Part shown: one piece after another, positions 1 through 64,000 of the stretch | Numbering within the stretch: the first letter of the stretch is position 1 | Layout: every line of letters begins with the position of its first letter | Assembly (NCBI GenBank): GCA_021234155.1 | Contig: JAJEKV010000293.1 | Coordinates: 1-64,000 of the forward strand | DNA: 64,000 nt | DNA from: Isoetes taiwanensis | Taxonomy: Eukaryota; Streptophyta; Lycopodiopsida; Isoetales; Isoetaceae | Reading direction: 5' to 3' | Notes under the pieces: model-generated | The model's database searches: none | Told to the model about the DNA's origin: nothing | Seen by the model: the letters and a program-made list of their open reading frames with translations, nothing else | Made by a program: the position numbers and the translations under genes

Positions 1-27
1 ATAACTCAGGCATTTGTATTTGTAGGC

Positions 28-178
28 TGCGCGATCATCACGAAGCAGGCGGGTTTTCTTAGGCGGGGGCACGGGCGCTTTATGCTCGAAAGTGATTTTT
101 ATGTACACTCGCATGGACAATATGATAATTCCCGGGAAGGATGGTACGATTGGGGCATTCCGCAGACAAAGGTACCCT
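28..178 (+). CDS. possible internal exon of an unrecognised gene at the window edge
   Basis: The frame is open from the first base. A tttgtag acceptor-like site comes just before this stretch, and an AAG/GTACCC donor-like site ends it, after which the frame stops. The translation is rich in aromatic residues (HGRFMLESDFYVHSHGQYD). I do not recognise the family, and the rest of the gene would lie partly outside the window. The call rests only on open frame and splice-like borders, so it is weak. Confidence 0.25.
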
Positions 179-2284
179 TCTAATTCTTCCGATTGTTTGA
201 TTTTAGCCCCTGTTTTCCTTACCTAATCCATCAATGTTAGCTCATTCACGTTGAGTAAATCATACAAATTGCTCCAAAGCATAAAATCCCCGATTTTTGA
301 ACGCCATAGCCATTTATGGCGAGGCCATACTTGTGATTTTTCTTTCAATAGCTAAGTTTCCAGTATGCAGTATGTTTTGGCAACCCGAATTCATGTTAAA
401 GCTCTCTTATAAAGAAAAAAATCATCGTTTTATCTCGAATATTGATTGCCCAAAACCGCTTCGCTTACTCCCCGTGCTTCAGAACCCGCGGAAAAAGGTA
501 TAACGGAAAGCAAGATGCTCATAATGATGGGCTAACAATTTTTCTTTTTGGAATGGACCCAAAAGTGCTTCGATGCATACATGCAAGTGGATCTTAATTA
601 ATTCGCAAGCAAGCAAACAGTAGTAGTAAAATTGCAAGAGCGCACAAATTTGGCGGAGTCGAGAGCTCGTTTGGCTCGATTCTGACTGCCTTCCAATCCC
701 GGCTCTTTAGAAGCTTATGATTTTTAATGATACTGATAGTGAACTCAAAGAGGCGTTATTAAAAATGACGTGTTAAAGACCATTTAAAGAGTATGGCTAT
801 GGCTAAAACAGTATGGCAATACACTCCTGTTCCCAAAGATGCCTAATTCCAAAGCTTCGAAATTTGCAGTTTTTGAGCTTCAACGGTTTATAGGAAAGCA
901 CTGGTGAATTGGGTGAATTGAAAACTTCGGGAAATTTTTGGATCTAAAGCGCAATAATATAGCATGCTCGGGATATATTTGAACTTGCACAATAACGGAA
1001 GTTTTGCCGTGCCCTTCATAGTAGAGCCTCTCGCTTGGCGATTTATCACAAATGGCAAATGCTTTTATTAATAGGCCGTTGGTAGTGGAGACAAATTTTT
1101 GAACTGCTTAAGTAATGGCAAATGTCGTTGTCATTAGTTTTACTCGTCATCTTATTTTATTCCATGTATTTACCTTGGTTTCTTCAAAGTCCTACTACAG
1201 CAAAGATTTCTATGAGATATGTTTTTTCACATTCTATTGCTTGTTGAGCAAGAATTTATATATATAGTGTTTGAACTTGTAATAGTCTTTGAATGGATGT
1301 TTCTTCATTTTCGATGTTGGGTGGAAGATTTTCCCATTTTCTTTCTGCTTTAGTTAGGGCCCAAAGGGCCCAAATTTTTTTTTAATATAACAATCAACAC
1401 ACAACTACCATTAACATTATTAACATAAACCATTGTATTTAACACATTTAAATTAAAATCCCCCTTAAACCCCCTTTGGTTTGGGTGCATATTCACACGG
1501 GGGTTACGTAGGGCAGCGAGAGCCCCAAAAATATATTTACAATACATGTACAAAAATTAACACCATTAAGTACATTCTCTCAAACCTTATAGTATTTTGC
1601 AAACCTTAATATACAGTATACAAAAACTTGTACATGCATACCCCACAAACGAGGATCGCTATGTACGGTCCAGATCTTGGAATAATGGGCAAATATGCCC
1701 ATCCGTTCCAGTTCCCATTCCGAATTTTGGGTCCAAGTTCCCGTTTTTGTTCAGGATAGCTATGGGTTAAACACCAATTTTATGCACAACAAAAAAGAAT
1801 GGCTCAAACGAAACTAGTTGATGGGTTCAAGATGTGAATCCAGTTGTCAATGCCATAACGCTTTACATTAGATTAGATTACATGCAGCACTACTCACGAA
1901 TTTATCAATGCATCCATTACTATTGCATGCAGGCACAATTGATCAAGAAAATCATCATCCATCATTCGTATACTCCTATTCCACATCTTATACTTTGATA
2001 TAGACACACTCCACGTGGGATAAATGATCTACATAAAACAGACCATCTAGTTACAGGAATTTGACAAATAAAGTCTCCACATACATCCACATACCAACAA
2101 GAAAATTACTTATTACAGTTGTTGTGCAGCTTAAGGTAGTTTGTAACCCTTCATCATGCATTTTCTGAAAAAGTTCGAAAGCAAGATTGTCTTGACAGTG
2201 CTACACATATATCAACGACCATAGCATTGCAAGGTTTCAAATATTTGATGAATCATACAAAACACAACTAGCCTTCAGGATTAT
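179..2284. other. AT-rich non-coding stretch, nothing recognised
   Basis: Only short, unconvincing ORFs are present. Around 1355-1375 the hexamer GGGCCC occurs twice in close succession before a T-run. No RNA gene, TIR or LTR is recognisable by eye. Confidence 0.5.
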
Positions 2285-2288
2285 TTGT

Positions 2289-2627
2289 CTACTCTAATAT
2301 TTTCTTTCTGTGTTCTATCAAGGCATCCATATTTGTACTTCGTGAGATATCTTTTAAAAGGAGTGATACCTCCTCTATGGGTTCATCAAGGTTCTGTCCA
2401 CTGCCTTCTGAATGTTTTGCTACTTGATCAAATTGAGCCTGTTCCTGCATGTGTACATCGAACAGGCGACAACCACCCCTGTAGGTGAAAAATGCTAGGC
2501 ACCATGCTTTAGCATGAAGTTTGTTTGCCAACAAATCTGTGCGATAACCACCCCTGTAGGTGGAAAATGCTAGGCGACATGCTTTAGTGTGAAGTTTGTT
2601 TGCCAACAAATCTGTGGCATTCTTCAC
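2289..2627 (-). CDS. short unrecognised ORF with a 25-residue tandem duplication
   Basis: The minus frame is open for 112 codons but its first codon is GTG, so it may be an exon rather than a full gene. The first half is a 75-bp in-frame tandem duplication, with units beginning TDLLANKLH and ending in a TYRGG motif. The second half is acidic and helical (EEVSLLLKDISRS). It lies just downstream of the PPR gene on the same strand and could be part of its 3' region or of another gene. No family is recognised. Confidence 0.25.
   Translation of the reverse strand: MKNATDLLANKLHTKACRLAFSTYRGGYRTDLLANKLHAKAWCLAFFTYRGGCRLFDVHMQEQAQFDQVAKHSEGSGQNLDEPIEEVSLLLKDISRSTNMDALIEHRKKILE
2466..2612. repeat. 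75-bp tandem duplication (two copies)
   Basis: Two nearly identical copies of about 75 bp start at 2466 and 2541 and differ at only a few positions. The length is a multiple of three, so the minus-strand frame is kept. Confidence 0.85.
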
Positions 2628-2837
2628 CAGTTTCTGTGAGGAATGATGGTGCCTAAACTTTTAGTTATTAGCAATTAAGATGTCAATTATTCCATTTGAT
2701 TTTGCAGTATCTGTAAAAGTTCCCTTTGTCATTGATCAGCCAGCTTGCAACAGCACTTCCAAATGTAAAGTCTGGGTTTATCCCCAAAACCAGTGCACTT
2801 CAATTAAAATGCTCAATGATTCTATTGAGTCCCCAAA

Positions 2838-4229
2838 CTAGCGCACTTCTGTCACAATCTGATTCTGCATCGAACTGTATTTCAACCAATCAACCCCTCT
2901 AGCCTCCAATCTTCTTCTTACCTTTGCAGCATCATCCCACCTGCCATTTGCAGAATATATATTTGAAAGCAATACAAGAGCTACGACGTTGGTTGGGTCT
3001 AACCTTATGACATTTTCTACAGCATGTTCAGCAAGAGTCACATACCCATGTATCTTACATGCACTAAGAACAGCCAACCAGACCACAATGCTTGGTTGGA
3101 ATGGCATGCCATAGATTAGCTCCTTTGCCTCATCAAGACGACCAACACGGCTAAGCAGGTCAACCATGCACGCATAATGCTTCATTGATGGAGTGATACC
3201 ATGAAGCTGACACATTAGATAGAAATAGTACCGACCTTCCTCAACTAGGCAACCATGGCTACATGCAAAGAGAACAGAAAGAAAGGAAATTTCATCTGGT
3301 TGCACAGACTCATATTGCATATGGTCGAAAAGTTCTAGTGCTTCCTTTCCATGGCCATGCTGCGCATATCCTGCAATTACTGCATTCCATGACACAACAT
3401 CTCGCAAAGGCATCCTGTCAAAATTCTCTAGTGCAGCTTCTATATCCCCAAACTTTGCATACATATCAACAACAGCATTCCCTAAATAAAGATCTGATTT
3501 ACCTCCAGATTGAATGCTGCTGGCATGAATCCATTTCCCAAGTTGAGAAGATGATACAAGAATGCATGCACATAGCACATTCACAAAAGTAACTGCATTT
3601 GGTATTCCTCCGCATTGTTGCATTTCCTTGAACAGGTTGAGGGCTTCTGCTCCATTTTCATCTCGCACATATCCTGCAATCAATGTCGTCCATGTGAAAA
3701 CATCACGCAGTTTTGCGAAGTTAAATATGAGACGACTATCTTCCAAACTACCACATTTCATATACATATCAATTAGTGTATTGCTCAAAACAAGGTTAGA
3801 CTCATATCTAGCTTTAAGGACATCTGCATGCACTTGCTTCCCCTGCCCCATAGCTAATAAGCAAGTGCAGGCACTTAGAACACTGACATAAGTGACCACA
3901 TTCGGTTTTACATCTTCCTGCTCCATTCGCCTGTACAGCTGAAGCGCCTCATTGCCATATCCATAGTAATCATATCCTGAAATGATTGTAGTCCATGTAA
4001 AAACATTCCGAGACTCCATTCTGTCAAAGATATGGCAGCTATAGTCCAAAATCCTGCACTTGGCATATAAATTAAGAAGGATGTTCTCCAGGAACATGCT
4101 CGGCGTTACAAGATTTTTCAAAAGTTGTGCATGTATATGTTTTCCCTCTGCAAGAGCTCTCTTGTTCACACAGCCCTGCAGCTGGGAGCCATAAATTTTG
4201 AAGTATTTCAAGGCATCACGATGACACAT
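2838..4229 (-). CDS. PLS-class pentatricopeptide repeat protein with E-type tail
   Basis: This is a 463-residue single-exon gene with an ATG start. PPR proteins of this class bind organellar RNA and act in mitochondria or plastids, mostly in RNA editing. Alternating P, L and S repeats are plain: NVFTWTTIISGY, KPNVVTYVSVLSAC, DVFTWTTLIAGY, DVVSWNAVIAGYAQHG. The C-terminal part (about residues 382-463) matches the E1 region (ALVLLSNIYSANGRWDDAA). The following E2 segment is degenerate, and there is no DYW deaminase domain, so any editing role would need a partner in trans. The protein starts directly in the GKHIHAQLLKN repeat without an obvious transit peptide. That suggests the true N terminus lies upstream or that the copy is truncated. 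Absence of introns is typical of the family. Confidence 0.85.
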   Translation of the reverse strand: MCHRDALKYFKIYGSQLQGCVNKRALAEGKHIHAQLLKNLVTPSMFLENILLNLYAKCRILDYSCHIFDRMESRNVFTWTTIISGYDYYGYGNEALQLYRRMEQEDVKPNVVTYVSVLSACTCLLAMGQGKQVHADVLKARYESNLVLSNTLIDMYMKCGSLEDSRLIFNFAKLRDVFTWTTLIAGYVRDENGAEALNLFKEMQQCGGIPNAVTFVNVLCACILVSSSQLGKWIHASSIQSGGKSDLYLGNAVVDMYAKFGDIEAALENFDRMPLRDVVSWNAVIAGYAQHGHGKEALELFDHMQYESVQPDEISFLSVLFACSHGCLVEEGRYYFYLMCQLHGITPSMKHYACMVDLLSRVGRLDEAKELIYGMPFQPSIVVWLAVLSACKIHGYVTLAEHAVENVIRLDPTNVVALVLLSNIYSANGRWDDAAKVRRRLEARGVDWLKYSSMQNQIVTEVR

Positions 4230-6115
4230 GTATTATCTCTTGAACTATTATTTTTCTGGCATATCCTAGTTCCGTGTTTCACACAGCTAACCATTTACTA
4301 TCATCACGTGCAACATGCCATCTAACAATCAACCGTTTAAACTAAAGGGATTTTAACAGAGATTTTAGGTTACGCTTGCCCCAAGTAATGCAGAAGATCT
4401 TCAAGATCGGCTATGGTGTGCTGAAGCACACAAAATGAGCACTAAACATAGCGAATGTGTCATGGCCATAGAGAGACCAGAATAATCGCCTTTCAAAAAG
4501 ACATGAAACTTAACATATTTTCCAGCGGGACTTTTTCATATGCGGATGGCTCTACCGTACTCGGATGGCTCCTACACATTTCGGGGAAAGAAACAACGGT
4601 CTCAAGTTCTTACCTTGGCTTTCCACAAGGAGCTGCATCGGTTATCTTCTGCCACCATATTGAACCCTAACGTTAAAATCTACTGTTGCATGGGTCGTTT
4701 GTGCAAATTTCATTTTATTCATCAAATAAGCTTGTTGTGCCAGAAAAAGACCGAAATGCAAGAATATAAGACTGGTGTTTATTATATAATAAGCCCAATG
4801 AATGGATGATCTGCATATGCATTTGTAAATACTTTTGCAGCCTTCGCGGCTTCACGCTATTCATACATCCTGCACATGCAATTTAAGATTCTAAAAAATT
4901 TTGCAACCTTCGAGATTAAAAAAACCACAAATCTATTCTTTCTTTATTTTTCTTCTCAAAAACAAGAATATGATATGCCAGTGGACCTCTAGAGGTTTCC
5001 CATTCGTTCCAAAGGGTTCCAAACAGCTGTAAATGTCCTACTTAAACCTCTCATGCATAGGGCACTCCATTCCCTCGTACATCTGCTGTCCAGATAACCA
5101 TTTCCCAACACTTCAATTTCTCTTCTATAGTATCTCCAGATCAGGCGCAAGCCTTCAGTCCTTACAGCCTCCAGGTAAGCTGCAAGTACATTCTTATAAA
5201 CCCTTTGATCTATTTCCTGCAAAATTGACCATCCACATGCTATTCTTTGTACTAGGGGGATTGACCATCCATAAGATACAGTAACTTGAAAAGAAATTCA
5301 TGTAACTGTGCCAGCTTTGGATCTGTTTTGTGTATTATATCAGAAATAATGTCATGGTTTTAAGTAAAGCAAACTAATAAACTGATTATTCTCGCAAAGG
5401 GATAATAGAATGCTGAAAGGACAAAAAGTTGGCATGTTTGTTAGACAAACAACAAAGCACTGTATCCTAACAGCAGAAACATCGTATTTTTAAAGCACAT
5501 AGCGACATTCCAGCTAAAACCAACTGCAGAATCGTGATAACCTCACAACTGGTGATTCATAACTAATGCATTATAATCAATTACTGTGATTGGCAAAAAT
5601 ATCTATATTTTGTAATGAATAACAGAGTTCCCCACTGAAGTAGAAAACCCCAATCAGATAACATCAAGTGCTTCATAAACCATGAAGCCAGGTATTTCGA
5701 ACAAACGTGAATTCAGAAAAATACTTCATAAAAATTTTGAAGTTTGGTCATGAGAGCAATCACAGCCTGCCTCTAACAGGGTCAGAGAAATTGAGCAGTA
5801 AATCTCAGGCAATTTCCAGATCCTTCCACAACTGAGATATAATGCGCATCTGAAAAGAGAAAATGCCCACCTAGCCTCAACATTCCCCAAACTGCATTGA
5901 GAAAACCTAAAATAGCAATGACATTGTCACAAAAGCAGGCTCCATGGCAAAGATGACTTACATGTGATGCAAACTAAAGCACAGGCTTGAATGGCAAAAA
6001 AGAACTACTACAATCAATGGGGTAAAAGTATAACATTATTCCAAAGGGCACTTAAGCCCACTCATTGCCCCCCAAAGCGCCGCCAACTCCCAAGCCCCTG
6101 CCCACACAACAGAAC
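4230..6115. other. intergenic region between PPR and sterol methyltransferase genes
   Basis: Only short overlapping ORFs without recognisable motifs occur. The part nearest the sterol methyltransferase stop codon (about 5900-6115) is presumably its 3' untranslated region, because both neighbouring genes read on the minus strand. No tRNA or transposon end was recognised. Confidence 0.5.
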
Positions 6116-7240
6116 TCACTGATTCTGTGCTGGCTTGCGACAAACTAAAAGATGCATTGGACTGAATATCCCAGTTTCTCCGCCACGAGTAAGATACACT
6201 GCAGTCTTAAACAACATTTCATGAACTTCAACCACACCTTGAGGGGCTATACCCAAAAATGAGAGCAATGCAATTACCACATGATTCCTATAATATGAAA
6301 GCTTTCCCATTTGCAGGCGTTTCCACCATGGCAAAGCAGGGGGGAGAGCTAAATCTCTGTCCTCCAGAACCTCAAAACCCACTTCTTTGGCAATAGCACC
6401 AACCTGACTGAAGCTCCTTAATCCAGGCAAGGCATCACCATGCTCAATGCCATGGATGATCTCCCTATGCTCAGCATCATCAGCATTATACTTAGGAGTG
6501 GTAACCCATTCATAAGTTACATACAGCTGCCCAGGCTTTAAAACACGATAGATCTCAGCATAAACATCTTTTAGCTGAGGTGCATGACATGTTGCCTCTA
6601 TGGAATAAGCTGCATCAAAAGAGTTATCTGGGAAAGGCATACTCAAAAAATTGCCACAAATAACCTCACAGAGGTTATCTAACTGAGCCTTTTTATTATG
6701 ACTTCTAGCTCTTGCTACCTGGTAGTCGTTGATAGTAATCCCCACCACATGTGCTCGAGAATGACTAGCAATCGCCCTCATAGGTCCACCGACGCCACAA
6801 CCAGCATCCAACACCTTCATTCCAGGCTTCAGTTTTAGCAGATCCGCAACCTTTTCTTCATGCAAACGTGTTTCTTCTTTATGAGACTTGCCAGATACTG
6901 CCGGAGAAAAATGAAAGCTTTGGCCCCAACCCCACTCATAAATATCTGTTACCAGATTATAGAAGGTATCTACAAGCTTGGGCACTCGCTCTTTCATGGT
7001 GATCTGCGCTGGTTTGTCAAAGAAAGCCGCATACTCACGATAGTTATCAGCAACCTGCTCCCTTGCAAGAGATCCACCACCAAGATCAACAGCCCTTTTC
7101 CCCTTCGTTTCTGCAGAACCTGCAATGCAAAGGGCCCAGTATATGCCCCCAAACAAGGCCGCTCCAGTTCCAACGAGGCCCCAAACTGTGATCCAGTTAC
7201 TACCCATCAGAGCTTCCATAGCGGCTCCTGCTATTGTCAT
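6116..7240 (-). CDS. SMT2: 24-methylenesterol C-methyltransferase, SMT2 type
   Basis: This protein transfers a methyl group from S-adenosylmethionine to C-28 of 24-methylene sterols, giving 24-ethyl sterols such as sitosterol, at the endoplasmic reticulum. It has 374 residues, close to the family length of about 360. A hydrophobic N-terminal membrane segment spans roughly residues 18-40. The sterol-binding motif YEWGWGQSFHF is at 101-111, SAM motif I (LDAGCGVGGP) at 144-153, the YSIEATCHAP motif at 212-221 and the family signature TRGGETGIFSPMH near 351-363. Those signatures fit SMT2/SMT3 better than SMT1 (cycloartenol C24-methyltransferase). The single exon also fits, since SMT2 genes are known to be intronless. 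The first ATG was taken as the start; methionines at residues 8 and 12 are alternatives. No damage is seen. Confidence 0.92.
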   Translation of the reverse strand: MTIAGAAMEALMGSNWITVWGLVGTGAALFGGIYWALCIAGSAETKGKRAVDLGGGSLAREQVADNYREYAAFFDKPAQITMKERVPKLVDTFYNLVTDIYEWGWGQSFHFSPAVSGKSHKEETRLHEEKVADLLKLKPGMKVLDAGCGVGGPMRAIASHSRAHVVGITINDYQVARARSHNKKAQLDNLCEVICGNFLSMPFPDNSFDAAYSIEATCHAPQLKDVYAEIYRVLKPGQLYVTYEWVTTPKYNADDAEHREIIHGIEHGDALPGLRSFSQVGAIAKEVGFEVLEDRDLALPPALPWWKRLQMGKLSYYRNHVVIALLSFLGIAPQGVVEVHEMLFKTAVYLTRGGETGIFSPMHLLVCRKPAQNQ

Positions 7241-9660
7241 CAGATCCGATTAGGCAGCGCCGGAGCTCGCCGGATCTGATGATCTAGCGCCGCCCTGCTC
7301 CTTCCTCCTCGTCCTCTTCTCTACTGAAAATAGAGGAGAAAAGCAAAAACGCAGGCGTATATTCTCGTTTTCGTATGAGCAATTTATGGAATATTCCTCC
7401 CTTCGGGGAGCCCGTCGCCGGCTTTGGTCACAAATAAAAACCTGATGGAATATCTTTCTTGAATGGTATATTCTCCCGACTTAATAAACATAGGGCCTAT
7501 TATAGGTTGTTTCTCGCTTTCACAGGTTATAAATACTGGTGTCCTCTAGGGCCCATAGCCCATTTGGTCTCTATAGCCCATTTGGTCTCTGTGGATGATA
7601 AAATCTCATTTTATTTTTGTGATCTTGACGAGTTGGTATTATGATGATGTGCAATACTGGAAAACTTTTTAGCTCTAGCAAAAAACCTCCTATTGTTCTC
7701 TGACTATTCGGATATTCTAAGTTTCTAAGCGGAAATTTGTATAGCCTTTATATGAAAATTTACTCAAAATTCTCGTGCCATGCACTAACTTAACTGGAAA
7801 GTTTCAATTTTTAACTTTAAAAAGCCTTCTTTGCCCGGACGTTGTCCACAACTATTGGCTTGCAATTAATAGATATAATTATTGTTGTCGTTATGTTAGG
7901 TGTATCTCATAGGCTAGCTGGTCTTATAGATGTTATTTTTAAAACTAGCAATTGAGATAGAAAGTGTTGTTTTGAAATGAACATTTGACTGCCGTCAGAA
8001 TGCCGACGATTACTCATCTCCTCATGATTATAGTTTATGTATTCCCTTCCCATAACTAGAGCACTACTACAAAAGGAACCAACACCTTTCCTCCTCTTCT
8101 TCCTACTTGATATATTCTCCTTTAGAATACTAAACAACTTCTTTTCCTTCCTCCTCTTCTTCATGCCTCTACTTTTTGGACGATAAGACTAATCTGACTA
8201 GGCAGTCAAAAATCTTCCAAGTTGAATCATGCTTGGGTTGTGCTTAGATGTAGGATTGCATTATCATTGGTGGGGCATATGCAAAGGAGTGGCCACATGG
8301 GCCCAAGTGCTACGCTGATACCAGATGTGACTTAGCTTTAAAAGCGCACATGCTTCTTCGTCTTCTGTCTTCTATTAGTTGTTTAAAATTGTCCATAAAC
8401 TCCACTTGGAGAACAATTCCATGGGATGGTCCTATGGAGAATCAATTTTTATGTGTTGGAGCATATGGCTTCATGTTCACTACATGTAAAGTTCATAAAG
8501 TAGCAAAAATTGGTCTACTTTTGAGGTTGGATAAATGTTAAACAAATAAGAGAACTTCATGTACAGAAGCTTCGATTCTAAAATTGATAATTTTTTCCTT
8601 GTCGTCAATTAGTTAATATTAATAGAATGTGTGGTTGTAAATTTCAATGCGAGGAACATGGTCATTTCATACATAAATTGCTGGTCATTATAGCTAAAAC
8701 GTTTCTTAATTCACAAACGACGGATTTAATTTGTTTGGGAAGAATTGTTTAATGCTTTTCACGATGGGGGACTGGCATTTAGAAGGACAAAAGTTGTTTG
8801 TCAATGTATAATATGTAACATTCGCTTTGAATTCAATCTGTGGAAAATGCCAAGAGTGGCAATATTTACTATGCTTTCAAAAACTTATACTATTGTTGGT
8901 AGTACTAAGCTTTCTATATTATAGAGCATTGACTAGCCATTCAAGGGTGATAAACTTAGCATTTTAATAAGTTTGTTGTGATGATACCGACCAGTACATC
9001 TATTGTACTCAATTGGCCCTCCGTCTAATCCATTACCATTGAAATTGATCCAACTCACTAGATGAAGAATATGGAGGTGTTGAATCACCCACTCTATGAT
9101 GGGCGGATCTCTACATATGAGAAGCATATACCGTTGGTTAGAGTAACCCAAACCATATCATAACCTAGTAATAATGGCATTCCTATCATACATTGGGCAC
9201 CGACAACGTAACTCATACCTACATATGGAGATACTAATCTAGGCTTGGTGAGGGTGACTGATTGGGTATGGGTCTCAAGAGATATACATATTGATGGAAT
9301 GTTCATAATATAATAGAATTGATGGTGTATGATATTGCATTGTCTTATGCTTTCTGAACATAATGATAAGTATTTCTTCAAGATACAGTTGTCTAGGGTT
9401 GAGACACTGCACATAAGAATCAGGGTAGATAAATGCATTTACATCTCAATAGAACCGTAGGACCAAATATGAGATATTAAATCGATTATTTGTTCAATGG
9501 TTCAAGGATTAATAAGTGGTCAAATGAAAATCGAGCAGGTTATCTTTTTATATTATAAAGTTTTACCGTAAGTGTTGGACCATGCCCTAATTTAGATGGC
9601 TCAGATTATCAGATTGCATCCGAAGGCCAAGATTTATCGCATGACTTCTCACCACTGTGA
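7241..9660. other. upstream region of SMT2 and gene-poor spacer
   Basis: The first about 200 bases are the likely 5' UTR and promoter of SMT2, which reads leftwards. A 19-bp direct duplication (atagcccatttggtctct) lies near 7554-7591. From 7650 to 9660 the sequence is AT-rich, with only short ORFs lacking known motifs. Confidence 0.5.
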
Positions 9661-9674
9661 TTGGTTATCGCTTT

Positions 9675-10556
9675 GATCTCTTAAGAGGAAAAGGAAAAGG
9701 GAGGATGAAAGGGAAAAATGAAGGTAAAAAGGCACGAGAAAAAAGGGAAGAGGGAAATGGGAAAAGGGAAGGGAAAAAAGGCATGGGAAAAAGGGGAAGA
9801 GGAAAAGGGTGGTGAACGGGAAAGATAGCATGGGAAAAAGAAAAAAATAAGGTAAAAGAAAAGGGGGAGGAAGGAAAAGGAAGGGAAAAAGGGCAACGGG
9901 AAAAGGGGAAGAGGGAAAGGTCGAGGAAAAAGGGGAAGAGAAAAATGGTGGAGAGAAAAAAAAAAGGTATGGAAAAATAAAAAGGGAAAGGAAAAACGAA
10001 AAAGAAGGCGGAAACGGGACAAAGGAAAATAGAAGGGAAAAAGGGCACGAGGAAACAGGAGAGGAAAATGGAAAAGCGGAAGATGGGAAGGGCATGGAAA
10101 AAATTTGAAGAGGAAAAGAGTGAGGAAAAGAAAAAAAAGGGAAAAATAGCATGGAAAAGGGGAAAGGGAAAAGGAAAAGGAAAAAAAGGGGGATAGGAAA
10201 ATGGGAAAAGGGAAGACAGTGGGAAAGGAGGAAAAGAAGCATGTAAAAAAGGTGAGGAAAAATAAATGGACAAAGGTATGGGAAAATAAAAATGGAAAGA
10301 GAAATGGAAAATGAAGGGGGAAAGGAAAGGAAAAGGCACAAAAAAAAAAAGGAGAAGGGATGAAAAAAGAAGGCAAAGGAAAAGGAAAAGGCAAAAAAGG
10401 GGGGGGAAAGGGGGGGAGGGGATGAAAAATGAAAAAGAGCGCGAGGAAAAGGGAGAGGAAAATGTGGAAGAGAAAGAAGAAAAGGGCACGTGAATAATAG
10501 AAGAGGTAAATAGTGAGGAAAGGGAAAGAAAGCAAGTGAAAAAGAGCATGAAAATG

Positions 10557-10592
<36 letters not shown>

Positions 10593-11170
10593 TATAGGGA
10601 AAGGAAAAAATGAAAAAGAGGAAGAGGGCGAGGAAATGAGGCAAAGGGGCACATAAAAAAGGTGCGAAAAAATGAATGGAAAAAGGCATGGAAAAAGAGA
10701 AAGGAAAAGAGAAAAGAAAAATGAAAGGGGGGGAAGGGAAAGGAAAAGTCACGGAAAAAAAGGGAAAAGAGCGGAAAAAGGATGAAAAGGAAGGAAAAGA
10801 AAAAGATAGATGGAAAGGGGGGGAGGAGGAAAAGGGAAAAGCGTACAAGAAAAAAGGGGAGAGAGAAATGGGAAAACGGAGGCATGGGATAAAGAGGAAG
10901 AAGACGGAGAAAGAAAGAAAAGGGGCACATGAAAAAGACGGGGAAAAGGAAACAAAAAAAGGGCGTGAAAAAAGGGAAAGGGAAAGAGAAAAGAAAGAGG
11001 AAAGAGAAGGGGAAAAATGGCACGGGAAAATTAGGAAAAAGGGGAAAGACTGAAAAGGGAAGGGAAAAAGTCCATCAGAAAAAAGTGAAAGGGAAAATGA
11101 AAAAAGGGGAAAGGGAAGGGAATGGAAAAGGAGGGAAGATAGAACAAAAGACAAAGGAAAGGGAAAGGGT
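9675..11170. repeat. 1.5-kb polypurine tract (degenerate GA-rich satellite)
   Basis: The plus strand is almost purely A and G for about 1.5 kb, dominated by runs such as GGGAAAAGG and GAGGAAAA, with a run of more than 30 A at about 10557-10589. RGCAYGGGAAAA-like words interrupt it every 50-75 bases (for example near 9731, 9780, 9828 and 10045), so the tract looks like a decayed satellite rather than a simple microsatellite. The long minus-strand open frames in it, made of Phe, Ser, Pro and Leu, are by-products of composition and are not genes. Confidence 0.9.
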
Positions 11171-11189
11171 GTCGAATACACAAAAACCT

Positions 11190-11630
11190 ATTATAGCTCA
11201 GCAATGTTGGACTTGGTTTCTATTATATTAGATTAGATTTATGAAAAGGAGTCTGAGATGAACATGTTTTAAAAGACATTGAGGTTTAACTTATGCCCGA
11301 AAGAACGCTGGCACCATTACTAGTCTTCAATAGAGATAGAGAGTTTTATCGGTCTAAGGAAATTGATGCGTTGATTCTATATGAATAAGTGCCACCAAGA
11401 ACTTATAAGATGCATATTACTGTATTTTTAGATATGCTTGCTTGATGCATTCATCATTTGGATAAATGCACGAAATGACGAAACAGATTGAATAAGAGTT
11501 CCAATGTTATAGTGATTTGCCCAATTCCAAATGAATGTATTTCGGTTTATATTGCTATAATGAAGTTTTGACCATTGAATAATTGTATTATTCCTTTGTG
11601 TCTATTGCAAATAATCAAAATGTATGACGA
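11190..11630. other. AT-rich spacer before the copia remnant
   Basis: No feature is recognised. It may be the degraded 5' flank or LTR of the copia element that follows. Confidence 0.4.
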
Positions 11631-12205
11631 AGATCTTGACTTTTAGATATGGAAAGCACAAATGAAAAAGATTTTGTAAAATAAAAACGTATAGGAATTA
11701 TTGTAAGTAGATAATATTGGTGATTCTAATATTTCAGCTAGTATTCTTGTAGGAAAAAGGAAGAATAGATCTTCAGATGGTGCATTTGCAACAAGAAGTT
11801 TGGATGCAACTTCAACAAGTGGAGTCCATATGACTTCTAAGGAAAGTGATGGAGGTAAGATGAAAGAGGCCTATGCTATTTAAACCAGCAAAGTAGGAAA
11901 GATGTTAAAGATAAGAGGTAAAACTCCATGAGAAAAATAGAAGTATTTGCTCAAACACTTTGAGGAAAAAGCTTCTTCACAAATAGATATAGTTGCAAAG
12001 AATTAAGGAAACTAGGACTTAAAGAAAAGGATAATTTGACAAAGTTTTTCTCCAAGTTTGAGAATATTATGGCAGATCTTGAAGGTGCAGGGATGGTGCT
12101 GTTGAGCAACAAAAGTTGTTACATGTTGCTAGAGCCATGGAAAGGAATAGCAACTAGCCACTTTGATCAGAAATGTGGCCAAGACTCGTGAGATTGCTGA
12201 GGAAA
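11630..12205 (+). pseudogene. Ty1/copia retrotransposon remnant, gag 5' part
   Basis: Read across stops and frame breaks, the start resembles copia Gag (EDLDF..WKAQMKKIL, the D-x-W-K-x-x-M region). A helical Gag-like segment follows (KEKDNLTKFFSKFENIMADLEG). It is interrupted at its right end by the tail of a LINE; the zinc knuckle of the same Gag resumes beyond that LINE. The element is dead. Confidence 0.6.
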
Positions 12206-12283
12206 TTTTAATTTAATTTAATTTAATTTATATCTAATGCTCACTTGGGACTCGAGAGGCCATGGAGCACATGAACATCTTGT

Positions 12284-12652
12284 TTACAGTTTAAGTAAAA
12301 AGGATCGGTGTGCATCCACCGTCCTTATGAAGAGCCCTAAACATGATGGTGGCATCAACCATAATGAATATAAATCTGTTGTCTGAACACCAAAATTGCT
12401 CCTAGTGTGCCCATATTCTGAACATTGCAGGAATACATGTTGTTCATCCTCAACGTCCCCTGAATTACATATCTTACAGAGTCTGTTTTCTGGTGGTGTT
12501 CTTGCCCATCTCCCTATTTCTACTTCGAGCTTATGGGATCCTGTTCGGTATCTCGCAATCAACTGCCTATATCCTTTTGGTATAGATGCATTTAAATAGT
12601 TTTGACATGTATATACATCCATATGGTTATCGCCGGCACGACATTGCGGCAT
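12284..12652 (-). pseudogene. LINE ORF2 C-terminal segment with CCHC-like motif
   Basis: This is the distal part of ORF2, after the reverse transcriptase. It contains YRQLIARYRTGSHKL, a region typical of LINE ORF2 tails, followed by the C-x2-C ... H-x4-C cluster. It is separated from the reverse transcriptase frame by a frame break at about 12650-12980. Confidence 0.65.
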
Positions 12653-12978
12653 CCTTTTCCCGTTCAGCCCATAATTTGTCCATTGCCGACTTTTCTAGCA
12701 AAACCGTGCTTCCTCTTTATCCGCGGCCGGTTTGAACTATTCAAGCCCCATTTGTTTGCCCATTGCATCAAATTTTTCTTCCAACCCCGATCACGATGCC
12801 ATCATAGCGATGTGAAAGGCGATTTGGATTACGTGCCAGCTTTCGATTGTAGAAATTAATATGATTGGTATAAGCCTTCAAGTTCTAGAGGAAACATACC
12901 TACTCCGCCGACATGATGGCATAGGGAATTTGGGATCGATACCAAGCTCCTCTTTCAAAAACATTTTACGAACTGCTT

Positions 12979-13461
12979 CTAACTCTTTCCATAGTCTCTT
13001 CGGAAAGTTGGTCCCCGGATAGGTACACCATATAACAGAACCGTTTGAACTAGAGTCTTAAATAAGATTCTTTTCAGCCCCCAATCTGTGAGTGATGCCC
13101 TGCCGCATCTTGCCGACATCTTTGTCTGAGGCAGCCTTGCCTCCGATGATCTCCGTTTCACCGCAGTTTTTCCGGTGTAATTTGATGCTATATCAATTCC
13201 TAAGTATTTGTAACTATCAACAGTCTCCAGTATTTGGCCTTTGTATGTGAACTCAGGTCTGTCCCTTGTGCCGAATACCATGATCTTGGATTTGGATAGA
13301 TTTACGCTCATTCTCTTTGATTCACAAAACTGCTCCAAACTGCATAAATGGTCTTGTAGCACTTTCTTGTGATTTGCTAGCAGTACCACATCATCGGCAT
13401 AAAGAAGTAATTGAATCACATACGTACCTAATTTTGTGCCTGCAAGAGATCTGGCTTTCAA
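12979..13461 (-). pseudogene. LINE reverse transcriptase fragment (YADD box)
   Basis: The fragment begins in the IDELEDWL region and contains the catalytic YADDVVLLA box, then NLSKSKIMVFGTR and YKYLGIDI, all standard non-LTR reverse transcriptase signatures. The upstream fingers and the endonuclease are absent. Confidence 0.8.
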
Positions 13462-13489
13462 CCAATCTTCTAGTTCATCTATGAAAAAC

Positions 13490-14005
13490 TGGTGAATGAT
13501 TCAAACTGAATTTGACCAAGAGACGGTATTCCTTGATAATTATGTTGATGCTGAAGTGTTGTTTACTTGAGAAGATAAATTTAAATGAAGGAGTTCTAGA
13601 GATTTACCTGTGGCAAGAGATAAAGGACAGGTTGGTCCTTGTTACCATTGTAAAATGCATGGTCACTTAAAAGTTGATTGCCTAAAACTGAAATATATGG
13701 AGTGTTCTAATTGTGGAAGTAAGGTATTTTTCTAATAGATGCTATAGTAATAAGAATGGAAAGAGGAAGAGCAAATAGAGGAACAAGAGCATTTAGAGGA
13801 CGAGGTAGAGGTACTAGAAGACAAAGTGCAGCAGTAAATTTGACACAAGAAATGGAAGACGAGGAAAGTGAAGAAGACGAAGATGCCGAAATATATAGTG
13901 CTACTATTTTCCTCTACTTCTAATAACGAAGAGTCTAATGATGAAAATGAAATGTTAAGCCTAGATAGTGGAGCAAAGAAACATTAACAGGGTCGGCCAA
14001 ATACT
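13490..14005 (+). pseudogene. copia remnant: Gag zinc knuckle and start of protease
   Basis: The zinc knuckle CYHCKMHGHLKVDC at 13640-13681 fits C-x2-C-x4-H-x4-C exactly. It is followed by an arginine- and acid-rich stretch and then the aspartic protease motif LDSGA-KH (DSGA at 13964-13975). These continue the Gag started on the other side of the LINE. Stops and frame shifts interrupt the frame, and a second LINE fragment cuts it just after the protease motif. Confidence 0.75.
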
Positions 14006-14285
14006 AAAGGAGAAAAGCGAGAATAGAATAGAATAGAATAGAATAGAATAGAATAAAGTTTTTATCGTCACCAATTGGCCTATGCGACCCAGACAGGAGG
14101 CACAGCAAGCATATTACTGTCCGGGTTAACCCCCCTCCCCCTCGCCCCGAAGGGTTGTTTGGGGAAAAAACCGTGACAGGATTAAATTTGCTGTCAAACT
14201 GTACGAATACAAATACAAACACAAATACAAATATCATGGGGAAGACATATGTGTACACGTATCAGGTAAGTGCCCGAGGGCCGAG
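14006..14285 (-). mobile_element. LINE 3'-end fragment with (TTCTA)n tail
   Basis: A GAATA pentamer array on the plus strand (the TATTC tail of a minus-strand LINE) at about 14021-14056 is followed by a GC-rich 3'-UTR-like stretch. Only the last about 250 bases of the element were inserted. It splits the copia protease. The tail pentamer is the same as that of the long LINE ending at 20126, so both probably belong to the same clade. Confidence 0.65.
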
Positions 14286-14630
14286 CTGATCTCGGCGATC
14301 CATGATCTCTTGAAGGTATGATCCCAACTTTCGTACCGAGTGCGTGCTTAAGATCTCATGCGGAGCAAAGCTAGTTATGTAAAGCTTGAAAATAGAGCAC
14401 TCTAGAAAGTTCAAAGTGTAGGAATCTTAGAACTCTTCGATCTCAATGGGAAAGCAAGTCATGTTGACAGATGTCCTTTGTGTTCCTTCTCTTGTTAGAA
14501 ACCTGATCTCTGTTAGTCAGTTAGTTGATACGGGCTATAAGGTAGTCTTTGAGAAAATGGAACTATATTTTTCAAAATGAAATCAAGTTCCTTAGTAAGG
14601 AGCAGGTTATAAGAGACAGCCTGTTCTGCG
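14286..14630 (+). pseudogene. copia remnant: protease C-terminal region
   Basis: At about 14460-14580 the frame reads LTDVLCVPSLVRNLISVSQL, the conserved segment of copia protease that follows the DSGA motif. It resumes the copia element after the LINE fragment. No integrase or reverse transcriptase of this element was found further right. Confidence 0.7.
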
Positions 14631-14885
14631 TCAGAAAAATCGTCAGAAACCTTTCATAGAATAGGCAATTTGCCCAGACTCATATGGCTGACGCATATTC
14701 TGGCGTATATTCTCTAAGGAAAAATCGTCAAATTTGCATCAGAATTTTCGTCAGATTTTCCTAATGCAAAATCGTCACTTTTTTCGTCAAATTTAGCGTC
14801 AGAATTTGCATCAGAATTACGTCAAATTTTTCGTCAAAATGTACGTCAAATTTTTCGGCAGATTTGTATCAAAGTATCCGTTATA
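14630..14885. repeat. cluster of short CGTCARAWTTT-type repeats
   Basis: The 7-11 base word CGTCAAATTT / CGTCAGAATTT and variants occurs more than ten times in 250 bases, often in direct orientation. Such arrays are characteristic of the subterminal regions of CACTA-type DNA transposons, but no CACTA terminus was located, so this stays an inference. Confidence 0.55.
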
Positions 14886-15425
14886 TGCTTCATTAGTGAT
14901 TCATCAATTTTGTCATATTTTTGTCATTGCACAAGGCCATTTGCATTTTGTCTAGATTGTTTCTATATAATGATGTTTGTATAGAATGTTCATATTTTTG
15001 TCATTGCACCAGGATAGCGAGGGCTAGACCCACCAACTGGTACCCCGGACCACTAAAAACTCATTATAATACCTTGTAAGTGGTATCTCCTTATGGGCGA
15101 GATACCAACGTAAATAATGCAGGCATGCATATATCCAACTAAGCAACCTCGAAAAACCCAAAAGGATCAACCTTGGGCAACAGACAAAAGAAGGTAAATG
15201 ATAATAAAAGAGATGGACGAAATTAATTAAGTTTTAGAATTTGAAATTCAAATCAAAACGGTAATTACGGTAATTACGAATAAAAAAGCCGTTTAGAATT
15301 AGGGAATATATAGTCATAGTGGGGGGGACGACGGCTAGCTTACAGATTGAGAGCCGAGCACAAGCGCACTGCCTAAGAGCCACCACAGAGTCCTGTGGCA
15401 CAGGATTATCTTGCAAACGAAGACC

Positions 15426-16106
15426 ATGGCCGACAGCACCAATGGTAGCCAACAGAGAAGGTCGGATGTGGAAAGAGCCCCGGTGAGCCAACAGGACCTA
15501 CGGGACTTCCTGGCACAGATGGATAAGCGGCTGGAATCAAAGATCCCGAACCTGGATGCACTTAACGCGCTGGCTGAAACGTGCAACAGCAACAAAACAG
15601 CCATCAATAGCATGGACCGGAGAGTAGGAGGGGTGGAGAAGATGAATGAGGAAATGCAGCGGAGGATGGATGAAATCGAAGAAGAAAAGGCAAAGATCCT
15701 GCAAAGGTTGGTTGAATTAGAGAAATCAAATGTTGAGATGGATGCATGGGAGTCATTTGATAGGATAAAGCCACACTTAAGGGAATATGAGGAGCAAAAT
15801 AAAATTAAGCATGATGTTAGGCTAATTGGTATAGCAGAAAGGCCTAACGAGGATATATATCGAGTTACTGCAGAAGTGTTAGAAACGGTGTTCAAGGAGC
15901 ACAGGGGCGCCATCATCAAAGCCATACGATCAGGCCAATGGAGGGGGAGACCGAGACACATAAATTTGACGTTAAGGGATTTGGCCACCAAGGAAAGGAT
16001 CCTACGGATGGGACCCAGATTAAGGAATGGAATCAAGGTACAGGAGTCTTTAACTTGGGATGCAGCGAGGGGCTGCACAGGGAGTTGGCCAAAGCCAGAG
16101 ACCTGA
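15426..16106 (+). pseudogene. LINE ORF1 protein (coiled coil plus RNA-binding region), frameshifted
   Basis: The ATG at 15426 gives MADSTNGSQQRRSD. A coiled coil covers about residues 45-115 (heptad-like ERRVGGVEKM ... EEKAKILQRLVELEKS). An RRM-like part follows (KHDVRLIGIAERPNED), then INLTLRDLATKERIL. The conserved C-terminal domain (ELAKARDLNQAGIQA, VKNGKVYIHKRGR) continues in another frame at 15938-16231. A one-base shift near 16050 therefore separates it from the rest. The organisation resembles L1 ORF1p, a nucleic-acid chaperone. Confidence 0.7.
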
Positions 16107-16754
16107 ACCAAGCAGGGATACAAGCGGGGGTCAAGAATGGCAAGGTCTATATACACAAGAGGGGGAGAGAACAAGCGACTCAACCGCAGGAACAGAACGG
16201 CGGGGTTGCGGTACGGGGGGCGCGGGGATAGAAAATCAGCGAGGCAAGAGAAGGAAAACATACGCCTGAAGCCTATACAATAGGGGTGGAGAGCGTCGGC
16301 AGTATGAAGCTCAAGAGCAGGCGGTAGAGAAGGAACCAGAAGGGTAATAGGAAGAAACGAAAATGGGGAAACTAAGAGCGAAAGCAACACAAACAAGGTT
16401 GGAGGCCAACCCCGACAATGAAGACCGGGGAAGACCAAGGAGGATGGGCATTGGCAATGAAAACATGTAGATACGTGGAATGAGCAACCTCGGGGAAAGA
16501 CGTTGACATTGTGGTACCGGAACCGCACGGGGTACCCATGGGATGATGGAGAAAGGTTGAAGGTGCCCAAGGTGTGACATAATATGCTGGCGATGAGACT
16601 TGGGAGCATAACGCCAAAAGGGCCGCCAGAGGAGGAAGGATACAAATTGTTCACGTCTTTGGAAAGACGTGGAATTTAAAATAGGGAGGGGGAGTGTGTG
16701 TTTGAGGTTTGGCTTGTTATATAAAAAAACGGTCACGCTTTTAACAATGCATGT

Positions 16755-17367
16755 ATGTTACATTCAGATATCAATAAAAGAAATATGGTTTTGAGTGTCC
16801 AAATGAAAAACAATCAAGATATGGTTCTGATAATTACATATTACCCGCCGAACAGTGATAAACTAGAACTGCTAGATCTGGGAGAGAATATAACGAAATG
16901 GAAGGAACAAGGACCAGTGATTATAATAGGAGATCTAAACGCTAGAACCGGACAAGGAACAGTCACGGCAGTACATTACCTGCGGATGAGATAGGGGCCG
17001 GGGGCGGTATATCTGATGAGGGCCGGAGTGGCAAGAGGGGATAGAAGATAAGGCAGAGGTCAATGCTAGAGGTGAATTACTGCTGGAAGTATGCACGGCA
17101 ACAGGGATGATTATAGCCAATGGTGTGGGAAAATGGAGGGGATCAGGAGGCTTCACGAGCCAAAACACACATGGTAAGAGCATAGTGGATTATATAATTG
17201 TGAACGAACAAGCAGCAAAAAAGATAGAAGGGCTGATGCTACAGGAATGGCCGACCGGGAGGAGGGAAAGCCATAGACCAATTAAACTAACAATCGGGCT
17301 GGGGAGAAGCCACAAAAAGACAACCTGTAAAAGAAAGGAAGATAATAAAGGCGGGGGTGAAGATTGA
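16755..17367 (+). pseudogene. LINE endonuclease domain fragments
   Basis: Two frames carry the exonuclease-endonuclease-phosphatase signatures: LIITYYPPNSD then VIIIGDLNARTG (catalytic Asp and Asn), and later GKSIVDYIIVN followed by ESHRPI. The last motif is normally S-D-H-R-P; here the aspartate is missing. A frame break lies near 16990. Confidence 0.7.
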
Positions 17368-18132
17368 GTGTGGAGAAACACGCTTGAAACTTTCACCCAA
17401 ATGATCAAGGAGGAAATGGGAGAGTGGAACCGGGGAGAGCACAAGCAAGGGAGAATGGAGACACCCTAAAATGACATCATGGTAAGGGTAGCAACAGAGG
17501 TGTTTGGGAAAAAGATCAAAATCGGGAAAAATAGGGCATTTAGAGCTTCAAAAGATGGCGATGGCGAGTGTAGGGAATACAAGAGGAAAGTAAGAAAACA
17601 TAGGGGAAAGGAGACATACCGAGAAGAAAGGACAAGATACATAAGATTACTATCAAGAAGAAGAGATACAATAACCACATTAAAGACCAATGGTATTTGG
17701 GGAAAATGTTGAAAAAACAACCCAGAAGTTTTGGAGAGGACTCAAAAAATAAAGGAGGGGAAGTAATATGAAAGCAAAAAACGGACAAGATGACATTGGA
17801 ACCGAGGGATGGGAGAGTTACTTGGATAAATTATACAAGGCAGGGCACCGCCCGATATCCATACCACTCTGACATGATCGGGACAAACCATGCTTCAACT
17901 TGCTAGATGTAGGGATGGCCTGAGCGGGGATGGCCAATCATAAAGCTCGGTTTATACGGACTCACTGCTTGAGCTGCTGAAGTGTCTTTGAATTAGAAAT
18001 CGGCGGAGACAAGTTCTGGACATTTTCAAGCGGCATCATACATACGGGACTCCCAGACGGATGGACGCCTAGCGAGTCATACCTTTACATAAAAGCGAGG
18101 GAATAGAAAAGATCGGGGAATTTGGAACAATA

Positions 18133-18700
18133 ATGGTAAGCTCGATTTTCGCAAAATGGTTTGGAAAGGTATTGGATAATAAACTAAAAGAAATGGGCGG
18201 AAGAAGGAAATATGAAAACGAGAGGGGCAAAGCGAGGGTTCAGGCGACACTCAACCCACGAGATCATCTAGTGACCCTACGGATATTAATAGAGCGAGAA
18301 CAAATTGCGGGGAAAAGAAAAATAATTTCTTTGCTTTGTAGATTTGAAGAAAAAGCATTCGATACGGTCCCGAGAGAGAAGCTGCTGAAGAGATTGATGG
18401 ATATGCAGGCCCCGAGAAATATGGTAGGATCCATAGCAAGACTATACCACAAGGTGTATGCTAAAATGGAGCAGGAAGGACAGCCGATAACCTGTGACAC
18501 CGGGGTAAAGCAGGGATGCCCGTTATCCCCAACACTGTTTGGAATATATATAGACGCACTACAGGGATACATAGCAGAACAGAGGGGAGACGAGCATGCC
18601 CCAACGCTAGGAGACACGAAGGTACCAATAATGCTATAACGGATGATCTTAGTATGATGGCAACAAAAGAACAAAGGAATGCATAGATCGCTCAAAATTC
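18133..18700 (+). pseudogene. LINE reverse transcriptase, catalytic box frameshifted
   Basis: The fragment shows KAFDTVPREKLL and the highly conserved GVKQGCPLSPTLFGIYID. It then runs into the catalytic box, where the DNA would encode Y-A-D-D-L but for a one-base deletion at about 18637 that creates a stop. Upstream, REQIAGKRK is also family-like. Confidence 0.8.
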
Positions 18701-20126
18701 TAGAACAATTACGTGAGGATCTGGTGGCTAAGTGAATCTAGCAAAAAACTAAGATAGTCATCTTTGGACACAGAACGAGGCATAAACCTTTTAAATACAA
18801 AGGTAGCGAGATAGAGGAACCAACAAGAAATCTGAGATATCTAGGGTATGACACGCACGGCACAGGGAAATGGACCAAAGGAGCCAATGCCAGATTTCAA
18901 TCAGCTATAGGAAGCTACTTCAACATGAAAAACTTTTGTAACAGAAGTAGAATAACTGACTGGGATATCAAATGCTATCTATTGATCAAGATAATAGCCA
19001 CCACCCAACTATCTGAGCGAAGCATGGGGGCGAGGCCTAACAGAGAAAGGGGGAAAGGGGAAGGAATTCTTAGGCAATGGCGCACAGGCGAATTTCGGGG
19101 TGAGGACAAGCACACCACTAACAATCATGGTACTCTAAAAGCGGGGTAAAACCAATGGAAGTGAGAGCATGGGAGAGAACTATAAGATACCTTTCGGAGA
19201 TAACGGGGAGATGAGACAAGAAAATCGCCATCGATGTGCGATCATAGAATCAAACAAAATCACATATCCTCGAAAAGCAAAAGGATGGTTTAAGGAGGTG
19301 GCAACATGGACCGGACAAATGGGATTGAATCCGAAGTGACCTAATAGAAGAGGGGCGATTGGAATGAGGAGGGGCGGAACAAAGCAACAAGAGCATGGTC
19401 GCCTGTGCATACGGGACCAAGACAGGCCCGGCTCATACTGTGTTTTTAATCCAGACCAACAAATAGGACATCGGATATACGAGGGATAACCTCACCGGGA
19501 AAAAGCGAAGGGACACGCTAGCCGATTTGGGATGGGAAGCCATGATCCGAGAATAGAAAAAGACAGATGGAGAGGGGTAGACAAGGAAGGCGGGATATGC
19601 GTAGAATCTGCGAAGGGGGAGAATAGAGGATGAGAATCATATGATTAGTGACCGCCATCATACGAGGAGACATCGGGGACAGATATAGTAATATAAGGTG
19701 GGGAGAACCAGCCCACAAGGCGATGAAGATGACGAGAATCACTAAGGGATCTAGCGGGGCGATCCACGGAATGACGACCGAACCTGAGAGAAGTACAATG
19801 AGAAAGAGGGCTTGTAATATGATTACACAGTGAAAGAGGGCTTGTAATATGATCCGTACAAAACGACTCATATAGCCTCACACAAATTACTCAGCTAAAA
19901 GCTGATTGATAACGACGCATCACTGCACGGCCAAGAAGCCGAGGTAAAAGTGGGGTGCCGGTATTAAAAGGAAAAAAGTCAGCCTTCCGAAAAGGCTACA
20001 TTGTAACAGCGTGTTGTGCTAGTAGCACCCTTTTAGGGAGCTCGCCCATGCTACACAAGTCCAGGGGCCTTATGGCACAAAGGACACAAATGTATTCTAT
20101 TCTATTCTATTCTATTCTATTCTATT

Positions 20127-20540
20127 TAACAGGGTACAAATTCATAAAGAGATAAGAGTGCATATAGAAGAAAAAATTTTGTATTTAGATCTAATCATAG
20201 TTACATATCAAAATTGACAATCTTTACAATGCCAACAATGCTAAGAAGAGAATGGACTACAACAAACTACATCAGCATGAAAAGGAGGAATTCAAAGTCT
20301 TTAATGAACGCTTCAACTGTAATCTTCAAGCTTTCTTAATTCCCTCCATTGTTATCTTACATAGCCAAGCAATAATCTCGCCATTAAAGTAGAAACTAGA
20401 CAACAATAAAAACTTGAACATAAAAAATAGTAGTTACCTGGTTTAGAATTTATAGTTTAAAGCAGTATAACTCTTATTTTCAACCACCAACGAACATAAA
20501 TTTATATTAGATCATAGTGTACAACTAGATGTCTAAAAAT

Positions 20541-20595
<55 letters not shown>

Positions 20596-20980
20596 AGCCG
20601 AGAAGCTATGAGCAAGAACTATTGATGCAACATTTACATATACCTTTTCAGATTTTGTGTGTGTTAAGCCTTGAGCTGCAAGCAAGATCTCAAGCTCCTT
20701 GTCTTGAAAAGAAGGAATATTATCTAAGTTTAACTACCTTAAACAATGTCCTGAGACAATATGTCCTATTACCTTAAACAATGTCCTAAAAAGTCGCATT
20801 TAATTAAAGTGCGTCAGATCCTGATGTTTGGGTCTCAGACTGAAAATGGAACTCATACTAAAGGAAAAAATGAATTGAATGCTTGAATAGAATTATACAT
20901 CATACACCAAGAACTGGGTCACTTGTTTTCCTCATAAATTTTACAAACCACGAGTTGAGAAAGTTTTCAAGCTTCTCAAT
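20127..20980. other. AT-rich spacer with a GATA microsatellite
   Basis: No coding signal is seen. A (GATA)n microsatellite of about 50 bp lies at 20543-20594. Confidence 0.6.
20543..20594. repeat. (GATA)n microsatellite
   Basis: About thirteen uninterrupted GATA units. Confidence 0.95.
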
Positions 20981-20981
20981 A

Positions 20982-23230
20982 TTATCTACCCTCATACAGT
21001 GCTATAGCATGGAGGTTACTCATGGCTTTGTCCATCTCTCTTTTGGGGATCATGTGGATCTTGTCCTTTGAAATGTGACAAGTTGGATATGACCATACCA
21101 CACACTCCACCAATTCCCTCCTTTGAGGATCAACATGATTTTCCCTCCAGTTATTCTCCCAGTAGTCGGTGTATTGCTCCTTCAAGTTGCCCTTCTTGTG
21201 CCTTTCAATGGGCTCCCAATATTGAATTTGGAATCCAGGACGCAGCAACTCCTCTCCATCAGGCATGGTAGTGGTAACATCAGAGAGTGCCACCCCTAAC
21301 TATATTGGACAATCCTCATCGCCAGGCCTTACTAGCACAAAGTATCCTTTCTTGATGTCCTCAAAAGGATTTCACTCAGGAAGATCAAACCACTTCGGCT
21401 TTGAGGCCTTGCTTTCCACAAACCACTTGGAGCCATTGTTAGGATCCAAGTCAACTTTCCTAGATATGCTTGCTCCATGAGAACCCTCTCATCTAGACTC
21501 TGGTAAGAACCCGTCTCTCGGCCTCCCCCTCCACATGGGCTGTTTCTGTTTCTAAGCATGTCACAACTTTCTTCCAAAAATTAATTAGGGAGTCCATGTG
21601 ATTTTTCTTCAGGGTGGAGGTGTGCTTTCCATTTTGAACATCATCCAGTGCATTATATAATCCTGATGCTCTTCACTAGTTGGCTAGAGTCTTAATAGTC
21701 TTGAAGGGAGGAAGTGGTTTTGGCTGCCCTCTAGGAATAAGAACTTCACCTGTAGCCCCCCGTTGCCACAACTCGATTTCTTGTACAGGCATCCACAACT
21801 TATCACCTGGTCTCCACTTATATTGCATGATTGGCATTCCATCCCTAACTGAAGTGGCTTTGTGTGTCCTGTCAACCGATCCTTACCATCTAACAAGTAT
21901 CCTTGACAAATGATTTCCAGTCTGCAACCTCATCCATCAAGAAAGCCATTGGGTTGGGGTTAATGCAGCTCTCAAACACATCCATTAGTTCAGGGAGACT
22001 AGTCACGTTTTCTCTCTTGAGCTTGGTAGAGAAAGTTTCGAGTAATGCATCTATATCATCATGCAATATGCCCAACCATCATGAACCCCACCTTCACAAT
22101 CTTGAATACTCCCACTGCTTCAGATATGACATTGCCCCAAACATCCATCTATTCTTTTTTTCTTTCCAACAGTTGTCCAATTGAACAGATAGCTCCTCCG
22201 ACAGTTGTTTCTCAAGTAAAGGGAAGTCATCCCAAGTCCTCCTTGTTTCTTTCGACACCTTGGATGTGAGCTCATTTATCTGCCTTTGGTAATAGAGCAG
22301 TTGATCATCCATCAAAGCCTCAAAAATGGGGGACGATTGACCCTCTCTCTAATGTTCTCAAGCACTTGAAAATAGAATTCACATGAAAATTTGGATCATC
22401 CCTCCATAGATTAAGCCAGTTCCATGCCCATGTGTCAAGACACCCGCCAGACTTACTTCCATCTGAAAAGCATTTTGACAACGTTTGGGCAAAGGATCTA
22501 GCTTTGGCAAAAAAGTCTTGTGTTAGTCCATCTTATCATGAATTATACACAAAAATCTGTCAGTTGCATCTAGAAAAATGTTCTCCACTGCCAATACAAC
22601 TGTCTACATGATATTTGGTCCCTTTGGTGATCTGGAGATTGCCCCCTGATTGCCATTCTTTCTTTCTCTATTGCAGTTGATGCAAGTGTATCCTTCAATT
22701 GAATACAAGTGTTGCACTTTGAGAATGACATGTGTTGCAAGACACACACGTCTGAGAAGTGAGTTTTCCATAACCTGCTGAAATGTGATTGAGAAAGAGG
22801 CCGACCTCCAGTAGTTTCTGGAATGGAATTGACCTCTTTAAGGCACTTTTTCTGGATGTAATATTGTGGCAACACCCTTTGGACCACTCGTACACCGTGC
22901 TCGTTCGCCTTCAACTTATGCGACATAGATTGAGACATATATCTCACAAAGCTCTTGAAGACTGCAATGGCCTTCAAAGTATTTGCTTTAGGTTTCAAAG
23001 TCAGTGCATTGCCATGCTGGAACAACCTGTGTCCTTTTCTGACCTGCTCCCAATATCTATAAAATGAAGTCTTGCTCATACCAAGAATCCATCTCAATGC
23101 TCTCAATACCTTCAGACCCCTCAATTGATAAAGTAATGTTCCTGTATTTTCATTATAGCAAGAATTTCTATACAAGGAGTAGATGAAATTAATCCTGTCT
23201 TTCTGAAGCTGTCCAATGTATTAGGACCTT
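20982..23230 (-). pseudogene. DUF7869-like gene (putative DNA-transposase relative), copy 1, decayed
   Basis: Several minus-strand frames together give one protein. First comes an N-terminal DRINFIYSLYRNS ... GMSKTSFYRYWEQ region. Next is HFSRLWKTHFSDVCV with the cysteine motif FSKCNTCIQLKD, then QISCRQLYWQW. Further on are LSVQLDNCWKEKKNRWMF (22094-22315 region), LHDDIDALLETFSTKL (21890-22075) and a C-terminal IQYWEPIERHKKG segment (20982-21293). The order and motifs match proteins I know as DUF7869 (LQLDN..ENKN then VGHTHxDID). The spaced acidic residues could be an RNase-H-like catalytic set, but that is inference. At least four frame breaks mean it is not functional as read. A second copy lies at 45880-62152. 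Confidence 0.65.
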
Positions 23231-24420
23231 ATTTTTACAAGGTCATCCACACTATACTGGACGGTGCAATCTAGAGTGCAACACTCTTGTCCCCTAATTG
23301 CTTCTAGGTTTTCTTTGGTTGGTGCCATAAGTCCATCCTTTGTAAATATCTGTTACTTCTAACCCTTTTGCGCATCTTTGGCTTCCTTTTATGAAAATTG
23401 TAGCGCCTCTTCCTTGTAATCAAAGGATGCTCATTCACCACCAAACCTTCCACCACCAAACATTCCATATTGCCTGGGCTGGGCTTTGGGGTATCTACTT
23501 CAGTTGGGCCTTCTAGGTTCTCACCATTCTTGTGTGTAATATATCCACGTCAGCAGTCCGCACACCCACGTCACGCATGACATGGCCTGTACGTGCCAGA
23601 CATTCATTAAGGCACTTTTTCGAGGATCGAGGGTGCAGCCAAAAATAACTGCACTTTTCCCTTCCTCTATGCCGACCGATTCATTCTCCCTTGGTTTATC
23701 GCACTCCTTCATCCTCCTTTGTTTTTTCTGCAAGCCAGAACCTGCTGGGCGATCGAGCGATGAATAGCAGAGCGACCTATTCTTATGACAGCCGCCTGGT
23801 CAACAGATCGTGACGCATCCAGTGCCGAAGTTTTCGCGCAGATCGAGTCCTCCAAATGACGTTATTGTCTAAGAAGAAAACGAGGTTCTTTTCAGTAAGT
23901 TTTTAGCACTATTTTTACCATTGATCTTGTTATTTTCATGTGCTTTATTGTATCTTACTTCCTTCTTTCTTTTATAGCAATTAGATGATCTTACTATCGC
24001 CTGATACAATTTCCAGCCCGACAAACCCCTATTCTCGATTTACAAGTGCCTGTGTAAGTAAGGAATCAGACATGGAAGCTGCGTCTTCTTCCAGCAAATC
24101 TGCCAGGTACGCTCTTTCCTTATGTTATCTTGTTCTATTTAGGTCAGGTCAGGACCAGGATCATTGTTTTTTTTTTCTTTTTTTCTTTTTTTTCTTTTTT
24201 TTTTTGGAAGCATGTTCTGTGTTCTTTGTTTGTATTATTTAATTGAATGCTCATTGTTGCCATTTAATCATAACTCCGAATAGGGACAAGCAACCGAAAT
24301 TGCCGACTAGGAATCCTCCAAAGACAGATGGACCTTTCTAACACATGATTGAACTCTAAAGATATTAGGTAGTTTAAAGCATTGCACAAATTTTCTAACA
24401 CATAATAAAAAAGGTGCATT
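23231..24420. other. spacer between the DUF7869-like gene and the palindromic repeats
   Basis: Mostly unrecognised. Around 23540-23600 several ACGT-core words are clustered (CCACGTCAGC, CACGTCACG, GTACGTGCC), as in G-box-rich plant promoters, possibly a 5' region of the leftward gene. A T-rich run lies at 24165-24206. Confidence 0.35.
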
Positions 24421-24422
24421 CT

Positions 24423-25230
24423 ACACCCTGCATTCTCGACTCGCGAGTCGAGAATCCCTCACCCAGCCAGCACTCCAGGATCTACTCTCCCTATTCTCGG
24501 CTCACGCAAACACTCCTATTCTCGACTCTCGAGTCGAGATTGCCTCACCTACCCAACACTCCAGGATTTATTCCCCCACACTCGCCTCGCTATTACACTC
24601 CATATTCTCAACTCGCGAGTCGAGAATGCCTCAGCCAGCCAATGCTAATCTACTCCCCCCATTCTCGAAACGCGAGTCGAAAATGTGGCCATCCAGACTG
24701 GATCCCTCTACTCCAGCACCTTTGAGGATAGGGGCTCAGTCTTGGTGGTCGCATACTAGATATGCGAGTCGAGAGGACCATAAGGAGGGTTGAGAGGCTT
24801 TCTCAACTCACATTCTAGTGCATTCTCGATTAAATGAAGTTGCGGTGCCTCTATCGATCGAGCCACTCTCCTTCGAACCATCTTCTTCGAATATTGCGAA
24901 GGGGAGGGGCTCAGACTGGATGGAGGCCTCTGCAACTAACCACAAGACAATGCAATTGAACTGCATCCTTAAGGAGGGCTGAGGGGCTTTATCGACTCGC
25001 GAGTCGAGAAGGCCATCGTCTTACACACAGCAATGCAGACTCCTTATCCCACATCCGCCCTTAACATGCCCAAGCTCCAATGCATTCTCCAGTGTCGAGT
25101 TGCAGGTGCCGCTATCCAATCAGAGCCACTCTCTTTCGAACCATCTTCCTCGAATATTGCAAAGGGGAGGGGCTCAGACTGGGTGGAGGCCTCTGTGACT
25201 AACCACAGGGGAATGCATTCCAACCAAAAC
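24423..25230. repeat. tandem repeats carrying near-perfect palindromes
   Basis: A palindrome with core TCGACTCGCGAGTCGA recurs. It is perfect over 24 bases at 24432-24455, with close variants at 24518-24541, 24604-24627, 24661-24684 and around 24991-25010, and a half site at 24761. The first four are spaced 57-86 bp apart, each followed by a related CTC/CAGCC-rich stretch. A longer direct repeat of about 100 bp (GAGCCACTCTC ... GGGGCTCAGACTGG) occurs at about 24860 and 25125. No coding potential is convincing here. Confidence 0.8.
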
Positions 25231-26065
25231 TACCAAAACATAGAGCTGTTCGCGAGTTACTCCGACTGGTTTCTCCCTTGCTCAACATCTCTCAACCCAG
25301 TGAGTGTCTCGACCCTGAAATATGGTCAACAAAGAAACAACAAATCGATCAAGCTTTTGAGCAGTTCCACATTCTAAACAAGTCTAACATGCCTAACAAG
25401 ATCTCTGAAATAAGAATCCTAATAAAACAGTGGCTAGCACTCACCTCTTCTTAAAGTACTCTTTTGGGCCATTGGATCATAGATCATGCAGCCTCTCCGA
25501 GGGTCTTTGTTTCTTCTGTCGGTCTCATCAACAAGGCATCTCCATCAAAAACTTGTGTCAAAGTGATTCTTGTGTATCACGTCTCCATGGCGCTGCAGTG
25601 AAGAGTGCCCGTGTCCTCTAGCTCATCTCCTACTGCTAGCTTGGCCCCACGTACATCGATCAAATCATCTAGTTTCAACAAAACACTCAGTTAGACGGAG
25701 ATACAGATTAAACCGCTGCTAGGAGCTTACAGCGTCGTGGCGCCATGCTGAGAAGTCGTTCAGAATCTCTCTCGGCATCCCGTTGCTAAGACCCGATAAA
25801 ACTATACGCCCGATAAACTCCTCTACCCCGATACACTTAGTCCACTGAAATGTAAAATTTCGAATTAGTGTTTGGGCGGGCTAAAGATGGTCGTCCTGTA
25901 CCCTTAGCCCGCTGTTCTCCCTTGAATGATTGTATGTCCTTTATTTCAAATTTAAGAACACGCCGAAACCTGTTTTTTACGTGCAGTCTCAAAATCACAA
26001 AGTACCGGAAGAGACTAAGTTTAGAAGGGAATTCGAGCAGCAAGAGACAGCACCAACATCAAGAG
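25231..26065. other. spacer, nothing firmly recognised
   Basis: Short ORFs only. The last about 200 bases are likely 5' flank of the two-exon gene that follows. Confidence 0.4.
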
Positions 26066-26527
26066 ATGATGACTATAACAAAGAAGCACGGCGCTGGATC
26101 GGAGCCGGGTTCTAGTGGAACGAAGAAACGAAAGACCATGCCTCCCGGTAAGATCTCAATTTTGATTCGATTCGTCTACTTGTTCTGACGATATGTTAAC
26201 CTTGCAGCATTTATGGCGGAGACACTTGTCATCACTGATAGAACTCCCATCCTTGAAGGATTGGAGACAGAGCTGCTGGAAACCCCTGCGGATTGCTGGT
26301 GGTATGTTGAAGTAACATCTTGTGGGAAAGAAAAAGATTTGTTTTTCTGGCAAAGGGATAAAAGAAGTTCCGGCGACAAGTATAAGAAGGTCGGTGTGGT
26401 CCTCTCTGCTGCTGCCCCAGATACAAGACATGTTACTTTGTATGTGGAAGACGTGTTGAAAGGAAAATTTTACCACACCAGAAAATTGCCAGTCTTCTAT
26501 ATCGATGAGCAAGGCCAGTGCCTATAA
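26066..26527 (+). CDS. two-exon gene of unknown function, W-VE/KDL family
   Basis: Exon 1 (26066-26147) starts at an ATG and encodes a basic stretch with a possible nuclear signal (GTKKRKTMPPG). The intron 26148-26207 has canonical GT and TTGCAG borders, and exon 2 (26208-26527) ends in TAA, giving 133 residues. Exon 2 contains WWYVEVTSCGKEKDLFFWQR, then KYKKVGVVLSA and LYVEDVLKGKF. The same pattern of conserved positions recurs in the minus-strand gene at 44973-45602 (WCVEIS ... KDLCLFF ... YEQLGIVIA ... VEDTYQLQF). The two are therefore homologous. In both places the gene lies divergently beside a DUF7869-like gene. I know no function for the family. Confidence 0.5.
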
Positions 26528-28720
26528 ATTGCCAGAACTTGGGCTGGAAGGATTTGGAAGGGATGAAGGAGGCTAGAACGCTCACTTCAAGGGAGCTCGG
26601 AATGGAGATTTTCAGGGTGAGGGAGAAGCTCTTTAACACAGGGATATTCACATCCAGCATGTTTAAGACTTTAAAGCACTCAACAGTTACAAAGGATATT
26701 GTTGAGAGGGAGAACAGTCCAGAGAAGAGTGCAAGGTGCAAGTGGGGAAACAGAAAGCACTCCAGAGGATTCCGCTGCGGAAGACGACTCCCAGTTCTTG
26801 GATCCAGACGACTAAATAAGGAAGTCGCAGAGGGGGACCCAAAAGATGGATCACTTGGCTCAGTTTTATCCACTGGGGATTAGCCACAAGTTGCTACTGG
26901 ACATCAGACGGCTGAAGGTTTGCACTGGTGATGCGGTCCTCTTCAACTACAGGAATTTAATCCAGCTCGCATGCTAGAGATTCTCAACCTCATGGGACTC
27001 AGATACACATTTTGGTTCTGCAAACTTATGCTCATTAATCTGTATTTAATGAATACTCTTCAGCAGCTTACTTGCATACAAGATGGAATCCATGACTTTA
27101 GCATCCATAAGAAATTAGAGTTCCTCCTACATCATCCGTCGTTGTTCAAAAAAGCCATACATTCTTGAGGTTGAGTCCTCTAAAGTAAGCGAGCAAGCTG
27201 ATTGCGGTAGGACCAAGCTTGCCGAAATAGAACACAGATTCAAGGACATAGTTCTGCATAAAATTTGTGCCTAACCATTGAAAAATTGAGGGTTTTTATT
27301 TTTGTTACTGGGAACGACGTTCCCAAATAGTGGGAACTAGTTTCAAAACTTAGTTCTAGTAACAAGCTATATGGAAACTTCCAAGGAAGTTTCCAGAACT
27401 CCAGACCCTCGAGAATCAGTTCCAGAATGGGAACCAATTTCCTAGCTATAGGTGAGCTGCGATGGACAATAGATTGCCTACTTCAAAGGCCTATAACTCC
27501 AGTCGTAGACACTCGATTGAAATGATTTTGTTTCTTTGAATAGATTAGGTCCCAGCGTTTCTAGAAATGTGGTTTTTCTTTTGTTTTGATCAAAGAAACC
27601 CAAAAGGAAAAGGGACAGGTCTCTGTTGTGTCTAAATTGTGAGCCCACTATTTGTGGATACCCTTCCTTAGGGGACGAAAAATTCTGCCAACATTTGACC
27701 CAATCCAAAATTGTTACTTCATACTAGAGATTAATCCAATGCTTCTGTATAGTGAACAAGATCACACGGCAAGGGGATTGAAAAAGCGAAGGCTTATTAC
27801 TTGTGCAAGATTAAGTAGCCATCAACTTGAGATTGGAGTGGGACATTTTTCTAAGGACTTAGATTTTGTCCTGTGGTTGAAGATGAAGCTCACCCATTCC
27901 TGCCCTGTCCTGTCTTTGGTGAGCTTCGGAGCAAGCACAACTTTTTTTGTAATTCCTTTTATGACATGACATGCATAGATCTAATCAGGTTGAGAGACTA
28001 TCTCCATGAGGGGTGGCACCATCAAAAAAAACTCTAGAGTTGAATATGAGATTGAAGAGAGTGATTTCAAGTAATAGATTGTTTTTTTTTTCTTTTCGCC
28101 AATGGATCTAAGGGGCTGAACGGTGTGAAAACTACATTGCCAATCATGTCACCATCGTTATTGTTCTAATTTTTTAGCATCAATTGATAACACGAACGCT
28201 CACGGGAGGATAGGATACACTAGAGAGAAAAGATTTCCTGCTTCAATTTCATGTGTAGCATCTACGTAGTCACAAATCTTGGCCAGGAGATGGCCACAAC
28301 AATAGCTCCTATGGATGCTGATAAAATACAATTGGGGAATTTTCCCCGCAAAAAATCTTGGCGCGAGTAGTTTTCCAACAGCCTGTTGATGAAGATAAAA
28401 AGTGAAGTCCAAATAATTTAAATTCAAACGTACGTTTGCATCTGTACACATTTGATACACGGAAGGCATCTCCCAGTTTACGATGTGTCTCCAACAAAAC
28501 CGGTTCCTTGAACGGATTATGCTGCTTCCCTTCTGCTTTACGAAATTCAGCATGCTCCAGCGGACGCTCCTGATGGTACATTCCTTGGTTATATCTTAAC
28601 ATACTGCATCTAGCGCCACTGTTAGATCTGATGCAGCCCTTCCGATGTCATTTTTCCTTCTGCGTCAGTTTCATTCAAAATGTCATGTAACTTTCACAAA
28701 CGAGTTAGTTTAATTGCATT
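26528..28720. other. spacer downstream of the W-VE/KDL gene
   Basis: A weakly coding-like stretch at 26530-26880 (REKLFNTGIFTSSMFKTL) could be a continuation of the upstream gene. A minus-strand ATG frame at 28309-28602 (97 codons) has no recognised motif and lies where the katanin 3' UTR is expected. Nothing else was identified. Confidence 0.35.
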
Positions 28721-31700
28721 TTAGTGTACCAACCGAGAAAGTGGCTTCAACGTTCCCCTGACCGCTTGCAATTCTGTAAAACACTTGTTGCACTTTTCAT
28801 GCCTGACAGCATAGACATTTTGTCTCTTATTTTCCTGTGTGACAAATTGAAAGATTTCAGTGCAGACTTACCGCTGCTCAGCCTGGAGATTCACCCCTAT
28901 GGAGGGAGATGTAGAAAGTGTACTTTGTATAATTGATCCAAAGCTTTTCAGGAGAATTGACAATGTTGAAATTGCTGTTGTGATATGCCTACATTACAAA
29001 CCAGTAAAACCTTTATTAACTAGTCATAATGCAATTATAAAATTAGCAGCCATACCTGTCAACACTACTGCTCAACAGAATATTGAGCAACGGGATGACC
29101 ATCGCAAAGGTATCTAATGTCAGCAACTCACTTCCTTCAAGTATCATGCTAAATACATCACAAAGTACCTGCAATAATAAATATGAATGTCGTGTAACTT
29201 GTGAAGATAATCAATATGCACGAAGAAGATTATCAATATAAGAAGCACATACTGCATTATCAGCTAGCCTTTTCATTGTGTCAATGGCCCCCTTGAAATC
29301 TGCCCTTTCCCAAAATCTTCGCACAATCTGATTTGCCAAATGCAATCATTAAAGAACCAACACCCGTAAGAAGAGCTTGGATATCTCAACAATCTGGCAT
29401 AGTAATACCTGCAGTTTTGTAAGCCGCGACTGCAGAATGCCTGAAATATTGATATGCTGCTCCAACAATTCAGCAATAGTGTCATCATTATCCCCACATT
29501 GAGATGACGTATCCATAATCTAACATGGAGAAAAACAGCCAAAATGACATAAAGAAATGTGCAGAGAAAAAAAAACTGAAACAGGAGAAAAGTGCAGCCA
29601 CAGATCATAATATTATTATATTGTACATGACCCAGGCTATATCACAATCACCATAATGTTTACATCTCATAATCCTAATAACGAACCTCTAAAGTACTGC
29701 CATCCACAAAGTCAAAAATAACTTGGGAGAGTATAGGCTTGTTGACAGAATAAACGTGTGCGCCAGCAAACTGGACAGAACTACGAAGTGTTTTGCACAA
29801 GAATTGAAGCAAAGTATTTAGCAGTTACAAGTAGTAATGACAATGCCCGTTTAGTCCTGTTTTAATTCTTTTAAAGTCGGGACGTTAAAAAGATTTTTCC
29901 CCATATTAAAAGTAAGGCCTGCATAATATGCAATCAAAATACAATATTTCATACCGATTTGTTCAAATCAGCATCCTCAAGACATTTTTCCTTGCTTGTG
30001 TAGATGACAACAGGCACATCAAAGTTAAGGCTCCTGCTTCTCCTCTCTACATTGGCGGTAGGAGTTGTTGACTTCAAAATTTCCCCATGTCCTGCACATC
30101 ATACATATAGATTAGAAATATATGAAGATGCAGGCCCCCATCTATTATGGACTCTTAAGTAGCGTCCCTCTAAGAACTACACAAAAACGTGTCCCTCTAT
30201 CCATATGTACTTTAATGTTGATGTCATTATACCATTTTTGGAATTACAGGACTCAATATTGACATCCCCAGTTTTAATTGGCACTAGATTCTGCTGCTTG
30301 GTTGAAGAAATAGTATGTAGAAGGTTTCAATTTCATTACTTCCTCTCTTCTAGATATAGAAAGCAGAAACAAAAATGAACATCATGCAAAAGGAAAGGGA
30401 CTTGGCAGAAGTATCATACCGGCAAGGACTTGGCAGGATGTAGATTTTCTAGGTAGATGGTTACCAAGAGTAGAACTTTTTCGATTTTGAGCCGCTTCTT
30501 TCAATATCACATTTGCACTGCTATCAACTTTATCTGTGTCATGTTCTTCAGGAACATGCTGTGACAACCTTTCTGCTGAATAATTTTGAAGTTGCGAGGA
30601 GTTATCTTTTCTAACGTCATCCAGTTCAACTTGTATGTGATTATTCCTAGCCCCATTGTAGGCCAAACTAGTCTTATCAGAAGCAGCACGTATTGGATGA
30701 GAATTTGAATCCCCAGACTGAACTCTAGTGACGGATCCCTTCCTTGGAGTGAGCACATAAGGTTGTGCCACAATGTTTGCAGGTGCAGACACTCTGCATG
30801 AACGAGGAGTCTTTGGGGCAGTGGGAAAGTTCTCTACAGCATGTATATCAAGTTTTACTGCCAGCAGATGCAAAAGTCAAGAGCTAAAGCAGGGGACAAC
30901 TCTTTTATATATTGAGGACTTAGCAAACACTTACACTTAGAAGATGACATCTTCGCATTTTTCGCAGGCGACTCCAGTATGGGAGGCGTTGTGCTCTTCA
31001 GTGGATGTTGTTCTCTTGTGTTGAGAGTGTCCTTTGCCATCACAACAGCATTTTGTGCGGGAGGCTGAACTGATTTGTAATGGTGTTGCCTGCTAAAAAC
31101 AGTATAGACAAAGTGATGAACTTAGCAGCTTATGTTTCCCTTGTTTCTACAAAAAAAAAACCTCTTTTTACAGCTTTTCCTGTTCCCCCATGCCCCCAAC
31201 AAATTATTATGGCAGCCAATAGTCATTATACAGAAGAGATTCTATGGAATTATCATGATCATTTGAAAATCCACATATTTCTTTGCAAGAATCTCCATAC
31301 AACAATATAACTTGAAGTAGCAAAGCTTACCACCAAGTCCACAACCCAAACACTGACACAATTCTTGTTGTAAGAACAACCAAGAAGCTTTTCTTCATGA
31401 ACGTTGAAGTCGGCAATTTTGGACCAGCTTACATCAACCACATCGTGGTATCTTAATGGCTCCCAAGATAGTACCTGCACAAGGGAAAGGACACGAACTG
31501 AGACAGATAAAAAGCCTCTGCAGAGAGTGAGCTTGTGTGTTTAATTATGAGGAAGGAAAATACTGCCAGCCAAAAGACAGGGTCACATGACAATTGCAGC
31601 TATGATTATTAAATACATGATTCATGGAATTGCATACGTGAACTCTAAACTTTTTCGAGCCAAATTTACAATAGCAATGAATATCGAGTAGGAAATAACC

Positions 31701-32958
31701 TTGAGATTTTCATGTGCTGCACAGAGCAAACTTCGGCCATCAGGATCAAACAACATTGCACGTAAGCCAGGAACCTAAGCAGCAAAAACTTACTGTCAGG
31801 ACAGGTATCTCATGTTACACGGTCTTCAACCAACTCTAGAAATGATATTACTTACCTCTGGTCCAGACGACCCAATAAGCTCAAAAGTTTCGAGGTCATA
31901 AAATTTGACAGTTTTGTCAACAGAACCTGGAAAGGATAAAAGGAAAATATTGCTTGTAAGATCTGTTATGAGTGCAATGCATAAGGTAATAATACCTGAT
32001 GCAAGAAGAAATTCCTGAGGATGAAAATCCAGGCATTGAACTTCGCCATCGTGGTATTTAAAATCATGCATAAGCTTTCCCGCGGTTAAGTCCCAGAGCT
32101 GCACGGTTAATATGGACACCCTATTAGACATGAACAGTCTAAATACAATTATGTGGGGTGTCATACTTTGACAGTATTATCCTGGCTTCCAGAGACAACC
32201 CAGCGACCATCCGGACTGAACTTTATGCATTTGATGCCACGGGTGTGTCCCTTGTAAGTGTGGATGCAACCCTTTCTCCGGATGTCCCAGATTTTGAGAT
32301 TTGTATCGAGGGATCCAGATGCAAAAAATTCACCAAACGGGTGAAAGTCCACCGAGATGCAATTTGAACGATGGCCCGTGAGCGTGCGGACAACTGCAAA
32401 GCCAAGTTTATAGCATTTAGGCATTTTGGATGACCAATAAAGCTATTTCTGAAAGTAAAGAGGAAAGAGTTTGTCTGAAGCTATTACTTTTAGCCTCCTC
32501 TAAATCCCAAAGCTTTATTGTCCCACTGGCAGCGCCCGCGACTACCAAAGCCTCAGCAGCATCAAACGTTACAGATTCTACTGCGCTTGAATGCCCTGAT
32601 AGACTCTGCATGATCCCCAAAGGGAAGCTTTAATCTACGAATTTATTCCAACAAGCACTAGTGAGCTATTGGATCAAAGCAAATGTTTTGGGGAAGACTT
32701 ACAAGAATCGCATTGGGTTTTCCAATTGCCCACATGTTTACTTTATGATCTTCGCCTCCAGTAACGAGTACCCTGGAGGACTTTCTGCCAATCTTGAGGC
32801 AGTTGACATCTGAAGTATGTGCTACAAACTCCTCTGCGAGATCCAAGTCAAGGGGCTACATACATTTCCTTACGAACAAATAAAAAACGCGTCTCATCAA
32901 GCAAAAAGATGTTACAAGATTTCATTCAAAGGATACGGAGTTTGTAGGCCCGTTTCAT
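28721..32958 (-). CDS. KTN80: katanin p80 WD40-repeat subunit B1, many exons
   Basis: This is the regulatory subunit of the microtubule-severing enzyme katanin. Its WD40 propeller targets the p60 ATPase to microtubules, and its C-terminal con80 helices bind p60. Exons read from the right: 32937-32958, 32703-32833, 32488-32605, 32167-32393, 31996-32098, 31856-31926, 31700-31774, 31331-31474, 30935-31089, 30420-30857, 29955-30091, 29687-29770, 29409-29519, 29253-29327, 29056-29168, 28872-28988, 28721-28823. Exon 1 gives MKRAYKL and splices in frame to QEFVAH, the known plant start. WD40 blocks follow ([43 protein letters not shown]), then a long disordered linker and con80 ([21 protein letters not shown]). 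Phases agree at every junction except between 31331 and 31089, where a small exon may be missing. It ends in TAA. Confidence 0.9.
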
Positions 32959-35632
32959 GCTGGTCGTCAAATGCAAATAACTAGAGAAATCGATTCCCAC
33001 TCTTAAAAACTTTCCGAATCACGGACATGAATCGTATTTCATGTTGTAGAAGCTCCGTTTGGTGGAAATATATTCGAATCAGCCAAGGAAGCCCCATCTT
33101 GCAAGCGGAAAACTGAAGCAAAGATCAAGGAACCAATGGCCAAGCCACAAGCTGCAAAAACCACGGATCAAAGGGGGAAATGTCCGAAATCAACATATTG
33201 AAGGCCTGCGAGCTCAGATCTGATGATTCTGGCAGATAAAGAGCTTGGAGCCGGAGTATAAGGCGGATCGAAGACGAAGAAAAGGAAGGATCTGCCCGTT
33301 GCGTTCCCCTGCGTTTGATTTTTTTTTTTTTCAAATGTGGAAGAGCGGGCCAATGTTATTATATTATGGACACCCTTTTTAATGGCCGTGGACGCAATAA
33401 GTGGCCACGACCTTGTGTCCTAGGGTCCCCTGCTACCCTGGAATTACAACAATTTTGGGTCGCTATTGACCCACATAAGGTCATCAGGATTCCTCCACTT
33501 CATTAGCTAACGTAATGGCCTACTCATGAGGCCTGAAAATAAAGTTATTCTTAATGTGGTGATGTGGCACAATCCCAACGGTTGGTGGTTTCATCCCGTA
33601 AAATACAAGTCATATATACCACTCACGATTCCTCCACTTCATTACCTAACGTAATAGCCAGATCGTGAGGGTTGAAAGTAATGTGGTGATGTGGCGCAAT
33701 CTTAACAGTTGATGATTCATCCTGTATAATCTCCAACGGTCATGATTTTACCACGACCCAGATTAAAGGTAACTTTATTTTCATTCATGAGTGAGCATTA
33801 CTTCTTCCTCATTAGGGTTAGGTTTCATATATGACGCTCTTAATCTTCTTTCTTATTTTGGTAGGGCTTTGGACTTTGTGCCAGGGAACGCCGCATGTAA
33901 CGCCGCATGCGGCGTTCCCAGCCCCCCCTCCGGCATCTAACTTCCCCCTGCGGGAGATCCAGTTGACGAAATTAGTGTTTTCATTTTGAACATGCCCGCC
34001 AGCATTCAATGACGAAACTTGGAGAGAAGGAGCATTTCGGTGGGCTGGTTTTCCACGAAAAATTTCTCCTTTCATTTACATTGCGCCTCAAGCGGATCCT
34101 CGGCCAGGCTCAAGGGGCGCACTAAGCTCCATCGGATGCTTAAGGTGAGTGCCGCTTTGCGGTGGATCGATCCCGCATAAAAAATCTTCTTTCTTATTTC
34201 TCTTTTCTCGGGTTTCTCAATCGAGGTTCCAACATTTCAGTATCTCAGAGTCGAGGAAGGAGGCTGTTAGTTTGGAGCCTTCTTTGCGATCACGGTTCTT
34301 TGGGCCATTCATTGATATCACGGTTCTTTGGGCCATTCTCTTGCATAAAAATGAGTTTGTTATTTCTTTTCTCGGATCCGACTTAATGCCCGATTTTTTT
34401 CTTGAGTTGGAGCAACGAAGTGGGCGCCCGACTTGGAGGCTTGTTGCTCATCCCCATTCTTTGCATTTTGAGTGATTAGGTAGGTGTTTTTTCTCGAGTT
34501 GGAAGGTACATGCCCGTAAGTTTGATTTTTTCGCGGGGTTGAGCAACGAACGGGGCCAAACTTGAGGCTTCTTGCTCATCCCCATTCTTTGTGTTTTGAG
34601 TGATTAGGTAGGTGTTTTTCCGAGGTTGAAGTTGAAGGTGTACATGGCCAGATTGAGGCCTTCTCTATCTTCTCTATGATTCTTAGTAGCTTTGTCATGC
34701 ATTCTTCTTATTGTTTTGCTTTAAGAGTCTAAAGAAGTTCGTGATGTCTTGTCTGATTGTAGGCGCCTGCACAAACAATAAACCTAGAATCTTTGCTTTA
34801 TTTTCCACTCGATTTTGCATTGCTCATGCGGTGGTGACACAAACTACTAGCCCTTAAGTGCTCACATCGGGGAGCTTTGGATTTAGCTCCTCCATCTGCG
34901 ACCAACTCCATTGTGCATGGCGGTGTAATTGATTCCTCGGTTATTGTAATCGTTGAAATAATAACTAGACTTAGTACAAAGCTAAAATAGGGAAAGATAT
35001 GACTGGTTATTCTAAGGAAAATGAGCTGTGGTTATGCCAAGGATAGAGATACTACATATAAGTTTTTGTCGCTTTGCTCTATGGCAAGTCGGGTCAGGCA
35101 TAACAAGGTTAGAATTCAAATTATTTCAGATTCTTTTGGGTTAATCTCTACTCCTTATTTCTAGCAACATAAGGTTGAGAAATGAAGTTCGAAAAGATAA
35201 TAACCTTAGGCTGATGTTAAATTTGCTGCTTTATATTGCTATGTGTATAAGATGATGATAAATAGTGTGGTAGCGGATGTGTTTATGCAGGTAAATAGAC
35301 AAGGAGATAATTGTGGAAGGAAACAAGAGAGACGTAAGTGATTCTTTACAACATTGTCTTGCATTTTAATTGTTGATTCAAATTCATCTGATTTCATGAC
35401 GTTAGTGATTGCATAATCTTATTTTTCCAGAAATAGTTACTTGGCATTCTGCATGTAGTGATTTTTTCCTTATGAGTCGTCATTAATCTCATATTGTTGT
35501 TCATATTCCTGTTTTGGAATTCCTGTTTGGAACTATGACGCTGTTCATATTCCTGTTTGGAACCAATTTCATTTAAATTTCAAAGCAATGCATTACACAA
35601 ATAGACACAAATAGCTATCTGCATTTACAGAA
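32959..35632. other. katanin upstream region and repeat-rich spacer
   Basis: The first about 350 bases are probable 5' UTR and promoter of the katanin gene. Then there is a direct repeat of about 100 bp with period about 141 (ATTCCTCCACTTCATTA... at 33491 and 33632), a 14-bp-stem hairpin at 33884-33919, and another direct repeat (GTTGCTCATCCCCATTCTTTG... at about 34440 and 34573). No gene was recognised. Confidence 0.5.
33884..33919. repeat. hairpin with 14-bp perfect stem
   Basis: GGGAACGCCGCATG at the left pairs with CATGCGGCGTTCCC at the right around an 8-base loop. Confidence 0.7.
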
Positions 35633-36010
35633 ATGGACGGATCATCATTGGGTATTTCTCCTCCAAGAATCAGTTCTTCCCCTCGATCCTTTTCTGATCC
35701 AATTATTCAAATTATTCACCGTTTTTTTCCTCATCCATTTAGTGTGTACATCTTAGTATTTTATGAAATGATGTGCTCGATTTGCTACTTCGGACTTGCT
35801 GCTGTTTTAGTTCCATATCTATCAGAGGATCTTAATCTGAGCTACAGTAATTCCATTCTCATCCCAACTCTATGGTCCGGCACTGGGCACATGGCAGCAG
35901 CATTGATTGAGGCATATATTAGACCTTTCAAGGCCAAAATTCTATTGAATGTTCTAAGTTTCAAAATTCTATTGAATGTTCTAAGTTTCTTGGTAATCTT
36001 GCAAATGTGA
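35633..36010 (+). pseudogene. NPF/POT-family transporter fragment (N-terminal part)
   Basis: An ATG just after a TTTACAG acceptor-like site opens 125 codons. The segment FYEMMCSICYFGLAAVLVPYL ... WSGTGHMAA resembles the first transmembrane region of NPF (NRT1/PTR) nitrate and peptide transporters, which read E-R-x-x-Y-Y-G-I-x-x-N-L-V-x-Y-L ... W-x-G-T. The usual E-x-x-E-R motif is degraded. A 27-bp tandem duplication (NVLSF repeated) lies at about 35937-35990, and the frame stops at once after it. No further transmembrane exons follow, so this is a gene fragment, possibly captured by the Helitron-like element that ends at 39367. Confidence 0.4.
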
Positions 36011-36894
36011 CATAATGCTGACATGATTTTTTCGTGAGCTTACAGGAGATCTTTGACTTGCATTCGTTGTAACCAGGATAACATAGCTTGCTGGTCATCG
36101 GATTCCCCTTGGAAGGTTAGTTGACACTTCTACTTTTATTTATTGTTTGATTTTGCAAAAGTTATGTCAATAAGGGTTTAGTGTAGAATGTCAATAAGGG
36201 ATTAGGGTTGTTTGAGTCAAAGTAGTTGCCTATAAGCTGTCCTCTACTACACACGTGTCCATGCCGTCCTTGCCTAAACTCTATCTAATTCAGTTTCCTA
36301 TTTCATGTAGATGGTGAAAATTTTGGTGCCATGGCTTTTGGTGCCATGGCTTTTGGTGAAAATTTTGGTGCCATGGCTTTTGGTGCCATGCATGCGACAA
36401 GAATGATCCTACTCCCTTTGCATTTTCCAAGTATGTCTAAACTGCAGAGATTCAAGATTTTTTATCTACAGAAACTATTTACATCAGTCTTCCTTGAGAT
36501 GAATCAACTGTTAAATTGTTAATTGGCCTAGAGTCATATCCAGCATGTTATTCCAAAAAGAAATGTATTGCTTGCTACCCTTGGTTCAGAATTTGCTCCA
36601 TGCTTTAGTACAAGAATCTGCTCCAGGGGCAGAACATATTACGTCCATAAAAAAAATCCACCATCCAGGGGCAGCCATAATACATCCATCATCCATGGGC
36701 AGACATAATACGTCCACCATCAAAAACTGTCATTGAAAGAAGCCCTATGAGTGAAAAAATTCATCCAAGAAGTCCTACCAATGTTACAGAAGGCAGAACA
36801 AAATCAACACATCCAGACCGTTTCTTTTTAGACCGTTTCTAATACAAGGAATAGAATATGCTAGATTTTTTCATTGCAGCATTGTTTCCAGCAA

Positions 36895-37645
36895 ATGTAA
36901 GCAAATAATTATTATGTGGCCCCTGAAAGTGTATGGACCAGAGTGTGATATCTGTAGTATTGTCTACCTTCTCATATTTGGTGCTCCTCCTTTCAAGGCA
37001 AGTCTGTGCATACCAAACCTTATGATGAACTAAAATTGTCTTTGTTATGTTTTTTACTTCTATATGCTTCTCTTCTGACCTTCAGAGGCACAACAAGGTA
37101 TATTCGATTCCACTCTTCAATGGCATTTAGATTTTACCAGTGTTCCATGGCCTTCAATATCTAAGGGAGCAAAAGATCTGCTAGAGCAAATATTATTAGA
37201 AGACATTTTTATTGAGTTCTTTTGCTATGCTTGCTGTTTGGAACATGGCCAATCGGTTGTTGATGTGATTTGCCTTTGTAGGTCATCCTTGGGTAAAGGA
37301 GATGGAAATGCACTAGATAAACCATTAGACAATGTGGTTTTATCAAGCTATGAGCAAGTTTAATGCTACCTTTCAGACTAATCATATTTCGCTTATGAGT
37401 ATGTGCCTTAGTTCTTCTGTACCAAGTAACTGTGACTCAATGACTTGCGGATGAGCTAAAGGTCGGCCTTTCAAAATTGGGAGCAAATGTTGGGGAGTCA
37501 GGTGGCTAACCTCATACAAGAAGTAAGAGTTTAGCTACTTGAATAATAAACATGGTGGTATGATAATCTGATGTCATATGGTTTGGTTATAACATGTTGA
37601 TGTGGATGGTAGTGGCACATTTGACTATCTAGAGTTTATAACGTC
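36895..37645 (+). pseudogene. calcium-dependent protein kinase (CDPK) pseudogene fragment
   Basis: Broken exons preserve the CDPK order. First is NYYVAPE (kinase activation-loop end), then YGPECDI and IFGAPPF, then GIFDSTLQWHLDFTSVPWPS and ISKGAKDLLEQILLED. HPWVKE/DGNALDKPLDNVVLS follows (end of kinase and junction), then ADELKVGLSKLGANVGES (EF-hand helix), and finally DVDGSGTFDYLEFITSTFM (calcium-binding loop D-x-D-G-S-G-x-F-D-x-x-E). CDPKs join a kinase to four EF hands. Small deletions and frame shifts break every block, and the N-terminal kinase half is absent. Confidence 0.75.
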
Positions 37646-38476
37646 AACGTTCATGTATCTACCATGGTTATCATTTTATTTTAATTCAACAAGAACTACA
37701 ATTCTAATTTGTTCAATATTTATCAGCAACAAATCAATGGTCTCGCTGCAATTGTCTACCTTAACTGGATTTCCTATTTGAGAACCCAATGGTAATTCTT
37801 AAATTGACTTGATGCCCTCATTACCATGGATCGTCTATTTACATTTTATAGCAATGTGCTTTAGCACTCAATCATCTGCATGCTAAGACTGACATGATGC
37901 ACTATTCTAAACCCAAGAATATGCCCACTTGAATGAGTTGTTATTATACAATATTCGGTTCATAATCATATGCCACTTCCATGGCTATTTTAATATCATG
38001 ACTTTGGTTCACAATCATATGCCACTTCCATGGCTATTGTAATATAAATGATTTGCAAGGGAACAATATGATGATTTAGAAAAAATCATTTAGAACAAGG
38101 GAATATTGAGACTAATAACTCAGCGACAACATAAAGCAAAAAGTTTAGCATTTGGGACAACATTATCAAATTATTTTGTACCATGCAATATACTTAACTT
38201 GGTTTTTTATTTCACCATCATTGGGATGCCCCGACTACCAATTACATTATGCACTCTGTTCCATCCACACACTCCATAAATCTAGCCATTCTATATGCTC
38301 AGGACAATTGTGCTACGAGCACCCTGCAAAATGTAACCCTAAACCACACATGCCCATGACAAATGCCCGGCATCGCCGGGCTCATGTACAAAATCTGCAA
38401 CTAATATCCTGACTTCAATATAGTACATGTGCATGTGTTTTTCTTTGACATTTATTGACCTATTGAATGTGTGCAG
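37646..38476. other. non-coding stretch with short tandem duplication
   Basis: A 58-bp tandem duplication (TCATATGCCACTTCCATGGC in each copy) lies at about 37953-38045. A first copy of the 17-base palindrome GCCCGGCATCGCCGGGC lies at 38365-38381, followed 20 bases later by CTAA. Otherwise no feature is recognised. Confidence 0.5.
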
Positions 38477-39103
38477 AGATCATGAAGCCCTACACACCCT
38501 TTGTACCTTGGGAACTTGGAAATCCTAAGCCAAGGGTGATAGTTCACGTACATTATAGGATGGTGAGTGTAAGATTTGTTAACAATAATAATTGCTTATA
38601 TGTTTCTTAATAGGTTATTTTATCATCTTAAATCAGGAGTTTACCAATGTATTTCTCCAATTTTTTTTTTTTTGAAATGATATCTTATTACTGTAGGGAG
38701 CTATGCGATAGTTGATAACACTTGCTCGCGTGTTGCTGTGTTGGAGTCAAAAAAATTCCCCTCCAAGTATACGTGCAGGGGAACTTGCTTCAGGTCAGGA
38801 GGCATCACACACATTGGTGTTTGTGATGGGAGACGGTTTAAGGCTTGGGCATCGATCCCACATGATGCAGTTGGTGATTACGAGCTTCCTGAATTTCTAA
38901 CAAAGCATAACATTATTGTTGGTAGACCTGAGTCGCGCGTGTGGGACATGGTACCAGAGCATGTTTATACATTCATGTTCGCCACCATAGGCACGACGGG
39001 AGGAGCTTCTATACCTATCAGCTTCGGAACTGAGCTCCACATCGAGCCGACAGACATTCCTAGAGTTCTTTGGGATAGGTTCTTCATGATGTGGATCCAT
39101 TGA
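38477..39103 (+). pseudogene. unrecognised two-exon gene fragment inside the Helitron-like segment
   Basis: The first segment (38477-38562) lies between a TGTGCAG acceptor and a GTGAGT donor and reads MKPYTPFVPWELGNPKPRV. The second (38697-39103) follows CTGTAG and runs 130 codons to a TGA, with blocks such as GITHIGVCDGRRFKAW and TDIPRVLWDRFFMMW. The phases of the two segments do not agree, so either the gene is damaged or the exon pairing is wrong. I do not recognise the family. Confidence 0.35.
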
Positions 39104-39187
39104 CAGAAATATTTTGTACTTGCGTGTAGACCCAGTATATTTGTTTAACATTTTGTTTGAACTTCGTATTATCTGTACACTTCAAAG

Positions 39188-39316
39188 GTAGAGTTTGTTT
39201 CACTATCTGTATGTGTCTATTGCATGTAAACATATATTGCCTTATGTCTACACTTTAAAGGTAGAGTTTGTTTCACTATCTATATGTGTCTATCGCATGG
39301 AAACATATATTGAATG
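39188..39316. repeat. tandem duplication of about 69 bp
   Basis: Two similar copies contain GGTAGAGTTTGTTTCACTAT, the word for a repeated CATATATTG end and intervening sequence. Confidence 0.75.
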
Positions 39317-39338
39317 CCTTCACATGTCCACGACTAAT

Positions 39339-39367
39339 GCCCGGCATCGCCGGGCACACGTTTCTAG
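39339..39367 (+). mobile_element. Helitron-like 3' terminus
   Basis: The 17-base palindrome GCCCGGCATCGCCGGGC is followed eight bases later by CTAG and then T. A GC-rich hairpin just upstream of a terminal CTRR, inserted before T, is the 3' hallmark of Helitrons. The same palindrome, with a different end, is at 38365-38381. The 5' TC end was not located, so the element size is unknown. The gene fragments to the left, all on the plus strand, would fit captured cargo. Confidence 0.55.
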
Positions 39368-39470
39368 TTTATTGAAAAGTAGAGTCATAGATGTAGTGTT
39401 AGGTTCTTCTCCAGGTACACGTACACGAGGGCAATTGTTTTTTAGTAATAGAAAACTGCCACAGGGAGGA

Positions 39471-39557
39471 GTTTCCGTGGCGGAAACTTTCAGCGGGCCG
39501 CCGAGAGCGGCGGAACCCGAAAGTGGTGCAACACCTGAAAGTTTCCGCCACGGAAAC
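39471..39557. repeat. 23-bp perfect inverted repeat
   Basis: The left arm 39471-39493 and right arm 39535-39557 are exact reverse complements, beginning GTTTCCGTGGCGGAAAC, around a 41-base GC-rich loop that has its own partial symmetry (GCCGCCGAGAGCGGCGG). Confidence 0.85.
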
Positions 39558-39577
39558 TCCGACACATGGCGGTTCGC

Positions 39578-40835
39578 TTATGTAAACAACCAGGGAGGGC
39601 TTTTTTCCGAGGTGGCGCCAACGTGTCGCCTACGTGAAAAATTATAATGAATTCCGTATGTTTCTTCTGTGTTCAAGCTTTGGCGATGGCGTAACTCCGG
39701 CAGCTCGGAGACATTTTTTTGAGGCATTGCTGTGGTGCTCGCCTCGTTGTCTAGTTTTACAGTGACGCCATCGTCTTAGCTTCATTTTGATAGCGATTTT
39801 GCTGGATTTGGAGCTTTCTTGAAGTCTTGTGGTGTCTTTTTGAGTTCTTGCGAGTTCTTGCGAGTTCTACAGTGGCGGATCGGCCTTAGCTTCAAGTTTT
39901 TTTGGATTTGAAGCTTGCTTCAAGTCTTCTGATGACTTTCTGAGTTCCGAGGAGTTGTGGCGAGTTTGTGATGAGTTCTGATGAGTTTGTGACGAGTTCT
40001 TGGGAGTTCTGGAGTCTTCTGGCAAGTTTTTGGAGTTTGTCGAGCTTCTTAAGGTAATTTTCTTAGTTTTTAGTTTCCTTTATAAATTTCTAACACTTTC
40101 TTGTTTATTTCTTGCAGTTGTGGACAGTATGGAGGAGGAAAGCAGGTTCTGCATTGTGATTTTGTTGTTGCTTGGCTTGCATGCAGTGTTAGCTGACTGC
40201 ATTCGGGCTAGCAGACCATCTTATATAAACAACCAGGGAGGGCTTTTTTTCCGAGGTGGCGCCAACGTGTCGCCTACGTGAAAAAGTTTAATGAATTCCA
40301 TGTGTTTCTTCGGTGTTCAAGCTTTGGCGATGGCGTAACTCCGGCAGCTCGGAGACGTTTTTTTGGGGCGCTGCTGTGGTGCTCGCCTCGTCATCTAGTT
40401 TTACAGTGGCGTCATCGTCTTAGCTTCATTTTGATAGCGATTTTGCTGGATTTGGAGCTTTCTTGAAGTCTTGTGGTGTCTTTTTGAGTTCTTGCGAGTT
40501 CTACAGTGGCGGATCGGCCGTAGCTTCAACTTTTTTTGGATTTGAAGCTTGCTTCAAGTCTTCTGATGACTTTCTCAGTTTCGAGGAGTTCTGGCGAGTT
40601 TGTGACGAGTTCTTGGGAGTTCTGGAGTCTTCTGGCGAGTTTTTGGAGTTTGCCGAGCTTCCGAAGATAATTTTCTTAGTTTTTAATTTCCTTTATAAAT
40701 TTCTAACACTTTCTTGTTTATTTCTTGCAGTTGTGGACAGTATGGAGGAGGAAAGCAGGTTCTGCATTGTGATTTTGTTGTTGCTTGGCTTGCATGCAGT
40801 GTTAGCTTACTGCATTCGGGCTAGCAAACCATCTT
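39578..40835 (+). repeat. tandem duplication of about 640 bp covering promoter, 5' exon and signal-like exon
   Basis: Unit 1 starts at 39578 and unit 2 at 40221. Both run from AACAACCAGGGAGGG through a shared intron (ending TTTCTTGCAG) to the exon that begins TTGTGGACAGTATGGAGGAGG and ends near CGGGCTAGCA. The two differ by scattered substitutions and short deletions. Only unit 2 continues into the long ORF. Confidence 0.85.
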
Positions 40836-41470
40836 TTGCCATTCTTGATCCGGATGAAAACCTCTGTAGGGAAGAAAGAGGAACAGACTTGGATTCTGTG
40901 TTAGAAACTGTAAATCGTGAAGACGTTAGGGAGTTAATGGACAGTGTGGCAAATGAAGAGTGGTTTCACGTGGATTTTGTTGAACCGGACGACAAGGATG
41001 ATGAATGTCAAGAGTTTATGGCCTTAGATGAGAGAATGTTAAAGGAGATTGATGGAGGAGGTAAGGATAAGTCTCCTAGGGTAAGTCAGTGGGCTAGAAA
41101 GAAGTTTGCCAATTGGAGGGTGTGGATTGGAGAAGATGTTTATGTTCCAATCGAGGATATTCCTCACATTAAGTTGGATAATATGTTTGTGAGGTTTATG
41201 ATTCAAGTGAAGAAAATGGTCTGATATATCCTCCATCAACGTAAGTCTTTACCTTTCTTTGTCTTTTAATTGTTTTCTCTATTTCTAACTTTGTGTTTTG
41301 TTTTCTTACAACTTGAACTGCCTTTATAAGGCATTTGGCAGAATGATAAGAAAGAATCAAGATGCTACTATTACAGCAACAACACAAAGGGACGTTATTC
41401 CTTTCAATATTTTGCATGATCCTGTGTTTACTAGGTCTAGGCTTGCATTTAAGCATGGTTTCATTAATTA
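40742..41470 (+). CDS. Crypton-like tyrosine-recombinase relative (DUF3504-type), frameshifted
   Basis: The ATG follows the TTTCTTGCAG acceptor. The N-terminal 20 residues are strongly hydrophobic (CIVILLLLGLHAVLA), like a signal peptide, which is odd for this family. The C-terminal part reads SQWARKKFANWRVWIG, IKLDNMFVRFMIQVKK, then, one frame over, ENGLIYPPST. After an intron-like gap it continues KAFGRMIRKNQDA and ILHDPVFTRSRLAFKHG. That set (W-A-x-x-x-F-x-x-W, YPPxTL, DP-x-F) matches the DUF3504 region of Crypton-derived proteins such as QRICH1 and ZMYM, as I know them. A one-base shift at about 41213 breaks the frame. The catalytic Arg-His-Tyr half is not visible, so activity is unlikely. 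Confidence 0.5.
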
Positions 41471-41992
41471 GAGAAATCTCGTTTTCTCGTTTGACAACGA
41501 AATAGGTCGTGGTCACCCCGGGGATGGCAAGAAATGATTCCTCTCAACCAAAACAAAGCGTCAATAATCCTAAGTTCAGTTTGAAAAAATAACACGCGCC
41601 ATAATTTGACACCAGGCCTGTAGCCCAAAGCTGTCATGACAGTAACCGAGGGGTTTGAGCAGCATCACGAGTGTCATGACAGTAACCGAGGGGTTTGAGC
41701 AGCATCACGAGTGGTCGTAAGGATCGCCATTGCGATTCTTGCGAGAACAAGTGAATGCAAAATACAAGAAGCACATTGTGTGCTTCGTGGTCAAGTTACC
41801 ATCTGGGGGATGTATAACTGGTGTACAGAATCGCCACCGCGATCTTCCAGACTACTTTGTTTATCCAATTCAAAGTTGAGATAACACAAAAGCATAGTAA
41901 ACAAAAGTATAACATATAGTGAACCCAAAAAGCATTAATTATAGTGAACCCGAAAACAGGTGAAAATTTTAAGCAGTAATGCGAAGGCTATA
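41471..41992. other. convergent spacer with a 40-bp tandem duplication
   Basis: Two perfect 40-bp copies begin TGTCATGACAGTAACCGAGG at 41632 and 41672; each starts with the palindrome TGTCATGACA. GATCGC-type near-palindromes lie at about 41724 and 41831. Confidence 0.6.
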
Positions 41993-42727
41993 TCACTGGG
42001 TCTCAAATACAGTCTCTGGATCAACACCATGTTGAGCAGCTATTCTTGCAATATGCTCCTTTCCAATAGCAAGGGTCTGTGATAGGTCCATTTCTGTATA
42101 TCCAGTTGTTTCTGGGATGTCAACATCCATTGCCTGTGCTGCGTTCTTAACACGCTCTGACATAGCTTGGCTATCAAACAATTCGTCCTGCAATGCCTCA
42201 GAATATTCATTAGAGGGTACCAGCTTCTGTCTTTTTGGTGAAGCGTCGGGGGAGGTTCTCTCACTTCCATCGGCGCCTTCAGAAGTTCCCACATACTCAA
42301 AATTAGGAAGGGGCTTGTCCAGTTGCTTGGTTACCAGTGGCATTAAGGAGTCCAAGTTCTTGTTCAGTGCTTCAAGCTTCTTGAAAGTTGGATCTAGTTT
42401 TGCCTGTGCCTTCTCAGTCTGCTCTATCAGTTCCCGGGTCTCCTTTAGCCTCTCTTCGAAGCTTTTCTGATCCAGGCGGTCTAGCATCTTATCCATGTGG
42501 CTGAGATCCGTTCCTTGTGTTATACTAATATCAGGCATGTCGGGACGTTGCTCTTCACCTTGCTCAAACCCATCACCTTCCTCTTCCTTGTAAGGCCTTG
42601 CCATTTTCTCTAGAATCTCAAAGAAAGATCTAAGGAAACGGCAAACCTTGTCGTCATACTCAAAAGCAACACTCCGTTTTCCTTGCATCAAAGCTACCCT
42701 AGAGATTCCCTGAGAGAAGAAATCCAA
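41993..42727 (-). CDS. unknown coiled-coil protein segment
   Basis: The frame is open for 244 codons and ends in TGA. The first segment (FFSQGISRVALMQGKRSVAFEYDDKVCRFLRSFFEIL) looks like the end of a globular domain. An acidic stretch and a coiled coil follow (SFEERLKETRELIEQTEKAQAKL, about residues 88-125), then a disordered Ser/Pro part with a basic cluster (SPKRQKL) and a helical C terminus. It is probably the last exon of the gene that begins near 45602, because all pieces lie in line on the minus strand. No family was recognised. Confidence 0.4.
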   Translation of the reverse strand: MDFFSQGISRVALMQGKRSVAFEYDDKVCRFLRSFFEILEKMARPYKEEEGDGFEQGEEQRPDMPDISITQGTDLSHMDKMLDRLDQKSFEERLKETRELIEQTEKAQAKLDPTFKKLEALNKNLDSLMPLVTKQLDKPLPNFEYVGTSEGADGSERTSPDASPKRQKLVPSNEYSEALQDELFDSQAMSERVKNAAQAMDVDIPETTGYTEMDLSQTLAIGKEHIARIAAQHGVDPETVFETQ

Positions 42728-43191
42728 AAGCGCAACCTTCTAATGGAACCAGCTCCTTCACTATATAATAGACATAAGAGGTTTTTGCTTGGCTCTTGAG
42801 GATGAAGTCGCCTTCCATAGCTGCCCATGAGAATTTGGGTTTACCTGTAAATAACTCCAAATACTTTCTTTTTGTTTTTGCATCTACCTCTTCGTCGCCA
42901 GTAATCGGATATTTTGGAAGAGGAGTGCTTTTGTGGTGCTTTAGTGACTTGAGTGGTATGACTCTAAGTTGGGCTTAACGGGCAGCACCCGAACGTCACT
43001 CCTGTTTATTATCACATGGCTGACATAATACTGGAATTCTTTTATATTTTTTTTGCTCTCCCATCCTTTCTCTTCATAAGCCCCTAGGGAAACATGGGAG
43101 CTACCTTTGTATCCGCTCGGGGATCAGACAAAGCAGTTTGGCAAATGTGCCGATCTGAGGAACATGACTATATGGTACACTTTTGCATGTG

Positions 43192-43921
43192 TCATGCCTG
43201 CAACTCTGCTAAAAAATCTGTGTATTTTTTCACATCCCACAGCGTGGGAAAACTACGCATGTCAACAAAAATCAAACTGGCATTTTCTGACACCGATGCA
43301 GACACAAGGATGCCAGTTTTTGTGACGTGCTGCACGGTGTTTTGCTTCTCTTTCAATTTTCTGGCCTCTTCTGGCCTCATTATAGCAACAATAGCTTCCA
43401 AAAAAACTGTTGGCAGATTACCTTGAACTGCCTCCTTATTATAATTCGCCCTGACGTATTCAAAATCCGTGTCTGCAATATCCAGGAGACGTTTGCTCAG
43501 ACAGCTCTGGAAAACATGAAGCCAACTCTTCAAAATTATTGTATAGCTTCTCTGAGATAGAATTGGCATATGATAACACTTCACGATGCATGAGTGAAAG
43601 TGTTCTGATGTCTAGAGCCCTCTGACTGCAATTAAAACGTCCTGCATATCCTTGCTGCACTCTCAGGAAAACCTTGCCCTGTAAGATTTCCTCCATCAAT
43701 TGGCTTACCTCAGCATTGTTCATTCCTCGTAGGTTTCTTAGGAATGTCTTGTTGAAGAAATCCTTTGAAGGTTTCTCTGGTAATTCCCCCTGATCATCAG
43801 TGAGCTTTCGGCTTGCCCATTTGTTGACAACTTCTACAAGTTTAGACCAGGAAGATTCTTGCATAAAAATGAACTGTTTCTCATCCTTCAGTTCCTTAAC
43901 CTTCAAAGTTGTGGTAGCCAC
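43192..43921 (-). pseudogene. unknown helical protein exon, one frame break
   Basis: The frame from 43921 (ESSWSKLVEVVNKW ... LRNLRGMNNAEVSQLMEEIL ... LMHREVLSYANSI) shifts at about 43500. It continues in another frame as LLDIADTDFEYVRANYNKEA and then RPEEARKLKEKQNTVQHVTKTG. Together they give about 240 residues of mostly helical protein. A single-base indel or a very short intron could explain the shift. The family is unknown. Confidence 0.4.
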
Positions 43922-44099
43922 CTCGACAAAATCCCCTTGCGAAGTCTTTGGTTAGGATCGCGACGGCGATTTTATCGAAAGCAAAAAGCGGAAAACATAC
44001 CTTCCAGGCGGATGTCACTGCAGTTCCTGTTGGGCCTTGTGGAGGACATCCGAATGCCTTGTGCTGGTTTCTTAGTTGTTGGAGCTTCTCAATGAGGGG

Positions 44100-44690
44100 T
44101 TATTTGTATACTGTTTCTGCGATTACATCATTGCACTGTATAGAAATCTGTTTGTATTCCTTGTTGGAGAGGTTACCATTTAATACACGACTTCTTCTTT
44201 TTGTTCGACATTGCCCACGCATGTGCATAAAAACTGTGCAGCAAAAATGCTGTGATTACCAGAAATAATAAAAAATTTCTTGTTTGCCAGTTCTTCTGGG
44301 CGCGACCAAGCGACTAATTTCCTGCAAGTGACCAAGATACACTAGTTAGTGCAAGTTGTTCACGAAGATCGCGACCGCGATCCGGTTGAGCATATTCATA
44401 TATATAACCAATATGTCAAGAAAGAAATAAATATGATGTAACAGACCTTGTTACTGGATCGAATGGAACGACATCGGCAGGCGTAAGAACCTTCGTTGGG
44501 TATTTCTTGAAGCTTTTTATCAGTATCTGTACATGGTCATTTGACCGGACTCTATGTGTCATATTAGCTGGAAATGGCTCGCAATCGAAAATGCTCACCC
44601 TTTGGAACCAGTTTACACCTATTGGGTAATATCTTTTGAACTCCTCGAGCTTAGATCTTTGTCTCCGAGCTAGTTTCTTTTCTTAAATGC
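44100..44690 (-). pseudogene. possible ParB/sulfiredoxin-like domain, two segments
   Basis: The right segment reads RSKLEEFKRYYPIGVNWFQR then HVQILIKSFKKYPTKVLTPADVV and ends at a possible donor. The left segment follows TTTCCTGCAG and reads KLVAWSRPEELANK then FFIISGNHSIFAAQ. A helix with spaced hydrophobics and then I-x-G-N-H-x-x-x-A-A is how ParB-like folds end, so a DNA- or nucleotide-binding domain is possible. The resemblance is short and the frame breaks soon after, so I hold this loosely. Confidence 0.3.
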
Positions 44691-44693
44691 GGA

Positions 44694-45602
44694 TTAAACT
44701 TCAAATCTTCCGGCATCCGGGGATCGGTTCTCAGGCAACAAGTGGCTGGTAGGTGTTGGTTTAGTGGACGAGGAAGGAGTAGAAGATGTCGAAGGCTGCG
44801 CACTGTCATCCGTGCACGACTTTGTAAGCTTTATCTTGAATGGCTTGATCCTCTTTCTTCGGGCCGTTCTTCTCGCCTCCGTAGTCTCTCGGGGAGCGGT
44901 CAAAAGCATGATTTGAGCTGAAGGGTCCACTACTGTAGAACAACCAATAATTGCCGAGGGGACTACAAAGATTTATCGAGGAACAATAACATTTGCCTCC
45001 ATGGGCACTACAGTATCCTTTGGAGTGGATGGTTCGCCAATAGCCTGCAAAGGGGCCACAGATCTCTTCTTTGCAACAGCTCTGAGCCAGTTGGTGTCCA
45101 TCCTTGAAGGCAGTTTGTTGTCCTTAGTAGCCTTCAAAGCAGCGGAAGGAGGTTTCTTATCAGCTGAAAGACCCTTTCTGCACATACTAAATCCAACAAG
45201 TATATCCCTGTTGCACTTTATACCCGACAAACTTAAGGAATCATAGGACGGCAATATCCAGCCAAATCCCTTTGCACTGGTTGGCATCCCCTTGTCGCTT
45301 GCCGGTTTGTTGACTTTACTCGCAATCATAATGGAGGGATCATAATTCTGCCACCGCAAAACGTACTCCACAAACTGCAGCTGGTAAGTATCTTCGACGC
45401 TGCAAATTATTGCATCCTGTACATTATTTTTGGTGCCTTCCCACATAGCAATAACTATACCTAGCTGCTCGTAATCTTCTGAACCCTTGCCATTCCTGAA
45501 GAACAAGCACAAGTCCTTTCGGCGGTCTCCAGTGACATGAGGTTTGGCCTGTGAAATTTCAACACACCACTTCCTGCTTTTATCGGGTGTGACAATTCTC
45601 AT
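44694..45602 (-). pseudogene. W-VE/KDL family gene, second copy, frameshifted
   Basis: From the ATG at 45602 the frame gives 209 residues containing SRKWCVEISQAKP, RRKDLCLFFRN, YEQLGIVIAMW and VEDTYQLQFVEYVLRW, matching the gene at 26066-26527 position by position. A linker follows, then a stop at 44973. The downstream frame from about 44930 continues in the same sense with basic and serine-rich sequence (RKRIKPFKIKLTKS, STSSTPSSSTKPTPT). It then runs by a one-base shift into the possible ParB-like segment. The gene sits 278 bases from, and divergent to, the DUF7869-like gene. Confidence 0.5.
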
Positions 45603-45879
45603 CGGTTCTACATTGGGCCCGCAGAATATTGAAGACAGGTTAGATACACTAGTATTGGCAGAAGGTGTTCATGAAGATCGCGGCCGCGATCCGGTTGATC
45701 AGTAGCTAAGTAAGAAAGGGTGTTGTCTCACCATTATGCTGGTAAGAAACGCGGCCGCGTGAGGCATTTCAAGGGACGAGCTAGTAGAGAAAAATTGCAC
45801 ACTACTCCATGACTGCTGCAACACGGTGTATGCCCTTGGGGTGATCATCTTCATTGACCCTAATTAGGCTGTCGGTGAC
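45603..45879. promoter_or_regulatory. divergent intergenic region with GC palindromes
   Basis: This is the space between the two divergent starts. It holds GATCGCGGCCGCGATC (perfect 16-base palindrome) at about 45677-45692 and a shorter ACGCGGCCGCGT at about 45750. It would have to serve both promoters. Confidence 0.4.
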
Positions 45880-48362
45880 ATGATATTGGGAGAAGACTAC
45901 TTGGCAGCAACCATAATGAAGACATTCCCTATGCCAGATAGGCCGACCATGCGATGCCAAGCATGTGCTGAAATGCCACGGTTGCACGACCTGGTGAGGT
46001 GGCCGATTGCTTTGGTGTTAGTAGACAATGTTGCTGTGTCAACACTCATAAAGACTGCGAAACAGACAGTCATTGAAGCAGAACCCTATGCCATGCAAAT
46101 TGAGCCTGAAAAGGCACCAAAGAGGATGTACAGAATGGTGAACCGGACCCCACGTTCACCTCCTGTGGCCACTAAAGCTGAGAGAAAAATCACAGCAGCT
46201 TCCATTTTAGACTTTAAGTCTTCGCTCTGCTGCATGCGAAGATGTTGCGCAAACTTCTCAACAGCCGAGATTGCGTGTATGCGTAGGTTCTATTGGAACT
46301 TGCGAGCTTCAGACAGGACCACATTTGTTTTCAACATGTTAGACGTCTGTTCACAGAACGGCCTGGTCCAGAAGCTGATGCTAAATAATAAGCAGGTATG
46401 CTTGAAAGCATGGCATAGAGCCTATGGTATTCCAATGTCCACATTCTATAAGTGGCGAAGACTTTTCCTTGCTGGTCACGTGAGTTCTTTGAGCATGGTA
46501 ACACGGGCACTAAAAAATCGAGGCCTCACACTCTCGTAGGAAGGCCATACTCTCTATGTACATAGATGAGAATGCAGAGGCGATGCCCCATGATCGAAAA
46601 ATCACTAATTGAAGGGGTGAGAGAGAATGTGAAGAGGCTCCCCTCTGTCCTAACTAAAAAGGACATTCTTCAAGAGGTGGACGCCAATGTGATGGAGATG
46701 ACGGGCAAGCACATCTCACATTCTTCATTCTCACGTGGGTGGAAGCAAAATCACGCAGAGGTTGCAATAGCAAAGAGGACAGCTTTCTCCAAGTGCAATA
46801 CCTGTATTGTAATAAAAGAGAAAATGGCTAAAACCAGAGATCCACGGGAGAGAAGAGAATTGCAGATGGAAAGGAAGGAACACATGACAGCCCAGATCTC
46901 TTGTAGGAGCTTGTACTGGTCATGGAGAGCTTTGTCCCATCGATCACCGGACCAGGCACTCACTATCATACATGATAAGATGGACCAAAACAAAACTATG
47001 ATTCCAAGACTTGAGAAATTAGCCAAGTCGGTATGGAGAGGTGAACGCTTGAAAGTTAGCGTGACTGGTGCACTGATGCATGGCCATGGCACAGGTGCCT
47101 TAGGATATTTCTCACTCGACCTTTGGAAGGATGATTCAAATTTTCATGTTGGTTCCTTGAATCATGCTATCAAAACACTGGAGGACACTTCCGAAGACAA
47201 TTGGGGCCATTTGAGAGAAGAAGCTCGGCCTGAGGGCATGTGGGGAACTGCACTCCTAAACAGTCTTGAGGGTTGAAGAAAAAAAACAATTGCACCTTGG
47301 GGTAGACTTTGTAGCACCTCTTAAGCAACCAGTAAGACCTTAAGAGGTTACCTAGGGCGGCTCTACTTGCAGCTAGACAAGCTTGCAGGCGAGAACAAGA
47401 ACAGAGATATCTCTTTTCTTATCTATCCTATCTTGTGTGGTTGGGTGTTTTTGATCAAATCTGAGGTTGGCTTCATGATGGTAGGCCACACTCATGATAA
47501 CATTGATGCGCTCTTGGTAACTATTCAACGTTAATGCGCAGGTCGGATGCTCTAACCATTGCAGAACTAATGCAACTCTTCCGAGAATGTAGCACAAAGG
47601 CACCGACACCATACCTTGTTACCGAGGTTCCCGATTGGAAGGGGGTTCGTAAAATGTTACATTCCTCGATAAGAAGGACCGTTTGGTTGGTCACTTGGAG
47701 CCCTTATCATTTTAAGTTCGCATGAATGATGGGTGGCCATTAATGTATTACAAGATGAGACACGGTCATAGAGAATGGTTGCTTTAAAAGGGTATTCGGA
47801 TGTGGAAAGCGATGACAATGGTTTGCCAAAGATACCGATTGGCTCGCCCAAGACCGTCAAGCCATATGCATGCCTCAAGGACATAGGAGCATTGAGGTCG
47901 TCCATTGGCGGGTACATGATGCATTGGGCTAACATCTCCGGGGGCTGGTGTGAACTCGTGGTCTAATACCTACATGAGCGAGGTCATGGACTCTTGGGTG
48001 CAAAGTGATGCGTGTGCTAGGTGAAGTACCCAGGGCAATCCGAAATTGAGAACTTCGGCCTCAAACAAGGCAAGTTTTGCTTGAAGAGCCCCGAATCTAT
48101 TCAGTGTCGATCGATATGACGCTCTTTTTTGCCTATGTAGGACACTGCTAAGGATAAACCCAAGAATGCAGTGGAGATATTTGACCCATACCAAGATGTA
48201 CAGAAAGGTATGTTTCTGCTTGTAAGACCGGCAGATGCATGTCCTACATGGGTAGCCTATGCAGAGGAGGATCCTATACAAGACCCCACTGCCCCTCATT
48301 ATAATGAGGTTTTTGTCTCTTGGTGGGAGCCTGTGGCTAGGAAAGGAACCGCATACGCTCAA
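45880..48362 (+). pseudogene. DUF7869-like gene (putative DNA-transposase relative), copy 2, 5' part
   Basis: Starting at the ATG the first frame ends with SDRTTFVFNMLD ... AYGIPMSTFYKWRRLFLAGH. The next (from about 46566) holds SFSRGWKQNHAEVA, FSKCNTCIVIKEKM, QISCRSLYWSWRAL, IIHDKMDQNKTMIPRLE and VTGALMHGHG. Further right are LQLDKLAGENKNRD and EVGFMMVGHTHDNIDALL, the signature of DUF7869 proteins. The end has FVSWWEPVARKGTAYAQ. The MDQ, QLD and HTHxDID acidic residues are spaced like a DDE set, but catalysis is inference. Frame breaks occur near 46540, 47280 and 47520. The gene is cut at CTCAA by the LTR retrotransposon, and its tail resumes at 61957. Confidence 0.7.
48358..48362. repeat. 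target-site duplication CTCAA, left copy
   Basis: The five bases abut the TGTGACGT start of the left LTR and recur right after the right LTR. Confidence 0.9.
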
Positions 48363-50111
48363 TGTGACGTTCGGGGGCCGATATCGGTCCCGGGGTGATC
48401 GATATGTATTGCCTACACGCCGCATTACACGCCCACTCCGGATCGATGTGTACGCTAACGTGTAGCCAGGTGGGTAGCCCTAGGGGGCAACTTGCCAGAA
48501 ATATGTGCACATTTTCCAATGTACACATTAATGTGGGCACACATTTCCATGTGGACACTTGATGCCAAGTGGGCCATACCCAAGTGTGCAATTAATGTGC
48601 ACATTTTCCAATGTACACATTAATGTGGGCACACATTTCCATGTGGACACTTGATGCCAAGTGGGCCATACCCAAGTGTGCAATTAATGTGCACATTTTC
48701 CAATGTACACATTAATGTGGGCACACATTTCCATGTGGGCACATTTTGCCACCTAGCCATTAAAGGCAAGTGGGCCCATTACCATTATCCCACATGCCTA
48801 AAGGGGATAATTGGAAACCCTAGCCAACCCCTTGTCTATTAAGGGAGGGAAACCCTAACTTGCCCAATTTTCGTTTCTAGGGGGTTTAGAACTCGCTTTG
48901 GCCCTCAATAGCCAAAACCGCCTCCCGAGACTACCGAGGGAATTGCACCATTAGTTTCCCTTGATTCGGCGTTTGGCCGGGATGGTCGAGCTCAGTCGGG
49001 AGGAGCCACTCAAGGATCAGGTATTTGGCCAATTAGATAGTCTAAACCCTATTTCAAACCATAGAATCAAGAGGTTTAGCCTATTAAATTGCCCATAATG
49101 ACCTTCTAGATCTCTAGATACCGACCTCTAACTAAAGAACCTAACTCTATGATGTAGATTAGATATAGTTCTTTAGTTCTTCCGCGGATGATGTATATGG
49201 ATGATGTATCTCTATGAACTCCTTGTATTGGGAAGGGGTAGAGACCTAAAGCTTGGTAGTAGATGCTCCTAGAGTAGCCTCTCTAGCACACTATAGATTC
49301 GCATGTGCACAAGAACCACACCGTTGTGGGTGAAGGGGCAGACCGGCTTAGAAGGAGGTTCGTGTCTCGACTCTTGAACGATCCCTATGGTGTGTTAGTG
49401 CACGGGGATCATTGTGACTAGGTCTAATGCCTTGCCACCTGGCGTGTGGGCAAGGCATGGGCTCGACACTGCGTGAGGCGGTGGATACGGACCTTCCATT
49501 GAGTTCAAGTCGAGTACGGGCAAAGGGCCCTCTAGCCACCGTGAGTCGGCATGTAGATCTCGGAGGGAGTGATCCCTACACGCCCCATCGGAATCGGGAG
49601 ATGAAACCCGTGAATAGCCCTTTTGGCTATGCATCCGTGGCGGCTATAGTCAGGTCCCAACACTTTTCAGCCTACCGCAAAGTGTGTGTGCTGGAGGGGC
49701 GGATGGAGTGGACAACCCTATGCCATGTTCTTATGCCAGCCAAATCCATTGCCATGAATTCTGTCTGAAATGATCTCTGGAGACCCAAAACGTCAGTCAT
49801 TCCCTTGAGTCTGAGCCTTGGGTAGAACCCCCCCATATGTATTGTGCTCGCCTTGTTTATGTAGATGTGATGGACCACCCTTCGAGGTGGCTATGTGCTT
49901 ATGTTATTTACTGACATGTATGTTTACGTTTCCGCAGCTAGGTAGACCCTGAGGGAGACGGGGTAAAATGACCCCTTCACTCTTCCCACTGGAACCCGCC
50001 ACGGTTTTGCGGTGTCATGTGGAGGGCCCCAGATCGGCATGGAGCTGGTATGGGGGATGAACTCCTGTTTGTATACGGTGAGTGCACCGTATACGAGTAG
50101 GGGACGTCACA
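48363..50111 (+). repeat. 5' LTR
   Basis: It begins TGTGACGTTC and ends GACGTCACA, an 8-base inverted terminal repeat around the canonical TG...CA. It contains a 92-bp tandem repeat of nearly three units from 48505 (starts at 48505, 48597, 48689). Confidence 0.92.
48505..48760. repeat. 92-bp tandem repeat inside the LTR
   Basis: Units begin GTGCACATTTTCCAATG at 48505, 48597 and 48689; the matching array in the right LTR starts at 60351, 60443 and 60535. Keeping exactly three units in both LTRs shows the array predates insertion. Confidence 0.9.
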
Positions 50112-50112
50112 G

Positions 50113-50124
50113 TGGTATCAGAGC
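50113..50124 (+). promoter_or_regulatory. primer binding site, initiator tRNA-Met type
   Basis: TGGTATCAGAGC lies one base after the LTR end and is the usual plant primer site complementary to the 3' end of tRNA-iMet. Confidence 0.9.
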
Positions 50125-50316
50125 AATGTTCTTGGTGACCAAGAGCAAAGCACTGGCCATGTTCCCAGTAGTACTAACTTGATAGGATCCTTAAACCTCG
50201 AAAAATGGGAAAAAAAATTTCTCATTTTTTTAGTTTTGCTAAGCTAGTAACAGTTAAAATGAATGAAAACATAAAAATATTAAGAATTGGTGAGCCAACA
50301 TCCAAAAAGTAGGGTG

Positions 50317-50383
50317 GTCTCACACGTCGCGCCAGGACAGGAAATGAGATTTTCATTTTCGGGCTGGGCGCAACGTGTGAGAC
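50317..50383. repeat. 67-nt hairpin A1
   Basis: GTCTCACACGTCGCGCC at the left pairs with GGCGCAACGTGTGAGAC at the right, with one C/A mismatch. An inner symmetric AAATGAGA/TCATTT part extends the fold. Confidence 0.9.
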
Positions 50384-50516
50384 ATTCAGCTTAAACACTT
50401 AAAAAGTCATAAATCACAGTAAAATAACTTGATAATTCTAAATTTAAGCTAAGAATCAGTAGAATTGGCATGTTACATGTTTAAAAAGTACAAAATTTAG
50501 TAGTGGGTCCCACCAT

Positions 50517-50583
50517 GTCTCACACGTCGCGCCAGGACAGGAAATGACTTTCTCATTTTCGGGCTGGGCGCAACGTGTGAGAC
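50517..50583. repeat. 67-nt hairpin A2
   Basis: Same length and stem as A1, starting exactly 200 bases after it. Confidence 0.9.
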
Positions 50584-50658
50584 CTTGCTTAACTAGGTGT
50601 TTTAGATGTTTTAAGCAACCCAAAAAGGTAGTTTAAAAGTTGACCTAAAATCGACCCC

Positions 50659-50666
50659 TATAAATA
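50659..50666 (+). promoter_or_regulatory. TATA box upstream of the H3-like ORF
   Basis: TATAAATA lies 107 bases before the first ATG. A shared word GCGATCTTCC follows at about 50727 and recurs in the second cassette at about 52689. Confidence 0.6.
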
Positions 50667-50765
50667 GACCTAGACCCCTCCCATTTCCACGTTCTTTCCT
50701 TAGAAATTTGCTCGTGCCCGCCAAGGCGATCTTCCGGCGCTTAGCTCCGATCGACGAACCAGCAA

Positions 50766-52039
50766 ATGATGGCCCGCACGAAACAGACTGCTAGGAAGCC
50801 TGAGGAGAGGCGAATCCTCCGGCGCCCAATGATTCCGCCTCTTCGGAGAGAGTCCTTCAAGAACGCCTTTTCCGGAAGGCGAATCTTCCCAGCGAAGATG
50901 CGAGGATCGGATCGGGCCGACCACACCGAGATCATAGACGACGGCCGCCGACATCATGCATCAAATCCTAGAGGAGATCGCAGTGGAGGAGGAGAGGACT
51001 AGGAGCAACGGGGCCGACCGAGCGACCAATAGTTGAAGAGCAGCTCGGGCCAAGAGACCCACCTGCGGGAAGAACAAGGAGAGAAGAGCAGCGGCAAACA
51101 ACACTTAGCCCCGTGAGAAGAAGCCGATCTTGTGCGCTTCATCAGCAAGCACGAAGCCAAAGAGCGCCCGGGAGCAGTAAGACGAAGAGTGGGGAAGACG
51201 ACCCGACCACGGCAAGTAGCCTAAAGAAGAGGAAGGCTAAAGCCATTAAGGCGTGGCAAAACAAAAGGTCGAAGGGTTGGTAAGCGGGCCGGGGATCAAC
51301 ATCAACGAACCATCGGTTAAGAGAACCATCAGGCGAAGAGACCAGCCTTCACCGACGACTCGACGAAGACTACTGCGTGCGACACGAGAGGGAGCGGAGT
51401 TAGGTCAAAACCCCACTTTGTAGAGAAGAAAGTGCTGACAAGTAGTAGCACCTGGCGGAGGTGTAGCACAGAGCGGAGGAGGCCGAGCAGTGCGAAAGCC
51501 CCACCTTTCAGGCGTGGGATAGGGTCAAAGCCCCCGGCCACAGCGGGAGGCATATGTGATAGACCTGGCCAAGGTCTATCGAAGAGGATCAAGGAGCACA
51601 ACACCTACATGGAGAAGTGGGAGGCATACAATGCCTACTACCAGGGAATGGTACCCGGACAATTGAAGGCGGACACAGACGAGTCGGACTTCTGAAGCCA
51701 CCCCACCAAAGCCCAAGCCTCCCCGAGCACCGGGGAAAGAAGCGGCCCGGAGGGAAGAAGTTGGAAAAGCAGAGCCCTCAAAGAAACCGACACTTCGGAG
51801 AGAATTTGGGACTCGATCCCAGGGCACCATTTCAACGTTTGGTCCGCGAGGTCATGCAGGAGTACAACACAGACATGCGCGTGACCGATGAGATGTTGTT
51901 GTGCTTACAGGAGGCAGCAGAGGCAAAAATAGTGCAGCATTTTGAAGATTCAACGGCCTGCACGGTGCACGCAAAGAGGGTCACCCTCATGAGGCAGGAC
52001 ATGTATCTTGCCAGGCACATCAAGGGAGAACGCCCTTGA
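50766..52039 (+). CDS. histone H3-like protein captured by the retrotransposon (frame-broken linker)
   Basis: The ORF opens with two ATGs. The second (50769) has A at -3 and G at +4 and gives [10 protein letters not shown], the exact histone H3 N-terminus, including R2, T3, K4, R8 and K9; S10 is replaced by Pro. A linker of about 350 codons follows, rich in Lys, Arg and Glu with a nuclear-signal-like [11 protein letters not shown]. It is readable only across several frame shifts (stop at 51000, others to about 51820). The C terminus (51824-52039) is an H3 histone fold: [32 protein letters not shown] and [10 protein letters not shown], then TGA. Loop 1 has H3 length, so it is not CENH3-like. 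The region before the fold ([12 protein letters not shown] in another frame) recalls the H3 alpha-N helix. The role is unknown; incorporation into nucleosomes or mimicry of the H3 tail are possibilities only. Confidence 0.85.
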
Positions 52040-52183
52040 ACTCCTTGTAAATAATGAACATTTTTTGTTAATATAAGGAATTTTTGTGTGAATAATGTGC
52101 CTAATCTTGTTTAAATATGTTAAGAAACTGAATTCTAGCTTTTGTTTTAGTCAAATTGGAGTTTTGAGCAAAATTGAGACGAT

Positions 52184-52250
52184 GTCTCACACGTCGCGCC
52201 AGGACAGAAAATGAGATTCTCATTTTCGGGCTGGACGCAACGTGTGAGAC
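52184..52250. repeat. 67-nt hairpin B1
   Basis: Same stem sequence as A1 and A2, with inner GAAAATGAGA/TCTCATTTTC symmetry. It lies about 145 bases after the H3-like stop codon. Confidence 0.9.
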
Positions 52251-52382
52251 CATGCCCAAAAATGCCCAAAACAGCTCCAAATCGACCAAATAAGGGGTCA
52301 ATTCTGCCTAACTCGACGAGTTTAGTGGAATTACAGCCTTAGATCACCCAAATTGGTCAAGTTTAGCCCAATTAGAGCCCAT

Positions 52383-52449
52383 GTCTCACACGTCGCGCCA
52401 GAACAGAAAATGAACTTCTCATTATCGGTCTGGGCGCAACGTGTGAGAC
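52383..52449. repeat. 67-nt hairpin B2
   Basis: Starts 199 bases after B1, repeating the A1-A2 spacing. Confidence 0.9.
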
Positions 52450-52629
52450 CTCCTACCATTTTCTTCACCAAATGATCTCCAAGTTGTTGCAATAGGTTCA
52501 TTAGTTGTTCTTAGCATGCTCAAACCCTAGAAGTAGTCTTCAAACTCGCAATTGCACCCTTTAATAGATCAGAATCACCTAATCTCAGTAAATTCTAGGT
52601 CATCCAAAAATTAGGGTTTCCCCCTTTTC

Positions 52630-52637
52630 TATAAATA
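52630..52637 (+). promoter_or_regulatory. TATA box upstream of the second extra ORF
   Basis: TATAAATA lies 115 bases before the ATG at 52752, at almost the same distance as in the first cassette. Confidence 0.6.
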
Positions 52638-52751
52638 AGCCCCCCGTTTCTCATTTAGCACCCTGCAAGTTTGCTCTCCACTGCTTAGGCGATCTTCCAG
52701 CTCCCTAAGGCGCTTCTGCATCCGTTTGATTTTTCCTTCTTCGCTAGATCA

Positions 52752-53850
52752 ATGGCCACTGCTGACTTCAGGCGATGGTACAGCGCCCAAAGGTGCTATG
52801 TTGCCGAGGCGGATGTCGACGACATCTTCCAAGTCTTTGGGAAGGAAATTGATATCCAAGCCACGCTAAATGCAACCCCAGAATATAGGCAAGTGCTAGC
52901 AGAGTTTCAAGCTAGGTAGGACCCTCCCTTGTTCAGTCCCCCCTTGCATAGGATATTTCGTTCCCTCGCCATCCCTTCAGCGGCTTTGGGCGATGTCCCC
53001 AACATCGCCAAGTACCTAACTAACAAGGCGCAGAGGCTGCCAGACTACATGGTCCTGACAGCCAACAGGACCAAGTATTTCTCTTATACCACCGCCCTAG
53101 CTATTTTCTTATCCCACCGCGCCGAAAACCCGATGGGGGCAACCTCTATCCCTCCGATGGAGGTGGACCCCATAAAGGTAAGAAGAAGAGCGGATGCTTT
53201 TGGCAATATCGGCCGGGAACAAGAAGCAAGAGAAGAAGAAGAGGAGTCGGACGGCGAGGAATACCGCGAGCTCGACTTCGGACGAAGAATGGCGCCAAAG
53301 CCCGAGCGGAGGCATGTCGGCTTGGCGGGCCGTGAGCCGTCGAGTTGCTCCACCACTTGGGTTTGGGCATCACAAGCCTAGCCCCAATCATCATCGACGG
53401 AGGAGGAATATCTACTCCTCGGTGACATTCAAAATCTTCGAATGCAGGGGAGGGAACTCGATTGGATGAGTTGCTCCACCAATCTTGCGAGGCCCGGGCA
53501 TGGGCGGCTTTCCGTCAGGGGGAGTCTCAGACTTCCGCACAAGTCGAAGCCGACACCTACCAGGCGGCGACTTCGACATCAAGCCTCACGGCAATATCCG
53601 AGGCAGATCATGGAGGTGACCCGGGCTGCAAATAGACTAATGGCGGAGGAAGAGTTCCTTGCTTTCTGGGAGCAGATGGGGATGGGAGGCAAGACCACTA
53701 GCATCGATCTTAGGAGTCCCTCAACACCACCTCCAAAGAAGAGGCGGGGAATCGACCTCGGCGAATGCCACTCAACAATCAAGACTAAGGGGAGCTCACC
53801 AAATCGAGGTCCACGATTATCAGTGTGACATAGAGCGAGGAGGCTAAACA
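52752..53850 (+). CDS. second extra ORF of the chromovirus, unknown, with in-frame TAG
   Basis: The ATG gives MATADFRRWYSAQRCYVAE and 55 codons up to a TAG at 52917-52919. The same frame then stays open past 53380 (PSAALGDVPNIAKYL, NRTKYFSYTTALAIFLSHRAENP), so the stop is either a point mutation or read through. Acidic and basic disordered sequence follows. Helical segments continue in shifted frames (LDELLHQSCEARAWAAFRQGE at about 53455 and RLMAEEEFLAFWEQMG at about 53640). No family is recognised. It lies between the H3-like gene and gag, under its own TATA and hairpin pair. Confidence 0.5.
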
Positions 53851-54440
53851 AGTGGGGGAATCATCCGCGACGCGACAACGCGGTCAGTCGGGTACTACGG
53901 TCACGCTGGCTGGATGGGAGAATAAGCGGTGATAATAATCGCAAGTTCAGTCCCGAGGGGAGGAAGGTTGTGTTCATGCTGATTGCACTCTCGAGCTTCA
54001 GCATGCATGCTCATTAGCAGCAAATGTCGACTATGCCGTCCCGGGTGAAGAGTAATGGCACTTGACCTATTCGACTTAGCCATACCCCATCGACGCCAGC
54101 GAGATTAGCGAAGTGACGGACGCGCCCTTACATCCGTGGAAGCCGGGCGAGATACCTTGCGGAAATGCCTGCCGTCAGCAAGCCATCGAGGAACTTGGGT
54201 CATTCAAGCAGGAACGGCCCAAGTTAAGAAGTTCTTGAGGACAACCCGCCCACCGCTGATTTCAAGATTAGTTAGACTCTTGATCCAGGAGATTTTTGTA
54301 CTAAAATATGATATAATATAAATATGATTTACATTTGCACTTTAAATGTTTTGTTGATGTATTTTTGCCCCACAACTATACCAACAAACATAAACAATGC
54401 AAGAGAACAAGTAAAACTAACCATATAGCCATGAATTATT
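53851..54440. other. non-coding stretch between the extra ORF and gag
   Basis: No sustained frame or motif. It is AT-rich at 54290-54440 and could be the 3' end of the second extra transcription unit or a decayed promoter. Confidence 0.4.
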
Positions 54441-55745
54441 TGTGTATGCGGTTAGAGGCCTAGGCTCGGGAGGGAACGACAACGCCAAGACCTTAGAGAA
54501 GAAACAGACCCTTGAGACCACCCCGGCAAGGAACTTATTTGAAGAAATGGAACCCATGACCCCGAGGAGGAAGAGATATCGGATGAGGGCGGACCTTGAA
54601 GCGGATAAAGGCTCACATTAGCCGCTGCAGCGAGGAGCGAGGTTCGGTGGGCAATGCTCAATTGCCACAAGCATCAACTCGAGAAAACAGGAAGGGACAA
54701 GAAGAGGAGCAAGAGAAGGAGATCCCCGGTTCGGATTCCTCCGAGCTCAAGCTCGACTTCAGACTCGACTCAAGAAGAAGAAGAGCGTGGCCAGGACCGA
54801 ACAGATGGAAGACAAAGGAACACTGAAGAGGGAAGGCAGAGGAACACGGATGGACGACAAAGGGACACTGGGGCCTCGACTACGAGAAGAAGGTAGATTC
54901 GACCGGGCAATGTATGGAAGGCCCGGAATCGGAGCAGGTTCGGGGAGAACAGTCGGGGATTAGAAGTGGAGGCATGGCTGGATGAAATGAGTGAGTATGC
55001 GGCAACGCTTTTTTTTTATGGCATGAAGGATAAAGACAAAGGAAGAGTGACAATGTACCAACTTGAAAGGAGCCGCGACGGATTTGGTGGAAGGGTTATG
55101 CAAAGGCCCATGGCTTGAGCAGGATGCTTGCGGTGTTCAAGAAGTTTGCTAAAGCCTTCAAAGCGCCATTACGTCCCAAAGGGAACATAAGTCCAAAGAT
55201 GATGCAAAGAGTTCTACAGTTGCAAAGAAGGCAACAAATGGCCCGTATATACGAGGAATTCATGAGGTCGAGGTCAGGATGTGCCAAAGTTGGGTGAGAA
55301 GCACGCGATATAAAGCTATATTGAGGGGCTGAATGAGGAGATCCAGTAAGCTTGTGAGGGAATAAACCCTAAGACAATGCTCAAAACAGAGTCCAAGGCT
55401 ATAAGCTTGCAAGGAAGCGGGACCTCGAATAGTGGGCGTATGCAGCAGTATTTCCGGGATAAAGGCAAATGATGACAGAAGCTATAGCCCTAGGGCAGCC
55501 GGGCCCGAAGTCCAGCTTAGAGCCCCATATGGTGGCAAACCGTGGGAAAACAAAGGAGAGAAGAAGCAGGTGTCCTTCAAGGACAAGCGGGAGGGGTCAA
55601 ACTACTCCAAAGCAAAGGCGATCCTTTTTGCGGCGATGCCCAAGGAAAAGAGAGCGGGGAGTGCATAGAAAAGCGGCTACGCTTTCAGTGCTTCCAGCCA
55701 AAGCCATAGGACAAATGAACCGCCTCTACGTCATGAGTGCTGGCT
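54440..55745 (+). pseudogene. Ty3/gypsy gag, frame-broken
   Basis: Pieces in several frames give a charged N-terminal part (KKRSKRRRSPVRI, SSSSTSDSTQEEEER). The capsid-like region near 54955-55100 reads LEVEAWLDEMSEY then YGMKDKDKGRVTMYQL and KGAATDLVEG, like plant gypsy Gag. A degraded zinc-knuckle region lies near 55695 (RFQCFQPK-SHRTNEPP). Single-base shifts occur about every 100-200 bases. Confidence 0.6.
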
Positions 55746-55752
55746 AGCGGAG

Positions 55753-55998
55753 TTGGGAGATTGGGACATCCCGCCCCGACGACGACGGCCGAGGAAGGGC
55801 GACTACATTCAAGGTGAGTGTCATATCTTTGCCGCAATAGATACAGAGCAAGCAGAGAGCCAGTATAAAGTAATCTCCACAGTAGGGAAGGCTAATACCA
55901 AGACTCAGGAAGTAGCCATAACTTTGCGTCCCCCAGAATGGTTCAAATGTTGAAGTTGAAACCACTAAAGTCAAAGCCAAGGCCCGTTGTCTTAGCAA
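55753..55998 (+). pseudogene. gypsy protease region, degraded
   Basis: Between gag and reverse transcriptase the frame reads GECHIFAAIDTEQAESQ, TQEVAITLRP and then, shifted, VVLASGAKK. The usual D-S/T-G-A catalytic motif would be at the last position, but the aspartate is not there (A-S-G-A), so the copy is probably inactive. Confidence 0.45.
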
Positions 55999-57267
55999 GT
56001 GGTGCGAAGAAGGCGCAGCGGCAGCAAGAGAATTAACTTCGACATCGACTTGCCATGGATTAATATCCAGATGGGGGCAGAAGTAATGGACATTGGCAAG
56101 TACGACTTGATCATAGGAATGGAGTATCTTGGACCAGCAAGAGCCATCATTGATTGTGGAAAGCGGAAGGTGACCTTCCCAACACCCGACGGCAAGATCA
56201 TCGAGATCACAGGTAAAGAAGTTATTCCCATCATGCAGTGCATGTCTTCTAAGCGGCTGTTCAAGTGCATCAAGAGCGAGCAGGTGGCATACATCTTCAA
56301 GCTTGAGATTGACGAGCCAGAGTCAAAGGAAAGCAAAGAAGACAGGGAGCTCAGCAAGTTGCCGAAGCAAATAGCTCAGCTGATCACGGAATTCCATGAT
56401 CTCTTTCCAGATGAGATCAAGCAGCTTCCTCCTTATAGGGGAGTCGAGTGTGAGATAGCACTCGAACCAGGAGCAAAGCCGACAAGCAAGGCTCCATACA
56501 GAATGACGACGCAGGAGTTGACGGAGCTGAAGAAGCAATTGCAGGAGTTGCTCGACCTAGGCTTCATTAGACCTAGTGTCTCGCCATTCGGAGCGCCCAT
56601 TCTCTTTGTAAAGAAGAAGGATGGCAGTTTAAGGATGTGCATAGACTATAGGCAGTTGAACAAGCACACCATTAAGAACAAGTATGCGCTTCCCAGATCA
56701 GATGACTTGATGGATCAACTCCAAGGTGCGAAGGTCTTCTCCAAAATTGACTTAAGGTCAGGTTATCATCAGATCAGGATAAAGGAAGAAGATATCCATA
56801 AGACGGCCTTCAGAACGCGGTATGGGCATTATGAGTTCACAGTAATGCCTTTCGGCTTATCGAATGCCCCCGCGACATTCATGAGGCTCATGAACGATAT
56901 CTTCAGGGAGTTTTTAGACACCTTTGTGATTGTATTCTTTGATGACATTTTGGTGTATAGCAAATCCCTTGAAGAGCACGTACAACACTTAAGGAGAGTG
57001 CTAGAGAAGTTGAAGAGGCACCAGTTGTACGCCAAGTTGTCGAAGTGCCACTTCGCAACAGAGAAGGTGGAATACCTTGGTCATGTGATATCAGCAGAAG
57101 GAATCTCGACGGATCCTGCCAAGATTGAAGCCGTCATTCAGTGGCCGGCACCGAAGAATGTGCATGAAGTCAGAAGTTTTCTCGGCCTAGCAGGGTACTA
57201 CAGGAAGTTCGTGAAGAACTTTGCTAAGATAGCGGGATTAACGGACTTGACGAGGCGGAGAAAGTGA
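55999..57267 (+). CDS. Ty3/gypsy reverse transcriptase, intact frame
   Basis: This is the best preserved frame of the element, 422 codons without a stop. It starts in the end of protease ([19 protein letters not shown]). It contains the reverse transcriptase blocks [65 protein letters not shown] and the catalytic [10 protein letters not shown] (FFDD at 56935-56946, where Y-x-D-D is usual). The thumb follows ([29 protein letters not shown]). It copies the element RNA into cDNA in the virus-like particle. The frame shifts at 57240, just after the thumb. Confidence 0.93.
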
Positions 57268-58035
57268 AAGATTGGGCGAGCATTGGCACAAGAAAGCTCA
57301 AGCAGTGGTTTGAATTGTTGAAGGAAGCTTTAACAACCGCCCCCTGGGGATCTTAACCGCCGGACCGGAGAAAGATAAGCTTGTAGCAACAGACGCGATA
57401 AAGTAAGATAGCTATAGCAAAGGCTCATGCAAGAAGAGCGTGTAGTAGCATTATGATTCGGGGAAGATGAACGGCGCCGAAATCACGGTACCCACCCACG
57501 ATCAGGAATTGCTTCTTGCGGTTGTCGGGGGCATTAAGAATTTGGAGGCACTATCTTTGGGAAGGAAGTTCGGTTGGATACGCACCATGAGCCTCCAAGA
57601 TGTATTCACGCAACCACACCTTAACCTGAGGCAGAGAAGGTGGATGGAGTTCCTGGAAGAGTATGACTTTGATATAGTCTACAAGCCAGGGAAGCTCAAT
57701 GTGGTAGCGGATGCGCTTTCGAGGCATCCCCTGACAACTAGAGTGCATTGCAATGCAATTTCGACGCTCTCCAGCGACTTTGGTAAGAAGATTGAAGAGT
57801 ACTTGCCAACGGATGTGGATTTCAAGGAAGTATGGGCAAGCCTCTCGAGGGAGGCTAGAACAGATAAAGAGCGGGAAGCCTTCAAACATTATAAGAAGGA
57901 AGGCAACCTGTTATACCATAAGAACAAGTTGTGCGTACCCGAATCATCAGGCGTAAGGAAATTGATCCTCCACGACACGCACAACAGCCCAATAGCTGGC
58001 TCCTCCACGACACGCACAACAGCCCAATAGCTGGC
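57268..58035 (+). pseudogene. RNase H and integrase zinc domain, frame-broken
   Basis: After a damaged start, the frame from 57467 shows the RNase H end (THDQELLLAVVGGIKN, RWMEFLEEYDFDIVYKPGK, NVVADALSRHP). It then enters the integrase HHCC region (LHDTHNSPIAGH). A 35-bp tandem duplication at 57966-58000 and 58001-58035 repeats exactly the HHCC His-Asp-Thr-His codons and shifts the frame. Confidence 0.8.
57966..58035. repeat. 35-bp tandem duplication in the integrase gene
   Basis: Two identical units start TCCTCCACGACACGCACAAC. Thirty-five is not a multiple of three, so the duplication breaks integrase. Confidence 0.9.
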
Positions 58036-58740
58036 CATGCGGGATTCATGAAAACATATTTCAAAGTGCGCAGCAGCGCCTATTATTGGCGGGAATGAAG
58101 AAGCAAGTAGCTCGCTACATCGAGAGAATGCCGGCTATGTCGTGGAACAAAGGCGGAACAACTCAATTCCGGGGCCTTAGAGCCATTATCGGTGCCAAAG
58201 CGCTAAATGGGAGGTGATTAGCTGGATTTCATCACGGGACTCCCCGGGGCGACCGTAAGAGGGAAAAGGCGCTTTGATGGTAGTAGTCGACAAGTTGTGA
58301 AAATGGCACATTTTGTGCCTTGCAGACCACAGATACCGCCATGGACACAAAAGAAAGCTCTTCACCAAAGAGATCTTGGGCTTCATGGCATGCCAAAGGA
58401 GATTATATCCGCGAGGGATCGAAGTTCATGGCGCCTTTTGGCAAGACCTCTTTGGCGACGATCCGGACCAAGCTATCCATGAAACGCGGTATCATCCTCG
58501 ACGGATGGCCAAGCGGAGCGGACCAACAGGATTTTTAGAGGACATGCTACGAAACTATGTGCGGAATAAGCAAGGTATGTGGGAAGAATTTATTCACTTG
58601 CGGAGTTTGCCTACAATAGCACCAAGCGAAATCATCCCAAATGTCATGGTTTATGATCAATTACGGCTATCGGTGCCTAACTCCGGACACTTGGCACAAC
58701 CCAGGTGTCAAAAGTGGAAGTTTCGCAGCAGATGTTGACC
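58036..58740 (+). pseudogene. integrase catalytic core, frame-broken
   Basis: Fragments in three frames give DFITGLPGA (first catalytic Asp region), MAHFVPC, then LGLHGMPKEIISARDRS (second Asp region) and FHGAFWQDLFGDDP. The third acidic residue is in a damaged part. Frame shifts lie about every 60-100 bases. Confidence 0.7.
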
Positions 58741-59318
58741 GATATGCAGCAGCTGGTGGAAGAGGTTCGAGGGTATTTGCTAGCAGCAAGGAGTCGACAA
58801 AAGAGCATCACCGCAAGCATCGAACAGTAAGAGAGTTCAAAGTTGGAGATGATGTATGGCTCAAGATCAAGGTGAAGCAGGCGAAGCTCAGGATCGGAAA
58901 TTGTAAGAAGCTTGCTCCAAGGTGGGCTGGACCTTTCAGAATAGTCGAGAGAGTAGGTAATCAAGCCTACAAACTAGACTTGCCAGCACACCTAAAGATT
59001 CATAAGGTCTTCCACGCGAGTTTGTTGAAGAAGCATACTCCAAGTCCAGACGAAGTCTTGGACACTCCAACGTTGTTGGAAATGACGGAGGAGGAGTTGG
59101 AGATAGTTCCAGAATTGATTCTTGATAAAGCTTTCAAGAAAACAAGGAGGTCGGAATTCCTCCAATACTTGGTCAAGTGGAAGCACTTGCCAGTGGAAGA
59201 CGCGACATGGGTACTCAAGAAATATCTAGTAAAGCAGTACCCACAGTTTATAGAGCAATGGGATGGCAAGGTCATCTCCGAAGAGATCGGCTCAGGCATG
59301 TCGATCTGTGTAGATTAA
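58741..59318 (+). CDS. integrase C-terminal GPF domain and chromodomain
   Basis: An open frame to the TAA carries the GPY/F-type module (GDDVWLKIKVKQAKL, KLAPRWAGPFRIVERVGNQAY, KIHKVFHASLLKKH). A chromodomain follows (59112-59261: ELILDKAFKKTRRSEFLQYL, VKWKHLPVEDATWV, YPQFIEQW). Chromodomains of chromovirus integrases guide integration, many through methylated histone H3 tails. The Y-L-V-K-W and A-T-W-V core is intact. One cage aromatic is unclear (ILDKAFKK), so binding preference cannot be told. Confidence 0.9.
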
Positions 59319-60196
59319 TTCTATGTTTAGTTAAGATTAATCTATGCATGCAACCTATGCTTGGTATGGGTCGCATGCGTTGTTACCGATGATGGGACCA
59401 CTACGGTGATCTCTAGGGCGTGGTGTAATGTCAATGTAGGCATAACCGCGTTTCCGCTTGGGCGAGTGGAAGGTAGATTAGAAAGTCTACCTCTGTCCCA
59501 CGGAAGTAGACGACCTCGAGAGAAAGGAGGTCATGAAGGAATGCACTGATAGGAAAAGCACCTCTAGCCCCATATATGCTTTGATAGGAGGAATCAGGCC
59601 TTCACGCCCCATATACTGGGAAGGACCTATCCTCCACGCTGGCAACTAGGGTGTAGGCATGAGCGGCATATAGGCATATAGGCTATTTGTCTCCACGGCC
59701 ATAATGGAAGATTCACCCTCTTCCTACGCCGGGAGATTAGCCATGCATCCATGTAGATAAGTGGGGTGGTCACCATATAACCAAAAGTTTATTAATAATT
59801 AAATGGTACTAACGTAGTGTCGACACCTTGCAGCCAATAGAGCGCTCGGGAGGGGCAAGGAGGTCGAACTATTTAAGACTTGCAACACAAATTTTGTTGG
59901 AATGTGTTGCAAGGAATGAAGAGTACCTCGGGACGCTAATCTTAATTTTGATAAACTTAATTGTCATGTTAAGTGAATTATTGAGTAACCTGTTTTAATG
60001 ATGTTATGAATTGATAAGTTATTTCATAATATAATGGCGTGATAATGTCCTAAAAATATTACCTTAAGGTAATCTTAATAAATGTGTAAGTATTATAGTA
60101 GTTTATAGTATGTATCAGGTTGATTGCAGGTTAGGATGATCCCAAGGTGGGGAGACCCACGATGCTGCGGACAGCATCATTTCAAGGTGGGGAGAA
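59319..60196. other. 3' untranslated part of the chromovirus with polypurine tract
   Basis: AT-rich and non-coding. The words CAAGGTGGGGAGA appear twice (about 60140 and 60183), the second directly before the right LTR as polypurine tract (AAGGTGGGGAGAA at 60184-60196). Confidence 0.7.
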
Positions 60197-61956
60197 TGTG
60201 ACGTTCCAGGACGATATACGGTCCCGGGGCGATATCTTTATCTTGCCTGCGTCGCAGCATTACGCCCCTCCGCCAATCGACGCACGCTAACGTGTAGCCA
60301 GGTGGGTAGCCCTAGGGGGCAACTTGCCAGAAATATGTGCAACTATTAATGTGCACATTTTCCAATGTACACATTAATGTGGGCACACATTTCCATGTGG
60401 ACACTTGATGCCAAGTGGGCCATACCCAAGTGTGCAATTAATGTGCACATTTTCCAATGTACACATTAATGTGGGCACACATTTCCATGTGGACACTTGA
60501 TGCCAAGTGGGCCATACCCAAGTGTGCAATTAATGTGCACATTTTCCAATGTACACATTAATGTGGGCACACATTTCCATGTGGGCACATTTTGCCACCT
60601 AGCCATTAAAGGCAAGTGGGCCCATTACCAATTATCCCACATGCCTAAAGGGGATAATTGGAAACCCTAGCCAACCCCTTGTCTATTAAGGGAGGGAAAC
60701 CCTAACTTGCCCAATTTTCATTTCTAGGGTTTTAGAACTCTGTTTTGGCTGCCTCAATGCCAAAACCGCCTCAGAACTCTCGAGGGAATTGCACCATTAG
60801 TTTCCCTTGATTCGAGCGTTTTGCCAGGATGGTCGGAGGCTCGGGTCGGGGAGGAGCCACTCAAGGATCGTATTTTTGTAATTAGATAGTCTAAACCCTA
60901 TTTCACCATAGAATCGTGAGGGTTTAGCCTATTAAATTGCCCATAGCAGCCTTCTAGATCTCTAGATACCAGCCTCTAACTAAAGAACCTAACTCTATGA
61001 TGTAGATTAGATATAGTTCTTTAGTTCTTCTGTGATGTATATGGATGATGTATCTCTATGAACTCCTTGTATTGGGAAGGGGGGTAGAGACCTAAAGCTT
61101 GGTAGTAGATGCTCCTAGAGTAGCCTCTCTAGCACACTATAGATTCGGCATGTGCACAAGAACCACACCTGGTTGTGGGTGAAGGGGCCAGACTGGCTTA
61201 GAAGGAGGTTCGTGTCCTGACTCTTGAACGATCCCTATGGTGTGTTAGTGCTACCGGGGATCATTGTGACTAGGTCTAATGCCTTGCCACTGCGTGTGGG
61301 CAAGGCATGGGCTCGACACTCGTGAGGCGGTGGATACGGCCTTCCATTGAGTTCAAGTCGAATACGGGCAGTGGCCCTCTAGTCACCGTGAGTCAGCATG
61401 TAGATCTCTGGAGGGAGTGATCCCTACCTGCCCCATCGGAACTGGGGAGATGAAACCCAGGAATAGCCCTTTTGGCTATGCATCCGGCGGGCTACAGTCA
61501 GGTCCCGACACTTTTCAGCCTACTCTGCAAAGTGTGCACAGGAGGGGCGGATGGAGTGGACAACCCTATGCCATGTTCTTATGCCGCCCAAATCCATTGC
61601 CATGAATTACATGCGAAATGATCTCGGAGACCCCAAGCCGGGTCATTCCCTTGAGTCCGAGCCTTGGGTAGAACCCCCATATGTATTGTGCTCACCTTGT
61701 TTATGCAGATGTGATGGACCACCCTTCGAGGTGGCTATGTGCTTATGTTATTTATCGACATGTATGTTTACGCCTAGCAGGCTAGGTAGACCCCGAGGGA
61801 GGCGGGGTAAAATGACCCTTCACTCTTCCCACTTTGGAACCCGCCACGGTTTGCGGTGTCATGTGGAGGCTGTACAGATCGGCATGGAGCTGGTATGGGG
61901 GATGAACTCTGTTTGTATACGGTGAGTGCACCGTGATACACAGTAGGGACGTCACA
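60197..61956 (+). repeat. 3' LTR
   Basis: Starts TGTGACGTTC and ends GACGTCACA, with three 92-bp units from 60351. It matches the left LTR along its length but with many 1-4 base indels. Confidence 0.92.
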
Positions 61957-62152
61957 CTCAACGAAAGGGGATGGCGGCATAAGAAATGGAGGCCGAATCC
62001 TAATGATGGACCACGTTATCGACCTCTCAAAGCGATAGACTATGCACGGTTAGTCGAACGAAGCCATTATTGGTTTTGATCCCGCATTGGTAGGAATCCG
62101 TGCACGGGAGCTATTGGCTAAAGAGGCCTCAGAGGATGGAGATGAAACTTGA
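61957..62152 (+). pseudogene. DUF7869-like gene copy 2, 3' end after the retrotransposon
   Basis: It starts with the second CTCAA. It continues the interrupted gene with WRHKKWRPNPNDGPRYRPLK and then, shifted, DPALVGIRARELLAKEASED, ending in TGA at 62150-62152. The first block aligns loosely with the C-terminal NWRENHVDPQRRELVE part of copy 1, which supports joining across the insertion. Confidence 0.55.
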
Positions 62153-62292
62153 GTCTTAAAGGTACAATAAAGTAGTTAATTTTTATTGCTCTCTGCTTTG
62201 TATAGATTAATACAAGTGCTATTATGCACTACGTCTTACATTTTTCTTCTTAACACAAGAGCTCTTACATTATAACATGTTGAACATATGAT

Positions 62293-62535
62293 TCATTCAT
62301 CTTCAGCATCTGTAGTAGTGATCCCTGATATCTCATAGCTATTGCGCTCAGGAAGCCAAATCAGATGGATCATAACACGAATTGACGCAGGGCAACGAAT
62401 CTCAGCGCCCAAAGCTTTTCTTCGCAGGTAGGGATCAAGAAGAAGACCCCTGTCTAGGCAGCCGACAAGATCAGAGTGGCTCATTGAGCACTTGATCGCC
62501 TCGATGTGGTGAACTGATGAAGGCGAAAAATCCAT
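62293..62535 (-). CDS. small unknown protein, tandem paralogue A (80 aa)
   Basis: The ATG start gives 80 residues with blocks HIEAIKCSMSHSDLVGCLD, LLLDPYLRRKA and RVMIHLIWLPERNSYEI. It ends in an acidic tail (DAEDE). The neighbour at 62968-63210 is its clear paralogue. A CACTATAAAAG TATA-like box on the minus strand lies about 40 bases upstream (62566-62580 on the plus strand), followed by a short 5' UTR that is also conserved (TTCATTC..C..CCATGG). No signal peptide or known domain. The mixed hydrophobic and charged pattern suggests a small globular protein. Confidence 0.6.
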   Translation of the reverse strand: MDFSPSSVHHIEAIKCSMSHSDLVGCLDRGLLLDPYLRRKALGAEIRCPASIRVMIHLIWLPERNSYEISGITTTDAEDE

Positions 62536-62967
62536 GGGAGATGAATGAACTTTAGCCCCGAAGTGAGAAGCTTTTATAGTGAAGTAGAATTATTGAGGTG
62601 AATTATTGGGGTAGACTTTACCGCCATTATTGCGCGTGTATAAGACTGTTGTATACGTACAACTATAATACATCTTTCGAACGGAGATGTGTGTGCTTTT
62701 AAAACATGTTTCGTGGATTTTAATATGGTAGAAGTTTTTGTGCTTGAGTAATTCAGGTGTGATTGAAAATAGGGACTGCTTGCAGATATAGTGGAAGTCG
62801 AAGAGCACACCCTTACACTACACTCAGGTATGATACATCAAACCTTATTCTATGTGCTATTACATCCTTACTTCCTTACAAATACAGTAGTCATCACTGA
62901 TAACATTGATTGTAATACATAGTTCATAGGTACTCATGTCATTATTATATCCTTAGCAGATACAGAT
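62536..62967. other. spacer between the tandem small genes
   Basis: Contains the promoter of paralogue A and the 3' region of paralogue B. The ORFs in it are short and unsupported. Confidence 0.5.
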
Positions 62968-63210
62968 TCACTCATCATCAACACCAAAGCTCGTGATGCT
63001 ATTCAGCTCATAGATTTCCTGATCAGGAAGCCAGTAAATGTGGACCACAATACGAGTGAGCTTCTTGCAAGCACTAGCAGGACCATCAGCTTTAGATTGG
63101 AGCCATGGATCAAGATTAATACCATTTCTGGCGCATTCGTTCAGATCGTTGTAGCTCAAGTAGCACTTGAAAGATCGGATGTGCTCTGGACGAGGCATCG
63201 AGGAAGCCAT
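62968..63210 (-). CDS. small unknown protein, tandem paralogue B (80 aa)
   Basis: Same length and layout as paralogue A: HIRSFKCYLSYNDLNECARN, INLDPWLQSKA, RIVVHIYWLPDQEIYELNSI and an acidic end (VDDE). The TATA-like CACTATAAAAATAG box sits at the same place upstream, and the sequence before it (AAAATTATTGATGTGAATTATTGG) is also shared with A. Gene and promoter were therefore duplicated together, about 675 bp apart. Confidence 0.6.
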   Translation of the reverse strand: MASSMPRPEHIRSFKCYLSYNDLNECARNGINLDPWLQSKADGPASACKKLTRIVVHIYWLPDQEIYELNSITSFGVDDE

Positions 63211-63478
63211 GGAAGATGAATGACCTCTACCCCCGAAGCTATTTTTATAGTGAAGTAAAATTATTGATGTGAATTATTGGTGTAGAATGTAGGGCCATTA
63301 TTGGGCTTCTACAAGTATCATGTACATGTACATGTACAAGTATAGCACATCATTTGTATGTATATGTGTAAGTCAATTACCTAATGTTTCTTGGGCTCGA
63401 GAACTATGTGAAAGTATTTGTGCTTGAGCAAAATAGGTGTGCTTAAAATTCTCAAAATTGCGTTATTTTCTCCAATTA

Positions 63479-63886
63479 ATGAAATCATGCTTATTTATAG
63501 GAGCTTCAGATAGATCTAGGTTGGCTAGAGTTGTCACTAGAGCAAAGAAAGTCCCAGTTTTATCTTTTAGGACTGAGCTGGACCTACTAAATGACTATGA
63601 CTATGAAATATCTCATAGTAGGGGCTGTCAGAAGAGACTTTGTTTCTATTTGTGTTCAAGATTTGCTATTAGAGCTGCTGGTGAGGTTTGGAGTGTAATG
63701 GATGTTGATTTAACCATTGAGTCTGATAACTCGAGTGAGTTTTTGCTGTATAATGGAAGAACAAGCAAGAATTGGGGTACAACAATTACCAAATTCGATG
63801 CTTCTCACTTTAGACCTCATATCCTATTGTTTAAATTCGGTTTTTCCGTCAAGTGGAAAATTTTTTGGATTTTTTTTCCAGGTTGA
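63479..63886 (+). CDS. unrecognised ORF at the right end of the window
   Basis: An ATG opens 135 codons to a TGA. The N-terminal part is basic (DRSRLARVVTRAKKVPV), followed by CQKRLCFYLCSRFAIRAAGEVW and TIESDNSSEFLLYNGRT. A TTTATAG acceptor-like site at about 63502 could make this an exon instead of a start. The last 40 residues become Phe/Trp-rich and look like read-through into non-coding sequence. No family is recognised. Confidence 0.3.
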   Translation: MKSCLFIGASDRSRLARVVTRAKKVPVLSFRTELDLLNDYDYEISHSRGCQKRLCFYLCSRFAIRAAGEVWSVMDVDLTIESDNSSEFLLYNGRTSKNWGTTITKFDASHFRPHILLFKFGFSVKWKIFWIFFPG

Positions 63887-64000
63887 TTTTCTAAGGTTTT
63901 GAAGCATTTAACTACCGGAAACAATTTCCGGTATTCCAAAAATCGTGTCCGTGCCTTTTCCTATGATTTGGAAATTTGCATTTGGAGACTTCAACTATAT

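Follow-up and report, generated by a model that had tools for sequence, protein, structure and literature searches.

A histone H3 gene carried by a chromovirus-type LTR retrotransposon lineage of Isoetes taiwanensis

The element and its histone reading frame

The window analysed here, a 64,000-nucleotide stretch of Isoetes taiwanensis contig JAJEKV010000293.1, contains a 13.6-kb Ty3/gypsy element of the chromovirus type at 48363-61956 (Table 1). An alignment of its two 1.75-kb LTRs (48363-50111 and 60197-61956) over 1,800 columns shows 90.8% identity. Both LTRs start with TGTGACGT and finish with ACGTCACA, the TG..CA ends being paired, and CTCAA is present on both flanks, in agreement with the original prediction of an element bounded by LTRs and target duplications. 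With paired LTRs, duplication, primer site and polypurine tract all present the element is an LTR retrotransposon, and the reverse transcriptase (RT), RNase H and C-terminal integrase chromodomain make it one of the Ty3/gypsy chromovirus type, the Pfam matches running in the order RVT_1, RT_RNaseH, SH3_Tf2-1, Chromo. The primer site is of what we take to be the plant initiator Met tRNA type. No Pfam match was obtained for ORF2, for the gag region or for the frame at 58222-58479 in the integrase core region; the stretch of locus L051 (2-3997) that aligns with 52150-56133 of the window contains a 603-aa gag-like ORF. The chromodomain has no aromatic residue at what we presume to be the first and third cage sites.

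Table 1. Features of the element in the window (positions are those of the whole stretch)
Feature	Position	Strand	Evidence or remark
Target site duplication CTCAA, left	48358..48362	.	matches 61957-61961
5' LTR (TGTGACGT...ACGTCACA)	48363..50111	+	90.8% identity to 3' LTR
Primer binding site TGGTATCAGAGC	50113..50124	+	sequence; one base after 5' LTR
77-nt hairpin repeat, copy 1	50312..50388	+	z -7.6
77-nt hairpin repeat, copy 2	50512..50588	+	z -5.8
TATAAATAG box 5' of H3 ORF, putative promoter	50659..50667	+	sequence
Broken ORF1, element-borne H3: tail, linker, fold; frames differ	50766..52039	+	uninterrupted relatives exist
Exact H3 tail (10 residues)	50769..50798	+	translation; genome pattern search
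H3 histone fold to H3 C terminus (GERP)	51824..52036, stop 52037-52039	+	PF00125, PDB matches
77-nt hairpin repeat, copy 3	52179..52255	+	z -6.5
77-nt hairpin repeat, copy 4	52378..52454	+	z -7.2
TATAAATA box 5' of ORF2, putative promoter	52630..52637	+	sequence
ORF2, in-frame stop 52917-52919	52752..53378	+	open frames; homologous ORF in L051, 75%
Broken gag region (identified by eye), bounds approximate	54340..55960	+	DNA match 52150-56133 to L051 2-3997
Protease end and reverse transcriptase	55996..57264	+	RVT_1 E 7e-42; RVP_2 E 0.0028, below its cut-off
RNase H region	57449..58027	+	RT_RNaseH E 1.2e-6
Integrase C-terminal SH3 and chromodomain	58620..59315	+	SH3_Tf2-1 E 4.9e-22, Chromo E 6.4e-10
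Polypurine tract	60184..60196	+	sequence, 5' of 3' LTR
3' LTR	60197..61956	+	90.8% identity to 5' LTR
Target site duplication CTCAA, right	61957..61961	.	matches left copy

The H3 ORF is the first coding region 3' of the primer site. At 50766-50798 the codons ATG ATG GCC CGC ACG AAA CAG ACT GCT AGG AAG encode the exact H3 tail, as the original prediction had it, and the frame at 51563-52036 matches PF00125 with an E-value of 1.7e-20 over residues 65-154 of its 158. The predicted fold, APFQRLV..KGERP, ends as claimed at the H3 C terminus, where GERP is followed directly by the stop codon. Against solved H3 structures it scores E 2.3e-21, and all 60 listed of the 175 PDB matches are H3. Each protein has only one histone-matching stretch; it is not a doublet of the viral kind, in which two histone folds are fused in one protein. 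In the window the tail lies in frame 0 and the fold in frame 2 with stops between them, the 158 residues of frame 2 aligning with other copies from about residue 30, and the aN helix, which is present in uninterrupted copies (RALKEIRHFQ..LLIP), is corrupted. The element in the window, now decayed, belongs to a chromovirus-type lineage that carries an H3 as its first ORF, between primer site and gag. An AlphaFold model of the fold was poor (pLDDT 53) and no inference was drawn from it; an HMG box considered for the linker was dropped, there being no Pfam match.

The window fold shares 42 of 75 residues with host H3, and over 75 columns it is 99% identical to that of another copy, L034. C110, H113, K115, R116, V117, T118, D123 and L126, whose numbering and roles we assume to be those of H3, are invariant in the alignment of the window-type fold. 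At positions near the DNA or in the core the window type differs from host H3 by R49K, K53H, R63P, K64R, L65A, P121R, K122Q and R129H, again in what we take to be H3 numbering. In the tail A1-K9 are retained, S10 and the STGGK stretch are absent, and a long linker has been added.

Several other features of the window deserve mention. The 77-nt hairpins have long stems and are paired 5' of each of two TATA-type leaders, with similar repeats beside other copies; it is possible that they are an RNA or promoter signal. TATA boxes lie 5' of both window ORFs and of some of the type II loci described below and hint at separate promoters for the two ORFs, the motif occurring in 27% of background 400-bp tiles. 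Outside the element, two minus-strand frames are probably host genes: by eye, that at 2841-4232 encodes a PPR-repeat protein and that at 6119-7249 resembles a sterol methyltransferase. A/G repeats with a strong purine skew make up about 1.5 kb at 9652-11187.

Relatives with and without the H3 tail

Searching the genome (1,658,258,908 bases in 1,110 contigs) with the fold frame of the window gave 9,534 first-look candidates. The 150 that were scored, the window included, all had E ≤ 8.2e-51; the other 149 are 61-79% identical to the window fold and many lie in open frames of more than 400 aa. Eight window-type copies were examined, six of them picked for long open frames and two with short ones. 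In four (L031, L032, L035 and L038) an uninterrupted frame runs from the exact tail to GERP, with the tail, a linker of ~340 aa, the aN helix and the fold in one ORF. The middle part had been described as a linker between tail and fold, and this holds good: it is coding in the uninterrupted copies and partly conserved. The tail is exact in six of the eight, those of L034 and L036 being out of the fold frame, two residues off in L037 and decayed in L033, so both H3 segments are retained in copies other than that of the window. Directly before the tail all eight carry the leader of the window element (50112 to ~50740-50765) at 80-94% identity. L031 matches the window LTR and leader (48593-50773) at 88% on its 5' side and 52150-56133 at 82.6% on its 3' side, where the H3 is followed by ORF2 and then, by eye, a 603-aa gag-like ORF. 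The LTR-like ends of this copy are 87.8% identical, and its pol is split by other DNA and largely missing.

The tail was also sought by a degenerate pattern encoding it. Exact sites number 1,051 in the genome (516 + 535), and 2,321 sites are found when as many as two mismatches are allowed; the reversed pattern, as a control, has none at either stringency. Taken with the E-values of the fold matches, these counts uphold the view that tail and fold did not come together by chance, and the tail-bearing family is very large. Although AGY, too, is accepted at Arg positions by the pattern, the 100 sites listed use Arg codons, as judged by eye. Canonical H3 genes account for five of these 100 (C97, C105, C445 twice and C668), and a sixth, on C445, has host-like codons. 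Twelve further sites, mostly picked for differing codons and none of them among the Pfam histone matches scored, were examined. The host-like continuation STGGK follows the tail in none of the twelve. A same-strand H3-fold match lies 3' of the tail in ten, often broken and in L041 only 16 residues long, and no H3-fold match was found behind the tail in L043 and L050. Over the matched stretches the folds at these loci share 41-89% of their residues with the window type. Because the sequences past residue 10 differ widely (KPRPG.., KPKKED.., KYHERP.., KVVPPG..), several subfamilies would appear to share the exact tail. Sites picked by an exact tail cannot alone prove constraint on it; the evidence for that is the count of exact sites set against that of near matches, together with the silent variation given below.

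A second lineage, which we call type II, has the H3 core without the tail. When the genome was searched with the Pfam histone model, 8,705 first-look candidates came up, and the 150 that were scored all exceeded the cut-off; by coverage and score 15 of these look like canonical host H3, and the eight of the 15 returned as loci are canonical H3. The type II sample consists of 20 non-canonical loci picked for score and mostly for a long open frame. All have the H3 core, which in 16 forms the C-terminal end of one frame of 444-494 codons (the H3 frames of L009, L026, L027 and L028 are shorter). The N-terminal part is 315-361 aa long in the 15 aligned and starts, for example, with MPRFKLT, METPKQVY or MANTKSA; no match to the H3 tail with up to two substitutions was found at any of the 20 loci. 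The first 300 residues of the L011 protein had no relative at E ≤ 0.01 among 954 candidates from 5.8 billion proteins, in a database without the copies of this genome.

The surroundings of these loci are those of related elements. DNA like the window LTR lies upstream in 18 of the 20 (the exceptions being L020 and L022), and the exact core of the primer binding site is found in 16, that of L020 being distant from the ORF. RT or protease homology follows downstream in 15; of the other five (L009, L010, L013, L016 and L028), the stretches of L009, L010 and L028 end ~4.2 kb or less past the ORF. The element of L012 and L029 has LTRs that are 93.7-96.9% identical and a target duplication, CAATC. 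In L010 a 1.2-kb direct repeat (94%) lies either side of the H3 ORF, 5.8 kb apart, and may mark a short element without pol. L023, taken with L030, has a window-type LTR and leader and a decayed MARTK start; at ~3091 these give way to a type II element that lacks the 5' LTR, and then comes another window-type LTR; from its sequence it is a nested or recombinant copy.

Selection on the element-borne H3 and its origin

Among window-type copies the tail shows no replacement differences and 20 silent ones, counted pairwise over six pairs. The dN/dS is 0.21 for the linker and 0.02 for the aN helix with the fold (15 pairs each), and 0.018 for the fold alone in 36 pairs from nine copies, the window included, at a median dS of 0.64; copies recur among the pairs, which are not independent, and picking copies by fold score or open frame lowers the dN of the fold, while the tail was part of neither query nor choice. 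In type II the median dN/dS is 0.041 for the core (44 of 105 pairs usable) and 0.127 for the N-terminal region (30 of 105).

A comparison with RT was made in 10 pairs from five loci, of which three are comparable, three have saturated H3 dS and four, those of L015, have no H3 value. In the three pairs where both were measurable the H3 core has a dN/dS of 0.026-0.041 against 0.045-0.057 for RT. In these pairs constraint on the H3 core is no weaker than that on RT; the H3 is thus a gene that selection maintains in the element rather than a passenger. We regard the identity of the element H3 and its retention by selection as close to certain. Among L012, L014, L017 and L023, H3 dS reaches saturation in all three pairs that include L017, where RT dS is 0.33-1.22; from these values it looks as though the H3 cassette is older than pol, or as though pol has been swapped between elements.

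In a tree of 97 core columns, with long branches, type II forms one clade (99/98) and the window type another (100/100). Long H3 proteins from ENA contigs, 12 of which are in the tree, fall together with the window type (96/92); they are not themselves one clade. AU tests speak against type II and the window type as one clade (p 0.021, and 0.023 in a separate run) and against all element-type and ENA long H3 as one clade (p 0.033, and 0.032 in a separate run). A single origin of all element-borne H3 is thus disfavoured, and two separate captures, one for each type, are suggested rather than proven, since the tree rests on 97 columns with long branches.

The ENA long H3 proteins have the same design, a tail followed by a long linker and the H3 core, and the exact tail lies within the first 20 residues in 100 of the best 120 of 299 matches; their core is nearer to canonical H3 than that of the window type. 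H53 and C91 are common to the window type and all 12 ENA proteins in the tree, K49 to five and F54 to six. H53 and F54 also occur in eight further tail-site loci whose match spans them. C91 was considered as a mark of kinship but on its own is weak, because it is replaced by alanine in four other tail-bearing loci (L039, L040, L044 and L048). A candidate presence of the ENA family in this genome was rejected: L053-L056, four of the P0066 genome matches extending past the H3 core, are tail-less type II and match by the core and a low-complexity linker. The linker of the ENA family was not found at the loci of this genome that were checked. The idea that the N-terminal region of type II is homologous to that linker was likewise discarded, as hhalign aligns the H3 core only. 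Among 120 listed of 5,476 matches in the protein database the best identity to the window fold is 62%, and scans of IMG/VR found no relative. Three proteins, P0085, P0094 and P0012, are 483-751 aa long with very long Pro-rich linkers before the H3 core.

Possible function and comparison with known systems

Since both lineages keep the fold and only one keeps the tail, the fold would seem to carry the function they share, and it is from this common retention that we infer pairing with host H4 and entry into nucleosomes. The conserved fold would pair with host H4, and the element H3 would be incorporated into nucleosomes, most plausibly on element DNA or at target sites; that it enters nucleosomes at all we consider rather probable. 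The substitutions of the window type near the DNA or in the core, given above, speak against such entry. In nucleosomes the N terminus of the element protein would stand in for that of host H3: the window lineage would present the exact first nine residues, with K4 and K9 in context, to the readers and writers of the host, and the sister lineage would have a new N-terminal region instead of the tail. The likely gain would be a difference in how the chromatin is marked, read or silenced, leading to escape from silencing or to a choice of integration site. The reading we favour, with a fair measure of confidence, is that the element H3 is a nucleosomal variant altering how element chromatin is read. 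The retention of a working H3 by selection suggests that the elements build or disguise chromatin for their own use.

A more specific and doubtful extension is that the element H3 is placed in nucleosomes at chosen sites as a landing pad. The marks on K4 and K9 of a tail without S10 could not be switched by S10 phosphorylation, and the type II-like chromodomain would read this variant and not host H3. That the chromodomain of the window reads the element H3 is a speculation from sequence. If the extension is true, the element writes and reads its own chromatin code, and the tail-less sister lineage does likewise with an N-terminal region of its own.

An unlikely alternative is that the protein is a histone mimic or decoy which acts outside nucleosomes, its ARTKQTARK tail competing for the writers, readers and erasers of H3K4 and H3K9 so that silencing is blunted. 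This would fit the exact tail with its purely silent variation and the variable sequence past residue 10 among the tail-bearing subfamilies, but the fold is strongly constrained too, and a second lineage retains it without the tail. Somewhat less likely still is a role in packaging or before integration, in which H3 together with host H4 would coat the element cDNA or aid nuclear entry. The H3 ORF precedes gag, the linker has by eye an NLS-like stretch (KKRKAKAIK), and histones are encoded by DNA viruses (PMC9145170, in the text available); against this, the genome in the particle is RNA, and a histone could act only after reverse transcription. It is very improbable that the element picked up a host H3 which does nothing for it: many copies are indeed broken, that of the window among them, yet a dN/dS of ~0.02 at a silent divergence of ~0.6 and a fold retained in each of two lineages would not be expected of a passenger. 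An assembly artefact, or a separate host H3 gene adjoining or joined to the element, is hardly conceivable, for although the probable source assembly is nanopore-based (PMC8566536, in the text available), so that errors may account for small indels and for some of the frame breaks, such a reading is contradicted by the element leader before the tail at all eight window-type loci, by the further copy between LTRs, by window-like LTR DNA upstream of 18 of the 20 type II loci and by the target duplications flanking both the window element and that of L012/L029.

The capture of H3 by an LTR retrotransposon, as originally proposed, is thus supported by the four uninterrupted ORFs, the eight leaders, the position of L031 between LTRs and the purifying selection. 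Core histones belong to the silencing of transposons by the host, and an H3 taken over by a retrotransposon lineage, perhaps more than once, and retained under selection turns this round. More than 1,000 H3-tail sites and many H3 variants, with the tail present or replaced, make up a natural set from which it may be learned which parts of H3 a parasite needs. The nucleosomal variant that we favour is also a candidate for the partner that type II retrotransposon chromodomains have so far lacked.

The element has LTRs, a Met-tRNA-type primer site, RT, RNase H and a chromodomain at the C terminus of the integrase like the plant chromoviruses in the available text of a survey of plant LTR elements (PMC6317226). 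In that text type II chromodomains are without the first and third cage aromatics and without identified partners, the cages are otherwise preserved in non-seed plants, and extra ORFs are reported in Ty3/gypsy elements; it mentions no histone ORF, the word histone occurring only for the chromodomain cage (PMC6317226). The histones of DNA viruses and bracoviruses, as covered by the accessible part of a review (PMC9145170), are likewise core histones from a virus-like element; they differ from the present H3, which is carried by an LTR retrotransposon and has an exact tail and a long linker. The strings retrotranspos and retrovir have no hits in the same part of the review, and its two passages with transpos are not on a transposon-borne histone. 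The word histone is absent from the main text, as available, of two Isoetes genome papers (one of them PMC8566536). A literature search across titles and the beginnings of abstracts, with subscription papers and bioRxiv mostly outside its scope, found no description of a retrotransposon-encoded histone.

The chassis is therefore of a known kind, and an LTR retrotransposon with a core histone of its own is, as far as could be seen, undescribed. Viral histone mimics are short motifs resembling the H3 tail, such as ARSK of influenza NS1; here too a protein of a parasite displays the H3 tail, in this case the exact tail on a full H3 fold. CENH3 has a longer loop 1 and a non-canonical tail. With CENH3/CENP-A the element H3 shares a divergent H3 fold and an extended N terminus; it differs from them in that its fold has no insertion relative to host H3, in loop 1 or elsewhere, in its canonical tail and in being borne by a transposon.
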